A stretch of 64,000 nt of DNA, from positions 372,001-436,000 of the forward strand of contig NZ_CP046620.1 of the NCBI RefSeq assembly GCF_009931615.1, in the 5' to 3' direction. The translations under genes were made by a program, and so were the position numbers. The stretch is from Algicella marina (lineage in GTDB: Bacteria > Pseudomonadota > Alphaproteobacteria > Rhodobacterales > Rhodobacteraceae). Under the pieces are notes generated by a model. It saw only the letters and a list, made by a program, of their open reading frames with translations. It searched no databases and had not been told where the DNA came from. Numbering within the stretch: the first letter of the stretch is position 1; each line of letters opens with the position of its first letter. This document shows, one piece after another, positions 1 to 64,000 of the stretch.

Positions 1-254
1 GCAAGACCGGGACTGCGGACAAGCCGAACGAGCGCGGCGGGTACCACAAGGACAAGGTGATGGCGACGTTTGCCAGCATCTTTCCCGCCGAAGACCCGAA
101 ATATGTACTGATCGTGACGCTGGACGAGCCGGAAGAACGCTCCGGCCGGGAACCGCGGCGCACGGCGGGCTGGACGGCGGTGCCGGTGGCCGCAGAGATC
201 ATTCGCAGGATTGCGCCGTTGATGAACATGCATCCGTTGCCTAAAGAGGGCTGA
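1..254 (+). CDS. ftsI: FtsI / PBP3, C-terminal fragment (5' end outside window)
   Basis: This is the last 83 codons of a class B penicillin-binding protein, the septal peptidoglycan transpeptidase. The open frame enters the window at base 3 and begins directly with KTGTA, the third active-site motif (K-T/S-G) of the transpeptidase domain. It is followed by a typical C-terminal stretch (FPAEDPKYVLIV) and ends at TGA 252-254. The catalytic SxxK and SxN motifs lie upstream of the window. murE begins two bases after the stop, so the gene belongs to the dcw operon. Assignment to FtsI rather than another PBP rests on this position as well as on the motif. Confidence 0.9.
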   Translation, partial: KTGTADKPNERGGYHKDKVMATFASIFPAEDPKYVLIVTLDEPEERSGREPRRTAGWTAVPVAAEIIRRIAPLMNMHPLPKEG

Positions 255-256
255 AA

Positions 257-1762
257 ATGGCGGAGAGTGGCATGGTCAAGGAACTGGAGGAACTGGGTGT
301 CCTGACAGGCGCGCGCCGGGCGGGTTCCTGGCAGGGTGCGCGGGCGTTGACGGGCCTTTCGGTGGACAGCCGGGATGTGAAGCCGGGGCACCTGTTCTTT
401 GCCTTGCCTGGCGTGAAGATCCATGGAGCGGAGTTCATCAGCTATGCGCTGCGGATGGGCGCGGCGGCGGTGGTGACGGATGCCGAGGGGCTGGCAATCG
501 CCGAGGCGGATTACGGGGTGCCGGACGTGCCGGTGGTGGTGCATCCCGATCCGCGAATGGCGCTGGCGCATGCGGCGCGGCGCTGGTTTGCGGACCAGCC
601 GGAGACGATGGTGGCGGTGACCGGAACCAACGGCAAGACCTCGGTGGCGAGTTTCACGCGCCAGATCTGGGAGCAGTTGGGCGCGACGGCGGTGAATTTC
701 GGCACGACCGGAGTGGAAGGCGCGGTGGCGGCGCCGCTGAAGCACACGACACCGGAACCGATCACGCTGCACAGGTTGCTTGCGGAGCTGGCGGCGGACG
801 GTGTCAGCCATGCGGCGATGGAGGCGTCCTCGCACGGGTTGGTGCAGCGGCGACTGGACGGGGTGCGGCTGCGGGCGGCCGGGTTCACCAACATCACCCG
901 CGATCATCTGGACTATCACCCTGATTTTGAAAGCTATTTCGAGGCCAAATCCGGCCTGTTCACGCGGGTGCTGCCGCGCGACGGCGTGGCGGTGATCAAC
1001 ACCGACGACCCGTGCGGCGAGCGGTTGGTGACAATGGCGCGGGCGCGGGGGCAATCGGTGCTGACCGTGGGCAGGAACGGTGCGGACCTGGAGATCCTCG
1101 GCCGCAGGTTCGATGCGACGGGACAGGATCTGCGGTTTGGTCACGGTGGCAAGGTGTACATGGCGCGACTGAACCTGATCGGCGGTTTCCAGGCCGCCAA
1201 TGCGCTGGTCGCGGCGGGGCTGGCGCTGGCATCCGGGTTCGAGATCGGCGACGTGGCGCGGGCGCTGGAAACGCTGCACACGGTGCGTGGACGGATGGAG
1301 CGGGCGGCTGTGCGCGGCAACGGCGCGGCTGTCTATGTCGATTACGCACACACGCCGGACGCGCTGGCGACGGCGCTGCAGGCGATGCGTCCGCATGTGA
1401 TGGGCCGGCTGATCGTGGTTTTCGGTGCGGGTGGCGACCGGGATCCGGGCAAGCGCCCGCTGATGGGTGCGGCGGCGCGTGAATTCGCGGATGTGGCCTT
1501 CGTGACCGATGACAATCCGCGGGGCGAGGACCCGGAGCGTATCAGGGCGGCGATCATGGAGGCGGTGCCGGATGCCACGGAAATCGGCGACCGGGCGGCA
1601 GCGATCCTCGCCGGTGTCGATGCGTTGCAGCCGGGCGATACGCTTCTGATCGCCGGCAAGGGGCACGAGACCGGGCAGATCATCGGCGACGATGTGCTGC
1701 CCTTCGACGATGCCGAGCAGGCGAGCGTGGCCGTGGCCGCACTGGAAGGGCTGGGCGCGTGA
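257..1762 (+). CDS. murE: UDP-MurNAc-L-Ala-D-Glu:meso-diaminopimelate ligase MurE
   Basis: Cytoplasmic Mur ligase that adds the third stem-peptide residue to UDP-MurNAc-dipeptide using ATP. The 501-residue length is normal. The ATP-binding loop GTNGKTS is at residues 123-129. The DNPR motif at residues 419-422 is the family signature for meso-diaminopimelate rather than lysine, so a DAP-type Gram-negative wall is expected. The ATG at 257 lies two bases after the ftsI stop; a second ATG five codons on (272) is a possible alternative start. The stop overlaps the murF start by four bases (GTGA), implying translational coupling. Confidence 0.97.
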   Translation: MAESGMVKELEELGVLTGARRAGSWQGARALTGLSVDSRDVKPGHLFFALPGVKIHGAEFISYALRMGAAAVVTDAEGLAIAEADYGVPDVPVVVHPDPRMALAHAARRWFADQPETMVAVTGTNGKTSVASFTRQIWEQLGATAVNFGTTGVEGAVAAPLKHTTPEPITLHRLLAELAADGVSHAAMEASSHGLVQRRLDGVRLRAAGFTNITRDHLDYHPDFESYFEAKSGLFTRVLPRDGVAVINTDDPCGERLVTMARARGQSVLTVGRNGADLEILGRRFDATGQDLRFGHGGKVYMARLNLIGGFQAANALVAAGLALASGFEIGDVARALETLHTVRGRMERAAVRGNGAAVYVDYAHTPDALATALQAMRPHVMGRLIVVFGAGGDRDPGKRPLMGAAAREFADVAFVTDDNPRGEDPERIRAAIMEAVPDATEIGDRAAAILAGVDALQPGDTLLIAGKGHETGQIIGDDVLPFDDAEQASVAVAALEGLGA

Positions 1763-3204
1763 GCCTTTGGACTGCGGCGGAGGCACTGGCGGCGACCGGC
1801 GGCGGTGGCGTGGCGAACTGGGAAGCCACGGGCGTCTCCATCGACACGCGCACATTGCAGCCGGGCGATCTGTTCGTGGCGCTGGCGGCGCAGCGCGACG
1901 GCCATGACTTCGTGGCGCAGGCGCTGGAAAAGGGCGCGGCGGCGGCACTGGTGACACATCTGCCCGAGGGTGTGGACCCGCACGCACCACTGATCTTTGT
2001 GCCCGATGTGCTGGAAGGGCTGGCACGACTGGCGCAGGCGGCGCGGGCGCGGATGTCGGGCAAGGTGGTGGCGGTGACGGGCTCCGTCGGGAAGACCGGC
2101 ACGAAGGAGATGCTGCGCACGGCCCTGAGCGGGCAGGGCGCGACCCATGCCGCCGAGAAGAGCTACAACAATCATTGGGGTGTGCCGCTGACGCTGGCGC
2201 GGATGCCGCGGGAGACCGATTACGCGGTGATCGAGATCGGCATGAACGCACCGGGCGAGATCGCGCCGCTGGCGAAATTGGCGCGGCCGCATGTGGCGGT
2301 GGTGACGACGGTGGCGGCGGTCCATCTGGAAGCGTTCGAGAACGTCGAAGGGATCGCGCGCGAGAAGGCGACGATCATCGAGGGGCTGGAGCCGGACGGC
2401 ATTGCGGTGCTGAACGGTGAAATCGGAACCTCGGATATCCTGGTGTCGGCAGCGCAAGCAGGTGGGGCGCGCGTGGTGCGCTTCGGCAGTGGCAACTATG
2501 AGGCGAGCCTGCGCAGCGTGGTGGTGAAGGGACTGGTAACCTGTGCGGAGGCCGACCTGAACGGGCAGCCGGTTGTCTTCAAGCTGGCGGCGCCGGGGGC
2601 GCATCTGGCAACGAACGCGCTGGCGGTGCTGGCGGCGGTGGAGGCGTTGGGCGCGGATCTGGCGCTGGCATCGCTGGCGTTGGCGCACTGGGCGCCGCCG
2701 GAAGGCCGGGGCGCACGCTGGCGGGTGGCGCTGGGGCCGGGCGGGATCGACGGCCATGTGACGCTGATCGACGAGAGCTACAATGCCAACCCGTTGGCGA
2801 TGGGCGCGGCTTTCGAGGTGTTTGTCGGCGCACAGCCGGTAGACGGCGTCGGCAAGGTTCGCCGGGGGCGGCGGATCGCGTTTCTCGGTGACATGCTGGA
2901 ACTGGGGCCGGAGGGGCCGCAGATGCACGCATCGCTGGCGGAGCATCCGGCGATGGCGCAGATCGACACCGTCCATTGCGCGGGGCCGCTGATGAAGAGG
3001 CTGTACGAAGCATTGCCGGAAGCCAAGCGTGGCGAGTGCTGCAAGACGACGAAGGCGCTGGCGAAAAAGGTGCCGCGCCTGATAGATGCCGGCGACGTGG
3101 TGATGGCCAAGGGTTCGCTCGGATCCGACCTCGCGGTGGTTGTTGACGCCATAAAGAAACTGGGCGATGCCACTGATATGCGCCAGACCGGGGAGAGTGA
3201 CTAG
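1759..3204 (+). CDS. murF: UDP-MurNAc-tripeptide:D-Ala-D-Ala ligase MurF
   Basis: Adds D-Ala-D-Ala to UDP-MurNAc-tripeptide, completing the cytoplasmic pentapeptide precursor. It is 481 residues long with the three Mur-ligase domains. The ATP loop VTGSVGKTGTKE is at residues 106-117 and the MurF-typical DESYNANP motif at 338-345; a YNNHWGVP stretch in the central domain also fits. It starts with GTG overlapping the murE stop by four bases. It ends TAG at 3202-3204, with the mraY ATG immediately next (no gap), so the whole run is almost certainly one transcript. Confidence 0.97.
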   Translation: MSLWTAAEALAATGGGGVANWEATGVSIDTRTLQPGDLFVALAAQRDGHDFVAQALEKGAAAALVTHLPEGVDPHAPLIFVPDVLEGLARLAQAARARMSGKVVAVTGSVGKTGTKEMLRTALSGQGATHAAEKSYNNHWGVPLTLARMPRETDYAVIEIGMNAPGEIAPLAKLARPHVAVVTTVAAVHLEAFENVEGIAREKATIIEGLEPDGIAVLNGEIGTSDILVSAAQAGGARVVRFGSGNYEASLRSVVVKGLVTCAEADLNGQPVVFKLAAPGAHLATNALAVLAAVEALGADLALASLALAHWAPPEGRGARWRVALGPGGIDGHVTLIDESYNANPLAMGAAFEVFVGAQPVDGVGKVRRGRRIAFLGDMLELGPEGPQMHASLAEHPAMAQIDTVHCAGPLMKRLYEALPEAKRGECCKTTKALAKKVPRLIDAGDVVMAKGSLGSDLAVVVDAIKKLGDATDMRQTGESD

Positions 3205-4314
3205 ATGTTGTATTTTCTGAGCGAGCTTTCCGACGGGGGCGATCTGTTCAACCTGTTCAGATACATCACTTTCCGGGCCGGTGGCGCCTTCCTGACGGCA
3301 CTGATCTTCGGCTTCGTTTTCGGGCGGCCGCTGATCAACCTGCTGCGCAAGAAACAGAAAAAGGGCCAGCCGATTCGTGAGGACGGGCCGGAGAGCCACA
3401 TTCTGGCGAAGGCGGGGACGCCGACGATGGGCGGCCTGCTGATTCTGTCGGCGCTATTGCTCTCGACCCTTCTGTGGGCGCGGCTGGACAACGGGTTCGT
3501 GTGGCTGGTGCTGTTCGTGACCGCCAGCTTCGGACTGATCGGCTTTGCCGATGATTACGCCAAGGTTTCCAAACAGAATACGGCCGGTGTCTCCGGCCGG
3601 ATGCGGCTGGGCATCGGCTTTGCGGTGGCGGCGGTTGCGGCGGTGTGGGCGATGTATCTGCACGGCATCAACGATGCGCTGACCTCCGATCCGGCGCTTT
3701 CGGGGCGACTGGCATTTCCGGTGTTCAAGAACACGCTGATCAACCTGAGTTACCTGTTTGTGCCCTTCGCGATGATCGTGATTGTCGGGTCGGCCAACGC
3801 GGTCAACATGACGGACGGACTGGACGGGCTGGCGATCATGCCGGTGATGATCGCCGGTGCATCTTTCGGAATCATTGCCTACGTCGTCGGGCGCACCGAC
3901 TTCACCGAATACCTCGACGTGCATTACGTGCGCGGGACGGGAGAGATCACGATTTTCACCGCCGCGCTGATCGGCGGCGGCTTGGGGTTCCTGTGGTACA
4001 ACGCACCGCCGGCGGCGGTGTTCATGGGTGATACTGGCAGCCTGGCGCTTGGCGGAGCGCTTGGCGCCATCGCCGTTTCCACCAAGCACGAGATCGTGCT
4101 CGCGATCATCGGCGGGCTGTTCGTGGTCGAGGCGCTGTCTGTCATCATTCAGGTGCTCTATTACAAGCGCACCAAGAAACGTGTGTTCCTGATGGCGCCG
4201 ATCCACCACCATTTCGAGAAGAAGGGCTGGGCAGAGCCGCAGATCGTGATCCGATTCTGGATCATCTCCGTCATCCTCGCGATCATTGGCCTGGCAACGC
4301 TGAAACTGCGCTGA
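3205..4314 (+). CDS. mraY: Phospho-N-acetylmuramoyl-pentapeptide transferase MraY
   Basis: Integral membrane enzyme that moves phospho-MurNAc-pentapeptide from UDP onto undecaprenyl phosphate, forming lipid I. The 369-residue protein is strongly hydrophobic with about ten membrane segments. Family motifs are all present: FADDYAK with the paired aspartates at 116-117, [10 protein letters not shown] at 201-210, and the cytoplasmic loop HHH at about 334-336 followed by FEKKGW. Its ATG follows the murF stop with no spacer. About 215 bases without a clear gene follow before the next coding region. Confidence 0.97.
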
Positions 4315-4529
4315 GGTGAGGCGCGCGGCACTGAAGCCGCCTGCCTGAACAGACGATGCCGGGGCATCGGTAAACTGCCGTGATACTGTGCAGAATCCCA
4401 CGTCGGGCCACATTTCTGCCGCGAAATCCACTTAAGACGAACAGAGTCAAGGCAATTCATGGTAGGGATTGTCGGTGCGCGGAAGTTGGCCGATCCGGGA
4501 GACCACCCCGGAAGTTCGAAAGGGATTGC

Positions 4530-5321
4530 ATGCGTTTGGTGGCGACATTGGCGATGGCGATCCTGACGGCTTTCGGTTCCGGAACAAGTCCCGCGTTCGC
4601 AGGCGACAAGCCTATCCGTGAGCAGATCGTCGAGATCGTTTCCTCCAGGAAGGCGACTGTCCGGAAGTGGACTCGGGCCCCACGGGTGCTCGTGCTTCAC
4701 GACCGGGCGGCGCCGAAGGACTTCTTCGAGGGCATGGTCGCGGAGATCACGGCAGCGGCTCCGAGCTTTCCGGGGGTCGCATCCATCGACTATGTCGATC
4801 TTGGTGCGATCGGCGCACCGCTGGCGGGCGGGGCGCGTTTCCGTGTGAAGCAGGACGAGGTCGAGGGCGGTGTTGCCGTCTCTTCCGGCTTCCTGATCGA
4901 CGGATACGGCGCGGCGGTGGCCGACATCTACGTTTTCCTGACCGACATTCCCACCGGCGTGCTGTTCGCGGCGCTGACCCAATCCTCCGGGCCGCTGCCC
5001 CGGCGCTTTGCCGAAGGTGCGCCGCATAGCTGCTATTACACCGCGAGTTCCCTGAATGATGTACTGCGCTACGGCATGGTCTTCATCAACAGCGCATGGG
5101 ACATGGAGCGGGTGCAGGCGTGCATGTTCGAGGAATTCATGCACACGCTGGGCATCCTGAACGATTCCGAAGCGTCGGAGCATTTTACCTTCAACGATCG
5201 GGTCGCGGATCCGGTTGACCGGCTGGCGGATTTCGCGCTGCTGGAAGCGCTATACAGTGAAAGCGTGCTGCCGGGTGATCCGCCGGACCGGGTTGCCGAT
5301 GCGTTCCTGCTGAACCGCTGA
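4530..5321 (+). CDS. Secreted DUF2927-like protein inside the dcw cluster
   Basis: A 263-residue protein with a clear Sec signal peptide: basic start MRLVA, a hydrophobic core, and a likely cut after SPAFA near residue 24. The frame is open upstream to about 4380, but the ATG at 4530 is chosen because it places the signal peptide at the N-terminus. The C-terminal part has the pattern CMFEEFMHTLGILNDS followed by FTFND and a stretch rich in Leu and Asp. I recall this arrangement from the DUF2927 family common in Rhodobacteraceae; this is from memory and needs a profile search. Function is unknown. It sits between mraY and murD on the same strand, but gaps on both sides mean cotranscription is not certain. 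Confidence 0.75.
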   Translation: MRLVATLAMAILTAFGSGTSPAFAGDKPIREQIVEIVSSRKATVRKWTRAPRVLVLHDRAAPKDFFEGMVAEITAAAPSFPGVASIDYVDLGAIGAPLAGGARFRVKQDEVEGGVAVSSGFLIDGYGAAVADIYVFLTDIPTGVLFAALTQSSGPLPRRFAEGAPHSCYYTASSLNDVLRYGMVFINSAWDMERVQACMFEEFMHTLGILNDSEASEHFTFNDRVADPVDRLADFALLEALYSESVLPGDPPDRVADAFLLNR

Positions 5322-5350
5322 TCCCTCTTTCCGAGCTTGCCTCCCCTCCG

Positions 5351-5377
5351 GGCTTGCGGGATATGTGCCCGCAGGCC
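5351..5377 (+). other. Ten-base-pair stem-loop upstream of murD
   Basis: GGCTTGCGGG (5351-5360) pairs with CCCGCAGGCC (5368-5377), with one G-T wobble, around a seven-base loop. It lies between the stop of the DUF2927-like gene and the murD ATG at 5415. There is no T-run after it, so it is a poor candidate for an intrinsic terminator. It could be an RNA structure in the murD leader or an operator. Confidence 0.4.
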
Positions 5378-5414
5378 GCGCGATCACTGCGGCACGGGAT
5401 ATGGGGATGATGCG

Positions 5415-6821
5415 ATGATTCCGGTACGCGGGTACGAGGGGCACAGGGTGGCGGTGCTGGGGCTTGGGCGCTCCGGTCTCGTGGCGGCGCGGGCGTTGCG
5501 GGCTGGGGGCGCGGAGGTCGTGGCCTGGGATGACAACCCGGAGGCGCGGGCGGCGGCGGAGGCGGAGGGCTTCACGCCGGTCGATCTGAGCCGGGACGCC
5601 GCGTGGGAAGACGTGAGGACGCTTATCCTGTCGCCGGGCATACCCGCGCTGTATCCGGCGCCCAACCCGATTGTCGAGAAGGCTTGGACGCACGGGGCGG
5701 TTGTCGACAACGACATCGGGTTGTTCTTTCGATCCTACGCGACGGAGGACTGGGGGCTGATGGACCGGCCGCCACGGGTGATCTGTGTGACTGGTTCGAA
5801 CGGCAAATCCACGACAACGGCGCTGATCCACCATTGCCTGAAGGCAATAGGGATGCCTGCGCAAATGGCGGGTAACATCGGGCGCGGGGTGCTGGACCTC
5901 GAACCCGGTGTCGATGGCGAGGTGGTGGTGCTGGAGCTTTCTTCCTACCAGACGGAAGTGGCGCGGGCACTGGCGCCGGACATCGCGATCTTCATGAACC
6001 TGACGCCCGATCACCTCGACCGGCATGGTGGCATGGGCGGGTATTTCGCGGCCAAACGCCGGCTGTTCGCCGAGGGCGGACCGGAGCGGGCGATCATCGG
6101 GGTGGACGAGGCCGAGGGACGCTATCTGGCGGCAGAGATGCGGCAGGAGGCGGAGGGTGGCGATCCGGTGATCCGCATCTCATCTGCGCAGAAGCTGGTT
6201 GGCGGATGGAACGTGTTCGCGCGGAAGGGTTTCCTGAGCGAGTGGCGCAAGGGGCGGCAGGTGGCTTCCATCGATCTGCGGGAGATGGCGGGATTGCCCG
6301 GGGCGCACAACCACCAGAATGCCTGTGCCGCCTATGCGGCATTGCGGAGCCTCGGGGTGGCGCCGAAGAAGATCGAAGTGGCGCTGGCAAGCTATCCGGG
6401 GCTGCCGCATCGGTGCCAGTTGATCGGCGAGAAGGGCGGCGTGCGTTTCGTCAACGACAGCAAGGCCACCAATGCCGATGCGGCGGAAAAGGCGTTGTTG
6501 GCGTTTCCGCGCGTGCGGTGGATTCTCGGCGGGCGGGCAAAGGACGGTGGCATCGCGGCGCTGGCGCCGCTGTTCGACCGGGTGGCGAAGGCGTACCTGA
6601 TCGGCGAGGCGGCTGAGTCTTTCGGTGCGACATTGGGGACGGTGCCGCAGGAGACGTGCGGCGACATGGCCACGGCGGTCTCCCGTGCGGCCGCGGAGGC
6701 GGAGCCGGGCGAGGTGGTGCTGCTGGCCCCGGCGGCGGCGAGTTTCGACCAGTATTCAAGCTTCGAGACGCGGGGGGATGACTTCGTGGCGGCGGTGCAG
6801 CGGGTGCTGGCTGCCGGGTGA
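5415..6821 (+). CDS. murD: UDP-MurNAc-L-alanine:D-glutamate ligase MurD
   Basis: Cytoplasmic ligase adding D-Glu to UDP-MurNAc-L-Ala. From the ATG at 5415 the protein is 468 residues, normal for MurD. It opens with the Rossmann-like sequence [10 protein letters not shown] and carries the ATP loop GSNGKSTTT at residues 127-135. The later [12 protein letters not shown] motif is typical of MurD. The frame is open for 26 codons upstream, but 5415 has a GGGG element eight bases before it and fits the usual N-terminus. It is separated from mraY by the DUF2927-like gene and from ftsW by a small lipoprotein gene. Confidence 0.97.
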
Positions 6822-6946
6822 GGTGGTGCAACCACGGTTTGGGCAATCTCTGCCTTTGTCAGATGGCTTGCCATGAACCATAATGCCACCCGGTTCTCCG
6901 GTTCGCAGGGAGGCCGACTGGTAACTGCCTGAATGAAGGAATTGGT

Positions 6947-7387
6947 GTGAAGTTTGCAATTATGACCGCAGCGATTGCGGTGCTTGGGTTTGGATTGGCT
7001 GGATGTGAAGACGCTGGCGGCACGGGTGGGACCTTCGCGGCGCCGGTGACACGGGACTATGGTGTGGCAGGTGTGAATTGGGCGGACCGCCGGGAGGGTT
7101 ACACCTATGTCTACAAGGTCGTGGATGTAGACGGCGAACTGTATGTCTGTGGTGCTGGGTTCCACGAAGGTCAGACGCGGCGGAAGGCGAACCGGCAGGC
7201 TCTGCGCGCCCATGCGTTCGTCGTTAACGGTGAGACAGTGCTGGTGGGCACGGCACATTTCGCGGAATATGCCGATGAGGAGGCGCTGGTTGCCGGTACG
7301 GCGAACTGCCGCGCCACGGGCAAACCGACACCGTCCGGGCCGCTGACTGTCGAAGTGGAGGCACTGCGTTCGCGGGTCATGCTCTAG
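6947..7387 (+). CDS. Small putative lipoprotein between murD and ftsW
   Basis: A 146-residue protein that I do not recognise. It starts at GTG 6947, preceded by AAGGA at a good distance; an ATG five codons later is an alternative. The N-terminus is a lipoprotein signal: a short hydrophobic stretch ending LAGC, with the lipidated cysteine at residue 20, followed by a Gly-rich linker. The mature part has three further cysteines, two in VCGAG and TANCRA contexts, and no membrane segment. Its site among cell-wall genes suggests an envelope role, but nothing in the sequence proves it. The gene is flanked by non-coding gaps of about 125 and 257 bases. Confidence 0.75.
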   Translation: MKFAIMTAAIAVLGFGLAGCEDAGGTGGTFAAPVTRDYGVAGVNWADRREGYTYVYKVVDVDGELYVCGAGFHEGQTRRKANRQALRAHAFVVNGETVLVGTAHFAEYADEEALVAGTANCRATGKPTPSGPLTVEVEALRSRVML

Positions 7388-7507
7388 CTGCCGCAGGCGC
7401 GGTGTCCGGTGGTGGGCGAGGTCTTCGGGGTGTGTGCCATGCGACGGGACGTGGGCCGGAAATGGTCGTCCGGCGTTGCGCCGCATGGTGCAAACGGGCA
7501 GTAAACC

Positions 7508-7552
7508 GCCGTTCACACCAATGAAATAGATCGAAATGCTGGCGTGAACGGC
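7508..7552. repeat. Nine-base inverted repeat upstream of ftsW
   Basis: GCCGTTCAC (7508-7516) and GTGAACGGC (7544-7552) are a perfect inverted pair 27 bases apart, inside the 257-base gap before ftsW. The spacing is more like a two-site operator than a terminator. No regulator can be named. Confidence 0.35.
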
Positions 7553-7644
7553 AAAATGCCGCTATTCTGTCGTGCAGAGCGATAACCGACCCGCGATCAA
7601 AGACGGGCGGACTGAGGCATGTGCAGTATGAAGGCGGTTTCCCA

Positions 7645-8808
7645 ATGACGGAAATGGTGTTTGGTGTCGTACCGGTAAAGCCGGGCGAACCATTGTTGCC
7701 ACGCTGGTGGCGGACGGTGGATACGTGGACCTTGCTGGCGATCATCGGGCTGTTCGCGGCCGGGTTGATGCTGGGGCTGGCGGCCTCGCCGCCATTGGCG
7801 ACGCGAAACGGGCTTGATCCCTTCTACTACGTCTCCCGTCAGGCGTTCTTCGGCATGCTGGCGCTGACGGCGATGGTTGTTACCTCCATGCTGACACCCA
7901 GGCAGTTGCGGCGGCTGGGCGTTATCGGTTTCGGTTTCGCCTTTGTCGCCCTGGCCCTGCTGCCGGTATTGGGCACGGATTTCGGCAAGGGAGCGGTGCG
8001 CTGGTACTCGCTGGGATTCGCATCGGTCCAGCCTTCGGAATTCCTGAAGCCGGCTTTCGTGATCCTGACGGCGTGGCTGATGGCAGCGAATTATGAGCCG
8101 GGCGGGCCGCCGGGGCGGGCGATTTCCTTCTGGATCGCGGTGCTGCTGGTTGGACTGCTGGTGGTGCAGCCGGACTTCGGGCAGGCGAGCCTCGTGCTGG
8201 GCGCGTGGGGGTTGATGTATTTTGTTGCCGGTGCGTCGATGTTCCTGTTGATGATCCTCGCGGCGCTGGTGATGGCGGGCGGGGTCATGGCCTATCGCAT
8301 GTCGGACCACGTGGCGCGGCGGATCGACGGGTTCCTGTCGCCCGACCTGGACCCGCGCACGCAGCTTGGTTTTGCGACCAACGCCATTCAGGAGGGTGGT
8401 ATCCTCGGGGTCGGTGTTGGTGAGGGGACCGTGAAATGGTCGCTGCCCGATGCGCATACCGATTTCATCATCGCCGTCGCGGCAGAGGAATACGGGCTGG
8501 TGATGTGCCTTGTCATCATCCTGCTGTTTGGCACGATCGTCGTCCGCTCCATGGTGCGGCTTGTGCGTGAGCGCGATCCGTTCGTGCGGCTGGCTGGCAC
8601 CGGTCTGGCGGCGATGTTCGGGTTGCAGGCGTTGATCAACATGGGTGTGGCCGTGCGGCTGCTGCCCGCCAAGGGCATGACGTTGCCGTTCGTGAGCTAT
8701 GGCGGCTCTTCGCTGCTGGCGGCGGGGATCGCGCTCGGAATGTTGCTGGCGCTGACGCGAGAACGGCCGCAGGACACGTTCTCGGAAATCATCGGACGGG
8801 GGCGTTGA
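7645..8808 (+). CDS. ftsW: Septal peptidoglycan glycosyltransferase FtsW (SEDS family)
   Basis: Polytopic SEDS-family membrane protein that polymerises lipid II at the septum together with FtsI. From the ATG at 7645 it is 387 residues with about ten hydrophobic segments and the C-terminal SEDS signature [22 protein letters not shown] at 7621 would add eight residues; 7645 is preferred because AAGGCGG lies eight bases upstream of it. The RWYSLGF stretch and the DFGQ loop also fit the family. murG follows after a one-base gap. Confidence 0.96.
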
Positions 8809-8809
8809 G

Positions 8810-9934
8810 ATGGCGGATGCACCCCTTCTCGTGATTGCGGCCGGCGGCACCGGCGGCCACATGTTCCCGGCGCAGGCTTTGGCCGAAGAGATGCTGGACC
8901 GTGGTTGGCGGGTGAAGCTTTCGACAGATGCACGCGGCGCGCGCTATGCGGGCGGCTTCCCGGCGGCGGTGGAGCGTGCTGTCGTGCCTTCGGGGAGTTT
9001 CGCGCAGGCGGAGGGCTGGCGGAAGGCGCTGGTACCGTTCAAGATTCTCGGCGGGTTGATCGGAGCGAATGTCTCTTTCCTGCGGGACCGGCCCGACGCG
9101 GTGGCTGGGTTCGGCGGCTATCCCGCGATCCCGGCAATGGCGACGGCGATCCTGCAGCGGGTGCCGCGGCTGATTCATGAACAGAACGGCGTGTTGGGGC
9201 GGGTGAATGGATTGCTGGCCAGACGCGCGGCGGCAGTGGCCTGCGGCACGTGGCCGACGGATGTGCCGGATGGCGTCGAGGCATTCCACATCGGTAACCC
9301 GGTGCGCGCGGCGGTGAAGGCGCGGGCAGGCAGCCCTTATATTACGCCGGGTGACTGGCCCATGGATCTGCTTGTTTTCGGCGGAAGCCAGGGCGCGCAT
9401 GTGATGATGAAGGTGCCCGAGGCGTTGGCCTATCTGCCGGAGGAACTGCTGGCCAATCTGACGGTTTCGCACCAGGCGCGAGACGAGGATGCCGCCAAGG
9501 TGCGTGCGGCCTATGACAGCCTTGGTGTGCGTGCCGACATCCGCCCGTTTTTCGACGACATTCCCGACAGGATGGCGCGGGCGCAACTTGTGATCTGCCG
9601 GGCGGGCGCCTCTTCCATCGCCGATCTGACCGTGATCGGACGCCCCTCGATCCTGATCCCGTATCCCTACGCCACCGGCGATCACCAGACGGCGAATGCC
9701 AAGGGACTGGTGGCGGCGGGCGGGGCATTCATGATCCCGGAAAGCGGATTGACACCCGAGGTGCTGAGCGGGCATATCGCGGCAATTCTGGCCGAGCCCG
9801 AGGGGGCAAATGCCGCCGCCGCCGCCACACTGAAGTTCGGAAAACCGGATGCTGCCGAAATGCTGGCGGACCTGGTGGGCAAGATTGCATTCGAGAGGAA
9901 GAGCCATGAACGATCAGACGCATCTGCCGCATGA
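8810..9934 (+). CDS. murG: Lipid II-forming GlcNAc transferase MurG
   Basis: Peripheral inner-membrane glycosyltransferase (GT28) that adds GlcNAc from UDP-GlcNAc to lipid I. The 374-residue protein has the N-terminal glycine loop GGTGGH at residues 12-17. The UDP-sugar binding region includes FGGSQGA and the C-terminal segment [10 protein letters not shown]. Its 3' end overlaps the start of murC by 29 bases, typical of this operon. Confidence 0.97.
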
Positions 9935-11315
9935 CATAGGCCCGATCCACTTCGTCGGAATCGGCGGAATCGGGATGTCCGGTATCGCGGAAGTGTTGAT
10001 CGACCACGGCTTCACGGTGCAGGGCTCGGACCTGAAGGAAAGCCCGATCACGCGGCGGCTGGAAGAGCGCGGGGCGAAGATTTTCATCGGCCAGAAGGCG
10101 GGCAACCTGAAGGGGGCGGCCGTGGTGGTGATCTCCTCGGCGATCAAGCCGGGCAACCCGGAACTCGATTGCGCGCGCAGCCTGAAGCTGCCAGTTGTGC
10201 GGCGGGCGGAAATGCTGGCCGAACTGATGCGGCTGAAGAACAATGTCGCTGTCGCCGGTACACATGGCAAGACGACCACAACCTCGATGGTGGCGGCGGT
10301 GCTGGATGGTGGCGGGATCGACCCGACCGTAATCAATGGCGGGATCATCCATGCCTACGGGTCCAATGCGCGGATGGGCGACAGTGACTGGATGGTGGTG
10401 GAGGCCGACGAAAGCGACGGCACGTTCAATCGGCTGCCGGCGACGATTGCCATTGTCACCAACATCGACCCGGAACATATGGACCATTACGGCGATTTCG
10501 ACACGTTGCGCGATGCGTTCCACACTTTCGTCTCAAACATTCCGTTTTATGGAATCGCGGTGTGTTGCCTCGACCATCCGGAGGTGCAGACACTGGTGGG
10601 CCGGATTCATGACCGGCGCGTCGTGACCTACGGGTTCAACCCGCAGGCGGACGTGCGAGCGGTGGACCTGCGTTACAACAACGGGGTGGCGGAGTTCGAC
10701 GTGGTGCTGAGCGGCGAGAGCGATGTGATCGAGGGCGTGCGGCTGCCGATGCCGGGGGACCACAATGTCTCCAACGCGCTGTCGGCGATCGCGGTGGCGC
10801 GGCATCTGGGCATCAGCCATGATCTGATCCGCGCGGCTCTGGCCGGCTTCGGTGGCGTCAACCGGCGGTTTACGCGGGTGGGTGAGGTGGACGGTGTGAC
10901 GATCATCGACGATTATGGCCATCATCCCGTAGAAATTGCCGCCGTGTTGAAGGCGGCGCGGCATTCGACGAAGGGCAGGATCGTCGCAGTTCACCAGCCG
11001 CACCGGTATTCGCGGCTTGATGACCTGTTCGAAGAGTTCTGCACGTGCTTCAACGATGCGGACGTGGTGGCGATTGCCGATGTATACTCGGCGGGCGAGG
11101 ACCCCATTCCCGGAAGGGACCGGGACGCGCTTGTCGCCGGACTGGCGCAGCACGGCCATCGCCGGGCACTGGCGCTGGCGAACGCGGCCGATCTGCCGGA
11201 CTTCGTTCGCAAGGAAGCCAAGCCGGGCGATATGGTCGTCTGCCTCGGTGCGGGCACGATCACGGCCTGGGCCAACGGCCTGCCGGAGGCACTGAGGGCG
11301 AAGAAGGCGGGCTGA
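9906..11315 (+). CDS. murC: UDP-MurNAc:L-alanine ligase MurC
   Basis: First amino-acid-adding Mur ligase. From the ATG at 9906 the protein is 469 residues. It has the N-terminal glycine-rich GIGGIGMSG at 18-26 and the ATP loop GTHGKTT at 118-124. The C-terminal domain carries HQPHRYSR, typical of MurC. The frame is open 19 codons further upstream inside murG, but 9906 is chosen because it has the GAGAGGAAG ribosome site and the usual N-terminus. Its TGA overlaps the next ATG by one base. Confidence 0.97.
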
Positions 11316-11563
11316 TGGTGACGTTGCTGCTGGGTTTTGTCTGGGTCATCCTCGTCAGCATGGTGGCGATGATACCCTATCCCCAGCACCGGCCCTATGC
11401 GCTTGGGATGCTTCTGCTCTTTCCCTTTCTGATGGTGGCGATCTGGATAGAATGGGGTGCAGTGCCCGCGTTGGTGCTGTTACTCGGCGGCCTGTCAATC
11501 TATCGCTATCCGGCGATGTTTCTTGCCCGGTGGGCGATGCGCAAGCTGAGGTGCCGTGCCTGA
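11315..11563 (+). CDS. DUF2484-like small membrane protein, copy 1
   Basis: An 82-residue protein with two or three hydrophobic segments and a basic C-terminus (RWAMRKLR). I recognise it as resembling DUF2484, a small membrane family that I recall lying between murC and murB in Rhodobacterales; this needs a profile search. Its ATG overlaps the murC stop by one base (TGATG) and its own stop overlaps the next ATG in the same way, so it is translationally coupled. It is clearly related to the following gene: both have W-I-L followed by AM-P-P/S near residues 10-25 and end with R-KL. Function unknown; an envelope role is inferred from position. Confidence 0.8.
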   Translation: MVTLLLGFVWVILVSMVAMIPYPQHRPYALGMLLLFPFLMVAIWIEWGAVPALVLLLGGLSIYRYPAMFLARWAMRKLRCRA

Positions 11564-11823
11564 TGCTTTCCGCGCTGCTGACCCTGTGCTGGCTGATCCT
11601 TGCCAATGTCATCGCCATGTTTCCGTCGCGCAGTCATCACTGGCCGGCTGCCTATGTGCTGATGAGCATCGGCGTGCCACTGCTGGTCCTTGTTTATAAG
11701 GAACACGGGCCGGGTTGGGCAGGGCTGGCGCTGCTGGGAATGGTATCGATCCTGCGTTGGCCGGTGCGGTACTTCATCCGCTGGGTGCGGCGCAAGCTGG
11801 GAAACGAGGAGGCGGGGCTGTGA
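11563..11823 (+). CDS. DUF2484-like small membrane protein, copy 2
   Basis: An 86-residue tandem paralogue of the preceding gene. It shares the hydrophobic layout, the N-terminal [14 protein letters not shown]-type stretch and the C-terminal IRWVRRKLG. It starts at an ATG overlapping the previous stop (TGATG). Its stop overlaps the murB GTG by three bases or more, so the whole murC-murB interval is a chain of coupled reading frames. Two copies suggest a hetero-oligomer or a recent duplication with divergence; neither can be decided here. Confidence 0.8.
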
Positions 11824-12758
11824 GCCTGATGGAACGGTTGCCGGAGGTGCGGGGCAAGCTGACGCCCGGGCGCGGGCTGGCGGAGATGAGCTGGCTGCGG
11901 GTCGGCGGGCCGGCGGAGGTGTTCTTCCAGCCGGCGGACGAGGAGGATCTCGCCGCCTTCCTGCGCGCTTGCCCGCGGGATGTGCCGGTATTTCCCGTCG
12001 GTGTCTGCTCCAACCTGATCATCCGCGAAGGCGGGATACCGGGCGTTGTCATCCGGTTGGGGCGGGCGTTTGCCGGTATCCATGTCGAGGACGGGCTGGT
12101 TCGGGTCGGGTCGGCCGCGCTGGACCGGCGTGTGGCGACGACTGCGGCCGAGGCGGGCATCGATCTGTCGTTCCTGCGGACGATTCCGGGCACGATCGGC
12201 GGCGCGGTGGTGATGAATGCCGGCTGTTACGGCACCTATACTGCGGATGTTTTCCTGAACGCGCGGGCAATGGACCGACACGGCGAAATCATCACGCTGA
12301 CGGGTGCGGATATGGGATTTGCCTATCGTTCCAGTCGCTTGCCGGAGGGGCTGATCCTGCTGGAGGCGACGTTTCGGGGGCCGCAACGGCCCGTGGAGGA
12401 GATCGAATCGCGGATGGAGGAGATCGTGCAGAAGCGGGCGGCGAGTCAGCCGGTTGACGACCGCTCCTGTGGGTCGACTTTCCGCAACCCGGCGGGCTTT
12501 TCCTCCACCGGGCAGGCAGATGATGTGCACGATATGAAGGCATGGAAGCTGATCGAGGATGCGGGGCTGCGCGGGTTTTCGCTTGGCGGGGCGCAGATGA
12601 GCCCCAAGCACGCGAATTTTCTCGTGAACAAAGGTGACGCTTCTGCCACAGAACTTGAAGAGTTGGGCGAGCTGGTTCGCAAAAGGGTTTTTGAACACAG
12701 CGGCGTGAGACTAGAGTGGGAAATCATGCGCGTGGGAGAGTGGCCAAGTCCCTCCTGA
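11820..12758 (+). CDS. murB: UDP-N-acetylenolpyruvoylglucosamine reductase MurB
   Basis: FAD-dependent reductase that makes UDP-MurNAc from UDP-GlcNAc-enolpyruvate. It is 312 residues from GTG 11820, which overlaps the preceding stop; an ATG three codons on is possible. The FAD-binding part contains [16 protein letters not shown]. The C-terminal CGSTFRNP motif holds the serine general acid expected in MurB. About 65 bases separate it from ddl. Confidence 0.96.
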
Positions 12759-12823
12759 GCCGGAAATGAGAATACCGCCCGACAGAGCCGAGAAAGGCCG
12801 ATGGGCGAGACAAGAGGCGGGTT

Positions 12824-13738
12824 ATGTCGAGCAGGGCAAACTCCCGCATTGCAGTGCTTCTGGGCGGCCTGTCGGCCGAACGGGAGGTTTCCCTGTCCTC
12901 CGGACGGGAATGCGCTGCGGCGTTGCGGGACGAAGGGTTTGACGTTGTCGAGATCGACGCGGGCGCGGACCTGTGCGGGATGTTGCAGGCGGCCGCGCCG
13001 GACGTCGTGTTCAACGCATTGCACGGCCGCTGGGGCGAGGATGGCTGCGTGCAGGGGCTGCTGGAGTGGCTGCGCATCCCCTATACGCATTCGGGCGTGC
13101 TGGCGTCGGCTCTGGCGATGGACAAGACCCGATCCAAGGAAATTTTCGTCCGCGCCGGCCTGCCGGTAAAGGACAGCGTGCTGGCGGCGAAGACGGAGGT
13201 CGAAGCCGGGCATGTGATGCAGCCGCCCTATGTGGTGAAGCCCTACAACGAGGGGTCCTCGGTAGGTGTCTACCTCGTGCATGAGGCGGCCAACGGGCCG
13301 CCGAAGCTGGTGGAAACCATGCCGGAAACGGTGATGGTGGAAGCTTTCGCACCCGGACGGGAATTGACGACGACGGTGATGGGCGACCGCGCGCTCGGCG
13401 TGACCGATATCATTACCGACGGGTGGTACGACTACGACGCAAAATATGCTGCAGGCGGTTCGCGCCACGAAGTACCAGCCAACATTCCGCAGGAGATTAC
13501 CGACGCCTGCCTCGACTATGCGGTGCGCGCACACGATGTGCTGGGGTGCCGGGGCGTCAGTCGGACCGATTTTCGTTGGGATGACACCCGCGGGCTGGAC
13601 GGATTGTTCCTGCTGGAGACCAACACGCAGCCGGGCATGACCCCGACATCGCTGGCGCCGGAACAGGCGGCGTTGAACGGGATCAGTTTCGGCGCCTTCG
13701 TGCGCTGGATGGTGGAGGATGCCTCATGCTCCCGGTAA
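12824..13738 (+). CDS. ddl: D-alanine--D-alanine ligase
   Basis: ATP-grasp ligase making D-Ala-D-Ala for MurF. It is 304 residues from ATG 12824, preceded by AAGAGGCGGG. Visible motifs are EREVSLSSG at 19-27, the ATP-grasp region VVKPYNEGSSVGV, and the C-terminal metal-binding ETNTQPGMTPTSL. Its stop lies inside the start of ftsQ (13-base overlap). Confidence 0.97.
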   Translation: MSSRANSRIAVLLGGLSAEREVSLSSGRECAAALRDEGFDVVEIDAGADLCGMLQAAAPDVVFNALHGRWGEDGCVQGLLEWLRIPYTHSGVLASALAMDKTRSKEIFVRAGLPVKDSVLAAKTEVEAGHVMQPPYVVKPYNEGSSVGVYLVHEAANGPPKLVETMPETVMVEAFAPGRELTTTVMGDRALGVTDIITDGWYDYDAKYAAGGSRHEVPANIPQEITDACLDYAVRAHDVLGCRGVSRTDFRWDDTRGLDGLFLLETNTQPGMTPTSLAPEQAALNGISFGAFVRWMVEDASCSR

Positions 13739-14607
13739 GGCGGCCCGATCCGGCACCGAGCCGGGTGAAATACCGGCTGGAGCGGCTGTGGTTGACGCCT
13801 TCCTTCCGCAGGTTCGTGCGCACCGGCTTGCCGTTGGCACTGGTGTTGGTCGCCGTTACGGCACTGGTGACGGATCTGCGGGTGCGGGCGATGGCGGCGG
13901 AAACGGCCGAGGACATTCGCACCTATGTAGCGGAGCGGCCGGAGTTTCGCATTGCGCGGGTGCAGATCACGGGTGCCAGCCCGGAGCTTTCGGCACGGGT
14001 GGGTGCGGAGATGGCGATGGAGCTGCCGGTGAGCGCCTTCGACCTAGACTTGCAGGCGTTGCGCGACCGGGTGATGGCGCTGGAGCCGGTGCTGACGGCG
14101 CGGGTGCGGGTGGCGGAGGCGCATACCCTGGAAGTGACGGTGGTGGAGCGGACGCCGGTGGCGATCTGGCGGATGCAGGATGGGCTGGCGTTGGTCGATG
14201 GCTCCGGCGCGCGGGTCGACACGATCGACCGGCGGGGGGACCGGCCGGACCTGCCGGTGATGGCAGGCAAGGGTGCGGAGAAGGCAATCGAAGAGGGATT
14301 GTCGGTGATGCGGATCGCCGCACCGCTGGAGGCCCGCATTCGCGGGCTGGTGCGTGTTGGCGAGCGGCGCTGGGATCTCGTGCTCGACCGCGAGCAGGTG
14401 ATCCAGTTGCCGGAGACACGGCCCGAGGCGGCGCTGCTGCGCATCCTGGCGCTCGACAGTGCCAAGGACCTGTTGGAGCGGGATCTGGTGATCGTCGACC
14501 TGCGGGACGGCGACCGACCGGTGGTGCGGCTCTCGCAACCGGGGCTGGCGGAATTCAATGCCCGGAAGATGCTGGGCGAGGACGACAGTGACGAGGATGA
14601 CGCATGA
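13726..14607 (+). CDS. ftsQ: Cell-division protein FtsQ
   Basis: Bitopic inner-membrane divisome protein linking FtsA-side and FtsW/I-side components. It is 293 residues with a short basic cytoplasmic N-terminus, one membrane helix at about residues 33-51, and a periplasmic POTRA-like region (about 77-145) with FRIARVQITGAS and VTVVERTPVAIW, as usual for FtsQ. An FtsQ-type beta domain follows. It starts inside ddl and its stop overlaps the ftsA ATG by four bases (ATGA). Confidence 0.95.
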   Translation: MLPVRRPDPAPSRVKYRLERLWLTPSFRRFVRTGLPLALVLVAVTALVTDLRVRAMAAETAEDIRTYVAERPEFRIARVQITGASPELSARVGAEMAMELPVSAFDLDLQALRDRVMALEPVLTARVRVAEAHTLEVTVVERTPVAIWRMQDGLALVDGSGARVDTIDRRGDRPDLPVMAGKGAEKAIEEGLSVMRIAAPLEARIRGLVRVGERRWDLVLDREQVIQLPETRPEAALLRILALDSAKDLLERDLVIVDLRDGDRPVVRLSQPGLAEFNARKMLGEDDSDEDDA

Positions 14608-15932
14608 GTGCTTTGTTTGAGAGCCAGCGGGCAATGCGGCAACGACGCGAGGCTGCGTTGCGGCGCGGACTGGTGGCCATTCTCGATATCGGAACGTCGA
14701 AGATTGCCTGCCTGGTGTTGCAGTTCGCGCCGGAACGCAGTGACGGTGACGCGCCGAAGCGCGGGCTGACGCATGGCGCCTTTCGGGTGATCGGCGCAGC
14801 GACCACCCGTTCCCGCGGGGTTCGCTATGGCGAGATCACGGCGATGGACGAGACGGAGCGGGCGATCCGAACCGCGGTGCAGGCCGCCCAAAAGATGGCG
14901 GGGATGCGGGTGGACCACGCGATTGCCTGCCTGTCGGGTGGCGCGCCGCGTTCCTACGGGTTGTTCGGCGAGGTAACGGTAGAAAACGGCGAGGTGCAGG
15001 AGGCCGATATCGGCCACTGCCTCGCCTCATGCGATGTGCCGGAATACGGAGATGACCGGGAAGCGCTGCATGCGCTGCCGGTGAGTTTCACGCTCGATCA
15101 TCGCACGGGTCTTTCGGACCCGCGCGGCCAGATCGGGGCGAAGCTGGGTGTGGACATGCATCTGCTGACCGTCGACGGGATACCGGTGCAGAACCTGTTG
15201 CACTGCATCCGGCGCTGCGATCTGGAACTGGCGGGGCTGGCGGTTTCTTCCTACGCATCGGCGCTGTCGGCGCTGGTGGAAGATGAGCAGGAACTGGGTG
15301 CCGCATGCGTGGATATCGGCGCGGGCACGACGGGTGTCTCGATCTTTGCCAAGCGGCAGATGATTTATGCCGACGCGGTGCCGATGGGGGGCCAGCATGT
15401 GACGGGTGACATCAGCCAGGGCCTGCACATCCCGCAGGCGGTGGCGGAGCGGATCAAGACCCTGCATGGCGGTGTGATGGCAACCGGTCTGGACGACCGG
15501 GACTACATCGAAATTCCATCGCCCTACGACGAGTACGAGCGGGACCGGCGGCAGATCAGCCGCGCGGAACTGATCGGGGTGATGCGTCCCCGGATGGAAG
15601 AGATCCTCGAAGAAGTGCGGGCGCGGCTGGACGTTTCCGGTTTCGAATATCTGCCGGGTCAGAGGGTGGTGCTTACGGGCGGATCGGCACAGACGCCGGG
15701 GCTGGAGCCGCTGGCCCAGAAGGTGTTGGGACGCCAGGTGCGGATCGGGAAGCCGCTGCGGGTACAGGGCCTGCCGCAGGCCGCGACCGGTACGGGCTTC
15801 GCAGCCGCTGTCGGAATGGCGCTGCTGGCGAGCCATCCTCAGGATGAATGCTGGGACTTCGAGATGCCGGCCGACCGGCTGGGACATCGCCGTGTCAGCC
15901 GCGCGCTGCGGTGGTTTCGGCAAAACTGGTAG
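14604..15932 (+). CDS. ftsA: Actin-like divisome protein FtsA
   Basis: Membrane-tethered actin homologue that anchors FtsZ. The 442-residue protein has the phosphate-1 loop AILDIGTSKIACLVL near residue 25, the second ATPase motif CVDIGAGTTGVSIF, and the adenosine motif VVLTGGSAQTPGL. The C-terminus is basic and amphipathic (RVSRALRWFRQNW), fitting the membrane-targeting helix. It overlaps ftsQ by four bases. A ~200-base non-coding stretch separates it from ftsZ. Confidence 0.96.
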   Translation: MSALFESQRAMRQRREAALRRGLVAILDIGTSKIACLVLQFAPERSDGDAPKRGLTHGAFRVIGAATTRSRGVRYGEITAMDETERAIRTAVQAAQKMAGMRVDHAIACLSGGAPRSYGLFGEVTVENGEVQEADIGHCLASCDVPEYGDDREALHALPVSFTLDHRTGLSDPRGQIGAKLGVDMHLLTVDGIPVQNLLHCIRRCDLELAGLAVSSYASALSALVEDEQELGAACVDIGAGTTGVSIFAKRQMIYADAVPMGGQHVTGDISQGLHIPQAVAERIKTLHGGVMATGLDDRDYIEIPSPYDEYERDRRQISRAELIGVMRPRMEEILEEVRARLDVSGFEYLPGQRVVLTGGSAQTPGLEPLAQKVLGRQVRIGKPLRVQGLPQAATGTGFAAAVGMALLASHPQDECWDFEMPADRLGHRRVSRALRWFRQNW

Positions 15933-15946
15933 AGGCCCAAACGGCC

Positions 15947-15991
15947 GATTCGCGCTATAGGCGCGGAGGCGGCGCGAATCCGCCTATTTTG
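15947..15991 (+). terminator. Overlapping alternative hairpins between ftsA and ftsZ (attenuator-like)
   Basis: Two inverted repeats overlap and cannot form at the same time. GATTCGCG (15947-15954) pairs with CGCGAATC (15973-15980). ATAGGCG (15957-15963) pairs with CGCCTAT (15981-15987), which is followed by TTTT. The second could act as a weak intrinsic terminator for readthrough from ftsA; the first would sit across its loop. This is read from base pairing only. Confidence 0.4.
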
Positions 15992-16144
15992 TGGCGGCTC
16001 ACAATATATAGCATTGTCAGTGTAATAAATTAGTGACGCTTGGCCGATCGTTCGATACACTCCGAATCGGCAGAAAAGCGAAAGCTGCGGCAAAAGCAGC
16101 ACACATAAAACTGATACAGGCGGATCCAGACATGGCTTTGAATC
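15947..16144. promoter_or_regulatory. Cluster of GANTC (CcrM-type) sites at ftsZ
   Basis: GANTC sites occur at 15947-15951, 15976-15980 and 16064-16068 in the ftsZ upstream region, and at 16140-16144 just inside the gene. GANTC is the methylation site of the alphaproteobacterial enzyme CcrM. In Caulobacter, ftsZ transcription is known to depend on CcrM methylation and GcrA. Control of this kind here is an inference. No confident -35/-10 pair was identified. Confidence 0.45.
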
Positions 16145-17712
16145 TCTCCATGCCCGAGCAGCATGATTTGCGCCCCCGCATCACCGTTTTCGGTGTCGGA
16201 GGGGCCGGCGGTAACGCCGTAAACAACATGATCGAGAAAAACCTGGAGGGGGCGGAGTTCGTGGTGGCGAACACCGACGCCCAGGCGCTTCAGCAGAGCC
16301 AGGCGCAGAGCCGGTTGCAGCTTGGCGCACAGGTAACGGAAGGACTGGGCGCGGGCGCCCGGCCGGAAGTCGGCGCGGCGGCGGCTGAGGAAAGCATCGA
16401 GGCGATCGTCGATCAGCTGGTCGGCGCGCACATGTGCTTCATCACTGCCGGCATGGGCGGCGGCACTGGTACGGGTGCGGCCCCGATCATCGCCAAGGCG
16501 GCGCGGGAGATGGGTGTGCTGACCGTGGGCGTGGTGACGAAACCCTTCCAGTTCGAGGGCGCCAAGCGGATGCGTCAGGCCGAGGAAGGCGTGGAGGAGT
16601 TGCAGCGGGTCGTGGACACGTTGATCATCATCCCCAACCAGAACCTGTTCCGCCTCGCCAACGAGAAGACGACTTTTACCGAAGCGTTCAGCCTGGCAGA
16701 CGATGTGCTCTACCAGGGTGTGAAGGGCGTGACGGACCTTATGGTCCGCCCCGGCATCATCAACCTCGATTTCGCGGATGTCCGCTCCGTCATGGACGAG
16801 ATGGGCAAGGCGATGATGGGAACGGGCGAAGCCGAGGGCGAGGATCGCGCGATTCAGGCGGCCGAGAAGGCGATAGCGAACCCGTTGCTCGACGAGATCA
16901 GTCTGAAAGGCGCCAAGGGGGTGCTGATCAACGTGACCGGCGGCATGGACCTGACGCTGTTCGAGTTGGACGAGGCGGCCAACCGCATTCGCGGCGAGGT
17001 AGACCCGGACGCGAACATCATCGTCGGTTCGACGCTCGACCCGGATATGGACGGCAAGATGCGCGTCTCCGTCGTCGCTACCGGCATCGACGTGCTGGAA
17101 GGTGAGCGGGACGTTCCGATGGCGCCACGCCGCTCCACCGAGGCGGCGCGCCGTCGCGAGGCACCGGTGGCAGCGCCGGAGCCGGAAGTGGAAATCGTGG
17201 AAGAAGTGCACCAGCCGGTTATGGAAGAGCCGGAGGTGCCGGCGGGCGCGGCCTTTGTCGACCAGCATGGCGCACGCCCGACGGAACCTGACTTCTTCGA
17301 AGAGCGGGCAGCCGAGGCACCGCAGGAAGCACCGGCGCCCGCTCCCGCGGCAGTCGCACCGACACCGCACCAGCCGGGTGATGAGGTTCAGCGCCCGCGT
17401 CGTCCGGGCGAACCCACGCCGGAGGCTCTGCGTCGTCTGCAGGCGGCCGTGGCCAAGGTGCCCGAGGCGCACGCCCCGACTGCACCGCAGCACGGCAACC
17501 GCCAGCACGGCGAGGAGGGCAACCGCTTCGCAATCAACAGTCTGATCCACCGGATGACCGGCCAGCCGGGCACACGCGAGGAACGCAGCCCTCAGAAACG
17601 GGTGGCGCAGCCGCCGATGAGCGCCCCGGCGCAGCGGCATGACCAGGATGTTCCGGCCGATCCGCGAGATCGCAACGAGATTCCCGCTTTCCTCCGCAGG
17701 CAGGCCAACTGA
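16132..17712 (+). CDS. ftsZ: Cell-division GTPase FtsZ
   Basis: Tubulin-like GTPase forming the Z-ring. From the ATG at 16132 it is 526 residues; the frame is open 33 codons upstream but the usual alphaproteobacterial start is here, with AGGCGGA seven bases before it. The N-terminal loop GGAGGN is at 23-28 and the tubulin signature GGGTGTGA at 109-116. A long Pro/Ala/Glu-rich linker runs from about residue 320 to 505, typical of alphaproteobacteria. The last residues [11 protein letters not shown] form the conserved C-terminal peptide that binds FtsA and other partners. A terminator follows. Confidence 0.98.
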
Positions 17713-17743
17713 GGAATTATCCTTGCAATAGCAATAGCTTGAG

Positions 17744-17772
17744 GGGCGGCTTGCGGGCCGCCCTTTGCTTTT
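17744..17772 (+). terminator. Rho-independent terminator after ftsZ
   Basis: GGGCGGC (17744-17750) and GCCGCCC (17757-17763) form a perfect seven-pair GC stem with a six-base loop, followed by TTTGCTTTT. It lies 32 bases after the ftsZ stop and ends the dcw run before lpxC. Confidence 0.8.
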
Positions 17773-17782
17773 GGAAGTCCGT

Positions 17783-17819
17783 TACAGTTTGTGACGAAAC
17801 TGTAGGAAAGGGTCACAAA
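17783..17819. promoter_or_regulatory. Overlapping inverted repeats in the lpxC upstream region
   Basis: TACAGTTT (17783-17790) and AAACTGTA (17797-17804) form a perfect eight-pair inverted repeat. TTTGTGAC (17788-17795) and GTCACAAA (17812-17819) form another, sharing bases with the first. They lie 183-219 bases before the lpxC GTG, after the ftsZ terminator, where the lpxC promoter is expected. They could be operators or alternative RNA stems. Confidence 0.4.
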
Positions 17820-18001
17820 GCTTGATTTGTTCGCATTTGCAGCGAGCAGTAGACTGCAGGGGCTTCGGATCGTGGGGACCTGAAGACAAAAAACAGCGGC
17901 ACGGTTGGAACGATCTTGCCCGTGAAACGTAAACGACAGATGAGCGATTGCGTAACGCGGAGAGAAATTCTGCCGGAGGCGCGGAAGAAAGAGGCGGTAC
18001 A

Positions 18002-18922
18002 GTGCAGACAAGTTTGACACAGGACGTACAGTTCGTTGGCACGGGTCTGCATTCTGGCAGGCCCGCGCGCCTGACGTTGCACCCGGCCAGCGTCGATCAT
18101 GGCATCTGGTTTCGCCGCACCGACGAGCGGGAGCGGGACAACCTGATTCCGGCGAAGTTCGATGCCGTCTCCGACACGCGTCTGAACACACGGCTGAGCA
18201 ATGCGGCCGGCGTTTCCGTCTCCACGGTCGAGCATCTCATGGCCGCGCTCGCCGGGTGCGGACTGCACAACGTGCTGATCGATATTGATGGGCCGGAAGT
18301 TCCGATCATGGATGGCAGTGCCAAACGCTTCGTGCGCGAGATCCTGGCCGCAGGGCTGGTTCAGCAGCGGGCACCGATCCGGGCGTTGCGCATTCTGAAG
18401 ACTGTCGAGCACCGGGAAGGCGATGCCGAGGTAAGGCTGGAGCCGTTCGAGGGATTCCGCATCAGTTTCGAGATTGACTTTCCGGATGCTGCCATCGGGC
18501 GTCAGGATGCTTCCTTCGACATGCAGAACGGCACCTTTGTGCGCGAGCTGTCCGACTGCCGCACCTTCTGCCGCCGTGCCGATGTCGATGCAATGCAGGC
18601 GGCGGGGCTGGCTCTGGGCGGTTCGCTGGACAATGCCATCGTCGTCGAGGGTGGCGATGTACTGAACCCCGGCGGCTTCCGCCGGGCGAACGAGTGTGTG
18701 CGCCACAAGATGCTGGATGCGCTGGGTGACCTTTCGCTGGCGGGAATGCCGATCATCGGCCACTACACGGGCAAGAGAGCGGGCCACGGCCCTTCCAACC
18801 GGTTGCTGCGCACGTTGTTCGCGACGCCTGGTGCTTTCGAGGTGGTGACCTGCACTGAAGAACAGACACGGCGCCTGCCCGGTTTCGGGATCCGTCCGTC
18901 CGACCTCGCCAAGGTCGGCTGA
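18002..18922 (+). CDS. lpxC: UDP-3-O-acyl-N-acetylglucosamine deacetylase LpxC
   Basis: Zinc enzyme for the committed step of lipid A synthesis. GTG 18002 is chosen as start because it gives the usual MQTSLTQDVQ N-terminus, 306 residues, and has GAGG seven bases upstream; the frame is open 18 codons further. Zinc ligands are visible as His78 (in TVEHLMAAL) and His235/Asp239 (HKMLD). The catalytic-base His is in the GHYTGKRAGHG stretch. It is cut off from ftsZ by a terminator and probably has its own promoter in the 230-base leader. Confidence 0.96.
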   Translation: MQTSLTQDVQFVGTGLHSGRPARLTLHPASVDHGIWFRRTDERERDNLIPAKFDAVSDTRLNTRLSNAAGVSVSTVEHLMAALAGCGLHNVLIDIDGPEVPIMDGSAKRFVREILAAGLVQQRAPIRALRILKTVEHREGDAEVRLEPFEGFRISFEIDFPDAAIGRQDASFDMQNGTFVRELSDCRTFCRRADVDAMQAAGLALGGSLDNAIVVEGGDVLNPGGFRRANECVRHKMLDALGDLSLAGMPIIGHYTGKRAGHGPSNRLLRTLFATPGAFEVVTCTEEQTRRLPGFGIRPSDLAKVG

Positions 18923-19044
18923 GGCGGGGTGACCACAAGGGTCTCCCGGCGCACGTGATCCTCTTTCACTCCCGTTCTGACCTGTGCTATGCACCTCGCA
19001 GAGGTGCTGCAGCACCCGTGGATTATCGAGGGCAGAATGGGCCG

Positions 19045-19887
19045 ATGACTTCTGTGTGCCGTAGAATTCTCAAGGGTTTGGCGAGCTTTCTTATTGTAGC
19101 GTCCGTCGCCGCCTGCGGTGTTTTCGGTGAACCGGAAGTTCCGGTGGAATCGCGGTCCGCCGAAGAGCTTTTTTTGACAGCGGAATTTGATCTTGAGGAA
19201 GGCCGGCCGCTGCGGGCGGCGCGAATGTTCGATGAGGTCGAGCGACTCTATCCCTATTCCGAATGGGCGAAGCGGGCGATGATGATGTCGGCGTTTGCCT
19301 ATTACGACGCTCGTTACTTTGCGGAAAGCCGGTCAGCGGCCGAACGCTATCTCGATTTCTTCCCGGCCGACGAGGATGCCGCCTATGCGCAATACCTGAT
19401 CGCGTTGAGCTACTACGACCAGATCGTGGATGTGACCCGTGACCAGGCATCGACCTTCGACGCCTTGCAGGAATTGCGGGCGACGATCGAGCGGTATCCC
19501 GACAGCGACTATGCCAAATCGGCAGAACTGAAATTCGATCTCGCGCTTGACCATTTGGCCGGCAAGGAGATGGAGGTTGGCCGCTACTACCTGAAGAAGG
19601 GGCATTTCTCGGCGGCGATCAATCGGTTCCGGGTGGTGGTTGAGGATTTCCAGACGACCCAGCATACGGCGGAAGCGCTGCACAGGCTGATTGAATGCTA
19701 CCTGTCTCTGGGCCTGTTCGACGAAGCGCAGACGGCGGGTGCCATTCTCGGATACAACTATCAGGGTTCGCCCTGGTACGAGGACAGCTACAAGCTGCTT
19801 ACAGCGCAGGGGCTGGAAGCCGAGGCAAAAGGCCAGGGGTGGCTGACGCGGATCTACCGCCAGGTTATCCAGGGCAAGTGGCTCTGA
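19045..19887 (+). CDS. bamD: Outer-membrane assembly lipoprotein BamD
   Basis: Essential lipoprotein of the BAM complex, anchored in the outer membrane facing the periplasm. The ATG at 19045 gives a 280-residue protein with a lipoprotein signal ending VAAC (Cys24); the frame is open 30 codons further but would bury the signal. The mature part is TPR-like, with ARMFDEVERLYPYSEWAKRA and the FFP-A-DEDAAYAQYLIALSYY pattern of BamD. It lies between lpxC and recN, the usual alphaproteobacterial order. Confidence 0.94.
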   Translation: MTSVCRRILKGLASFLIVASVAACGVFGEPEVPVESRSAEELFLTAEFDLEEGRPLRAARMFDEVERLYPYSEWAKRAMMMSAFAYYDARYFAESRSAAERYLDFFPADEDAAYAQYLIALSYYDQIVDVTRDQASTFDALQELRATIERYPDSDYAKSAELKFDLALDHLAGKEMEVGRYYLKKGHFSAAINRFRVVVEDFQTTQHTAEALHRLIECYLSLGLFDEAQTAGAILGYNYQGSPWYEDSYKLLTAQGLEAEAKGQGWLTRIYRQVIQGKWL

Positions 19888-19903
19888 GCCGCGCGGGCTG
19901 GCC

Positions 19904-21553
19904 ATGCTGCGCAGCCTGAGCGTTAGAGATGTCCTGCTGATCGACGCGCTGGATCTCGAGTTCGGCGCAGGCCTCAATGTGCTGACAGGCGAAACTGGTG
20001 CGGGCAAATCCATACTTCTCGACGCTCTCGGCTTCGTGCTGGGGTGGCGCGGCCGGGCGGATATTGTGCGGCAAGGTGCCGAAGCCGGTGAGGTGGTGGC
20101 CGAATTCGAGCTTGGGGCTGACCATCCGGCGAGGGCAATCCTGGCGGCGGCCGACCTGCCTGTGGGTGACGAGTTGCTGCTGCGGCGCGTGAATTCGACG
20201 GATGGGCGCAAGCGAGGGTTCGTCAATGATCGGCGGGTTTCGGCGGAGGTGTTGCGCAGCCTGTCGGACGTGCTGGTGGAACTGCATGGACAACATGACG
20301 ACCGTGGCCTGCTGGATCCGAAGGGCCATCGAACATTGCTGGATGCGTTTGGCGACACCGATGCCATGCGCGCCAAGGTGCGGGCGGCATGGCGCGCACT
20401 GGCCGAGGCGGAGAAGGCGCTGGCGGCCCGGCGAACGGCCTTGGATGCAGCGGCGCGGGATGCCGAGTATCTGCGCCATGCCGCGAAGGAACTGGCGGAT
20501 CTCTCACCAGAGCCGGGCGAGGAGGAGGATCTCGACGCGCGGCGACGGCTGATGCAAGCGGCGGAAAAGATTGCCGTCGACGTGGCCAAGGCCGATCAGG
20601 CCTTGGGGTTCGAGGGGGCCGAAGGGCGGATTTCGGACGCGATGCGCTGGCTGGAAGACGCGGCGGGGCGGGCCGAGGGCGGGCTGGACGCGGCGATAGA
20701 GGCTTTGGGCCGGGCGCTGGTGGAACTGGGCGAGGCACAGGGGGCGGTGGCCGATTTCGGCGAAAGCCTGCGGTATGATGCGCATGAACTCGAGCGGGTG
20801 GAGGAGCGTCTGTTCGCCATTCGGGGTTTGGCGCGGAAGCACAATGTCCTGCCGGACGACTTGCCTGGGTTGGCCGATGATTTTGCCGCTCGGGTGGCGG
20901 ACCTGGAGGGCGGCGAGGCCGACATTGCGGGACTGGCGAAGGCGCGGGACACGGCGCGGGCACAATATGAAGCGGAGGCGGCGGCGCTGACTGCGGCACG
21001 GGCGGAGGCTGCCGCCGGACTTGATGCAGCGATGGCTGCGGAACTGGCGCCGCTGAAGCTGGAACGGGCGGTGTTCGAAACGGTGCTGTCCGAGGCCGAG
21101 CCGGGGCCGGAGGGCGTGGACGGTGTGACCTTCACGGTGGCGACCAACCCGGGTGCGCCGGCCGGACCCCTGAACAAGATCGCCTCGGGCGGGGAGCTGT
21201 CGCGGTTCCTGCTGGCCCTGAAGGTTTGCCTGACACGGGGCATGTCCGGGCTGACGATGATTTTCGACGAGATCGACCGGGGCGTCGGCGGCGCGACTGC
21301 GGATGCAGTTGGTCGACGGTTGGCGAGTGTGGCTACGGGCGCCCAGGTGCTGGTGGTGACGCATTCACCACAGGTGGCGGCGCTTGGGGCGCATCATTTC
21401 CGTGTGGCGAAGTCCGAGACGGACGGTGTGACGACGACGCGCGTGGCACCACTGGAGGCGGACGAGCGTGTTGACGAGATCGCGCGGATGCTTGCGGGTG
21501 ACGTTATCACCGATGAAGCACGATCCGCTGCGAAGGTGCTGCTGAAGGGCTGA
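19904..21553 (+). CDS. recN: DNA repair ATPase RecN
   Basis: SMC-like ATPase acting in double-strand-break repair. The 549-residue protein has Walker A GETGAGKS at 29-36, a central Ala/Glu-rich coiled coil, the ABC signature IASGGELSRFLLALK and the Walker B MIFDEIDRGVGG. It starts 16 bases after bamD and is probably cotranscribed. It converges on the L,D-transpeptidase gene, with a hairpin between the two stops. Confidence 0.96.
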   Translation: MLRSLSVRDVLLIDALDLEFGAGLNVLTGETGAGKSILLDALGFVLGWRGRADIVRQGAEAGEVVAEFELGADHPARAILAAADLPVGDELLLRRVNSTDGRKRGFVNDRRVSAEVLRSLSDVLVELHGQHDDRGLLDPKGHRTLLDAFGDTDAMRAKVRAAWRALAEAEKALAARRTALDAAARDAEYLRHAAKELADLSPEPGEEEDLDARRRLMQAAEKIAVDVAKADQALGFEGAEGRISDAMRWLEDAAGRAEGGLDAAIEALGRALVELGEAQGAVADFGESLRYDAHELERVEERLFAIRGLARKHNVLPDDLPGLADDFAARVADLEGGEADIAGLAKARDTARAQYEAEAAALTAARAEAAAGLDAAMAAELAPLKLERAVFETVLSEAEPGPEGVDGVTFTVATNPGAPAGPLNKIASGGELSRFLLALKVCLTRGMSGLTMIFDEIDRGVGGATADAVGRRLASVATGAQVLVVTHSPQVAALGAHHFRVAKSETDGVTTTRVAPLEADERVDEIARMLAGDVITDEARSAAKVLLKG

Positions 21554-21560
21554 GGATCGT

Positions 21561-21595
21561 CCCGCCGCATGCCGGCTGGCGGCATGGGCGGCGGG
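21561..21595. terminator. Bidirectional terminator-like hairpin between recN and the L,D-transpeptidase gene
   Basis: CCCGCCGCATGCC (21561-21573) pairs with GGCATGGGCGGCGGG (21581-21595), leaving a two-base bulge and a seven-base loop. It sits exactly between two convergent stop codons. Neither side has a T-run, so it may stop polymerase only weakly or protect 3' ends. Confidence 0.5.
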
Positions 21596-21607
21596 AAAGC
21601 GGGATCA

Positions 21608-22183
21608 TCAGAGCAGGACGACTTGCGTTCCGATCTCGGCGAGTTCGAACAGCTCCTCGATATGCTCGTTGAACAGGCCGATGCAGCCGTTGGAGGACCG
21701 ACGGCCGATCTTGCGGACATCGTTGGTTCCGTGGATGCGGTAGTATTGCCACGAGAGGTTGAGTGCGCGGGTGCCGAGCGGGTTCTGTGGGCCCGGGCCG
21801 ACGTAGGTGGGCAGATCGGGATTGCGTTCGAGCATCGACGGAGTCGGCCGCCACTCGGGCCCGTTGCGCTTCAGCGTCACCTCCGTGCGGCCACGGCGGG
21901 TGAGTTCGTCGGTGAGGGGAACGGAGCTGGGATAGAGGCGGGTGGTGACACCATCAGAGCCCCAGAAATAGACTGTTCGAGCCTCCGTGTCGCAGAGGAT
22001 CGCACCATTGTCGAGGTTCTCGAAATGGTCCTGCCACTTGCGGACGGTGAAGCCGGAGATGCGCCGTTTGACGCCGCCGGTGTCTGACGGAACTTCGGCA
22101 ACCTGCGCGAAGGCGGGTGCGGCAAGTGCGGTACCAGCGGCGGCAAGGCCGAGGGCGGTGAACTGACGGCGTGTGAGACTCAT
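21608..22183 (-). CDS. Tat-exported L,D-transpeptidase (YkuD domain)
   Basis: Periplasmic enzyme of the YkuD family, which makes 3-3 peptidoglycan crosslinks or attaches proteins to DAP. From the ATG at 22183 it has 191 residues. It begins SLTRRQFTALGLAAAG, a twin-arginine signal, with cleavage near AFA at 26. The catalytic region shows His141 (HGTNDVRKIG) and SNGC at 154-157 with Cys157 as nucleophile. The frame is open 80 codons upstream without signal-like features. Which reaction it performs cannot be told from sequence. Confidence 0.92.
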   Translation of the reverse strand: MSLTRRQFTALGLAAAGTALAAPAFAQVAEVPSDTGGVKRRISGFTVRKWQDHFENLDNGAILCDTEARTVYFWGSDGVTTRLYPSSVPLTDELTRRGRTEVTLKRNGPEWRPTPSMLERNPDLPTYVGPGPQNPLGTRALNLSWQYYRIHGTNDVRKIGRRSSNGCIGLFNEHIEELFELAEIGTQVVLL

Positions 22184-22331
22184 GGACCTGCTCTCGAATT
22201 GATGTGTTTTGCCGGAATCCAAAGCACAATTTTCGCCTCCGGTCCATTCACAGCGCAGTGACCCGGCGCGACCGATTGGCTGATTTTTGCCGGTGGCACC
22301 CGCCGCTGGTGCGCGTCCCGCCGATTGCGCC

Positions 22332-23705
22332 TCAGTTGATCTCCACGACCTTGCCGGGGTTGAGAATGTTTCGCGGATCAAACGTGCGTTTGATGTCGGC
22401 CATGACAGACCAGCCCTGGCCATGTTCCTCGGCCATGAATTTCATCTTGCCGACACCGATCCCATGCTCGCCGGTGACGGTACCACCGACCGCCAGTGCC
22501 CGCTTCGCCATACGGGCGGCGAGGGATTTGGCCTCTTCCAGTTCCGCCGGGTTGTCGGGATCTACCAGCAGGGCGGTGTGGTAGTTGCCGTCGCCGACAT
22601 GGCCCAGAATCGGCCCCTTGACGGTGCTGCCTGCCATGTCTGCCTGGGTGTCTGCTATGGCCTGCGCCAGTTTCGAGATCGGGACGCAGATGTCCGTGGT
22701 CACCACCCGGCAGCCGGGGCGGAGAGCCTTGGCGGCGAAATAGGCGTTGTGGCGCATTTTCCAGAGGCGCGAACGGTCTTCTGGCCGGGTGGACCACTCA
22801 AATCCCTTGCCCCCGTGGTCTGCGGCGATTTCTGCGACGATTTCCGCCTGTTCCTTCACCGCGGAGTCGGAGCCGTGGAATTCGAGAAAGAGCTGCGGCA
22901 CTTCCTCCATCGTGGCGTTGAAGTGTTGGTTCAGGCCCTTGATCTGTACGGCGTCGAGCAGTTCGATCCGCGCCATCGGCACGCCCATCTGGATGGTTGT
23001 GATCACGGTGTCGACAGCAGAGGCAACATCGGGGAAGGCGCAAACAGCGGCGGAAATCGCCTCTGGCTGGCCCTGGAGTCGAAGCGTCAGTTCCGTGATG
23101 ATGCCGAGCGTGCCTTCCGAGCCGATCAACAGCTTGGTAAGATCGTAGCCGGAGGCGGATTTGCGGGCACGGCTGCCGGTGCGGATGATGCGACCGTCGG
23201 CAAGCACCGCTTCCAGCGCCATGACGTTCTCGCGCATGGTGCCGTAGCGGACGGCAGTGGTGCCGGATGCGCGGGTGGAGGCCATGCCGCCAAGCGAGGC
23301 GTTGGCACCGGGATCGACGGGAAAGAACAGGCCGGTGGCGCGCAATTCCTCGTTCAGCGCTTCGCGGGTGACGCCGGGCTGGACGACGGCGAGCATGTCC
23401 TCGGGTTGAGTATCAAGCACCTTGTCCATGCGGCTCATGTCCAGGCAGATCCCGCCGCGCAGGGCCAGCGCGTTCGCTTCCAGCGAGGTTCCGGTGCCCC
23501 AAGCGACGACCGGGCAGCCTTCGGTGTTGCAGATGCGCAGGATTTCGGAAACTTCCTGAGTGGTCTCTGGCGAGGCAACGGCGTCCGGCGGAGTGACGGG
23601 ATAATAGCCTTCGTTCTGGCCGTGGAGCGACCTTGCGGCCTCAGTCGTTTCCAATCTCGGGCCGAGCACCTTGCGGACGGCCTCGATCGCGGTTTCTATG
23701 GTCAT
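22332..23705 (-). CDS. FAD-linked oxidase, D-lactate dehydrogenase/glycolate oxidase GlcD type
   Basis: Flavoprotein of 457 residues from ATG 23705, preceded by an excellent GGAGG ribosome site. The N-terminal PCMH-type FAD-binding domain includes PVVAWGTGTSLEANALAL. The C-terminal FAD-oxidase domain ends with TVTGEHGIGVGKMKFM, typical of cytochrome-linked D-2-hydroxyacid dehydrogenases. Substrate is probably D-lactate or a related 2-hydroxyacid, but the family is broad. The thioesterase gene diverges from it across a 57-base gap. Confidence 0.9.
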   Translation of the reverse strand: MTIETAIEAVRKVLGPRLETTEAARSLHGQNEGYYPVTPPDAVASPETTQEVSEILRICNTEGCPVVAWGTGTSLEANALALRGGICLDMSRMDKVLDTQPEDMLAVVQPGVTREALNEELRATGLFFPVDPGANASLGGMASTRASGTTAVRYGTMRENVMALEAVLADGRIIRTGSRARKSASGYDLTKLLIGSEGTLGIITELTLRLQGQPEAISAAVCAFPDVASAVDTVITTIQMGVPMARIELLDAVQIKGLNQHFNATMEEVPQLFLEFHGSDSAVKEQAEIVAEIAADHGGKGFEWSTRPEDRSRLWKMRHNAYFAAKALRPGCRVVTTDICVPISKLAQAIADTQADMAGSTVKGPILGHVGDGNYHTALLVDPDNPAELEEAKSLAARMAKRALAVGGTVTGEHGIGVGKMKFMAEEHGQGWSVMADIKRTFDPRNILNPGKVVEIN

Positions 23706-23762
23706 AATGTTTCCTCCGGTAGGAGGGTTTTGGCGCAAGATACCGACGAATGGAAGGTCGAT

Positions 23763-24278
23763 ATGTCATCCGATGTCAGGACCGGGCACGACGGACCCTA
23801 TGCTGCGCCGGTGGTGGTGCCGGAACGGGCGGTGCCCGCGGATTGGATTGACTATAACGGCCACATGAACGTCGCTTACTACACCATGGCCTTCGACAAG
23901 GCTGTGGACGCGATGCTGGAAACCGAGTTGGGTGTCGGAGAGGCGCATGTGGCTGCCGCTGGCCAGGGGCCTTACGCGCTGCAATCGATGATCTGCTACC
24001 TTGGGGAGTTGCTGGAGGGCGAACTTTTTTCGATCGCGGTGCAACTGGTCGATTGCGATGCCAAGCGGTTGCATCTGATGCTGGAAATGCGCAAGCGGGA
24101 CGGCACGCTGGCGGCGACCTGCGAGCAGATGCTGATGAACGTGGACCTGACGACGCGGCGGAGCACCCCCTATCCGGACTGGGCGTTGGCGCGGATGCAG
24201 CGAATGCTGGCGGATCATGGCGGGCTGGATCGGCCGGCGCAGATGGGACAGAAGATCGGCATTCGCCGGAAAGGCTGA
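23763..24278 (+). CDS. Hot-dog acyl-CoA thioesterase-like protein
   Basis: A 171-residue protein with the 4HBT pattern DYNGHMNVAYY, in which the Asp and the following helix contribute to catalysis. It resembles the thioesterases related to betainyl-CoA hydrolysis and the C-terminal domain of carnitine 3-dehydrogenase, but the substrate is not determined. The ATG at 23763 has GGAAGG upstream. The same frame is open far upstream, antisense to the FAD oxidase; that extension is not coding. The CLC gene follows three bases after the stop. Confidence 0.85.
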   Translation: MSSDVRTGHDGPYAAPVVVPERAVPADWIDYNGHMNVAYYTMAFDKAVDAMLETELGVGEAHVAAAGQGPYALQSMICYLGELLEGELFSIAVQLVDCDAKRLHLMLEMRKRDGTLAATCEQMLMNVDLTTRRSTPYPDWALARMQRMLADHGGLDRPAQMGQKIGIRRKG

Positions 24279-24281
24279 GGC

Positions 24282-25958
24282 ATGAGGGACGCGCTGGCCG
24301 CCTATGTTTCGCGCTACTGGCGGGGAGGGCGCCGCAAGGCGTTGCGCGGTTGGGAAGAAATCCGCTGGCGCGGCAGTGGCAAGATCCAGTTCTGGCTGAT
24401 CGCCCTGGTGCTGGGCACTGCGGCGGGGCTGGCGGCTGTGGGCTTCCGGCAGGCGATCATCCTGTTGCAGGAAACGGTTTACGGCGAAAACGATGCGGCG
24501 CTGGCCAGCCATGCCGCGGAACTGCACTGGACATGGATCGTGATCATCCCGGTGCTGGGCGGGCTTGTGGTGGGGTTCATCCTGCACCTGTTCACGCCGG
24601 ACGGACGCGCCCGGACGGTCGCCCATGTGATCGAGGGTGCGGCGCTGCGTGACGGACGCGTGGAGATGCGGGCCGGACTGGCCTCGGCCCTGGCTTCGCT
24701 GGTGACGCTGTGTACCGGCGGGTCTACCGGGCGTGAAGGGCCGGTAGTGCACATCGGCGCGGTGATTTCCTCCTGGATCAGTGAAAGGATCAATGCGGAT
24801 GGCATGACGGGGCGTGACCTGCTGGGCTGTGCCGCAGCCGCCGCGGTGTCCGCATCATTCAACGCACCCATTGCCGGGGCGCTGTTTGCGCTTGAGGTGG
24901 TTCTGCGACACTTCGCGGTGCATGCCTTTGCGCCGATCGTGATTGCCTCCGTCGCCGGTGCGGTGGTGGCCCGGTTGCTGGTGGGCGATGTGACGGAGTT
25001 CATGCTTCCGGCGCACACGCTGGCCTTCTACGTGGAATTACCGGCGTTCATGATCCTTGGTCTGATCTGCGGGGCGGTGGCGGCAGTGATGATCTGGGGG
25101 ATCATCGCAGCGGAAGATCTGGGGGATCTCGTGCAGGAGCAGACTGGTATGCCGCGCTGGTTGCGGCCCGCAGTCTCCGGCCTGCTGCTGGGGCTGATCG
25201 CCGTTGCATTTCCACATATCATCGGTGTCGGATACGAGACGACCACAAGAGCGTTGACCGGCAATATCCTGATATGGCCGGCGGTGGCGTTCGTCGCCGT
25301 CAAGATCATTGCGGTGGCGATCACCGTCGCCGGCCGCATGGGCGGTGGCGTGTTCTCACCCTCGTTGATGGTCGGGGCGTTGACTGGACTGGCCTTCGGC
25401 TATGTTGCCACGGCGATCTTTCCCGCTGTCTCCGGCGCGGTCGGACTCTATGCTCTGGCCGGAATGGGCGCGGTGGCGGCTGCAGTACTTGGGGCGCCGA
25501 TCTCCACCACATTGATCGTGTTCGAACTGACGGGCGACTGGCAGACGGGGCTGGCGGTGATGGTTGCGGTGTCGCTGTCGTCGTCGCTGTGTTCGCGGCT
25601 GGTGGATCGCAGTTTCTTCCTCGCTACCATCGAGCGGCGGGGCGTGCATCTGGCTGCGGGCCCGCAAGCCTATCTGCCGGCGACGATTTCGGTGGGGCGG
25701 CTGATGCGAGTACGCGGCGGCGAGGGCAGTGTCTCCGACACCATGTGCCAGGAACTGGTCGATCAGGACGTGTTCCTGCGGCGGAGCGACACGCTGGAGA
25801 CGGCACTGCCGTTGTTTGATCGGGTGGGAGAGGATTTTCTGCCAGTCGTAACGGCGGGCGAGGATGGCGATGAGCTGATTGGTGCGATTTTCCATGTCGA
25901 TGCGCTGAAGGCCTACAACCGCGCACTGGCGGAGACGGCGCGGGAGGAGCATTCCTGA
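24282..25958 (+). CDS. CLC-family chloride channel/transporter with C-terminal CBS-like region
   Basis: A 558-residue integral membrane protein with about ten or more hydrophobic segments. It has the CLC selectivity motifs GGSTGREGPVVHIGA (with the gating glutamate) and GGGVFSPSLMVGA. The last ~110 residues are soluble and contain a CBS-like segment (LPVVTAGEDGDELIG). Family members are Cl-/H+ exchangers or channels. It begins three bases after the thioesterase stop, so the two are likely cotranscribed. Confidence 0.93.
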   Translation: MRDALAAYVSRYWRGGRRKALRGWEEIRWRGSGKIQFWLIALVLGTAAGLAAVGFRQAIILLQETVYGENDAALASHAAELHWTWIVIIPVLGGLVVGFILHLFTPDGRARTVAHVIEGAALRDGRVEMRAGLASALASLVTLCTGGSTGREGPVVHIGAVISSWISERINADGMTGRDLLGCAAAAAVSASFNAPIAGALFALEVVLRHFAVHAFAPIVIASVAGAVVARLLVGDVTEFMLPAHTLAFYVELPAFMILGLICGAVAAVMIWGIIAAEDLGDLVQEQTGMPRWLRPAVSGLLLGLIAVAFPHIIGVGYETTTRALTGNILIWPAVAFVAVKIIAVAITVAGRMGGGVFSPSLMVGALTGLAFGYVATAIFPAVSGAVGLYALAGMGAVAAAVLGAPISTTLIVFELTGDWQTGLAVMVAVSLSSSLCSRLVDRSFFLATIERRGVHLAAGPQAYLPATISVGRLMRVRGGEGSVSDTMCQELVDQDVFLRRSDTLETALPLFDRVGEDFLPVVTAGEDGDELIGAIFHVDALKAYNRALAETAREEHS

Positions 25959-26032
25959 ACGCGTGCCGCCGGTGCGGTTGAGACTGGAATGCGATGATGT
26001 CGAGACGGATGAGCCGGGTGCAGAGCGTTGGC

Positions 26033-26962
26033 TCAGAGGTCGCGGCCCCAGTACTGGCCGACAAGATCCTTCCCGAAACTCCGGTGCGACTCCTCGCTGA
26101 TCAGTTCGAAACCGGCGGACTGGTAGATGTGGCGGGCGGCGGTGAGGTTTTTGTTGGTCCACAAGGTCATGTGTCCATAGCCGGCAGTGCGGGCGAAGCG
26201 CAGGCATTCCCCGACCAGGCGGCGGCCGAGGCCCAGGCCACGTGCGGAAGGGTCCACGTAGAGGAGGCGCAATTTCGCCGTATGTTCGTCTTGCTGGACG
26301 ACAAAGACCGAGCCGATGATCTGCCCCTCTCTCTCCGCGACCCAGCAGCGTTCGCGTCGGGGATCGAAACCGTCGATGAATTCGGCCGTGATCCGTGCGA
26401 CCAGAGCCTCGAAGTGCCAGTCGAAACCGTATTCCTGCGCATAGAGCTGCGCCTGGGCTGCGGTGATCAGGGCCAGGTCGCCGGGGACCGGATCGCGGAG
26501 GACGAAGGCCGCCGGTTGCGTCGGAGGGCCGAGCAGGCGGCGGATGGTGGCCATTGCGTCAGTCAGTTCCCGACGTTGGGGTGCGGAAAGAGGGGAGATC
26601 AGGGCCTCGATCTCGGCCGCGGAGGCTTTGTCCACCTGCATGAAGAGGATGCTGCCGGCACCGGTGGGCGTGAGGGCAAGCCGCTTGGCATTGCCGGGTG
26701 ACGGGGTTCGATTGACGAGGCCCTTGGCTTCCAGAGTGGACAGGATGCGGCTTAGATAGCCTGCGTCCATGTTCAGATGGGTAGCGATATCGCTGGCGGC
26801 GGGCGGTTCGCTCTCAGAGGCCGACGCGATCTCGTAGAAGACGCGGAGTTGGGGCAGGGCGAGACCCGAGGCGAGCAGTGACTCCCCTAGGGCGCCGACC
26901 AGAGTGGTGTAGAAGCGGTTGAAGGAACGAACGGTTGCGACGGTGCTGTCAGGTTCATTCAT
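26033..26962 (-). CDS. MarR-family regulator fused to GNAT acetyltransferase
   Basis: A 309-residue two-domain protein. Residues about 10-140 are a MarR-type winged helix (AASDIATHLNMDAGYLSRIL... EAKGLVNR wing). Residues about 150-305 are a GNAT domain with the acetyl-CoA motif LYVDPSARGLGLGRRLVGE and a typical YQSAGF end. Such fusions are known in bacteria, but their ligands and acetylation substrates are mostly unknown. A perfect palindrome lies 21 bases upstream of the start and suggests autoregulation. It converges on the CLC gene. Confidence 0.9.
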   Translation of the reverse strand: MNEPDSTVATVRSFNRFYTTLVGALGESLLASGLALPQLRVFYEIASASESEPPAASDIATHLNMDAGYLSRILSTLEAKGLVNRTPSPGNAKRLALTPTGAGSILFMQVDKASAAEIEALISPLSAPQRRELTDAMATIRRLLGPPTQPAAFVLRDPVPGDLALITAAQAQLYAQEYGFDWHFEALVARITAEFIDGFDPRRERCWVAEREGQIIGSVFVVQQDEHTAKLRLLYVDPSARGLGLGRRLVGECLRFARTAGYGHMTLWTNKNLTAARHIYQSAGFELISEESHRSFGKDLVGQYWGRDL

Positions 26963-26982
26963 TTGCCGGGATCACCACATGA

Positions 26983-26997
26983 GTTGACAACGTCAAC
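26983..26997. promoter_or_regulatory. Palindromic operator upstream of the MarR-GNAT gene
   Basis: GTTGAC-AAC-GTCAAC is a perfect six-base inverted repeat with a three-base centre, 21 bases before the MarR-GNAT ATG. The size and position fit a MarR dimer site overlapping or just downstream of the gene's own promoter. Confidence 0.55.
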
Positions 26998-27052
26998 ATA
27001 TGAGCCGAATGCGGGGAGGCGGGCAAGGGTGATCCTGCCGCGCCCCGGAAGT

Positions 27053-27415
27053 TCAAATCTGTTCGACGGTTACCCGATCACTGCTGTAAAACGCGAGATG
27101 GTCCTTGATGCGGGCCACATCCTCCTTCGGGTCCTCGTAGGACCAGGCGGCGTTCTCGATCGGGCCGCTCTTGGCGACAATTGTATAGTAAGTTGCCTCA
27201 CCCTTGTGGGGGCAGGTGGTTCGGTGATCCGAAGGGTCGAGGAAAGCCATCTCGACGTCTTCGCGGGGGAAGTAGATCACGTAAGGCAGGTTGCCTTCTT
27301 CCAGCATCAGGGCGTTGCCGCTCTCGCCGAGGATGGCACCGCCGGCACGGATCACCCAGCGGCCTTCGGCCTTGGTGACGCTGATATGGGCTTCGGTCAT
27401 TGCAGATCCTGTCAT
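27053..27415 (-). CDS. DUF427 domain protein
   Basis: A 120-residue cytoplasmic protein with the DUF427 pattern: LPYVIYFPREDV in the middle, then TTCPHKGEATYYTI and AAWSYEDP. Function is not known. ATG 27415 is chosen because AGGAGG lies seven bases upstream; a second ATG five codons on lacks such a site. It is on the same strand as the aminopeptidase gene upstream, with a 117-base gap. Confidence 0.9.
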   Translation of the reverse strand: MTGSAMTEAHISVTKAEGRWVIRAGGAILGESGNALMLEEGNLPYVIYFPREDVEMAFLDPSDHRTTCPHKGEATYYTIVAKSGPIENAAWSYEDPKEDVARIKDHLAFYSSDRVTVEQI

Positions 27416-27494
27416 TGCTGTTCCTCCTGTCGGCTGGCTTTGATGGCTGCCGTTATTCCCGCTTCGCCTTGGGACGAAGCCTTATGCAGTTTCT

Positions 27495-27510
27495 GTGACA
27501 GTCTTGTCAC
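27495..27510. promoter_or_regulatory. Inverted repeat upstream of the DUF427 gene
   Basis: GTGACA-N4-TGTCAC is a perfect six-base inverted repeat in the gap between the aminopeptidase stop and the DUF427 start. A second pair, GCTTCG (27461-27466) and CGAAGC (27475-27480), lies closer to the gene. One may be an operator and the other a weak 3' hairpin of the aminopeptidase transcript. Confidence 0.3.
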
Positions 27511-27532
27511 GAAAGCCTCTTGCCGGAACGGC

Positions 27533-29329
27533 TCAGAGGGGTGCGCAGGCCTTGGTGAGCCATACGGCAGTTGCGTCATCTACACGGGGAGAGACGATTG
27601 CCGCGGTTCGGGCGTGGTAAGCATTGAGCCAGTCCCGTTCCGCTGTGGATAGAAGATCGGGATCAATCAGCCTTCTGTCAATAGGCGCGAAGGTGATTGT
27701 CTCGAAGCCCAGCATCGCGCGGTCGCCGCCTGAAGGCGTCTCCGGTGGCTCCACCACCAGCAGGTTCTCGATGCGGATGCCGAATGCGCCCTCGCGGTAG
27801 TAGCCCGGTTCATTGGAGAGGATCATACCCGGTTTCAGGGCTTCGGTGCCGCGGCGTGAAAGGCTTTGCGGGCCTTCGTGGACGCTGAGATAGACGCCGA
27901 CGCCATGGCCGGTGCCGTGGTCGTAATCCATGCCGGCCTGCCAGAGGGCGATCCGGGCCAGCGCATCGAGGTCCCGGCCTGCAAGCCCCTCCGGCCAGCG
28001 CGCCTGCGACATCGCGATCATTCCTTTCAGCACCAGTGTGAAGGCCCGGCGTGCCTCCGGCTGCACGGGGCCGGTGGCGACGGTGCGGGTAATGTCCGTG
28101 GTGCCTTCGAGATACTGGCCGCCGCTGTCGATCAGCAGCAAATCGCCCGGCGTGATGGGACGGTTGCTGTCTTCGGTCACCCGGTAATGGACGATAGCGC
28201 CATTTGGGCCGGCGCCGGAGATCGTCTCAAACGAGATATCTTGCAGGGTGTTGCCGGCACGGCGGAGCGACTCCAGTTCGCGCACAGCGTCGATTTCGGT
28301 GAGGCCGCCGGATGGGGCAGCCTCATCCAGCCATGCGAGGAAACGGGCCATGGCGACGGCATCGATCAGATGGGCCTCGCGCGTCGAAGCAAGTTCGGCT
28401 TGTGTCTTGCAGGCCTTTGGCAGGATGCACGGATCGCGCATCCAGTGGATTTCGGCGGAGAGCGCCGCCTTGACGGCCAATGGCGCGGTGCCCGGGTCGA
28501 GCGCAACGCGGCCGGTGAGGGCCGCCAGAGCGGCGGGGAAGGCCTCCGGCTCTGCAATCGTGACGTCGGGGCCGAGGTGCGCACGCACGTCTTCATCCAG
28601 TTTCGCGCCTGTCATGAACAGCAAAACGGTGGCATCGGCATGGAGGATGGCGAAGCCGAGGGCGACGGGAGTGCGAGCAATGTCGGAACCGCGGATGTTG
28701 AGAAGCCAGGCGATGCTGTCGGGCAGGGTGAGGACGGTGGCGACGACGCCCTCCGCCTTCAGGATTCCGGCTATTTCCTGCCGTTTGCTGGCATGGGTCT
28801 TGCCGGCGATCACGTCCGGAAAGACGGCCACCTTGCCGAGGGGCGGGGCCGGCTGATCGGGCCAGATGCTGTCCACCGGGTTTTCCGGCAAGGGTTCGAG
28901 GGTGATGCCCTTCGGCGTCAGTGCTTTTTCCAGCGCCTCGATTTCGCGCTGGCCGTGCAGCCACGGATCGAAGCCGATGCGCCCACCCTCCGGCAATGCT
29001 TCAGTCAGCCACTTTGCCGGGGTGGCCTGCGGAATTTGATGATAGCTGAACAGGGCGCCGTCGGTCTGGCTGCGTACCTGGAGGGTGTAGCGTCCGTCGA
29101 TGAAGATCGCTGCCTGATCGGCCAGAACGATGCACTGGCCGGCGGAGCCGGTAAACCCTGTGAGCCAGGCAAGACGCTCATCCCTTGGCGCCACATTCTC
29201 GCCACAATGTGCATCCGAACGCGGGACAATGAAGCCTGAAACACCGGATTTTGCCAATTTTTTGCGCAAATCGGCGAGGCGCGGCGCACTGTCGGAGGCT
29301 GATGTCGAGGCGGTAAAGGATTGAAACAT
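27533..29329 (-). CDS. Aminopeptidase P family protein (M24B, Xaa-Pro aminopeptidase)
   Basis: A 598-residue metallopeptidase of the long, three-domain aminopeptidase P type. The N-terminal creatinase-like domain begins with LADLRKKLAKSGVSGFIVPRSD. The catalytic pita-bread domain has the dinuclear metal ligands in IDSGGQYLEGTTDITRTV (two Asp), HGTGHGVG (His), NEPGYYREGAFGIRIEN (Glu) and the following Glu. It should release N-terminal residues preceding proline. ATG 29329 is preferred over an in-frame start 32 codons upstream, which gives a non-conserved leader. Confidence 0.94.
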   Translation of the reverse strand: MFQSFTASTSASDSAPRLADLRKKLAKSGVSGFIVPRSDAHCGENVAPRDERLAWLTGFTGSAGQCIVLADQAAIFIDGRYTLQVRSQTDGALFSYHQIPQATPAKWLTEALPEGGRIGFDPWLHGQREIEALEKALTPKGITLEPLPENPVDSIWPDQPAPPLGKVAVFPDVIAGKTHASKRQEIAGILKAEGVVATVLTLPDSIAWLLNIRGSDIARTPVALGFAILHADATVLLFMTGAKLDEDVRAHLGPDVTIAEPEAFPAALAALTGRVALDPGTAPLAVKAALSAEIHWMRDPCILPKACKTQAELASTREAHLIDAVAMARFLAWLDEAAPSGGLTEIDAVRELESLRRAGNTLQDISFETISGAGPNGAIVHYRVTEDSNRPITPGDLLLIDSGGQYLEGTTDITRTVATGPVQPEARRAFTLVLKGMIAMSQARWPEGLAGRDLDALARIALWQAGMDYDHGTGHGVGVYLSVHEGPQSLSRRGTEALKPGMILSNEPGYYREGAFGIRIENLLVVEPPETPSGGDRAMLGFETITFAPIDRRLIDPDLLSTAERDWLNAYHARTAAIVSPRVDDATAVWLTKACAPL

Positions 29330-29444
29330 AGCGATCTTTCTGCAACAGGGCGAATTGACGGGAAATGCGGGGTTTTGCGCTGCCGCGGGTTTGCCATATT
29401 GTCCGCACAGAGTGAGCCGTGGCAAGCCTCTGGAGGGTCCGAAA

Positions 29445-29756
29445 ATGCGTTCTATGTTGGCATTGGTATTTTTCTTGTTGGCGGGTTGGCGCGCGTATCT
29501 TGACTGGAAGACATCCGCGGCTCAAGGGGAGCCGTTGTTCATGGTGGAGACCCGAACCGTGTGGGAGGGGCTGAGCCCATCGACCCTGACAAGCGTGGTG
29601 AACTGGGCCCAGGGGCTGGATTTCCAATACCTGTGGGATCCGGTCCTGCTGAACTTGCTGACGGCCCCGTTGTCACCGCTGCTGCTGGTCGTGGGGCTGT
29701 TCTTCTTCATCATCCGGCGCAAGCCGGAGCCGATCGACCCTTACAGCCCCGCCTGA
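29445..29756 (+). CDS. Small two-helix membrane protein, unknown function
   Basis: A 103-residue protein with a hydrophobic N-terminal segment (residues ~3-15) and a second one near the C-terminus (PLSPLLLVVGLFFFIIRR), followed by a short Pro-rich tail. ATG 29445 has GGAGGG eight bases upstream. I do not recognise a family. It diverges from the aminopeptidase gene and converges, with a nine-base gap, on the oxygenase gene. Confidence 0.7.
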   Translation: MRSMLALVFFLLAGWRAYLDWKTSAAQGEPLFMVETRTVWEGLSPSTLTSVVNWAQGLDFQYLWDPVLLNLLTAPLSPLLLVVGLFFFIIRRKPEPIDPYSPA

Positions 29757-29765
29757 TCGGCTTTC

Positions 29766-30689
29766 CTACGTACCGAACTTGTGCTCATAGGTCGCGTTCA
29801 GGCGGCTGGCGAGGTAGTCTGCGCCGGTGACCGGCGGATATTTGGCCGCACCGGTGCCGGGCAGGGCGGTGATGACGCTGTCGGGGTTCGGATCGAGGAA
29901 GAAGGCCAGCGAATACCGTTCCGCTGGCGGTGGCAGGACGCGATGCGGTGTCGAGACATAGACATCGTTGGACCAGCGCATCAGCAAGTCGGCGATGTTG
30001 ATGATATAGGCGTCCTCCACTTGCGGCACGTCGATCCACGCACCGTCGCGGGGGCGGACCTGCAGACCGGGAACGCCGTCGGTGGTGAGCAGGGTGATGG
30101 TGCCGTAATCCGTGTGCTCGCCTGCGCCGATTTCACCAGGTGCACCCGTGGCGGCGGGATAGCGCAACAAGCGCAGTGTGGCGAGTGGCTGGTCGAGATG
30201 ACCGGCAAAGAAGTCTTCCTCTATGCCGAGATCGAGGGCGATGGCGCGATGCAACTGGACGCCGAAAGCGTGGACCGCGTCGAAATAGGCCAGCATGGTG
30301 TCGCGGAAACCGGGAAGGTCAGGCCAGAGATTGACGCCCCGGAACGGCTCTCCGGCGAGGATGCGCGGATCGTCCTCTGCCAGGTCGAGACCGATGTTGA
30401 AGGCTTCCTTGCTGTCGCGGATCCCGCTTTTCTCGTCCAGAAATTCCTCTCCCACCTGACTGTAGCCCCGGTTGTGCGGGGATCTGGCGATCGACATCTC
30501 CACCTTGTCGGCAAGGGGGCTGGCGAAAAAGCTGCGGCTCATCTCGAATGCGCGGGTTCGCAGGGTGGAGGAGACGGGCGGGTTGGCAATGACGACGAAC
30601 CCGGTGTCGCGGCAGGCGCGGCCGAAATCGGCGACGAAACCCGCGCTGTCGCTGCCAGTGAAGCGGGAATAGTCCAGTATCGGGATCAT
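29766..30689 (-). CDS. Isopenicillin N synthase-like 2-oxoglutarate/Fe(II) oxygenase
   Basis: A 307-residue protein of the IPNS/DIOX superfamily. Iron ligands His192 and Asp194 are in EHTDYGTITLL, with His249 in STPHRV. The 2-oxoglutarate-binding RYS is at 258-260. The N-terminal DIOX_N region begins IPILDYSRF. The substrate is unknown; bacterial relatives are often annotated only as oxidoreductases. ATG 30689 has GGAG eleven bases upstream. It diverges from the EamA-type transporter over 70 bases, which suggests joint regulation. Confidence 0.92.
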   Translation of the reverse strand: MIPILDYSRFTGSDSAGFVADFGRACRDTGFVVIANPPVSSTLRTRAFEMSRSFFASPLADKVEMSIARSPHNRGYSQVGEEFLDEKSGIRDSKEAFNIGLDLAEDDPRILAGEPFRGVNLWPDLPGFRDTMLAYFDAVHAFGVQLHRAIALDLGIEEDFFAGHLDQPLATLRLLRYPAATGAPGEIGAGEHTDYGTITLLTTDGVPGLQVRPRDGAWIDVPQVEDAYIINIADLLMRWSNDVYVSTPHRVLPPPAERYSLAFFLDPNPDSVITALPGTGAAKYPPVTGADYLASRLNATYEHKFGT

Positions 30690-30736
30690 GTGCGGGCTCC
30701 TTTCGCAAACGGCAAGTTTCGGGTCGCAAGGCTTGG

Positions 30737-30760
30737 TGCGCCGCGTCATAGTGCGGCGCA
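30737..30760. promoter_or_regulatory. Eight-base inverted repeat in the oxygenase/EamA divergent region
   Basis: TGCGCCGC (30737-30744) and GCGGCGCA (30753-30760) are perfectly complementary around an eight-base loop, ending on the first base of the proposed EamA start codon. It could be an operator for both divergent genes or an RNA hairpin hiding the EamA start. Confidence 0.4.
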
Positions 30761-31683
30761 TGTCCATTCAACACCAGATGAATCTACGCTCGTGGACACT
30801 GCTTGTGATCCTCTCTTTGTTGTGGGGTGGAAGTTTCTTCTTCATCGGGGTGGCCGTCGGCCATCTGCCGGCGCTGACGATTGTATTCCTGCGGGTGGCG
30901 ATGGCAGCGGTATTCTTGTGGGCCGTGGTACTGGTAATGCGTCTGACGGTGCCGTGGCGACGCGAGGTCTGGCAGGCATTCCTGGGGATGTGTGTTCTGA
31001 ACAACGTGCTGCCGTTCTGCCTGATCGTCTACGGCCAATCTCAGATCGCCTCGGGCGTGGCGTCCATCCTCAATGCGACGACACCCTTGTTCGGCGTGGT
31101 CATCGCGCATGTTCTGACGCCGGATGAAAAGCTGACGCCGGCACGCTTCGGTGGCGTAATTGCCGGATTTTTGGGCGTTTCGGTCATGATGGGCGGGAAT
31201 CTGCTGGCGGGCGGCCAGGGAATCTGGGGCGTGGTCGCAGTGCTGGGCGCTGCCTTCTGTTACGGACTTTCCGGTGTCTTCGGGCGGCGGTTTGCACGGC
31301 TCGGCGTTAACCCGGTGGTGACAGCCACGGGGCAGGTCAGTTGCTCCACCGCCGTGCTCTTGCCGCTGATGTTAGTGGTGGACAGGCCATGGCAACTCCA
31401 CATGCCGGGAGGTGACGTCATACTAGCACTTGTGGGTCTGGCGATCTTGTCTACAGGACTTGCCTACATCATTTTCTACAAGGTGTTGGCCGTTGCCGGA
31501 GCCACCAACCTGTTGCTGGTGACTTTCCTGATCCCGGTGAGTGCGATTTTGCTGGGCGTGGCGTTTCTGGGTGAAGTGCTGGAGCCGCGCCATCTGCTGG
31601 GCATGGCGTTCATCGGGGCCGGTCTGGCGGCGATCGACGGTCGCGTGCTGACCCGTCTCAGACGGCCTGTTGGGGCTGAATAG
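30760..31683 (+). CDS. EamA-family (DMT superfamily) transporter
   Basis: A 307-residue integral membrane protein with about ten helices in two EamA repeats. Each repeat has the typical start (SLLWGGSFFFIGVAV; GAAFCYGLSGVFGRRFA). Such proteins usually export metabolites or amino acids, and the substrate is unknown. ATG 30760 is the best-supported start; an ATG at 30778 would also begin just before the first helix, and no good ribosome site is seen for either. Confidence 0.9.
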   Translation: MSIQHQMNLRSWTLLVILSLLWGGSFFFIGVAVGHLPALTIVFLRVAMAAVFLWAVVLVMRLTVPWRREVWQAFLGMCVLNNVLPFCLIVYGQSQIASGVASILNATTPLFGVVIAHVLTPDEKLTPARFGGVIAGFLGVSVMMGGNLLAGGQGIWGVVAVLGAAFCYGLSGVFGRRFARLGVNPVVTATGQVSCSTAVLLPLMLVVDRPWQLHMPGGDVILALVGLAILSTGLAYIIFYKVLAVAGATNLLLVTFLIPVSAILLGVAFLGEVLEPRHLLGMAFIGAGLAAIDGRVLTRLRRPVGAE

Positions 31684-31695
31684 TTCGACCTCGCC

Positions 31696-31709
31696 TTAAG
31701 TATACTTAA
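31696..31709. promoter_or_regulatory. Perfect 14-bp palindrome TTAAGTATACTTAA
   Basis: This uninterrupted palindrome lies 12 bases after the EamA stop and 126 bases before the small ORF at 31836. Its halves contain TTAA...TTAAC with a six-base spacer. CtrA boxes have TTAA half-sites seven bases apart, so it is close to but not a standard CtrA site. Confidence 0.5.
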
Positions 31710-31835
31710 CATTTGCCTCAATTTGGCGTAAATTGACTGCAAGGACGTAGTTCATGGCCCGTGTACAGTTGGGCCGGGCGAGCGTTCCGGAATACCAGAC
31801 TGTGCCGAGTTCATGTAGTGTGTAGGAGAATTGGT

Positions 31836-32021
31836 ATGACCGAGTGCGAGACGACCCCCGAAGACAAGACAGGTTTCTCCAAGATCCTCGAAAAGGCGCT
31901 GGCGTTTTCAGCCCCCGTCTCCAGCCGGATCGTCCTTCCGACCATGAGCCTGAAGTATCTCGGTAAGGTGCAGTGCATGCCTGTTCAGGATCAAGCCGGC
32001 ACCGTCAGTCAGGCCGGCTGA
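31836..32021 (+). CDS. Small 61-residue protein, unknown function
   Basis: A short frame starting at ATG 31836 with AGGAGA nine bases upstream. The product is acidic at the N-terminus (TECETTPEDKTG) and has a central moderately hydrophobic part with SRIVLPTMSLKYLG. There is no signal peptide or membrane helix. I recognise no family. It sits between EamA and the convergent cobT gene, 12 bases from the cobT stop. The good ribosome site is the main reason for calling it. Confidence 0.55.
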   Translation: MTECETTPEDKTGFSKILEKALAFSAPVSSRIVLPTMSLKYLGKVQCMPVQDQAGTVSQAG

Positions 32022-32033
32022 ACGGGCTTTCCC

Positions 32034-33893
32034 TCAGATTGCGCGGCGCCGGCCGCGTCGCGTTTCCGTCTCGAACAGGGACGCTAGTTGTTCGGTCATC
32101 GCGCCCGCCAATTGTTCCACATCCGTGATCGTCACCGCCCGCTCGTAATAACGGGTGACATCGTGGCCGATGCCGATGGCGATCAGTTCGACGGCGCGGC
32201 GGCGTTCTATCATCGAGATTACGTCGCGCAGATGCTTTTCGAGATAGCTGGCCGGATTGACCGACAGGGTGCTGTCATCGACGGGTGCACCATCCGAAAT
32301 CACCATGAGAACGCGGCGTTGTTCCGGTCTACCGACCATCCGGCGGTGGGCCCATTCCAGCGCCTCACCGTCGATGTTCTCCTTCAGGATACCTTCCTTC
32401 ATCATTAGCCCAAGGTTAGGCCGGGCGCGGCGCCATGGAGCGTCGGCGGATTTGTAGATGATGTGGCGCAGGTCGTTCAGGCGCCCTGGCAGCGGCTCTC
32501 GTCCGTCGGCGAGCCACTTTTCACGGGCCTGCCCGCCCTTCCAGGCGCGAGTAGTGAAGCCGAGGATCTCACACTTCACCTGACAGCGTTCGAGTGTGCG
32601 GGCGAGCACATCGGCGCATATCGCGGCAATCGAGATCGGGCGGCCACGCATGGAGCCCGAATTGTCGAGAAGCAGGGTGACGACCGTGTCACGGAATTCG
32701 GTGTCCGTCTCCTGCTTGAAGGAGAGCGGTGTTGTTGGGTTGGCAACGACACGGGCCAGGCGGCCGGCATCGAGCGTGCCTTCCTCAAGGTCGAAATCCC
32801 AGCTTCGGTTCTGCTGCGCCTGAAGCCTGCGTTGCAACCGGTTGGCAAGTCGCGAGACCGCGCCCTTCAGCGGCTCAAGTTGTTGGTCGAGATAGGCGCG
32901 CAGGCGTTCGAGCTCTGCCGGATCGGCCAGTTCCTCGGCGGGAATTTCCTCGTCGAACCTGGTTTCGTAAACGGCATAGCCGGGATCGGCCTCGGAGATA
33001 GGTGGCGGCGGCGGTCGATCATTCTGCGGCTCGCCGTTCTCGGTCTCCACTTCCTCGCCAAGTTCGGCATCCTCGTTCTCGTCGAGGCTCACCTGAGCTT
33101 GCTGGCTCTCCTCCGACTCAGCTGCTTCCTGGCTGTCGGAGCCTTCCTGCTCATCATTCTCGTTGTCGTCCTCGGGTCCGTCCTCCGTCGACTCCTCGTC
33201 GTCGTTCTGGTTTTCGGCGGACTCCTCCTCCTGGTTGTCGAGGTCAGGATCATCGCCCAACTGATCGCCGTAGCCGAGATCGGAAATGATCTGGCGGGCG
33301 AGTTTGGAAAATGCGCGCTGGTCTTCGAGCGTGGCATCGACATTGGCGAAGGCATCGCCTGCCTCTCCCTCCAGAAAACCGCGCCAGAGTTCCATGACGT
33401 TCTGCGCACCGTCGGGCAATTCGCGCCCGGTGGCGAGATGGCGGACGAGAAAACCCGCGGCTTCGGCCAGTGGGGCTTCGGCTGAATCCTTGATCTGCGA
33501 ATAGCCGCGGCGTTTGCATTCCGCATCGATCTTTGCGTCGATGTTGCCTGCGGTGCCGGGCATGGCGCGGGCACCGACCGCTTCGCACCGGGCCGTTTCC
33601 ATCGCTTCGTAGAGGGCCTGCGCCACCTCGCCCTCGGGGGCGTAGCGGCTATGCATGGCCGGATCGTGAAAACGCTTTCGGAGCGCGTAGGCGTCGGCGG
33701 TGCCACGGGCGAGAAGCACCTCGTCGCGGGTCATCCGGCGGGTGACCTGCGGGAGGCGTGCGCCCTCGTTCGTCAGACCCGGCGGATCGACGGAATAGCT
33801 GACGGCAAGCTCCGCATCGTTGGCGAGCGCACGCGTTGCCTCGGACAGAGCCTTCTTGAACGGATCTGCCGGATTATCGGACGGTTTGTTCAT
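32034..33893 (-). CDS. cobT: Cobaltochelatase subunit CobT
   Basis: Subunit of the ATP-dependent aerobic cobaltochelatase (CobNST) that inserts cobalt into hydrogenobyrinic acid a,c-diamide. The 619-residue protein starts [15 protein letters not shown], as I recall for CobT. It has a very acidic Asp/Glu/Gln/Asn-rich central stretch (about 230-310) and a C-terminal von Willebrand A domain with the MIDAS motif [11 protein letters not shown]. The frame is open 28 codons upstream of 33893; neither start has a strong ribosome site. The partner CobS gene is not next to it in this window. Confidence 0.93.
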
Positions 33894-34050
33894 GAGTTCG
33901 GAATGACGCAGCAGGCGGGATTTGGCAAGGCCCCTGGCATCGGCCGGCGCTGGCGGGCTGTTGGAAAAGGGGCACATGGGTGAGCTTGTGCAGGTTGTAA
34001 CACTTTAATGACACTTTTCTGGATATCCTGATCCGGGAGGAGGATTAGTG

Positions 34051-34509
34051 ATGCCGATGATGTTCCGAAACGCCCTCATAGCCATGGTCCTGGGAATGTT
34101 GGGCCTTGCCGCACCGGCCAAGGCCGGCTCGTTCGAGGAGACCTGTCGTTACTTTGATGGTGTTGCATTCAATGATGTCGCCCATCACCGGGTGGGGACG
34201 TTTCGGGTGGTTCTGGCGGCGGACTGCCGGGCGGCACTGGCGGTGATGGCCGTGGCACCTGCTGGAGCGCATACGGAGTTTGCACAGGACTATCTTCGCC
34301 AGTTGCAGACCTATCGCGCCACCATGCTGTCGATCATGATGGAGCGCTTCGAGACACAGCGCAGCCGAAGAGTTCTTCAGGCCCACACCGATGCGCCGAT
34401 GGTCAAACCTGTCAGTCGGGCAGGGGCATTCCTTATTGCCAAATCCATGGGACTGGTGGCCAAGCAGCGGGAATGGACCGTCTGGAACGAGGCCCGACTG
34501 GCGCAATAG
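34051..34509 (+). CDS. Secreted hypothetical protein
   Basis: A 152-residue protein with a signal peptide (hydrophobic residues ~8-21, likely cleavage after AKA at 25) and two cysteines in the mature part (ETCRYF, AADCRAA). The GGAGGAGG ribosome site at about 34036 fits ATG 34051; GTG 34048 and ATG 34057 are also possible. I recognise no domain. It diverges from cobT across 157 bases and precedes the exopolysaccharide locus. Confidence 0.7.
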   Translation: MPMMFRNALIAMVLGMLGLAAPAKAGSFEETCRYFDGVAFNDVAHHRVGTFRVVLAADCRAALAVMAVAPAGAHTEFAQDYLRQLQTYRATMLSIMMERFETQRSRRVLQAHTDAPMVKPVSRAGAFLIAKSMGLVAKQREWTVWNEARLAQ

Positions 34510-34570
34510 GGGCTTTCGTGAACCGGTGGCTGACCAAGCTTTCGGCAGATATTCCAGTATTTGCCTGTCT

Positions 34571-34591
34571 GGCGTCGGGCCGCCCTTTTTT
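34571..34591 (+). terminator. Weak intrinsic terminator after the secreted hypothetical
   Basis: GGCG (34571-34574) and CGCC (34581-34584) form a short stem with a six-base loop, followed by C and six T. The stem is short, so efficiency is doubtful, but the T-run is good and it lies 62 bases after the stop. Confidence 0.35.
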
Positions 34592-34652
34592 CAGCAAATT
34601 TGTGCGTTTCAGATAGGCAAACCGGGGCATAAGTCTTAATGGTGGCGCGAGA

Positions 34653-34676
34653 GCCGCGCGGTGGAAGCCGCGTGGC
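34653..34676 (+). other. Nine-pair stem-loop in the leader of the CpsD-like gene
   Basis: GCCGCGCGG (34653-34661) pairs with CCGCGTGGC (34668-34676), with one G-T wobble, around a six-base loop. It is 70 bases before the kinase-like gene's start. It could be a leader RNA structure or an operator. Confidence 0.4.
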
Positions 34677-34745
34677 ATAATCGTGATTGCGGTTTGGTAA
34701 GTGGTTCATCGCCGACGGATATGTGTTCCATCGGCAGGGGGTAGA

Positions 34746-35645
34746 GTGTTGCAGGCGCAGACGGAAAGACAGGCTTCTTTGGCGGAAGATAAAATTACGC
34801 GATCGCCACGGCAGGCGGCCAACGACAAGGTAGAAGACGCGGAGATCGTCCGCGACGCATCGCATGCGGAACGGGTTCGCTCTTTTGTGCTGGGGCACAG
34901 CAGCCAACCACCGGTCATGGAAGCCCAAATTGGCGGTGGGGCCGGTTGGGAGGCGCTGACGCAGGTTCAGCTGAAGCAGCGTCACCTGGCCCGCAATCGA
35001 ATTCTCACGGGCGACAAAGTTACGCCGGTGATGGAGTCATTCGACATGCTTCGGGCGCGGATGGTGAAGGCCCTGAAGGACAACGGCTGGAACCGCGTCG
35101 CCATCACTTCGCCCACCAAGGGCTGCGGCAAGACCTTCCTTGCCGCCAACCTTGCGATGAGCTGTGCGCGGCAAACAGGCCTGCGCAGCGTTCTGTACGA
35201 TATGGATTTCCGCAATCCCAAGCTTGGCTCCGTTCTGGGCGTGCGGGCGCCGGGGCCGTTCAACGAGTATCTCTATGACGGTCTGGCGCCGGAATCGCAC
35301 CTGATACGCGTTGCCGACAACCTAGCCGTGGGCCTGAATGACAAGGCGATGGCGGAACCGACGGATCTGCTGTCCTCCGACAAGACGGAGGAGACTATTG
35401 CCAAGATGCAGGACGCCCTGAAACCCGATGTGGTGCTGTTCGACATGCCGCCGATGCTGGTTTTCGAGGACGTGATGACCTTCCTCTCCCGTGTGGACGG
35501 TGTGCTGGTGGTCTCTGGCGGTCACACCACAAAGGCAGAGGATATCCGCGAAGTGGAGCGCCGCCTCGAGGACAAGGCGCCGCTGCTTGGCGTGGTGCTG
35601 AACATGGCCGAAGGTGTGCGCAAGCGTCGCGGCCGGGTGTACTGA
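34746..35645 (+). CDS. CpsD/CapB-like ATPase (BY-kinase family) of the exopolysaccharide locus
   Basis: A 299-residue cytoplasmic P-loop protein of the bacterial tyrosine-kinase/MinD-like group that works with Wzz-type chain-length proteins. It has Walker A SPTKGCGKT (122-130), Walker A' VLYDMDFRNP (Asp152, Asp154) and Walker B VVLFDMPPML. The Walker A has Cys where BY-kinases usually have Glu before GK. The C-terminus ends RGRVY with one tyrosine rather than a tyrosine cluster. GTG 34746 is chosen for the AGGGGG site just upstream. Its expected Wzz partner is encoded 19 kb away at 54877. Kinase activity is not certain. Confidence 0.85.
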   Translation: MLQAQTERQASLAEDKITRSPRQAANDKVEDAEIVRDASHAERVRSFVLGHSSQPPVMEAQIGGGAGWEALTQVQLKQRHLARNRILTGDKVTPVMESFDMLRARMVKALKDNGWNRVAITSPTKGCGKTFLAANLAMSCARQTGLRSVLYDMDFRNPKLGSVLGVRAPGPFNEYLYDGLAPESHLIRVADNLAVGLNDKAMAEPTDLLSSDKTEETIAKMQDALKPDVVLFDMPPMLVFEDVMTFLSRVDGVLVVSGGHTTKAEDIREVERRLEDKAPLLGVVLNMAEGVRKRRGRVY

Positions 35646-35686
35646 CGGCACGCCGTAATTTAGCTGCCGAGCGAGACCGACCGAGC

Positions 35687-37051
35687 CTAGCTGCCGATGT
35701 CCAGTAAAGTCAGGAGATCGGCGTGGTTCGTCCAGACGATGAGTCCGCCGAACAGGAGGCCGACTGCGGCAAAGACCCCGTCATGTAGCGGATCCCATGC
35801 GCCTGCGCGGCGGGTCAGCCATATGACCATCGGGTAGACGAGCACGATGCCTATGGCCTGACCGGCAATGCCGCCAAGCAAGCCGAAATAGTGGATGCCC
35901 AGGATCAGGCCGCCGATTTGCAGCACGGCCTTGGCGAAGACGAGTGCGGCGTAGTAGCGGGATTCGCCCGCGGCCAGCACCGCCTGATCGTAGCTCATGA
36001 TGATGACCATCGGAATTTGCATGACGGCAATGCCGACCACCATCGCCCCGGCGGCGTAGTAGCGTGAATCGTAGAGCAGGTGGACCAGCGGCACGCCGAC
36101 AAAGCCGGCGACGATCAGCATGGACACGATCCCGCCGGTGAGTGCAAAGCGCATCTTGCGGACACCGCGGAAGTTTTCGGCAGATGCGCCGGGCGGGCGC
36201 TCCCTGTAGATTGGAATGAGGATGCGCCAGGCGACGGAAGTTGCAAGCAGCAGCGGGAAACTGGCAAGGAAATAGCCGATATTATAAACGCCGAGGTTGC
36301 TGAGGGTCAGGTACTTGGCCAGCACGATCTTGTCGCCCTGCGACAGGATAAAGCCGAAGGCGGTGGACAGAAATATCCACTTGCCGAACCCGACGAGATC
36401 GCGCACGGCGTCACGTTCCCACCGGAAGCGGTTGGACGTTCCCGGCACGAAAACATTGGAAATGAGGATCTTGGATACCGCACCCACGATACCGCCGATG
36501 ACAAGCGCCCAAACAGATTGCAGCAACCAGGCGAACAGGACCGTGGCGACGATGCCGATGATCTGAATTGCCATTTCCAGCAGAGTTACGCGCCCGAGGT
36601 TGAGGTGGCGGTTGGCGGATTCGAGCCTGGTGGGGAAAAAGCCCTGAATGACGAGAATTGCGCCGGCGACGGGGATGAGTTGCGCCAGTTGCGGTTCCTC
36701 ATAAAAGTTGGCGATCGGCACGGCGACGAGGACGGTCAGCAGCCACAACAACAGGCCGCGGATAACGTTCAATGTCCACGCAGTGTTCAGGAAATCTTCG
36801 TCGTCGCCGCGTTTGTTCTGCTGGATCGAGGTGTTGATGCCGACATCGGAGAAGTTGGTGAGACCCTGCATCACCACCATGACAAGCGCCATCAGGCCAA
36901 ACGCTTCCGGAAACAGGATGCGCGTGAGGATGAGGTTGGAGGCAAGCCGCAGGATCTGGGAAGTGCCGTAGCCGAAGATCGTCCAGAAGGAACTGCGCAT
37001 CGCCCTTGCGAACAGCGAATTGTCCTTGAGGATGGAGGCAAGCCTGCTCAT
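35687..37051 (-). CDS. Polysaccharide flippase (MOP superfamily, Wzx/PST type)
   Basis: A 454-residue integral membrane protein with about 12-14 hydrophobic segments. The N-terminus (FWTIFGYGTSQILRLASNLILTR) is typical of PST/Wzx exporters. It is expected to flip undecaprenyl-linked repeat units across the inner membrane. It lies downstream of the WecG-like gene on the same strand with a 39-base gap, and converges on the CpsD-like gene. Confidence 0.9.
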   Translation of the reverse strand: MSRLASILKDNSLFARAMRSSFWTIFGYGTSQILRLASNLILTRILFPEAFGLMALVMVVMQGLTNFSDVGINTSIQQNKRGDDEDFLNTAWTLNVIRGLLLWLLTVLVAVPIANFYEEPQLAQLIPVAGAILVIQGFFPTRLESANRHLNLGRVTLLEMAIQIIGIVATVLFAWLLQSVWALVIGGIVGAVSKILISNVFVPGTSNRFRWERDAVRDLVGFGKWIFLSTAFGFILSQGDKIVLAKYLTLSNLGVYNIGYFLASFPLLLATSVAWRILIPIYRERPPGASAENFRGVRKMRFALTGGIVSMLIVAGFVGVPLVHLLYDSRYYAAGAMVVGIAVMQIPMVIIMSYDQAVLAAGESRYYAALVFAKAVLQIGGLILGIHYFGLLGGIAGQAIGIVLVYPMVIWLTRRAGAWDPLHDGVFAAVGLLFGGLIVWTNHADLLTLLDIGS

Positions 37052-37090
37052 CGCGCGATGCTTCCGGAATGGATGGTCGTCATTTGCCGG

Positions 37091-37894
37091 TCAACCCGAT
37101 GTGGCCGCGCGCTGGCGCATGGCGGCGATGAGTTCGCCGGGCAGTATGGCCAGGCATCGGGCGTATCGCGGTACCAGCCGCCTGGGGCTCGAAAGCATGC
37201 GCCACACCCATTCCATGGCGATTCTGCGGACCCAGAGCGGCGCGCGTTGCTGGTGACCTGAAAGGAAGTCGACACCGGCGCCGACGGAGGCGAAACCGAC
37301 CGACGGGGCGATTGTCCGACCAAATGCCGCGAAGATTTCCTGCTTGGGCGCGCCGAGGGCGATGAAGCAGAGGCGGGCGCCGGAGGCATCCAGTTCCCTG
37401 AGAATCGCCTCGGCCTCCGGCCCGCCAGGCTCAAACCCCATTGGCGGCGCCTTCGCATAAGCGACGCGCAGGCCGGGAACCTTGGCTTCAAGGTCATCCT
37501 TGGCACCTGCAAGGGCCTCTTCGGTGCTGCCGACAAGGGCGAGGGGCATGTCCGACTCTGCTGCGAGGCGGGCCAGAGGCAGCACGAGATCGGACCCCGG
37601 CATCAGAGTTACCGGCTTGCCCGCAAGCTTCGAAAGCCAGACGATCGGGTTGCCGTCGGCGCAAACGAGATCCTGCCTGGCATAAGCCTCGGCGAAGACG
37701 GGTGAGGCGCGGAGTTTGACGAGGTGGTCGAGATTGATGGTCGCGAGGGCGAAACCCTCACGCCGTTGGAATCGTGACGCCACTTCCGCCATCAGTGCCG
37801 CGCGATCGGGCATGTTGACGGTTATCAACTGGCTGTCGAAACGAAAATCCACACCAAACTCCACACAGGAACGGGAGGATATCCGCCCGCTCAT
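37091..37894 (-). CDS. WecG/TagA/CpsF family glycosyltransferase
   Basis: A 267-residue GT26 enzyme. The family pattern is clear: TINLDHLVKLRASPVFAEAY, DGNPIVWLSKLAG, then GAPKQEIFA and VGAGVDFLSG, then RAPLWVRRIAMEWVWRM at the C-terminus. Relatives transfer N-acetylmannosamine(uronic acid) or other sugars to lipid-linked acceptors; the donor here is unknown. ATG 37894 has GAGG at good spacing; a GTG three codons upstream is less likely. It shares an upstream region with the divergent oxidoreductase gene. Confidence 0.92.
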   Translation of the reverse strand: MSGRISSRSCVEFGVDFRFDSQLITVNMPDRAALMAEVASRFQRREGFALATINLDHLVKLRASPVFAEAYARQDLVCADGNPIVWLSKLAGKPVTLMPGSDLVLPLARLAAESDMPLALVGSTEEALAGAKDDLEAKVPGLRVAYAKAPPMGFEPGGPEAEAILRELDASGARLCFIALGAPKQEIFAAFGRTIAPSVGFASVGAGVDFLSGHQQRAPLWVRRIAMEWVWRMLSSPRRLVPRYARCLAILPGELIAAMRQRAATSG

Positions 37895-38003
37895 GCAACC
37901 CACCTCGGCTCTAGCCCGTCCTCAGTGGATTGTCGAACACTTCGTCCCGGCAGCCGTGACGATTTGCATATTGCCTGTTTCTTCTACGCTGGAATGTGGC
38001 GGA

Positions 38004-38023
38004 AATTGTACCGCATGGCACAA
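38004..38023. promoter_or_regulatory. Inverted repeat in the WecG/oxidoreductase divergent region
   Basis: ATTGT (38004-38008) and ACAAT (38019-38023) form an inverted repeat with a ten-base spacer in the ~275-base divergent region. The stretch GCACAATAAT here resembles GCACAAATAAT at 61589-61599, before the sugar-transferase gene. Operator function is a guess. Confidence 0.25.
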
Positions 38024-38169
38024 TAATTGGTGGTTTGGTGCTCAAATGTGCAGAAAATCCAGTCTTCGACAGCCTGTGTCGTTGCGCAGAAAGTCAGGCC
38101 GGTGCTACATGGCGCGGGTTTCGAAAGTAAGTTGTAAAGGGCCGCAAAGTTGGGCTGGCAGATGTTTGC

Positions 38170-39297
38170 ATGAGCAAATTCGCGATCATCGGATGCGGCT
38201 TTGTCGCCGATCTGTATATGGGATCTTTCCGGACGATGCCGGAGGCGGAGATCGTGGGTGTCTACGACCTGGATCACGCGCGGCTGAAGACCTTCTGCGA
38301 CCATTGGAACCTGAAGGCCATGGAGTCGCGCGAAGCGCTCTTCGAAGCTCTGCCGGAAGGCGGAATTGTGCTGAACCTGACCAATCCGGACGCGCATTTC
38401 GCCGTCAGTTCGGCGGCCCTTGAGGCCGGATTCCACGTGTATTCCGAGAAGCCGCTGGCGACACGGATGGACGATGCGCGGGCATTGCATGCGCTGGCCG
38501 GTGAGAAAGGGCTGCTGCTGGCCTCCGCCCCTTGCAGCGTGCTGGGAGAGACGGCGCAGACGTTGGCACGGGCCGTGCGGAAGGGTGTGGCGGGAACTCC
38601 ACGGCTGGTGTACGCCGAACTTGATGACGGCTTCATTTCGCAGGCGCCATACGACAAGTGGACGAGCGAGAGTGGCGCGCCGTGGCCAGCAGAGGATGAA
38701 TTCCGCGTCGGGTGCACGCTGGAGCACGCGGGCTATTACCTGACATGGCTGATGGCGATGTTCGGACCGGTGAAGACCGTTGTCGCCGCTTCGGCCACTG
38801 TGGTTCCTGGAAAGGTTCCGGGGGAGGAAACCGCGCCGGACGTGTCTATCGCCACGCTCTTCTTTGAAGGCGGCATGGTGGCACGTCTTACCTGTACCAT
38901 TGTTGCGCCGCACGACCACCAGATCCGGGTGGTCGGTGACAAGGGCACACTGGCGGTGAAAGAGGCGTGGAACAACGCCGCACCGGTGAAGTTTCACCGA
39001 CGCTTCACGTTGCGGCGACGGCTGGTGGATATGCCGGTCGGGCGAAAGGTGAGGCTGGACACGAAGGAAACCCATCCGAAGGTTGGCCGGTGGGGCGCCG
39101 CGAGCATGAATTTCGCCCTGGGACCGATGGAAATGCTGCAAGCGCTAACAGAAGGGCGGGATTGCCGTCTTTCTGCCGATTTTGCGTTACATCTCAACGA
39201 GGTGACGCTGGCGATTCAGGGTGCAGGTGCACATTCGGGGGCGCAGGAGATGACAACACGCTGTGAGTTGATGGAGCCGATGCCATGGGCAGGATGA
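38170..39297 (+). CDS. Gfo/Idh/MocA family oxidoreductase
   Basis: A 375-residue NAD(P)-dependent sugar oxidoreductase. The Rossmann start is FAIIGCGFVADLY (Gly8, Gly10), and the family EKP motif is at residues 93-95, with the lysine as expected catalytic residue. The C-terminal alpha/beta domain follows. The substrate is probably a nucleotide- or lipid-linked sugar. It overlaps the epimerase gene by 13 bases, forming a pair that recurs as one fused protein at 42509. Confidence 0.9.
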   Translation: MSKFAIIGCGFVADLYMGSFRTMPEAEIVGVYDLDHARLKTFCDHWNLKAMESREALFEALPEGGIVLNLTNPDAHFAVSSAALEAGFHVYSEKPLATRMDDARALHALAGEKGLLLASAPCSVLGETAQTLARAVRKGVAGTPRLVYAELDDGFISQAPYDKWTSESGAPWPAEDEFRVGCTLEHAGYYLTWLMAMFGPVKTVVAASATVVPGKVPGEETAPDVSIATLFFEGGMVARLTCTIVAPHDHQIRVVGDKGTLAVKEAWNNAAPVKFHRRFTLRRRLVDMPVGRKVRLDTKETHPKVGRWGAASMNFALGPMEMLQALTEGRDCRLSADFALHLNEVTLAIQGAGAHSGAQEMTTRCELMEPMPWAG

Positions 39298-40289
39298 CGG
39301 TGCTGATCACCGGCGCCTCCGGCTTCATCGGGGAGCGGGCGGTTGCTGCAGCACGCAAGCGCGGGCACCTGGTGGTGGCTGTCCTGCGCCGGGCCGAGGC
39401 TGCGCCGAAGGCTTGGGCGGCTGACGGCGGCATCATGACCGTGGTCGTGGACCTAGCCGCAAAAGGTGCGGAGAAGACACTGACCGAGGCGATGCAGCCT
39501 GTGGATGTGGTAATCCATGCCGCGGCAAAGCTTGGCGGCGATGATGCGGAACAGTCCGGCGCCACGCTCACGGGTACCAGGACGGTGATAGCGGCAATGC
39601 TTGGGCGCGATGGCGCTGCACCAAGGTTGGTGCTGGTCAGCTCTCTTTCCGTCTATGGCGCGACAGGCCTGCAGGTGGGTGGGTCGCTGACGGAGAAGAG
39701 CCCGCTGGAAACGCATCCGGACATGCGGGACGCCTATTGCCGGGGCAAGCTGGCACAGGAAGACATGGTCAAGAAAGCGGCGCTGAAACACGGGTTTCCG
39801 CTTTGGATATTGCGACCCGGGGCGGTCTACGGTCCGGGCAGGGCGTGGAACGCGCATCTCGGCATCGGGCTGGGGCCGTTGCTGTTGCAGGTGGGCAGAG
39901 GCGGAGAGGTGCCGCTTTCGCACGTGGAGCATTGCGCCGAGGCGATGGTGTTGGCTGCCGAGGTGACACCGAAGGATGGTGCCATAGAATTCTGCAACGT
40001 GGTGGATAGCGTTCTGCCAACGCGCAGCGCTTTCGTGGCGGAGCATCAACGCAGTGGCTGGCCGCTGAAGGCGGTTGTCCTCCCTTACGGGATATTCAGC
40101 CTGATGTCGAAACTGATCGCCTATTTGCCCGATGGCCTTCGCGCGAAATTGCCCGGGCTGCTTCGTCGGCCGGTGCTGGATGCACGCATGAAGCCGTTGA
40201 CCTACCCCAACAAGATTCTGCGCGAGCGGCTGGGTTGGCAACCAAGCCGCGAATTCTCCGACGCGCTGCGTGAGGCCTGGGATGAGTGA
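39285..40289 (+). CDS. NAD-dependent epimerase/dehydratase (extended SDR)
   Basis: A 334-residue extended short-chain dehydrogenase with GASGFIG at 10-16 and the catalytic pair Tyr151/Lys155 (YCRGK). A VSSLSVYG segment provides the expected serine region. It acts on a nucleotide or lipid-linked sugar. ATG 39285 is taken; ATG 39294 is also possible. It overlaps the oxidoreductase upstream (13 bases) and the glycosyltransferase downstream (8 bases). Confidence 0.9.
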   Translation: MGRMTVLITGASGFIGERAVAAARKRGHLVVAVLRRAEAAPKAWAADGGIMTVVVDLAAKGAEKTLTEAMQPVDVVIHAAAKLGGDDAEQSGATLTGTRTVIAAMLGRDGAAPRLVLVSSLSVYGATGLQVGGSLTEKSPLETHPDMRDAYCRGKLAQEDMVKKAALKHGFPLWILRPGAVYGPGRAWNAHLGIGLGPLLLQVGRGGEVPLSHVEHCAEAMVLAAEVTPKDGAIEFCNVVDSVLPTRSAFVAEHQRSGWPLKAVVLPYGIFSLMSKLIAYLPDGLRAKLPGLLRRPVLDARMKPLTYPNKILRERLGWQPSREFSDALREAWDE

Positions 40290-41514
40290 ATTCAGGGGGC
40301 CGATCGCCTATCTGACGGGCGAGTATCCACGCGCGACAGACACATTCATCCAGCGCGAGGTGGCAGGGCTTCGGGCGCAGGGTGTCGAGGTGTTCACCTG
40401 CTCGATCCGCCGGACGGGCGTGGAGCATCTGGTCGGGCCGGAGCAAAAGGCCGAGGCGGCCTCGACCTTCTACGTGCTGGCGGCGGCCAAGCGGCCATTG
40501 CGGCTGCTGAAGGCGCATCTTGCGGCTATGCGCCGTGCGCCGGCGCGTTATTTCGCGGGTCTTAGACTGGCGTTGAAAACGCGACCTGCCGGATTGAAGG
40601 GCTTTTTCTACCAACTCTTCTATTTTGCTGAAGCGGTGTTGCTGGGGGAGTACCTGCACGAGAAGGGTGTGGTGCATCTGCACAATCACATCGCCAAGGC
40701 CAGTTGCACCGTCGCGATGCTGATGCAGGAGGTGAGTGGCATCGGGTATTCCTTCACGATGCACGGACCCGATATCTTCTATGCGCCTGAGCACTGGCGG
40801 CTGGACGAGAAGATCGCGCGTGCGAAGTTCGTGGCCTGCATCAGCCATTTCTGTCGTAGCCAGGGGATGAACTTTTCCGGGCGTGAGCATTGGCACCGGA
40901 TGCACATTGTCCATTGCGGCGTCATCCCGGAGCGTTACGCACTGGAGCGGCGCGGCAGGGGGCCTGTGCGTGCACTGTTCATCGGCCGGCTGGCGGCGGT
41001 GAAGGGCGTGCCGGTGCTGCTGGAAGCGCTGCGCGACGTGCCGGAACTGGAACTGGTGTTGATCGGTGACGGGCCGGAGCGGCGGGCGCTGGAAGCGGAG
41101 GCGCGGGAACTGGGCGGCCGCGTGAAATTCCTCGGCTACCAGAGCCAGGACGCGGTGGCCGAGGCGCTGGCCGAGGCCGACATGCTGGTGCTGCCGAGCT
41201 TTGCCGAGGGCGTGCCGGTGGTGCTGATGGAAGCGATGGCCGCGGGCCTGCCGGTGGTGACGAGCCGTGTGGCAGGCATTCCCGAACTGGTCGAGGACAA
41301 GGTGAGCGGCCTTTTGGTGCCGCCGGGAGACACGGCTGCATTGGCCGAGGCGTTGACGACACTGGTGGAGGATGCCGGCCTGCGACGCGAGATGGGCGAG
41401 GCCGGCCGCGCAAAGGTGGAGGCCGAGTTCAACCTTGCGCATGAAGTGCCTTGGCTGGGGCGGCTGCTGGCGGCTTACGTGGAGGACGGGCCGAAGCCCG
41501 GTTTGCGGCCATGA
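40282..41514 (+). CDS. Glycosyltransferase, GT4 family
   Basis: A 410-residue GT-B fold enzyme. The C-terminal donor-binding domain has RALFIGRLAAVKGVPVLLEAL and the E-x7-E motif region SFAEGVPVVLMEAMAAGLPVV. The N-terminus TGEYPRATDTFIQREVAGLR is typical of exopolysaccharide GT4 enzymes. Donor and acceptor are unknown. ATG 40282 overlaps the epimerase stop by eight bases; its own stop overlaps the next ATG by four. Confidence 0.92.
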   Translation: MSEFRGPIAYLTGEYPRATDTFIQREVAGLRAQGVEVFTCSIRRTGVEHLVGPEQKAEAASTFYVLAAAKRPLRLLKAHLAAMRRAPARYFAGLRLALKTRPAGLKGFFYQLFYFAEAVLLGEYLHEKGVVHLHNHIAKASCTVAMLMQEVSGIGYSFTMHGPDIFYAPEHWRLDEKIARAKFVACISHFCRSQGMNFSGREHWHRMHIVHCGVIPERYALERRGRGPVRALFIGRLAAVKGVPVLLEALRDVPELELVLIGDGPERRALEAEARELGGRVKFLGYQSQDAVAEALAEADMLVLPSFAEGVPVVLMEAMAAGLPVVTSRVAGIPELVEDKVSGLLVPPGDTAALAEALTTLVEDAGLRREMGEAGRAKVEAEFNLAHEVPWLGRLLAAYVEDGPKPGLRP

Positions 41515-42482
41515 CCGTCGCGGCCGTGGCCATTGGGCGGAACGAGGGCGAGCGGCTGGAACGCTGCCTTGCCTCGATGCAGGGCGTGGCCGATGTGCTG
41601 GTCTACGTGGATAGCGGCTCGAAGGACGGCAGCGTCGCGGCGGCCCGCGCGGCGGGCGCGGAGGTTGTGGAACTGGACATGAGCCAGCCTTTCACTGCGG
41701 CGCGGGCGCGGAACGCGGGCTTCGAGGCTCTGGCGGAGCGCGGGATGGCGGTGGACTTCGTACAGTTCGTCGACGGCGACTGCGCGCTGGTCGAGGGCTG
41801 GCTACCGGCGGCACGCGCGGCACTGGAGGCGGACGAGGGACTTGGCATCGTCACGGGCTGGCGCAGCGAGATTCACCGCGATGCCAGCATCTACAATCAG
41901 CTCTGCGACTTTGAATGGCGCCGCCCGGCCGGGCCGATCCTGACCTGCGGTGGTGACATGATGGTACGCCGGTTGGCGTTCGAGCAGGCGGGCGGTTTCG
42001 ACCCGACGGTTATCGCCGCCGAGGATGACGAATTCTGCGTAAGAATCCGTGGCAAGGGCTGGAAGATGGAGCGGTTGCCACTGGAGATGACGCGTCACGA
42101 TGCAGCGATGACCGGTTTTGGCCAGTGGTGGCAGCGGGCGGTACGAAGTGGCCACGGCTTCGCGCAGGTCGGTTGGCTGCATCCCGAGTATTTCGTGAAG
42201 GAGCGCAAGCGCGTGTGGTTCTACGGCTTCGTCCTGCCCGTGATTGCGGTACTGGGGTTGCTGCTCGTGTCGATCCTGGTGCCACTGCTCGTGCTGGGCG
42301 TCTATGGGCTGAACTGGTGGCGCACGTCCAAGGGATTGGTGCGCGAAGGTCTGCCGGCGGCGGAAGCACGGCGGCATGCGGTGCTGATCACACTTTCGAA
42401 GATTCCGAACATGCTGGGCATGTTAACATTTCACTGGCGCCGATTCAGGGGCAGTGCCATGCGGATCATCGAGTATAAATGA
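41511..42482 (+). CDS. Glycosyltransferase, GT2 family, membrane-associated
   Basis: A 323-residue GT-A enzyme. It starts TVAAVAIGRNEGERLERCL and has the metal-binding FVDGDCA (DxD-like) and CGGDMMVRR segments. Two or so hydrophobic helices near residues 235-270 suggest membrane attachment. ATG 41511 overlaps the previous stop (ATGA). It probably adds one sugar of the repeat unit; the donor is unknown. Confidence 0.92.
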   Translation: MTVAAVAIGRNEGERLERCLASMQGVADVLVYVDSGSKDGSVAAARAAGAEVVELDMSQPFTAARARNAGFEALAERGMAVDFVQFVDGDCALVEGWLPAARAALEADEGLGIVTGWRSEIHRDASIYNQLCDFEWRRPAGPILTCGGDMMVRRLAFEQAGGFDPTVIAAEDDEFCVRIRGKGWKMERLPLEMTRHDAAMTGFGQWWQRAVRSGHGFAQVGWLHPEYFVKERKRVWFYGFVLPVIAVLGLLLVSILVPLLVLGVYGLNWWRTSKGLVREGLPAAEARRHAVLITLSKIPNMLGMLTFHWRRFRGSAMRIIEYK

Positions 42483-42508
42483 TATCGAATGGATAGGTTG
42501 TTGAGTTC

Positions 42509-44605
42509 ATGACGAATACATTGCGCGCAGGTCTGGTGGGCGCCGGATACATCGCCACGTGGCACGCCAACACGATCAAGGCATTGCCGGGGGTGGAATT
42601 GACGGCGGTGTGCGATACCTCGCCCGCCGCCGCCGAGGCGCTGGCAGGTGCCTACGGTGCGAAGCCCTTCACCTCGCTGGACGACCTGATCGCCGCCGGG
42701 ATCTGCGACGCGGTGCACATCGTGACACCGCCGCAGGTGCACAAGGATCTGGCCATTCAGGCGATGGAGGGCGGGCTGCACGCTTTCGTCGAAAAACCCG
42801 TGGCGCTGGGCGCGGAAGAGACGGCGGCGATGCAGGCGGCCTCTGAGGCCACCGGAAAGATCTTCGCGGCAGGGCACAACTTCCTCGGCACGCCGAAATA
42901 CGAGAAGCTGAAGGGCATGGTGACGAGCGGCGAACTGGGCCGCATCGCCTCGGCCGAGATCAACTGGCGCTTCCCGCTCGCGCCGCTGCGCTCGGGCCCC
43001 TACACCATCTGGATGCTGCGCGAACCGAAGAACCTGCTGCTGGAGCTTGGGCCGCATCTCTATGCCTTCTGCGTCGATCTGTTCGGCGTGCCCTCGGATT
43101 TCACGCTGCGCCTTTCCAAACCCGTGGCGCTGCCGGGCGATGACATCCGCCACCAGGTGTGGCGGATCATGTGCACGGCGGGCGGGGTGGATGTGACGTT
43201 CCACCTCTCGCTGGTCGAGGCGCTGGACGACCGCAGCGTGACGGTGCGCGGCTCGGCCGGGATGGCGCTGCTCGACTATGCCAACGACACGCTGGTGGTG
43301 ACGCGGGAGAATGCCTCCGACCTGATCCTCAACCCGTTCCGCCGGGCGGCGGGGCAGGGGATGCAGAACCTGAAGGAGGCGTTCGGGAATGCCTTTCTGC
43401 AGACACGCACCCTGAACCAGAAATCGCCATACGGGCTGAGCTTCCTCGGCACTATCGGGCCGTTCTACGAGGCGATCCGCGATGACAAGCCGATCGACAG
43501 CCGCTTCTCCGGCGCGTCTGCCGTGAAGGTGATGACGGCGATCGACGAGACGGTGGCGCTGCTGCCGGGATACGTGCCTGTGGCCAAACCGGCGACGCGA
43601 AAGCCCGAGCCGAAGGTGATGGTGATCGGCGGCACGGGCTTCATCGGGCGGCACCTGACGCGGACGCTGGTGGAACGCGGGCACGATGTGCGCGTGCTCA
43701 GCCGGGGCCGCAACGGGCCGTTCCCCGATCTGGCAGACCACGTGGAAACCGTCGGCGTTTCACTGAAGGACCGCGCGGGGCTGGCGAAGGCGATGGAAGG
43801 GATCGATGTGGTCTACAACCTCGCCAAGTCGATGGACGACACGTGGGAAGCGGCGCTGGAAAACGATGTGGGCGTGGCCGTGGGCATCGCAGAGGCTGCG
43901 CTGGAAGCGGGCGTGAAGCGGCTGATCTACACCGGCACCATCGCCTCCTACAACATGGCCTCTCCCGAGGGCACCATCACCGAGGACGTGAGCTTCGGCG
44001 ACGATCTGACGGACCGCAACATGTACGCCCGCTCCAAGGCTGAATGCGAGCGGCGGCTGATGGAAATGCACCGCGAGAAGGGGCTGCCGCTGGTGATCGC
44101 GCGGCCCGGCATCGTGATCGGGCCGGGCGGGCCGTTGCAGCACTGGGGCATCGGGCGCTGGCACGGGGCGGGTGCCGTGCGCATCTGGGGCCACGGGCGC
44201 AACATCCTGCCCTTCGTGCTGATCGAGGATGTATCGGACGGGCTGATCCGGATGATGGACAACGAGGATGCCGTCGGCCGGTCGTTCAACCTCGTCGGCG
44301 AGCCGATGATGAGCGCGAGGGGCTACTTCGACGCCATCCACGAAGCTTTGGGGGCGAAGATCGACGTGCGACCGGGCAATCTGCACATGTTCCATGCCGC
44401 TGCCAGCGTGAAGCATTTCCTGAAGACGAAGGTGCTGGGGCGCAAGGGATTGAGCCGTGCCTCGTTGAAAGACTGGCAGAGCCGTGCGCATTTCACACCG
44501 TTTGACAACCGGCAGCCGAAAGAGATTCTCGGCTGGGAACCGGAGACGGACCGCCAGACGTTTATCCAAAAAGGTATAATCGACGCCAACCTTATGGGGT
44601 TCTGA
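42509..44605 (+). CDS. Fused Gfo/Idh/MocA oxidoreductase - NAD-dependent epimerase
   Basis: A 698-residue bifunctional protein. Residues 1-365 are a Gfo/Idh/MocA oxidoreductase (GAGYIA at 11-16, EKP at 95-97). After a short Pro/Lys linker (about 363-371), residues 372-698 are an extended SDR with GGTGFIG at 374-380 and the catalytic Tyr506/Lys510 (YARSK). The domain order equals that of the two separate genes at 38170 and 39285, but the sequences differ clearly. The frame is continuous with no stop or frameshift. It should catalyse two redox/epimerisation steps on a sugar; the substrate is unknown. Confidence 0.92.
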   Translation: MTNTLRAGLVGAGYIATWHANTIKALPGVELTAVCDTSPAAAEALAGAYGAKPFTSLDDLIAAGICDAVHIVTPPQVHKDLAIQAMEGGLHAFVEKPVALGAEETAAMQAASEATGKIFAAGHNFLGTPKYEKLKGMVTSGELGRIASAEINWRFPLAPLRSGPYTIWMLREPKNLLLELGPHLYAFCVDLFGVPSDFTLRLSKPVALPGDDIRHQVWRIMCTAGGVDVTFHLSLVEALDDRSVTVRGSAGMALLDYANDTLVVTRENASDLILNPFRRAAGQGMQNLKEAFGNAFLQTRTLNQKSPYGLSFLGTIGPFYEAIRDDKPIDSRFSGASAVKVMTAIDETVALLPGYVPVAKPATRKPEPKVMVIGGTGFIGRHLTRTLVERGHDVRVLSRGRNGPFPDLADHVETVGVSLKDRAGLAKAMEGIDVVYNLAKSMDDTWEAALENDVGVAVGIAEAALEAGVKRLIYTGTIASYNMASPEGTITEDVSFGDDLTDRNMYARSKAECERRLMEMHREKGLPLVIARPGIVIGPGGPLQHWGIGRWHGAGAVRIWGHGRNILPFVLIEDVSDGLIRMMDNEDAVGRSFNLVGEPMMSARGYFDAIHEALGAKIDVRPGNLHMFHAAASVKHFLKTKVLGRKGLSRASLKDWQSRAHFTPFDNRQPKEILGWEPETDRQTFIQKGIIDANLMGF

Positions 44606-44624
44606 AATTTTGAGGAGGAGATTT

Positions 44625-44792
44625 GTGACGGAGGGCACAGAAACGGAACCGCATTCCGGGCATACCTGTCCCTGTCACGACCTGAAACGAATGAGTTATT
44701 GTAATGCGTTACGAGTGTACGGACAGATTTGTAAACGGTATCGAGAAAGTGCGCTTTCAGGCGACTGTTCCAGGGGGCGTCGTGGCAGGTAA
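44625..44792 (+). CDS. Possible short cysteine-containing leader ORF
   Basis: A 55-codon frame beginning with GTG 44625, seven bases after the strong ribosome site GAGGAGGAG. It encodes five cysteines, including HTCPCHD, and ends TAA 44790-44792. It overlaps the following glycosyltransferase frame in a different register. Its stop lies 11 bases inside a candidate GTG start (44782) of that gene, an arrangement that would allow translational coupling. It resembles no family I know and may be non-coding. Confidence 0.3.
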   Translation: MTEGTETEPHSGHTCPCHDLKRMSYCNALRVYGQICKRYRESALSGDCSRGRRGR

Positions 44793-45981
44793 CAAGTCGT
44801 CAAGTATCGAGGATCGCCCCCTCAGGATTGCCTATCTTAGCGACCTCGACCCGCGGTTGTCGTGGACCTATTCAGGCGGCAACAAGCGGATCCTGGAAAG
44901 CGTGAAAAAGTTCGGCGACGTGACAGTGCTCAGCAGTGAGTGGCACGCCATGGAGCCGGTGCGGCGCCTGCTGGAAAAATTGCCCGAAAGTCTTTTGTTG
45001 CGCTCCCGCTTCCGGACGCACATGCTGCTCTCGCGGATCATTTCCAACGGCGTCCGGCGGGAACTGGCACGGGGACAATATGACGTTTTGTTTGCCTCCT
45101 ACAGCTTTCACAGCCTTCTGAACCTGACGCCGCCCTATCCGATCACGACGGTGTTCACATCCGACGCGACACAGACCATTTACAAACAGTCCGTGGTGGG
45201 GCGGGCGCACGGATCGTTCTTCTCTCCCGCACGCCTGCTGGACTCCTGGATCGAGGCCAACGAACGGAAGGTGTTGCGCAACACGGACCTGTTGCTGTGG
45301 CCGTCGGAATGGATGAAACGCGGCGCGGATGAGCGGTATGGGCTCAGCGAGGAACAATCCCATCTTGTGCCGTGGGGCGCGAACATCGCCATGCCGCCAA
45401 AGGATTCCATATCTATCGAAAATCCGATGGATGAGGAGGTTAACCTGCTGCTCGTCGGGCGAGATTGGGAACTGAAGGGCGGCCCGACGGCCGTGGCGGT
45501 GCTTGACGCGCTGAAAGCCAGAGGTATCCGGGCGCGTCTGACGGTTATCGGTTGCCGTGTTCCCGACGCGGACCGCCGCCCGGAGCTGACCGATCACGGC
45601 TATCTCGACAAGAACGTTCCAGAGCAGAGGCGCATCTTTGACGAGGCGTTCCGCACAGCGCATTTCGCGCTGATCCCGTCGTTTGAATCCTACGGCTTCG
45701 CCTTTTGCGAGGCATCTGCCCACGCCATTCCGTCGCTGTGTCTGAATGTCGGTGGAGTGCCGGTGTTCAACGGGGTCAACGGCTTTGCACTGCCGGTTGG
45801 TTCCGGCCCCGAGGATTTCGTGGCACGGATAGCGTCCTTGCGCGACGATGCTGCCCAGTATTCAAGCCTGCGTGCAAGCAGCCGCCAGTTCTACATGGAG
45901 ACATTGAACTGGGGTGCATGGCGCAAGAAGGTCGAGAGCCTGATCCGAGAGAAGGTGAGCCAACGCGAGGCGAGGGCCTGA
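44704..45981 (+). CDS. Glycosyltransferase, GT4-like
   Basis: A GT-B-type enzyme of up to 425 residues. The recognisable domain starts at about residue 40 (LRIAYLSDLDPRLSWTYSGG). The C-terminal half has VNLLLVGRDWELKGG and PSFESYGFAFCEASAHAIPSL, the donor-binding E-x7-E type region. The ATG at 44704 has no ribosome site; GTG 44782 with AGGGGG upstream would give 399 residues and is just as likely. It closes the plus-strand run of six genes and converges on manC. Confidence 0.88.
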   Translation: MRYECTDRFVNGIEKVRFQATVPGGVVAGNKSSSIEDRPLRIAYLSDLDPRLSWTYSGGNKRILESVKKFGDVTVLSSEWHAMEPVRRLLEKLPESLLLRSRFRTHMLLSRIISNGVRRELARGQYDVLFASYSFHSLLNLTPPYPITTVFTSDATQTIYKQSVVGRAHGSFFSPARLLDSWIEANERKVLRNTDLLLWPSEWMKRGADERYGLSEEQSHLVPWGANIAMPPKDSISIENPMDEEVNLLLVGRDWELKGGPTAVAVLDALKARGIRARLTVIGCRVPDADRRPELTDHGYLDKNVPEQRRIFDEAFRTAHFALIPSFESYGFAFCEASAHAIPSLCLNVGGVPVFNGVNGFALPVGSGPEDFVARIASLRDDAAQYSSLRASSRQFYMETLNWGAWRKKVESLIREKVSQREARA

Positions 45982-45998
45982 TCGCCAGAAAGGCTGGT

Positions 45999-47411
45999 TC
46001 AGGCCCGTGCGTAAACGTCTTCGTATCGAATGATGTCATCCTCACCTAGATAGGTACCCGTCTGCACCTCGATCAGGTACATCGGCACTTTGCCCGGGTT
46101 CTCCATCCTGTGCACGGCGCCAAGTGGAATGTAGACCGACTGGTTCTCTGACAATAGCTTTACTTCTTCGCCGACGGTGACGCGGGCCGTGCCTGCCACG
46201 ACGACCCAATGTTCCGACCGGTGCATGTGGCTTTGCAGCGACAGGATGCCACCGGGCTTGACCATGATGCGTTTCACCTGGAAACGGGTGTCGATGCACA
46301 AGGTTTCGTACCAGCCCCATGGGCGGTGAAATCGAGGAAAATCAACAGCCTGTGGGATGTCTCGTTGCTTCAGGATCGTCACCACATCCTTCACGCGTTG
46401 TGCATCGTCGAGATTGGCCACCAGCACGGCGTCGCGCATCGCCACGGCGATCGTATCTTTCAGACCGAGGCCGACAAGTTGCATGCCCTTGTCCTCCGAG
46501 CGCAGCAACGTGTTCTCACAATGCACGGCTGTAGCGGAGCCGTAGGTGGCATTGCCGCTCTCATCCTTGTGGAGGGCATCCAGAATCGCATCCCAGGCGC
46601 CGAGATCGGACCAGCCGCCACCGTAGGGGACGGCCGTGATGTTGTCGGATTTTTCCATCACCGCATAGTCGATGGAGACGTCGCGGGCCTCGGCATAAGC
46701 TTCTTCGCCAAGGCGGAAGAAGCCGAGGTCAGGGCTGGCGGCTTCCCATGCGGCCTTGCAGGGCGCGAAAAGGTCGGGAGCTTTCGCTTCGAACGCCGCG
46801 AGGATGTCGCGAACGCGGAACAGGAAGATACCCGCGTTCCACAGGTAATTTCCGGCGGCGAGCATTTCCTCGGCGCGTGGCAGCTCCGGTTTCTCGACGA
46901 ATTTGCGCACGGACTGAGAGTTGCCATTGTCCGGGGAGTCGGCGAGTTCAAGGTAGCCATATCCGGTTTCCGCCCGCGTCGGGGTGATCCCGAAGGTGAC
47001 GAGCTGGCCGGACCGTGCTGCCTCGGCACCCTTTTCGACTGCTGCGCGGAAGCCGGCTTCGTCACCGATCAGGTGATCGGACGGCGCGACGAGCATCAGT
47101 GCGTCGGGCGTGTCAGCGAGTGACAGTGCGGCTGTCAGGATGGCGGGTGCGGTGTTGCGTGACGCTGGTTCTATCAGGATGCGGGCGTCGGCCAGCCCAA
47201 GTTGTGCCAGTTGATCCGTGACCAGAAAACGGAAGTCCGCATTTGTCATCACCACCGGCGCATCGAAATCCGGGCCGGATAGGCGGCGGCAGGTCGCGAT
47301 GAAAGGGCTATCGTCACCCACCAGTGAGGAGAATTGCTTGGGATAGGATTTGCGGGAAAGCGGCCACAGCCGCGTGCCGGAGCCTCCGCAGAGGATGACG
47401 GGGGTAATCAT
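45999..47411 (-). CDS. manC: Mannose-1-phosphate guanylyltransferase / mannose-6-phosphate isomerase
   Basis: A 470-residue bifunctional enzyme supplying GDP-mannose. The nucleotidyltransferase domain begins GGSGTRLWP (residues 9-17), with the downstream FVEKPE motif. The C-terminal cupin (type II phosphomannose isomerase) has HRSEHWVVVAGTARV. ATG 47411 gives the usual MITPVILCGG start; an upstream ATG at 47426 would add five residues. It is the last gene of the minus-strand export operon and shows that the polymer likely contains mannose or a GDP-mannose-derived sugar. Confidence 0.95.
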   Translation of the reverse strand: MITPVILCGGSGTRLWPLSRKSYPKQFSSLVGDDSPFIATCRRLSGPDFDAPVVMTNADFRFLVTDQLAQLGLADARILIEPASRNTAPAILTAALSLADTPDALMLVAPSDHLIGDEAGFRAAVEKGAEAARSGQLVTFGITPTRAETGYGYLELADSPDNGNSQSVRKFVEKPELPRAEEMLAAGNYLWNAGIFLFRVRDILAAFEAKAPDLFAPCKAAWEAASPDLGFFRLGEEAYAEARDVSIDYAVMEKSDNITAVPYGGGWSDLGAWDAILDALHKDESGNATYGSATAVHCENTLLRSEDKGMQLVGLGLKDTIAVAMRDAVLVANLDDAQRVKDVVTILKQRDIPQAVDFPRFHRPWGWYETLCIDTRFQVKRIMVKPGGILSLQSHMHRSEHWVVVAGTARVTVGEEVKLLSENQSVYIPLGAVHRMENPGKVPMYLIEVQTGTYLGEDDIIRYEDVYARA

Positions 47412-47459
47412 GAAATCGGATTCCATTTGCCTGAAACTGTTGGCCTATCCTAGAGTGAA

Positions 47460-47488
47460 GCCTGCTCCCGTGCCTAGCCGAAGCAGGC
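47460..47488 (-). other. Stem-loop between the beta-barrel gene and manC
   Basis: GCCTGCT (47460-47466) and AGCAGGC (47482-47488) are perfectly complementary around 15 bases. On the minus strand it follows the beta-barrel stop by 14 bases and is not followed by a good T-run, so it may be a partial terminator or a processing site inside the operon. Confidence 0.3.
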
Positions 47489-47502
47489 GGCGAAACGCCA
47501 AT

Positions 47503-48897
47503 TTATCCGCCGAACGGCACTTCCAGCGCGATCCGCAGTGAATGTCCGGAAGCGGAGTCCTCGATGCTTTCGCGGCGATGGCTGTAGCGGGCGGAAATGC
47601 TGGCCCGTTCCGTCAGCAGGTATTCCGCACCAACCGAGAGCCGGAACTGGGTGCGGTCATCTCCCTCCACATCGAGGTTCTCGCTGACGGCTCCCGCCAC
47701 TTCGGCGCCGAAGTTGATACGGTTACTTACCGGCTGGAAATATCCCAGACCGAAGGCCGAGATGATCGTGTCGTCGCCTTCACGGGAAGTCTCCAGGCTG
47801 CGGCTGAGGTTGAAGCGCAGGTCGCCGCGCCCGAGATCCTGGCTGATGGAAACCGTGGCGGTGCCGACGGTATCGCCGGTCTCGCGGGATTCGAGTGCAA
47901 ATTCCGCGGCTGCGCCGCCGGTACGCCACTCATGCTCGTAGCCAATACCACCGAGGAAGACGAGGCTGCCTTCATCGGGGATGACGACGGCAGCGGCGGC
48001 GCCGAGTGTACTGCGCTGGAAACCGAGTTCGAAACCGACATCAAAGAGCGGGCCTTCCAGCCGCTCCGTCGTGTCGCCGCGAATCTGTTCATCGAAGATG
48101 TAACCTACGCCGGATGTCAGCATGAGGCGTTCGGAGACGTCATACTCGATTCCGGCCCGGAAGTTGGCTGCGCGGCGTTCCTCGCCTTCCGCCGAGTCGA
48201 CTTCGGTGTAGGATGCGCCGGATTCAAGCACGCCGGTTATTACCGGGTTGATCCGGAAATCCAGCCCACCGGTGGCGGCAACGGCAAAGACGTCGTTAAG
48301 GTCGTCATTGGCGCCGATATAGAGAGTGCGATCGTAATCCAGGGCAAAGCTGCCCTCGATCGGTCCGCCTTCACCAAAAGTGAACGCGACGCCGGCATCG
48401 TAATCCTGCCGCCTGCCAGAGCCTTCTTCTGGCGTCAGGTCGCCGGGAACGACGAAGCCGGAATCGGTGAACCCGGCTTCAGGCGTGCGGCGCGCGAGTA
48501 GCGAAGTTTCTCGGAAACCGGCCTCGATGCCGAAGGAGCTGGCGGAGCCGATGCGATCATAACCGATGTCCAGGCTCGGAAGCGTTACCAGAGCAACCGC
48601 GTCATCGTCGCTGCGCTTGATGCCACGCAGTTCGATATCGGAGATGACGGAGAAACTCTGGGTGCGCGTGTCCGTAAAATAGCCGAGCCCGAGCGTTGTG
48701 GTCGCAAATAACGAGGGATCGTCGTCGTCGGGATCGAGTGCAAAATTGCTGTCGGCTTCGAAGGCCTGCGTCACAACGCCGGCGAATCGTTGCCCACCGT
48801 CACGCAGCGGCTCCGGAACCGATTGCGGAATTGCTGTTCCCGCGAGGCTCAGAAGGCTGATCGTGAGTACGGGACGAAGTTTTGTCGTGCCATTCAC
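47503..48897 (-). CDS. Outer-membrane beta-barrel protein of the exopolysaccharide system
   Basis: A 464-residue protein with an N-terminal export signal (LRPVLTISLLSLAGTAIPQS) and a long series of alternating beta strands rich in Gly, Thr, Ser and Asp (for example SLFATTTLGLGYFTD and MLTSGVGYIFDEQ), ending with a strand SLRIALEVPFGG. This fits a porin-like barrel such as the OMP_b-brl_2 proteins found in polysaccharide loci. Its start overlaps the stop of the SLBB export gene by four bases. Probably part of the outer-membrane exit route; this is inferred from context. Confidence 0.85.
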   Translation of the reverse strand: MNGTTKLRPVLTISLLSLAGTAIPQSVPEPLRDGGQRFAGVVTQAFEADSNFALDPDDDDPSLFATTTLGLGYFTDTRTQSFSVISDIELRGIKRSDDDAVALVTLPSLDIGYDRIGSASSFGIEAGFRETSLLARRTPEAGFTDSGFVVPGDLTPEEGSGRRQDYDAGVAFTFGEGGPIEGSFALDYDRTLYIGANDDLNDVFAVAATGGLDFRINPVITGVLESGASYTEVDSAEGEERRAANFRAGIEYDVSERLMLTSGVGYIFDEQIRGDTTERLEGPLFDVGFELGFQRSTLGAAAAVVIPDEGSLVFLGGIGYEHEWRTGGAAAEFALESRETGDTVGTATVSISQDLGRGDLRFNLSRSLETSREGDDTIISAFGLGYFQPVSNRINFGAEVAGAVSENLDVEGDDRTQFRLSVGAEYLLTERASISARYSHRRESIEDSASGHSLRIALEVPFGG

Positions 48898-49505
48898 TCG
48901 AACAATCCGCGCTCTGGCACGAGGATCACGTCACCCTCGCGCAGCGGGGCAAGGCCCTGAAGGCTGGCGCCGCGGAGAATCGACTTGTAGTCGATGACGG
49001 TCACGGCGTCGCCGCCAGAGCCGGGAATTGCACGGCGAAGCTGGATGCGGCGCGTTGCGGCGAAAGGTGTCGGCCCCCCGGCGACGGACAGGGCCTGCAG
49101 CAGGGTGGCGTTTTTCGGAATTTCGGCCTGTCCGGGTTCGGCGACCTCTCCGAGAACGTAGACGAAGATCGTCGGCGCTTCCGGCTCCGGAAGGGGGGTG
49201 CCTTCCGGCGCCTGCTGTGCGAGCGCCACGAAAACGCTCGGCGGCTGGGCAAAGTTGCTGGACAGGGCGGCGGCGAGACTGCGCTGAACCTGCTCCACCG
49301 TCAGACCGGCAGCGCGGACCGAACCGGCAAGCGGCAGGGTAACGCGACCGTCGGGCGCCACAAGGGCGCGACGACTGAGCGTCTGATCTTCCAGTACGCT
49401 GATTTCAAGAATGTCGCCCGGCTCGATGCGATATGTTTGCGCGACCGCGCTGGCGGCTCCGGCGATGAGAATCAGGATGGTACAGACTGCGCGCAGTACG
49501 GACAT
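48894..49505 (-). CDS. Polysaccharide export protein (Poly_export + SLBB)
   Basis: A 203-residue periplasmic/outer-membrane-associated protein. A signal peptide (cleavage near AVAQ, residue 23) precedes the Poly_export domain YRIEPGDILEISVLEDQTLS. An SLBB domain follows (FVYVLGEVAEPGQAEI... LLQALSVAGG). It lacks a lipobox and is shorter than Wza, so it probably relies on the neighbouring beta-barrel for the outer-membrane channel. It is coupled to that gene by a four-base overlap. Confidence 0.93.
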   Translation of the reverse strand: MSVLRAVCTILILIAGAASAVAQTYRIEPGDILEISVLEDQTLSRRALVAPDGRVTLPLAGSVRAAGLTVEQVQRSLAAALSSNFAQPPSVFVALAQQAPEGTPLPEPEAPTIFVYVLGEVAEPGQAEIPKNATLLQALSVAGGPTPFAATRRIQLRRAIPGSGGDAVTVIDYKSILRGASLQGLAPLREGDVILVPERGLFE

Positions 49506-49573
49506 GGTTACAGTGCCTCGATCACGAAATGGAGCGCCGGCTCACGAAACCCAGCGCATTTGGTTGCAAGTTT

Positions 49574-49591
49574 ATGGCCACTGGCGGCCAT
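49574..49591. promoter_or_regulatory. Inverted repeat upstream of the SLBB export gene
   Basis: ATGGCC-N6-GGCCAT is a perfect six-base inverted repeat in the 164-base gap between the ExeA-like gene and the export gene (both minus strand). It is 69 bases before the export gene's start. Operator or RNA hairpin; not resolved. Confidence 0.3.
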
Positions 49592-49669
49592 GACAAAGGA
49601 AAACCGCCGCTTCGGCCGGATGGACGCAGCGCAGAGGTGCGCATTTGCAACATGCAGGCTGCGGAATGT

Positions 49670-50728
49670 TCACCGTTTGTTGGAGCGGTTTCGGGGGTGG
49701 CGCATGAACAGCGGATCCGGCGCCGGGCCGAGTCGGGGTGCCTTCGGCTGCTCCACCGTGGTCTGCACGGTGGGAGGAGGCGGTTCGGTGTCGTCCTCGT
49801 CACGGGGCGGTGCCTTTAGATCCGGCACGCCGCCAAGGCGCGGCGCAGGCACGGACTTGTCCCGCTTGGACTTCGGGGCGAGAGACAGGAAATGACCCTC
49901 CGCCATGCGGTCACGGACGACGAGGTCGACGATTTCGGAGTTCACTTCGTCCTGACCGGCGCCGTAAGCATAGACGAGGGCATAGTCGCAGATCTGGCTG
50001 ACGCGGCGGGGCAGGCCGCCCGTGGCCCGGAAGATGCCCGCCATGGCGCCGGGCGTGAAGATGGCGGGGTTGGCACCAGCCGCTTCCAGACGATGGGCGA
50101 TCATGCCTTCGACGGCTTCCAGATCCATCGCCGGAATATGGTAATCCGCGGACACCCGCTGCGCGAAGGGCAGCAGTTCTGGCCGGGACAGTGTCTCGCG
50201 CAAACCCGGTTGGCCGAACAGCACCAGTTGCAGCAGGGAGTCGCTGTCGGCATTGATGTTGGTGAAAAGCCGCAACTCCTCCAGTGTTTCGATCGAGAGG
50301 TTCTGTGCCTCATCGAAGATCAACAGTGTCCGCCGCCCGGCCTGAAATTCGCTGATGAGGAAGGACTGGAACTGGGCGTGAAGCCGAACGTAGCCAATCT
50401 CCGGGTTACTCTCCTGACCGAGCGCCAACAGCACCCAGTGCAGCAGTTCTGCTCTCCCGCCACCGGCCGTGGAGACCAGCCCGGCGGAAACATCGGGGCC
50501 GATATTGCGTAGCAGGTGGCGCAGGAGAGAGGTCTTGCCTGTGCCGACTTCGCCGGTGATCACGGTGATCGGTGCGCCACTCATCAAACCGTAATCCAGC
50601 ATCGTGTAGGCTTGCCTGTGGGCATCCGACCAATACAGGTATTCAGGGTCCGGTTGGGACGAGAACGGGCGTTCGTTCATTCCGAAATGGGAAAGGACGA
50701 TTTCTCTGCCCTGGGCGTCTACAGACAT
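49670..50728 (-). CDS. ExeA-like AAA ATPase of exopolysaccharide locus
   Basis: A 352-residue AAA ATPase with the N-terminal FGMNERPFSSQPDPEYLYWS typical of the ExeA/GspA-like group, Walker A GEVGTGKTS at 59-67 and Walker B TLLIFDEAQNL. The C-terminal ~80 residues are Pro/Arg-rich and probably disordered. Related ATPases accompany exopolysaccharide and PEP-CTERM/exosortase loci; the exact role is unknown. No membrane helix is seen, unlike classical ExeA. Confidence 0.9.
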   Translation of the reverse strand: MSVDAQGREIVLSHFGMNERPFSSQPDPEYLYWSDAHRQAYTMLDYGLMSGAPITVITGEVGTGKTSLLRHLLRNIGPDVSAGLVSTAGGGRAELLHWVLLALGQESNPEIGYVRLHAQFQSFLISEFQAGRRTLLIFDEAQNLSIETLEELRLFTNINADSDSLLQLVLFGQPGLRETLSRPELLPFAQRVSADYHIPAMDLEAVEGMIAHRLEAAGANPAIFTPGAMAGIFRATGGLPRRVSQICDYALVYAYGAGQDEVNSEIVDLVVRDRMAEGHFLSLAPKSKRDKSVPAPRLGGVPDLKAPPRDEDDTEPPPPTVQTTVEQPKAPRLGPAPDPLFMRHPRNRSNKR

Positions 50729-50784
50729 TCAGCGAACCCTTGCCGACTGGGAAACAAAACACATATCTGATCCATGATATGCGG

Positions 50785-51993
50785 TCAAATGACGAGGCTT
50801 TCAACTTCGTTGAGGATTGTCTCCGCGCCGAGGCTGGAGCGGAACGCTTTGACGATCCTCTGACGCCCCTGTTTTGCAACGGTTTCCGCCTCCTCGGGGT
50901 TCCCGATTATTCTTTCCAGCGTGTCGGCCAGCGCCTGAGGTGACCTGGGTTCGACAAGATAGCCGTCGACGCCATCCGTGATCAGTTCTCGGACGCCGCC
51001 GGCTGCGGTGCCCACAGTCGGAACCTCGCAACTCATTGCTTCCATATAGGCGACGCCGAGCGGTTCGTGCCAGCTTGCGAGCACGAAGATATGCGCCTCC
51101 AGCAGTTTCTGTCGTACGGCGTCAGCATCGATCGCGCCCAGCATCGTAACCCGGTCCGCCAGACCTTCTGCGGCGATCTTTTCCTCAAGCACCTTGCGGA
51201 ATCCGCTGCCCCCGGCATCGTCTTCGCCGGCAATTTCCAGTGTGGCATCGATGCCCCGTGCAGTCAGCATTGCGATGGCGTCACACAGGTCCTGATGCCC
51301 CTTGACGACGTTCAGGCGACCACATGCAAAGATGCGCACCGGCTCGCGGGGTTGCGGCGGTGTGTATGGTTCCGACCGCTTAAGTGTCTCGACATCCACA
51401 CCCATCGCCTGCACGCGCAGAACGGGCGGCAGGTTGCCGGCGAGGTCCGTCTGCACTTCAGCCAGCAGCTTTTCAGTAATGATCGTCGCGAAGGCGGCGT
51501 GGCGCCATTTTAGCGGCTGGCCGATTCCGTAATCCGACATCGGGCCGTGCAGCGTCAGCGAATAGGACAAACCATGCATCAGTTTGGCCAGTGCCGCGAT
51601 CAGGGCGGAGCGGCCACAGGAGTGAACATGGACATGTCTTGCGCCACGCGCCTTCGCCTGCCGGGCAAGCTCTCTGGCGGCGGGGGCGCAGAGGAGGATT
51701 TCCTTGAGCAGGCCCTTACCTTCCTGCCGTATGTCTGCGCGCAGGTGCTTCCACGGGATCGCGGCAAGCGCCTGCGCGGCAGACAACGGGCGGAGGTTGA
51801 ACAAATAGGTCGTGCGGGCAATTGCGGCTTGGGACCAGGCGTGAGAGATCAGGCCCGCTGGCGGCATTCGGGTGCTGAATACCTCCACCCCGGTACCGCG
51901 GGCCTCGACCTCCCCGATCTCACGCCAGAAGAACATGTGGGTCTGGCCGGGAAACTGAGGAATCAGATAGGCGATCTTCCCGATTTTCGGCAT
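50785..51993 (-). CDS. Glycosyltransferase, GT4 family
   Basis: A 402-residue GT-B enzyme. The N-terminal IAYLIPQFPGQTHMFFWREI is typical of exopolysaccharide GT4 enzymes, and the C-terminal donor domain has RIFACGRLNVVKGHQDLCDAI and SWHEPLGVAYMEAMSCEVPTV. It is the first gene of the minus-strand run glycosyltransferase - ExeA-like - SLBB - barrel - manC. ATG 51993 has GGGAA upstream. The donor is unknown. Confidence 0.92.
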   Translation of the reverse strand: MPKIGKIAYLIPQFPGQTHMFFWREIGEVEARGTGVEVFSTRMPPAGLISHAWSQAAIARTTYLFNLRPLSAAQALAAIPWKHLRADIRQEGKGLLKEILLCAPAARELARQAKARGARHVHVHSCGRSALIAALAKLMHGLSYSLTLHGPMSDYGIGQPLKWRHAAFATIITEKLLAEVQTDLAGNLPPVLRVQAMGVDVETLKRSEPYTPPQPREPVRIFACGRLNVVKGHQDLCDAIAMLTARGIDATLEIAGEDDAGGSGFRKVLEEKIAAEGLADRVTMLGAIDADAVRQKLLEAHIFVLASWHEPLGVAYMEAMSCEVPTVGTAAGGVRELITDGVDGYLVEPRSPQALADTLERIIGNPEEAETVAKQGRQRIVKAFRSSLGAETILNEVESLVI

Positions 51994-52334
51994 GGAAACT
52001 TCCCAGACATTTGCAACTCGACAACAATATGCGGCCTGATCGTGCGGCCCTGAGCAAGAGCGCTACCATCTCGTCCACCTCCAGCCAAGCGGCAGACCGC
52101 ACTTGCACACCTGCAACTGCCACAACTTTGACAATTGCCACGTTTACGCTGGTTTAAGTGGCACTGCGGCACTGCAGCAATGGACTTAAGATGCCCACGC
52201 ATTTACGATTTTCACGACGATGTCTGGCCTCGATGGCGTGGCATCGGGGGTATAGACAGGGTTCTCGATGAGTTTGGACACTCCATTCGCTTTCGCGCCT
52301 GTGCATCGCATGGTTGGCGAAGGAACGGTCTGAG
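51994..52334. other. Intergenic region, divergent control of two exopolysaccharide operons
   Basis: These 341 bases separate the minus-strand glycosyltransferase operon from the plus-strand GMC operon and hold no convincing gene. They should contain both promoters. An inverted repeat TTAAGT (52154-52159) / ACTTAA (52184-52189) lies mid-region around a GGCACTGCGGCACTGCAGC direct-repeat stretch. Several TTGCAACT/TGCAACTG/TTGACAATTG-like words occur at 52017-52140. No consensus promoter could be fixed. Confidence 0.5.
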
Positions 52335-53939
52335 ATGGGCATTCAGCAAACGGCTGCAGAACTGGCGGAACGCCACTGGGACGTGATCGTGATCGGCACG
52401 GGGATCGGCGGTGGCACGCTGGGCCGCAGGCTGGCGGAAGCCGGACGATCCGTGTTGTTTCTCGAATTCGGGCAGGCGGGCTATCGGCGCGAGCAGCAGG
52501 GACTGGATTCGGAACTGGGTGACAGAACGGCGCGTGAGTTGCGCGGCTACTGGCCGGTGCCGATGCGGGCGCGGATCGATGGCCGGGAGAGCACCTTCTA
52601 CAGCCCGACGGGAGCAGGTGTCGGCGGATCTTCGGTGTTCTATGCCGCATCGCTGGAGCGCCCGGAACCACATGATTTGGACGACAGTCCGGAGCGACCG
52701 CACCCTACGGGTGGCTGGCCGGTGAGCTATGCCGATTTCGCGCCTTACCTGACCGAGGCCGAAAGGATGTACCACGTTTGTGGCACGCCGGACCCGCTGG
52801 GCAGCGACACGGCTGATGGCATCTGTGAACCGCCGGATATGACTACGGGCGACGTGGCGATGCTGAAGGGGCTGGAAGCCTCCGGCCTGCACCCCTATCG
52901 GGTGCATATGGGCTTGAAGTATCTACGGGATTGCCAGGAATGCATCGGATTCAAATGCCCACGCTCGTGCAAGATGGATGGCCGCTCCGCCGGAGTGGAG
53001 CCGGCATTGGCGACGGGGCGAGCGAGCTTGCTGACGGGCTGCCGGGTGCGCAGGCTGGAGCATGCGGATGGCAGGGTGCAGGCCGTGGTGGCGGATGTCG
53101 CTGGCGGAGAGATGCGGTTTCATGCTGATGAGTTCGTGCTGGCGGCGGGCGCGTTGAGCTCTCCGCGTGTCCTGCTTGCCTCCAAATCGGAAGAGGCGAC
53201 CGAAGGCCTCGGCAATTCGGCGGGCCTGGTCGGTCGCGGGCTGATGTTCCACCTCAATGAGATGATCGCACTCTGGCCAAAACGCGGTACGGAGTTCGCG
53301 GGTCCGACCAAGGCGCTGGCGCTTCGGGACTTCTATTATCGCGAGGGCGCGCGGTTCGGCAGTTTTCAGGCGATGGGTGTCGATGCCACCTATGGCAGTA
53401 TCGTCCATTTCCTGAACGGCATGTTCGACCGGTCTTTCCTGCGCCGGTTCAGGACCTTGCGCGAATTCACCCGCATTCCGGCGGCAATCGCTGCAAAACT
53501 GTTCGGCGACGCCAAGATCTTTACCGGTATCCTCGAAGACTTGCCCTATCCTGAAAACCGGGTGTTGCTGAGCGCTGAGAACCCCGACGAGATCATTGTG
53601 GAATACAACCTTGCCCGCGAACTTCTGGAGCGCCGACGTAAATTTCGGCGCGCGATCCGCAAGGGACTGAAAGGGCACCGCTTTTTCTTTCTCGGCTTCG
53701 GACCGGAACTGAATTTCGGCCATCCCTGTGGGACGTTGCCGTTCGGTGCCCAGCAGGCCAACAGCGTTCTGGACATGGAATGCCGGGTCCACGGTGTGGC
53801 CAACCTGACGGTGGCCGATGCTTCCTTCATGCCCACATCGACGGGGGTCAACCCGAGCCTGACAATTGCCGCCAATGCACTGCGGGTGGCCGATTGCATG
53901 CTGGCGCGCGGTACGGTGGAAATGCAGGAGGCTGTCTGA
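52335..53939 (+). CDS. GMC-family FAD oxidoreductase in exopolysaccharide locus
   Basis: A 534-residue flavoprotein. The ADP-binding start is DVIVIGTGIGGGTLGRRL, the GMC_oxred_N region follows, and the C-terminal signature is GHPCGTLPFG with TGVNPSLTIAANALR containing the active-site pair. A Cys-rich segment DCQECIGFKCPRSCKM near residues 197-212 is unusual and could bind a metal or cluster. ATG 52335 has GAAGGA ten bases upstream; a TTG seven codons earlier is possible. It directly abuts an SDR gene, suggesting a two-step redox change of one substrate. Confidence 0.9.
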   Translation: MGIQQTAAELAERHWDVIVIGTGIGGGTLGRRLAEAGRSVLFLEFGQAGYRREQQGLDSELGDRTARELRGYWPVPMRARIDGRESTFYSPTGAGVGGSSVFYAASLERPEPHDLDDSPERPHPTGGWPVSYADFAPYLTEAERMYHVCGTPDPLGSDTADGICEPPDMTTGDVAMLKGLEASGLHPYRVHMGLKYLRDCQECIGFKCPRSCKMDGRSAGVEPALATGRASLLTGCRVRRLEHADGRVQAVVADVAGGEMRFHADEFVLAAGALSSPRVLLASKSEEATEGLGNSAGLVGRGLMFHLNEMIALWPKRGTEFAGPTKALALRDFYYREGARFGSFQAMGVDATYGSIVHFLNGMFDRSFLRRFRTLREFTRIPAAIAAKLFGDAKIFTGILEDLPYPENRVLLSAENPDEIIVEYNLARELLERRRKFRRAIRKGLKGHRFFFLGFGPELNFGHPCGTLPFGAQQANSVLDMECRVHGVANLTVADASFMPTSTGVNPSLTIAANALRVADCMLARGTVEMQEAV

Positions 53940-54722
53940 GTGACGATCGAGAACGGGCGGATCAGCGGCGGTATCGCCGTGATAACGGGTGCCGGCGCAG
54001 GGCTAGGCCGGGCGCTATCCTTGCGTCTGGCGGCGGCGGGATTGACAGTCGCGGGTTTGGGGCGTCGGCTGGAGCCGCTGGAAGAAACCGGCGCGGCTGC
54101 CGATGGACGCTTCGTTCCGATTGTTGCCGATGTTGCCGATGCCGCGGCGGTTCGCGCGGCCTTCGCACAGATCGACACGCTGGGCGGCGATATCGCCATC
54201 CTGATCAACAATGCCGCCATCTACGAGCGTTTCGACTTTCTTGCAGAACCTCCGGAAGTCTACATGCGCTCGGTCAATGTCAATCTCGGCGGGACGATAG
54301 CTTGTTGCCACCAAGCGCTGTCGCGGATGGTGGAACGCGGCAACGGCCGGATTGTCAACGTTACCACATTCGCCGATCTCGCGCCGTTGCCAGGCAGTTC
54401 GGCCTACAGCGTTTCCAAGGGGGCCGGCCGGATTTTCACGCGTGCGCTGATCGCCGACATGGGCGACCGCTTCCCCGATATTGTCATCAACGACTGGATA
54501 CCCGGCGCACTGGCAACGCAAATGGGCATCGCCGACGGTATCGTGCCGGAGCAAGCGGCGGCGTGGGGGGCGGAGTTGGCCCTGCAGCACGACCGCAGCC
54601 TGATGGGCACCCTGTTCGACCGCGACCGCGAAGTTTTGCCACCCCGATCCCTCAAGGGCAGAATTCGCGATCTTGTGCTCTTTCAGCCCAAACGGGTGGC
54701 GAGGGTGATGAATTCTGCGTGA
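53940..54722 (+). CDS. Short-chain dehydrogenase/reductase paired with the GMC oxidoreductase
   Basis: A 260-residue classical SDR with TGAGAGLG at 16-23, NNAAIYERF, and the catalytic Tyr156/Lys160 (YSVSK). A basic tail after residue 230 (LKGRIRDLVLFQPKRVARVM) is not needed for the fold and may mediate membrane or protein contact. GTG 53940 follows the GMC stop with no gap, so the two proteins are probably made together. The Wzz gene follows after 154 bases. Confidence 0.9.
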   Translation: MTIENGRISGGIAVITGAGAGLGRALSLRLAAAGLTVAGLGRRLEPLEETGAAADGRFVPIVADVADAAAVRAAFAQIDTLGGDIAILINNAAIYERFDFLAEPPEVYMRSVNVNLGGTIACCHQALSRMVERGNGRIVNVTTFADLAPLPGSSAYSVSKGAGRIFTRALIADMGDRFPDIVINDWIPGALATQMGIADGIVPEQAAAWGAELALQHDRSLMGTLFDRDREVLPPRSLKGRIRDLVLFQPKRVARVMNSA

Positions 54723-54837
54723 AGAACAGGCAGCGATTTAAGGATATGTGTCCTTGAGCACTGTTTTTCCTTTGCTCGCGGGCGTATAGGATATGATGTG
54801 AGCAGCGGACATTGCGCGCTTGCATGTACAGAGTGGG

Positions 54838-54853
54838 CGGCTCAGGCGAGCCG
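54838..54853 (+). other. GC hairpin in the Wzz leader
   Basis: CGGCTC-AGGC-GAGCCG is a perfect six-pair stem with a four-base loop, followed by ATGTTTT, 23 bases before the Wzz-like start. It resembles a small attenuator or terminator placed between the SDR and Wzz genes. Confidence 0.35.
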
Positions 54854-54876
54854 ATGTTTTGGGTGGGTAGCAAGAA

Positions 54877-56439
54877 ATGACGGAACAGCTTCAGATCGTT
54901 GCGGAAATGGCTCGGATGCTCCGCCGCCGTATCCTGCTTTTCCTTGTCATTTGTGTAATCGGTCTCAGCGCCTCGATCTACTACGCTGTCAGCCAGAACA
55001 AGCTCTACATGGCGACCGCCTCCATTCAGATCCAGCGACCGCAGGTGTCTGACGATCTCGCCCGGTCGACCGCCGACAGTTCCGTGGCAGAGCGTGTGCA
55101 GCAGATTGAGCAACGCCTGATGGCCCGCAGTAACATGATCGAGGTGATCGAGGATCTTGGCCTGTTTGCCGATACCCCGGACCTTCCTGTCAACCTGCAG
55201 GTGGAGACGCTCAGGGAAGCGACGCAGATCAACACGGTCGCAGCGCCCAGCGCAGGTTACGGCCCGAACAGCACGCCCTCGGCCCTGTTTATCTCCGTGA
55301 CGCTTGATGATGCGCAGCTTGCGGCCGACACGACAAACCGGTTCGTGGAATCGGTTCTTGCCCAGAATGAGCAGAAGCGGACGGAACTGGCCCGGCAGAC
55401 GTTTGAATTCTTCCAGGAGGAAGAAAACCGCATCGCCGAGGCCATTGTCGAACTTGAGCGTGAGATCGCAAATTTCAAGAACAAGAACCTCGATGCGCTG
55501 CCTGAAGGTCTGAGTGACCGGCGCCAGGAAATCGGCCGTCTGCAGAGCACTGAACTGGACATTGACACCCGGATACTTGCCTTGGAGCAGGAACGCGACC
55601 TGCTGAAAACCGGGCAGGCACCGGTGGTCGACAACGCGACACGCAGTCCCGAATACGAGGAACTGCGCCAGTTGGAAGTGGAACTGGCAGAACGAAGCCG
55701 CGTTCTTGCACCCAACCATCCGACAATCCTGCAATTGCAGCGCCAGATCGCCTCTGTCGAGACAGGCTCCACCCAGTTGCGCGAAACGGCCATCGACGCC
55801 CAGGTGCAAATGAAGGATCGCCAGATTGCATCCTTGGAGAAGCAGAAGGAAGCGCTGACCAAACGCCGCGAAGAACTTGAATCTTCAGTCAGCGAAATGC
55901 CGCGTGTCACGATGGAATTGAACGCGCTCGATCGCCGGTTGGAGCAGTTGCAGAGCCAGTACAACGTTGTTTCCGTTCGGCGAGTGGAGGCCGAGACCGG
56001 CCAGCGGTTGGAGGAAACCCGGCAGTCGGAGCAATTCGTGGTACTGGAAACGGCGCTTGTGCCGGAAGTGTCCATCAGTGCCAGCCGCAAGAAACTCGCG
56101 CTCATGGGGCTGGCGGCGACTTTTGTCGTAGCATTCGGCATTGTTTGGTTGTTGGAACTGATCAACCCGGTAATCCGCTGCACCAGCCAGATGCAACGGC
56201 GGCTGGACCTTAGCCCGGTGGTTGCCATCCCGTATGTGCCGACATTCTGGGAGTTGCAGCGCCGTCGCATCGCCTGGACCGTGGCGATCGTGGCGCTGAT
56301 CATCGGCGCACCCTTTGCCATCAACGCAATCGACAAGAACGTGATGCCCATCGAGGAGATCGCCGCGAAGGCCGGGCTGGAAGGGTTGTTGAAGGGCAGT
56401 TCCGATCCAGTATCCGCATCCACGGAAGCCAACGGCTGA
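54877..56439 (+). CDS. Wzz/GumC-like polysaccharide chain-length protein
   Basis: A 520-residue inner-membrane protein controlling polymer length. One membrane helix at about 19-38 is followed by a Wzz domain, a long periplasmic coiled coil (about 165-390, Gln/Glu/Arg-rich) and a second helix at about 407-430. A third helix near 468-487 precedes a short tail. There is no fused kinase domain, so a separate BY-kinase is expected; the only candidate in the window is at 34746. Confidence 0.92.
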   Translation: MTEQLQIVAEMARMLRRRILLFLVICVIGLSASIYYAVSQNKLYMATASIQIQRPQVSDDLARSTADSSVAERVQQIEQRLMARSNMIEVIEDLGLFADTPDLPVNLQVETLREATQINTVAAPSAGYGPNSTPSALFISVTLDDAQLAADTTNRFVESVLAQNEQKRTELARQTFEFFQEEENRIAEAIVELEREIANFKNKNLDALPEGLSDRRQEIGRLQSTELDIDTRILALEQERDLLKTGQAPVVDNATRSPEYEELRQLEVELAERSRVLAPNHPTILQLQRQIASVETGSTQLRETAIDAQVQMKDRQIASLEKQKEALTKRREELESSVSEMPRVTMELNALDRRLEQLQSQYNVVSVRRVEAETGQRLEETRQSEQFVVLETALVPEVSISASRKKLALMGLAATFVVAFGIVWLLELINPVIRCTSQMQRRLDLSPVVAIPYVPTFWELQRRRIAWTVAIVALIIGAPFAINAIDKNVMPIEEIAAKAGLEGLLKGSSDPVSASTEANG

Positions 56440-56455
56440 GCCGACCTGTGAACAG

Positions 56456-57286
56456 ATGCTGAGCGTCATCATTCCGGCCAACAACGAGGAGGGCTATATC
56501 TCGGCCTGCCTCGATGCGGTTATGGCGTCCGATTGGCCCGCGAGTCGGCCGTCACCGGACGTGATTGTCGTCGCCAATGGCTGCACTGACAACACTGCGG
56601 AGATCGCGCGGGACTATGCGGACCGGTTTGCTGCCAAGGGCTGGGGTTACACTGTTCTGAACCTGGCCAAGGGCGACAAGATGAACGCTCTCAACAAGGG
56701 CGACGGCGCTGCCAGCCATGCGGCCCGCGCCTATCTTGATGCCGATGTCATTCTCTCCCCCGGTGTGTTGACGGAAATCGCCAGGGTTCTGGACCGCCCG
56801 GAACCCTGTTACGCCAGCGGCACGCCGCTGGTGAAGGAAGCCCGGAGCTGGGCAACGCGGGCCTATCGCCGCATCTACTTGCGGGTGCCATTCATGCAGA
56901 CCGGTGTACCGGGTTTCGGCATCTATGCGGTCAACGGCCCGGGGCGGGCCCGCTGGGGCGATTTCCCCGATATCATATCGGACGACACGTTCGTGCGGCT
57001 GAACTTTGCCCCGCGGGAACGCCATGCCGTGCCGTCGCGACATGAATGGCCGATGGTCGAGGGCTTCGACAAACTCGTGAAGGTGCGGCGGAGACAGGAT
57101 CTCGGAGTTCAGGAGATCGAGGCAAGATACCCGGACCTGCTGAAGAACGACGACAAGACGCGACTGGGCAAGGGCGGAGCGCTGAAACTGGCAGCCTCCG
57201 ATCCTGTCGGCTTCGGCGTCTATGTCGCCGTTGCGCTGGCCGTGCGTTTCGGCAAGGGCAAAGCGGGCTGGACGCGCGGGCGTTAG
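56456..57286 (+). CDS. Glycosyltransferase, GT2 family
   Basis: A 276-residue GT-A enzyme starting LSVIIPANNEEGYISACL, with the metal-site AYLDADVIL (DxD) and a later ISDDTFVR acid motif. There is a short hydrophobic region near the C-terminus (FGVYVAVALAVRF). It is 16 bases after the Wzz stop and ends on a TAG that overlaps the rfbA stop on the opposite strand. Confidence 0.9.
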   Translation: MLSVIIPANNEEGYISACLDAVMASDWPASRPSPDVIVVANGCTDNTAEIARDYADRFAAKGWGYTVLNLAKGDKMNALNKGDGAASHAARAYLDADVILSPGVLTEIARVLDRPEPCYASGTPLVKEARSWATRAYRRIYLRVPFMQTGVPGFGIYAVNGPGRARWGDFPDIISDDTFVRLNFAPRERHAVPSRHEWPMVEGFDKLVKVRRRQDLGVQEIEARYPDLLKNDDKTRLGKGGALKLAASDPVGFGVYVAVALAVRFGKGKAGWTRGR

Positions 57287-58149
57287 CCGATCAATCGCAG
57301 CAGGTAGCGGCCGTATTCAGTCTTGATGTACTTCTGGGCCTGCCGCTCAAGCTCTGACGCGTCTATCCAGCCTTTCAGATAGGCCACCTCTTCCGGACAA
57401 CCGATCTTCAGGCCCTGCCGCTTCTCCAGCGTCTGAACGAAAGCGCCAGCATCCAGCAGGCTTTCGTGGGTGCCGGTATCGAGCCAGCCGTAACCGCGGC
57501 CCATGGTCGTGACGTTGAGGTCGCCTGCTTCCAGATACATTTGCAGGAGGTCCGCAATCTCCAGTTCTCCCCGACCCGAAGGTTTCAGGGTCTTCGCCCA
57601 TTCCGGCGCTCGGCCATCGAGAAAGTAGAGCCCGGTGACGGCGAAGTTCGATGGCGGTACAGCCGGTTTTTCGACAATTTTCGTGGCACGGCCGTCAGCG
57701 TCGAAATCCACCACGCCATAGCGCTCGGGATCGCTGACCTGGTAACCGAAGACGGTACCACCTTCGAGTCGCGCCGCAGCCTCCAGCAGCAGGCCCTGAA
57801 AGCCGTGGCCGTAAAAGATATTGTCGCCGACCACCATCGCGGAAGGGCCGCCTTCAAGAAAATCCTCCGCCAGCAGATACGCCTGCGCCAAGCCGTCGGG
57901 GCTGTTCTGAACGATCCAGTCGATCGTCATCCCCCATTGGCTGCCATCACCCAGCAGGCGCTTGAATGCGGATTGGTCGTCGGGTGTCGTGATCAGCGCC
58001 ACTTCTTGGACACCGGCAAGCATCAAAACGGTTAGAGGATAGTAGATCATCGGCTTGTCATAGAGCGGCAAGAGCTGCTTGTTGACGGCCTGCGTGATCG
58101 GATAGAGCCGCGTGCCGGAGCCGCCGGCCATGATGACGCCCTTACGCAT
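57283..58149 (-). CDS. rfbA: Glucose-1-phosphate thymidylyltransferase
   Basis: First enzyme of dTDP-L-rhamnose synthesis. It is 288 residues starting [16 protein letters not shown], with the QLLPLYDKPMIYYPL motif and VVGDNIFYGHG. ATG 58149 has GAGG at good spacing; a TTG two codons earlier is unlikely. It overlaps rfbD by eight bases. With rfbB, rfbC and rfbD it forms a complete four-gene pathway, all on the minus strand. Confidence 0.97.
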   Translation of the reverse strand: MRKGVIMAGGSGTRLYPITQAVNKQLLPLYDKPMIYYPLTVLMLAGVQEVALITTPDDQSAFKRLLGDGSQWGMTIDWIVQNSPDGLAQAYLLAEDFLEGGPSAMVVGDNIFYGHGFQGLLLEAAARLEGGTVFGYQVSDPERYGVVDFDADGRATKIVEKPAVPPSNFAVTGLYFLDGRAPEWAKTLKPSGRGELEIADLLQMYLEAGDLNVTTMGRGYGWLDTGTHESLLDAGAFVQTLEKRQGLKIGCPEEVAYLKGWIDASELERQAQKYIKTEYGRYLLRLIG

Positions 58150-58993
58150 GTGCAACCTCGTTCAATACTTCCTGAAGGTTTGCCCGCCAGTCCGGCCGGG
58201 CAATCCCGAATGTCTGCTGCAACCGTGAACAGTCGAGCCGGGAATTCAGCGGTCGGCAGGCCGGTGTAGGGTAGTTGGCTGTCGGTATGTCTTCGACCGT
58301 GCAGCCCAGTTCCGCTTCGCGAAAGATCGTCCGCGCGAAATCGGCCCAACTGACATCCGGAGCGCCGGAAAAGTGAAACAGGCCCGTCGCGCCGCGCCGT
58401 TCGCTCAACTCGCCAGCCATGTGGATGAGTGCATCAGCAATGGCACTGGCCGGCGTCGGCCCACCGATCTGATCAGCGACAATGCGTAGAGAGGGGCGTT
58501 CGGCACCGAGACGCAACATGGTTTTCACGAAGTTCGATCCGTGGCGAGAGAAGACCCATGACGTTCGCAGTATTGCCGCCGTGGCGCCCGAGGCGAGAAT
58601 GGCGTTCTCGCCCGCCAGCTTGCTCCGGCCGTAGGCCGAAAGTGGCGCCGTCAGATCCTCGGGTGACCACGGCCTGCTCCCGCTGCCGTCGAAGACGTAA
58701 TCCGTCGAGACATGCAGAAAGGGAATATCCAGGGTGCGGCAAGCTTCGGCCATTGCTCCGGGCGCATCGCCGTTGATGCGCGTGGCGAGGGCTTCCTCGT
58801 CTTCCGCCTTGTCGACGGCAGTGTAGGCGGCGGCATTGAACACAGCCTGAGGCGCGGCCGTCAGGATGGCGCTGCGGCAGGCTTCGGGCTGCGAAAGGTC
58901 TGCCTCTGCGCGACTGAGAAACGTCATGCCTGTGCCGCGCGCCGCAAGCTCGCGCGCCACCTGGCCGGTGGCCCCGAAAACCAGAACAGTCAT
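58142..58993 (-). CDS. rfbD: dTDP-4-dehydrorhamnose reductase
   Basis: Final step to dTDP-L-rhamnose. The 283-residue SDR-type protein has [12 protein letters not shown] at the N-terminus, [11 protein letters not shown], and the catalytic YGRSK. Both ends overlap neighbouring genes (four bases with rfbB, eight with rfbA). Confidence 0.96.
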
Positions 58994-60030
58994 GTGCCTG
59001 TCCCCAAGCGCTTGCCGACACCATCACGCTCCAGCAACGGCCGCCACCAGGCCTCGTTTTCCAGATACCAGTCCACCGTCCTGCGCAGTCCCTCTTCCAG
59101 CGTCACGCTCGGCCGCCAGCCCAGTTCGTCGCGCAGACGGGTGGGGTCGATCGCATAGCGGGCATCATGTCCCGGTCTGTCCTCAACGAATGTGACAAGC
59201 CGCTCATGCGGTGCGTCTTGCGGGCGCTTTTGATCGAGTATCGCGCAGATCATCTGCACCAGGTCGATGTTCCGGGCCTCGTTCTCGCCACCGATGTTGT
59301 AAACGCGCCCGACAACGCCTTCCCGTACCACATGCAGCAGAGCGGCCGCGTGATCTTCGACAAACAGCCAGTCCCGCACGTTCTCACCCTTGCCGTATAC
59401 TGGGATTGCCTTGCCGGCGAGCGCGTTGAGTATGACAACCGGGATCAGTTTCTCCGGAAAGTGGAAAGGACCGTAGTTGTTGGAACAGTTGGTGATGAGC
59501 ACCGGGAGGCCATAAGTTTCGCCCCACGCGCGGGCCAGATGGTCGGAAGCGGCTTTGGAGGCAGAATAGGGCGAGTTGGGCGCATAAGCTGTTTGCTCGG
59601 TAAAAAGGCCTTCGGCACCAAGACTCCCATAAACCTCATCAGTGGAGATGTGGTGGAAGCGGAATGTCTCGGGGCGGCCCCGACCTTCCCAATAGGCGCG
59701 AGCAGCCTCCAGCAGCGCGTAGGTGCCGGTAATGTTGGTTTCGATGAAGGCCGCAGGCCCGTCGATGGACCTGTCAACATGACTTTCGGCCGCGAGATGC
59801 ATCACCGCGTCGGGCTGATGTTCGGCAAGGGCGCTATCCACCGCCGTCCGGTCGCGAATATCGGCCTGAACAAAGGCGTAGTTCGGGTGGCCTGCGACGG
59901 ATGCGACATTTGCGATATTGGCCGCATAGGTCAAAGCGTCGAGGTTGACGACTTCGAGACCCTCGGCAATCGCCTGCCGCACGACCGCCGAGCCGATGAA
60001 ACCGGCGCCACCGGTTACGAGAATTTTCAT
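58990..60030 (-). CDS. rfbB: dTDP-glucose 4,6-dehydratase
   Basis: Second step of the pathway, an extended SDR of 346 residues. It has GGAGFIG at 7-13, [11 protein letters not shown] and the catalytic YSASK, followed by [17 protein letters not shown], all standard for RfbB. It overlaps rfbC and rfbD by four bases each. Confidence 0.97.
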
Positions 60031-60596
60031 GGTACCGCCTGATAAGTGAATGGGCTGTCGAGATCTGCAAAGGCTGATGCCTCGGCGTCCTTCGCGGAAA
60101 GCACGGTGTCTTTCATCTCCAGCCCCCAGTCGATTGCCAGATCGGGGTCGTCGAAACGAACGGCCCCCTCGGTCTCCGGCGCATAGTAGTCACTGCATTT
60201 GTAAAGAACATCGCAATCCGGCGTCAGTGTGGCGAAGCCGTGCAGGAACCCCTTGGGAATGAGTAATTGTAGACCGTTCTCGGCCGAAAGCTCCTGCGCC
60301 ACCCAACGACCGTACGTCGGGGAACCGCAGCGAATGTCGACAGCCACGTCCATGATGCGGCCGCGCACGCAACGCACGAGTTTGTCCTGCGCGACCGGCG
60401 GTGCCTGGAAGTGCAGCCCGCGCACGGTGCCGCGCTGGGCAGAGAGTGACTGGTTGTCCTGGCAGAAGTCGATGTCGAGCCCGGCCTCTCCCAGTGCCCT
60501 GCGATTCCATGTTTCGGAAAAGAAGCCGCGCTGGTCTCCGAACCGCCGCGGTTTCAGCACCATGACGCCCTCCAAAGCGGTTGGCGTGATCTCCAT
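60027..60596 (-). CDS. rfbC: dTDP-4-dehydrorhamnose 3,5-epimerase
   Basis: Third step, a cupin-fold epimerase of 189 residues. It shows the [29 protein letters not shown] (catalytic His region) and [11 protein letters not shown] motifs. A GGAG ribosome site precedes ATG 60596. It is the first gene of the tightly overlapped rfbC-B-D-A unit. Confidence 0.97.
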
Positions 60597-60618
60597 GGCT
60601 ATTTCTCCTTCGCCTGAA

Positions 60619-60644
60619 TGAGAAACGGCGGCCGGAGCCGCCGT
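60619..60644 (-). terminator. Intrinsic terminator between the sugar-transferase gene and rfbC
   Basis: On the minus strand ACGGCGGC-TCCG-GCCGCCGT forms a perfect eight-pair stem with a four-base loop, followed by TTCTC. It lies 51 bases after the sugar-transferase stop and 23 bases upstream of rfbC. The T-run is modest, so partial readthrough into the rfb genes is possible. Confidence 0.6.
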
Positions 60645-60694
60645 CGGTCTAACTTCGTTTTGATAGCCGGAACGCTGGGCGCTAGGGCCTTCTT

Positions 60695-61432
60695 TCAGTG
60701 ACCCGTGGCCCGAACAACCACACCGAAGGTCCGCAGCAGTACGGTGAGGTCGGTGTAGAAAGACAGGGCGGTGTTGTACTTGCCATCGTACCGGGCACGG
60801 GACGAGAAGGAAGACTCGTTGCGCTCAGAAATCTGCCAGAAGCCGGTGATGCCCGGACGAAGCTGGAAGTAGGCGTGCCCGGGATAGAGCGTCACCTGTT
60901 CCGGCATCATCGGACGCGGCCCGACTAGCGACATGTCACCGACCAGCACATTCCACAGCTGCGTCAACTCATCCAACGATGTCTTACGAAGGAAACGGCC
61001 CAGTGGTGTGATGCGCGGATCGTTCTTCAGCTTCTGCGTTGCGTTCCACTCCACCCGCGCCGCCGGGTTGGCGGCCAGGTACGCTTCCAGCTTGTCCTTG
61101 GCGTTGGGCACCATCGTCCGCAGCTTCCAGAAGCGAAAGCGGCGACCAGCGCGACCGATGCGATACTGCCAGTAAAAAGGGTTCTTGCCGTCCTGCAGAA
61201 ATAGCAGCAGGGCGAAGAGACCGATAACCGGTGCGACAACAGGAAGGGAGAGAACCACCATTGCAACATCAAGGCAGCGTTTCACGCCGTTCCGATAGAT
61301 GCGCGGAGTATCTTTCAAAAACCTGTCATGGGAATGTTCTGAGTTGGCACCCCCCACGGTGCCGGCGGCAAACGCGCCGTTGGAAAACTCGACCATCGAA
61401 CTACAAACCCCCAAAGAAACCATCATTACCAT
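60695..61432 (-). CDS. Initiating undecaprenyl-phosphate sugar transferase (ExoY type)
   Basis: Polyisoprenyl-phosphate sugar-1-phosphate transferase, which starts repeat-unit synthesis. The up to 245-residue protein has a single hydrophobic hairpin (VAMVVLSLPVVAPVIGLFALLLF) and the full catalytic domain: FWKLRTM, DPRITPLGRFLRKTSLDEL and NVLVGDMSLVGPRP. It is the short form without extra N-terminal helices. The start is uncertain: ATGs at 61432, 61426, 61423 and 61396 are in frame; the first is given here. Usual donors are UDP-galactose or UDP-glucose. Confidence 0.93.
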   Translation of the reverse strand: MVMMVSLGVCSSMVEFSNGAFAAGTVGGANSEHSHDRFLKDTPRIYRNGVKRCLDVAMVVLSLPVVAPVIGLFALLLFLQDGKNPFYWQYRIGRAGRRFRFWKLRTMVPNAKDKLEAYLAANPAARVEWNATQKLKNDPRITPLGRFLRKTSLDELTQLWNVLVGDMSLVGPRPMMPEQVTLYPGHAYFQLRPGITGFWQISERNESSFSSRARYDGKYNTALSFYTDLTVLLRTFGVVVRATGH

Positions 61433-61530
61433 TCACTCAACCCGAGCACATAATCGGCAAACTTTCGCCGGTTGCGTTGCCGGTTTCGGGTCCCTCAACC
61501 CTCTGCCGACCGCTCGAAAACTACCCTGTT

Positions 61531-61559
61531 CATATCGCAAATTTTGCTAGATTTGACAA
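61531..61559 (-). promoter_or_regulatory. Candidate sigma-70-type promoter for the sugar-transferase gene
   Basis: On the minus strand TTGTCA (61559-61554) and GATATG (61536-61531) are 17 bases apart. The -35 matches the consensus in five of six positions, the -10 in three. It would place transcription start roughly 90 bases before ATG 61432. Confidence 0.4.
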
Positions 61560-61576
61560 GATAGCTTTAAGCGTCT

Positions 61577-61609
61577 GGAAACCATACTGCACAAATAATG
61601 CATGGTTCC
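61577..61609. repeat. Imperfect inverted repeat near the sugar-transferase promoter
   Basis: GGAAACCATACTGCA (61577-61591) and TGCATGGTTCC (61599-61609) pair over 11 bases with small bulges. It lies just upstream of the candidate -35, a suitable place for an activator or repressor. Confidence 0.35.
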
Positions 61610-61909
61610 TGTTTGAAATGTGACATTTCGCAGACTTTCCCAAATTCACTGCCTTTGCGGTGATCAACTGCCCGTTTTGCAGCGCAGCATCGTTTCCGCA
61701 TTGCACCAATCAACGTTTCAAAGGGAAATCAGTTCCAATTCGCTAACGAATGAAAATATTCGGTTGACTGGATTTGTCGACGGCGGGGTGATTCCGGCTC
61801 GATTGCGTAGGAAATGCGGAAAATTCCTGATCACATTCTGAAGGCGGCAAGTGAATAAATTCCGCGAAGTGATTTTTTTTCAACCAGTAGGTGTGCAATC
61901 GGCGACTCA

Positions 61910-64000
61910 CTACCTCACGATGGTATCCAGACGGATTCTCTCATCCGGCTTGTCGGAGAAAACCACCGTCTCTATGGCGACGAGCCAGGTCGTCACGCTG
62001 TTCCGGGAAGCGAGGAGGGCAGGGCCCTCTCGCCTGAACTCGTAATCCTGACGGGAGCCAGTAAGGATCGCGACGTCTTCGCCGGCGCCGCCGTGAAGAT
62101 GGTCCGCGCCGCCACTTGCCATCAGCGTATCATCTCCGGGGCCACCGAGCAGTACATCCTCCTCGTAGGTGCCTTTCAACATATCGTTCTGTTCAGTTCC
62201 ACGCAGATGGACACCCTGATCAAACGCTTCCGGCAGGCGGTCCTCCCACCATGCCGGTTCGGACTCGTTAAAGCGCTGCAGGGTATCCCATCGCGGGTTC
62301 TCATCCTCCAGATGCCTCAAAGATCCCCAGGAACCCCACGGGCTCGGGTCCGAAACATCGACGAATGCGTTGAACAGCGTTCCCCCGGCCGCTTTCCAGC
62401 CGTCGAGCAATTCCGAGTAAAGCGCCGCCATCTCCGGTGTATAATTGAAGTGGTTGAAATATTCGGTCAAAGCCTCGTTCTGGACGGCCTCGCCGACGCC
62501 GACGATATGGGTTCCACCTTCATACATCACCATCTGCAGTCCGGCGGCGGTAGCAGCGGCAGCATGATAGGGCAGGGTGTCGCGGATCAACTCACCAAGG
62601 GAGCCAGCCCGCAGGGCATCGGCGGTTACCTTGCTGGCCTGATCGTAGCGATGTTCGGAAACAAAAGCTGCACGGGCGGCGTCGGAAAGATCTTTGGCCT
62701 CCGCCTCGGCTTCGGCGGCCGCGTGACTGTCATCGATCCAGCCCAATACCTCTTCCACCCGGTCCAATCCGAGTTCGATGCCAAAATATCCGGTGACGGC
62801 ATAGGCATCGAAATAGGTTGCCGGCCGGTCGCGGCCCGTCTCGGTTGTCCAAAGTGGCGCGTCAAGGAAGTAGTTTTCCAACCCTGGCCAACCGGTATGA
62901 GTGGCGATGACGTTGATGACCCGCGCCTCCGCTTCTGGCCCATAGACGTCATCCCAGATCATCGCCACCTCTGCAGCCCGTCCGCCGTAGAACTGCATCC
63001 AGCCGCCGTCGTTGGCCGCCTCCGCTCCCCAGCGGGTCTCGGCCTGCGCGGCGGCCCAATGCGTCTGCTGGAAGGAGTAGTTCCACATCTCGTTGGAATA
63101 TTCGACGTAACTGCGGAGTTCGGGGTCCAGATGGTCGCGCACATACTCCGCGAACCGGCGGACGTATTCGTCGTCTGCCTGATGCGGCATGTTGAACCAC
63201 GGATCGGCCCCGATCTGGTTTGCCAGGGCGATCATGATCTCCACCGGTACGCCGCTGTCAGTATAGGTATAGCGGTCAAGTGACGGACGTTCCGCCCAAC
63301 CGGTAACAGCGCTGTTGTTTGTCTGCATCCAGTCCATGAAACGAATCGACCGAAGGTCTTCGATCTTTTCGATCCAGTCCGGGTTGAACAGGACACCGGC
63401 TTCCATTGCCTCGATATTGCTTTCGTGCACCAGACGGAGGTTGCGGATGTAGTTTTCCGGGTTTGTCCGTGTGATCGAAATGGCAACCCCGCCATCGCCG
63501 GGGGTGAAACGGAACCAGATGGCGTTGGGGCGGGGAGAGATGCCACTGATGTTTGCCCCCAGCACCTCGATGTCGCCCTCGCCCTCCCAAGTCAGGCGGT
63601 AGCGGCCGATCAGGTTTGTCGATTCTTCCGGCAACGACGTCAAAACCACCGTCTGAACCGAACTGACGTTTTCGGGGATTGCCTTCAACCAGCCGGACTG
63701 ATCCATGAAGCCGTCTGCGCGCAGGGCATCATGATCGTACCCTCCCCACTGTTCGCCGACATGGCCAGTCCACGGGCGCGCGAATTTCATCAGGTCGATG
63801 AATGGCATCTGCGCCGACCAGTCGGCCAGGCCTTCGAGCCCCATGCCAAGCGAGGGCGTGGCGTGTTTCACCTCGGGCCACACGATTTCCGGCGCCGGTG
63901 GTGGCATGGCCTGTGCAACCTGCACCTCCTCCTCATATTCTGGCTCCGGGATTTCGGTCGGCATCTCCGGCAGAAAGGCCTGGCCGTCCAGTATCGTGCC
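61910..64000 (-). CDS. Large putative secreted glycosidase with C-terminal RTX-like repeats (5' end outside window)
   Basis: The frame runs from TAG 61910-61912 off the right edge; at least 696 residues are visible. Numbering from the internal Met at 63964: a jelly-roll-like part at about 70-180 is followed by an apparent TIM-barrel region with YVEYSNEMWN (Asn291-Glu292) and MVMYEGGTH (Glu482). A conserved Asn-Glu and a second Glu of this kind match acid/base and nucleophile positions in clan GH-A glycosidases. Residues 590-630 hold RTX-like GGPGDDTL and HGGAGED repeats, suggesting calcium binding and type I secretion. A Pro/Glu-rich linker precedes residue 30. The glycosidase role is inferred; no family was confirmed. 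Confidence 0.75.
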   Translation of the reverse strand, partial: GTILDGQAFLPEMPTEIPEPEYEEEVQVAQAMPPPAPEIVWPEVKHATPSLGMGLEGLADWSAQMPFIDLMKFARPWTGHVGEQWGGYDHDALRADGFMDQSGWLKAIPENVSSVQTVVLTSLPEESTNLIGRYRLTWEGEGDIEVLGANISGISPRPNAIWFRFTPGDGGVAISITRTNPENYIRNLRLVHESNIEAMEAGVLFNPDWIEKIEDLRSIRFMDWMQTNNSAVTGWAERPSLDRYTYTDSGVPVEIMIALANQIGADPWFNMPHQADDEYVRRFAEYVRDHLDPELRSYVEYSNEMWNYSFQQTHWAAAQAETRWGAEAANDGGWMQFYGGRAAEVAMIWDDVYGPEAEARVINVIATHTGWPGLENYFLDAPLWTTETGRDRPATYFDAYAVTGYFGIELGLDRVEEVLGWIDDSHAAAEAEAEAKDLSDAARAAFVSEHRYDQASKVTADALRAGSLGELIRDTLPYHAAAATAAGLQMVMYEGGTHIVGVGEAVQNEALTEYFNHFNYTPEMAALYSELLDGWKAAGGTLFNAFVDVSDPSPWGSWGSLRHLEDENPRWDTLQRFNESEPAWWEDRLPEAFDQGVHLRGTEQNDMLKGTYEEDVLLGGPGDDTLMASGGADHLHGGAGEDVAILTGSRQDYEFRREGPALLASRNSVTTWLVAIETVVFSDKPDERIRLDTIVR

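Follow-up and report, generated by a model that had tools for sequence, protein, structure and literature searches.

Results

Two Modules of Similar Build in a Polysaccharide Locus

The 64,000-nucleotide stretch of Algicella marina DNA that we analyzed (hereafter the window) contains two modules built from a Gfo/Idh/MocA oxidoreductase and an SDR. In one, which we call the split pair, the two proteins are encoded by separate plus-strand genes: a Gfo/Idh/MocA oxidoreductase of 375 amino acids (38170..39297) and an extended-type SDR of 334 amino acids (39285..40289), whose gene overlaps that of its neighbor by 13 nucleotides. In the other, both folds are found in a single plus-strand product of 698 amino acids (42509..44605), the fusion, in which the Gfo/Idh/MocA domain occupies approximately residues 1–355 and the SDR domain approximately residues 366–698. 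An earlier note on this DNA had described overlapping Gfo/Idh and SDR genes and one 698-residue protein, and the open reading frames bear this out to the nucleotide. Pfam recognizes all of these domains at scores well over its cut-offs: GFO_IDH_MocA (67.6 bits) and the C-terminal domain in the first gene of the pair, Epimerase (87 bits) in the second, and GFO_IDH_MocA (93.8 bits, residues 6–123) and Epimerase (122.2 bits, residues 370–595) in the fusion. By the same models both oxidoreductases have the N-terminal Rossmann domain and C-terminal α/β domain of the Gfo/Idh/MocA family.

Between the modules, and also on the plus strand, lie the genes for an EpsE-like GT4 glycosyltransferase (40282..41514), whose start overlaps the stop of the SDR gene, and for a GT2 glycosyltransferase with a hydrophobic C-terminal segment at about residues 234–271 (41511..42482), which shares a 4-nucleotide ATGA overlap with the GT4 gene. 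With these overlapping starts, the region from 38170 to 44605 can be regarded as one tightly packed unit. Divergent from it on the minus strand, and conserved beside the cassette, is a gene for an EpsA-like glycosyltransferase of the WecG/TagA/CpsF family (37091..37864). Further along the plus strand is a third oxidase of the locus, a GMC (FAD) oxidoreductase (52314..53939), followed directly by a classical SDR that is its putative reductase partner (53940..54722); of the 28 related loci that are complete, 17 have a GMC homologue in the vicinity of the cassette, accompanied by the classical SDR. RmlB/D/A-like dTDP-sugar genes (57283–60030) were recognized by eye in the reading frames, as were further polysaccharide genes in the window, and the locus also encodes a tyrosine-kinase-like protein, a Wzx-type flippase, a WecG-type transferase, and several glycosyltransferases. 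An Rfam search of positions 34000–50000 matched no family, and promoter and terminator matches at the locus were at chance level.

The earlier note held that the same pair is present twice. This is so for the folds and for the domain order, which is Gfo/Idh then SDR in both modules, but not for the sequences, the respective halves being about 25%–27% identical (25% over 166 amino acids, E = 9e-9, for the Gfo/Idh parts and 26% over 324 amino acids, E = 3e-15, for the SDR parts), nor for a catalytic position that is Tyr in the split gene and His in the fusion. The wording is too strong, the likeness being one of folds only. The split SDR gene is fast-evolving.

Catalytic and Cofactor Residues

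The split Gfo/Idh protein displays a GxG motif, Asp33, an EKP motif (Lys94), and Tyr189 at the position of the catalytic His, which we located by alignment to WlbA; its SDR partner displays TGxxGxxG, Arg35, Ser120, and the Tyr151-xxx-Lys155 pair. The corresponding residues of the fusion are Asp36, Lys96, and His183 in the Gfo/Idh half and Arg399, Tyr506, and Lys510 in the SDR half. Both SDR domains have the TGxxGxxG-type motif and the YxxxK motif with Ser/Thr that mark an extended SDR. The EKP lysine is invariant across homologues of both Gfo/Idh domains (Lys94 and Lys96), and YxxxK is conserved among homologues of both SDR domains. The statement of the earlier note that all catalytic motifs are intact is therefore correct for EKP and YxxxK, but it overlooked the third Gfo/Idh catalytic residue, at which the split gene carries Tyr, the minority variant of a His/Tyr position. 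His183 of the fusion is found in 28 of 28 homologues and Tyr189 of the split gene in 13 of 13. Among all the rows aligned, Tyr occupies this position in 25 of 25 that represent the split Gfo/Idh and its stand-alone kin, and His occupies it in 28 of 28 fusions and 23 of 23 other rows.

An Asp after the second β-strand is the usual signature of NAD binding, and both Gfo/Idh domains have it in every pair and fusion row aligned. In the same rows both SDR domains instead have an Arg after β-2 (Arg35 and Arg399), which as a rule of thumb is the usual signature of NADPH; the acidic residue found there in epimerases and dehydratases of the NAD-bound type is absent from both. The Arg thus points to SDR domains that would be reductases of the NADPH type. 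A loss of NAD binding in one half, which the earlier note named as evidence that would tell against its proposal, is not seen, the NAD(P)-binding motif being kept in both halves.

Comparison with Characterized Enzymes

No reaction can be transferred to either module by annotation, because all scores against named families of NCBIfam fall far under the curated cut-offs. The model for UDP-GlcNAc 3-dehydrogenase (NF040723) scored 36.1 bits with the split protein and 91.5 bits with the fusion (cut-off 450), the model for HpnA, a hopanoid-associated sugar epimerase, 50.8 and 87.9 bits (cut-off 367.65), and the OleD model 74.6 bits with the fusion (cut-off 580). HpnA- and OleD-like SDRs, the closest NCBIfam models of the SDR halves, share with them a Rossmann SDR fold and YxxxK.

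Sugar C3 dehydrogenases are among the best matches of both Gfo/Idh parts. WlbA is one for each of them, and the half in the fusion also matched GnnA, GenD2, and KanD2 by sequence or structure. These enzymes resemble both Gfo/Idh parts in fold, NAD-type Asp, and EKP Lys, and their catalytic His is kept by the fusion. They differ in being single-domain proteins whose keto products pass to aminotransferases, whereas in the modules described here the partner is an SDR. In KijD10-type 3-ketoreductase and in glucose-fructose oxidoreductase the catalytic His is replaced by Tyr, as in the split Gfo/Idh; sequence similarity to these enzymes is weak, however, KijD10 binds NADP, and they have no SDR partner. 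The structure of the KijD10 Y186F mutant was among the PDB matches of the fusion.

An AlphaFold2 model of the fusion, built from 9 sequences, had a mean pLDDT of 74.9 and a pTM of 0.52, values that support the two folds but not their placement relative to each other. A structure search with this model (VIA-align) returned Z scores of 31–35 for the Gfo/Idh half, and only Gfo/Idh proteins were among the matches listed. The model of the split SDR had a good Rossmann core and a substrate region with pLDDT below 50, and its structural matches were generic SDRs.

Distribution of the Fusion Protein

When the two halves of the fusion were used separately as queries against 289 genomes of the class, both matched the same long frame at strong scores in 13 genomes, below which the scores dropped clearly to those of stand-alone proteins. 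A phylum-wide search added further members from outside the class. In all, members of the fusion family were seen in Rhodobacteraceae, in other alphaproteobacterial families, in other Pseudomonadota, and in one planctomycete. They have in common the order Gfo/Idh–SDR, a length of about 700 amino acids, and halves that are both best matched by other fusions; in the trees of both halves the fusions, including that of the planctomycete, form one group (SH-aLRT 99–100). Matches to glycosyltransferase families lie nearby in most of the fusion loci read. In a second subgroup, from other alphaproteobacterial families, the fusion gene mostly has a GT4-like gene directly after it and not a GT2 gene before it. 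The fusion is often found without the pair, and mostly so outside its own group.

By its distribution, the fusion represents an old, widespread, and uncharacterized family of enzymes. Its sole annotation is "NAD-dependent epimerase/dehydratase family protein," and a search of literature lying largely outside subscription journals found no paper describing this fusion. The earlier note would have given up its idea on seeing unrelated origins and widespread occurrence of a fusion with a known reaction: the fusion does occur widely, and descent from the pair was not demonstrated, but a search for a known reaction of the fusion found none.

At least two other proteins that join these folds look separate in origin. 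One, from Azospirillum (L051), has the same domain order, but the trees place it apart from the fusion clade; its independence is likely but not proven, since the placement rests on long branches. The other, from another alphaproteobacterium (L226), is a protein of 725 amino acids in the opposite order, SDR–Gfo/Idh. Both are like the fusion of the window in uniting the same two folds in one protein and in lying in glycan loci. A further protein of Gfo/Idh–SDR build was seen in Bradyrhizobium. Homologues of the fusion with frames of about 880 codons were considered as candidates for a third domain, which was rejected on inspection by eye, the extra length being read as upstream open frame.

Relationship of the Fusion to the Split Pair

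The earlier note called for a tree to see whether the fusion arose from the adjacent pair, and a recent descent of this kind is not supported. It is excluded by the distribution of the fusion, which forms a deep, widespread clade, and the His/Tyr character is also against it. In the tree, the split Gfo/Idh falls among stand-alone enzymes (SH-aLRT 99), one of which is encoded in the same genome (278967–280049), and it shares its Tyr with these kin while the fusions have His, which argues against the split gene as the specific parent of the fused half. A more ancient common origin of the two modules is not rejected: approximately unbiased (AU) tests of a clade uniting pair and fusion gave p = 0.51 and p = 0.54 for the two halves, and in the class-wide search the split SDR had the SDR half of the fusion among its better matches.

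Conserved Gene Order and Co-occurrence

We surveyed 198 genomes of Rhodobacteraceae, one per genus. Of these, 38 carry the split Gfo/Idh gene, 31 carry the fusion, and 27 carry both, a co-occurrence for which Fisher's test gives p = 2e-20, a value that overstates independence because the surveyed genomes are related to one another. In the 28 loci that hold all five genes the order is Gfo/Idh–SDR–GT4–GT2–fusion, in nearly all of them with genes that overlap or lie only a few nucleotides apart, and as this order recurs in more than 25 genomes the arrangement is beyond chance.

Within the unit, the split pair evidently goes with GT4, which in related genomes normally lies directly 3′ of it, in all but a few loci, and GT2 directly precedes the fusion in every locus read of subclade A, the subclade of the window. 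The exceptional loci fit this division. Three hold GT2 and the fusion only and one holds GT4–GT2–fusion; in Ruegeria conchae the unit is intact except for the split Gfo/Idh gene, which has moved elsewhere; on a Paracoccus plasmid GT2 and the fusion stand alone amid unrelated genes; and a plasmid of the planctomycete carries GT2 (50% identity) and the fusion (36%) in a polysaccharide locus of its own, without the pair. That GT2 and the fusion are retained together in such loci indicates that the fusion is tied to GT2 in the window's subclade. The link is not absolute, since four loci in as many genomes (L138, L139, L141, and L142) have the pair, GT4, and GT2 without the fusion. These fusion-less loci are nested in the GT2 tree, two of them with long GT2 branches, which suggests that the fusion was lost. 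Two further loci (L143 and L146) hold only the split Gfo/Idh gene and lack the other genes of the unit.

Discussion

We tentatively propose that the two modules are parallel devices for sugar editing by oxidation and subsequent reduction, each with its own glycosyltransferase, that act in exopolysaccharide synthesis. In each, the NAD-type Gfo/Idh domain would act on a sugar that is activated or lipid-linked and oxidize one of its ring hydroxyls, most likely that at C3; the resulting ketone would then be re-reduced by the NADPH-type SDR to yield an epimerized or otherwise rare sugar. The split module would serve the GT4 enzyme encoded downstream of it, and the fused module the membrane-associated GT2 enzyme encoded upstream. 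As formation of a free keto sugar is unfavorable, overlap of the genes in the split module and fusion in the other would serve to hold the two steps together. That these two folds have been joined more than once, in one instance with the order reversed, is evidence for their sequential action.

There are precedents for chemistry of this kind. DprE1 and DprE2, the decaprenylphosphoryl-ribose epimerase, epimerize a lipid-linked pentose by oxidation followed by reduction (PMC10307805); our comparison with this two-enzyme system for a carrier-linked sugar is one of proposed mechanism, because DprE1 is an FAD-dependent oxidase, DprE2 is a classical SDR, and the pair is not homologous to the modules, both of which have an NAD-type Gfo/Idh domain and lack members of the DprE1 and DprE2 families. 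The Gfo/Idh enzyme GenD2 gives no detectable product on its own, product forming only when the downstream enzymes are present (PMC4340712), a case that shows a possible reason for joining both steps. Glycoside oxidases are known among the GMC enzymes as well as the Gfo/Idh enzymes (PMC11239390).

The principal alternative is that the SDR acts first, as an enzyme of the 4,6-dehydratase, 4-epimerase, or 4-reductase type, and that the Gfo/Idh domain is a KijD10-type ketoreductase, the product being a deoxy or branched sugar. We think this unlikely while giving it real weight. The fully conserved Tyr of the split Gfo/Idh is also that of the 3-ketoreductase KijD10, itself among the structural matches, so that the split domain may reduce rather than oxidize; the SDR parts match the general Epimerase family; and the same locus holds the RmlB/D/A-like genes. 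Against this, NADP is the cofactor seen in KijD10 structures, whereas the Asp of both Gfo/Idh domains is of the NAD type; the His of dehydrogenases is present in the fused half; and the split SDR has no confident match to any dehydratase model. Nor is the Tyr peculiar to reductases, as glucose-fructose oxidoreductase, an oxidizing partner, also has it.

The earlier note left open whether the modules act consecutively or in parallel. Consecutive action on one sugar, for example a double inversion at two carbons, would agree with their strong co-retention in one tightly packed run of genes, but we judge it improbable: the fusion and GT2 occur without the pair in four loci (L123, L133, L135, and L048), the four fusion-less loci show the converse, and each module has a separate glycosyltransferase for a neighbor. 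Each module can thus work alone, and of the two options parallel action is the one favored by co-retention together with the tie of each module to its own glycosyltransferase. Still less probable is that the sugar chemistry of each module is confined to one half, with the other recycling cofactor or having a structural role. In some Gfo/Idh enzymes NAD(H) does stay bound and is regenerated by means of a second ketosugar (PMC11239390), but every fusion aligned, distant ones included, has conserved catalytic residues in both halves. Finally, that the fusion is a joined copy of the adjacent pair, and that both modules carry out the same reaction redundantly, is very improbable, for although the domain order is identical, the AU tests do not reject a common clade, and the split SDR has the fused SDR half among its best matches in the class, the fusion clade extends to a planctomycete mostly without the pair, the split Gfo/Idh sits among stand-alone enzymes with a Tyr found in 25 of 25 of that group and in 0 of 28 fusions, and identity is only 25%–27%. 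The motifs, the exopolysaccharide locus, the co-retention, and the dedicated glycosyltransferases are better fitted by parallel conversion of two sugars than by a duplicated single reaction.

A more specific version of the parallel proposal is speculative, and taken as a whole we regard it as doubtful. The fusion would be a bifunctional redox epimerase that edits a sugar of a lipid-linked glycan, with handover of the intermediate inside the protein; the locus would stack three oxidase–reductase couples (Gfo/Idh with SDR, Gfo/Idh fused to SDR, and GMC with SDR) for the synthesis of a polysaccharide that contains several unusual stereoisomers; and the recurrent evolution of Gfo/Idh–SDR fusions would reflect a need to prevent release of the keto intermediate.

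If the proposal of two parallel modules is correct, it would give a name to a bifunctional family of sugar-editing enzymes that is widespread in Pseudomonadota and is now annotated only as an epimerase. It would also tie that family to particular glycosyltransferases, and so provide a genomic handle on the rare sugars of marine bacterial exopolysaccharides.

Gene content around the fusion in related loci

The fusion gene does not always accompany the rest of the cassette. Four loci (L138, L139, L141 and L142) contained the split pair, GT4 and GT2 genes and lacked the fusion. In a tree of GT2 sequences the proteins from two of these, L138 and L139, sat on long branches, as if their specificity had shifted following loss of the fusion. 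GT2 and the fusion formed a two-gene island on a Paracoccus plasmid (L048, locus-internal positions 15218–18274), where the surrounding genes were for transport and catabolism.

Genes resembling those for DprE1 and DprE2 were found near fusions elsewhere. In another alphaproteobacterium (L226, locus-internal positions 4281–9434), a fusion of reversed order, SDR–Gfo/Idh, is adjoined by genes for a UbiA-type prenyltransferase and for DprE1-like and DprE2-like proteins, neighbors that are similar to the known set for epimerization of a carrier-linked pentose. Ruegeria conchae (L047, locus-internal positions 2807–6718) has DprE2-like, DprE1-like, GtrA and UbiA-type genes, which lie about 11 kb from its fusion.

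Within the five-gene unit, the split SDR (39285–40289) has diverged far more quickly than the remaining genes. Its median identity to the window copy among the 28 loci holding all five genes was 41%, as compared to 61–63% for Gfo/Idh, GT4, GT2 and the fusion; despite this low value, its catalytic residues were unchanging in an alignment of homologues.

Finally, we note two features outside the cassette. A 684-residue reading frame on the reverse strand (61910–63964) has a C-terminus that, as judged by eye, resembles calcium-binding RTX-type repeats, and its predicted product is possibly secreted. At 52314–54722, a GMC oxidoreductase gene adjoins one for a classical SDR; the two, found again near the cassette in 17 of the 28 related loci, may represent a third oxidize–reduce couple of the locus.
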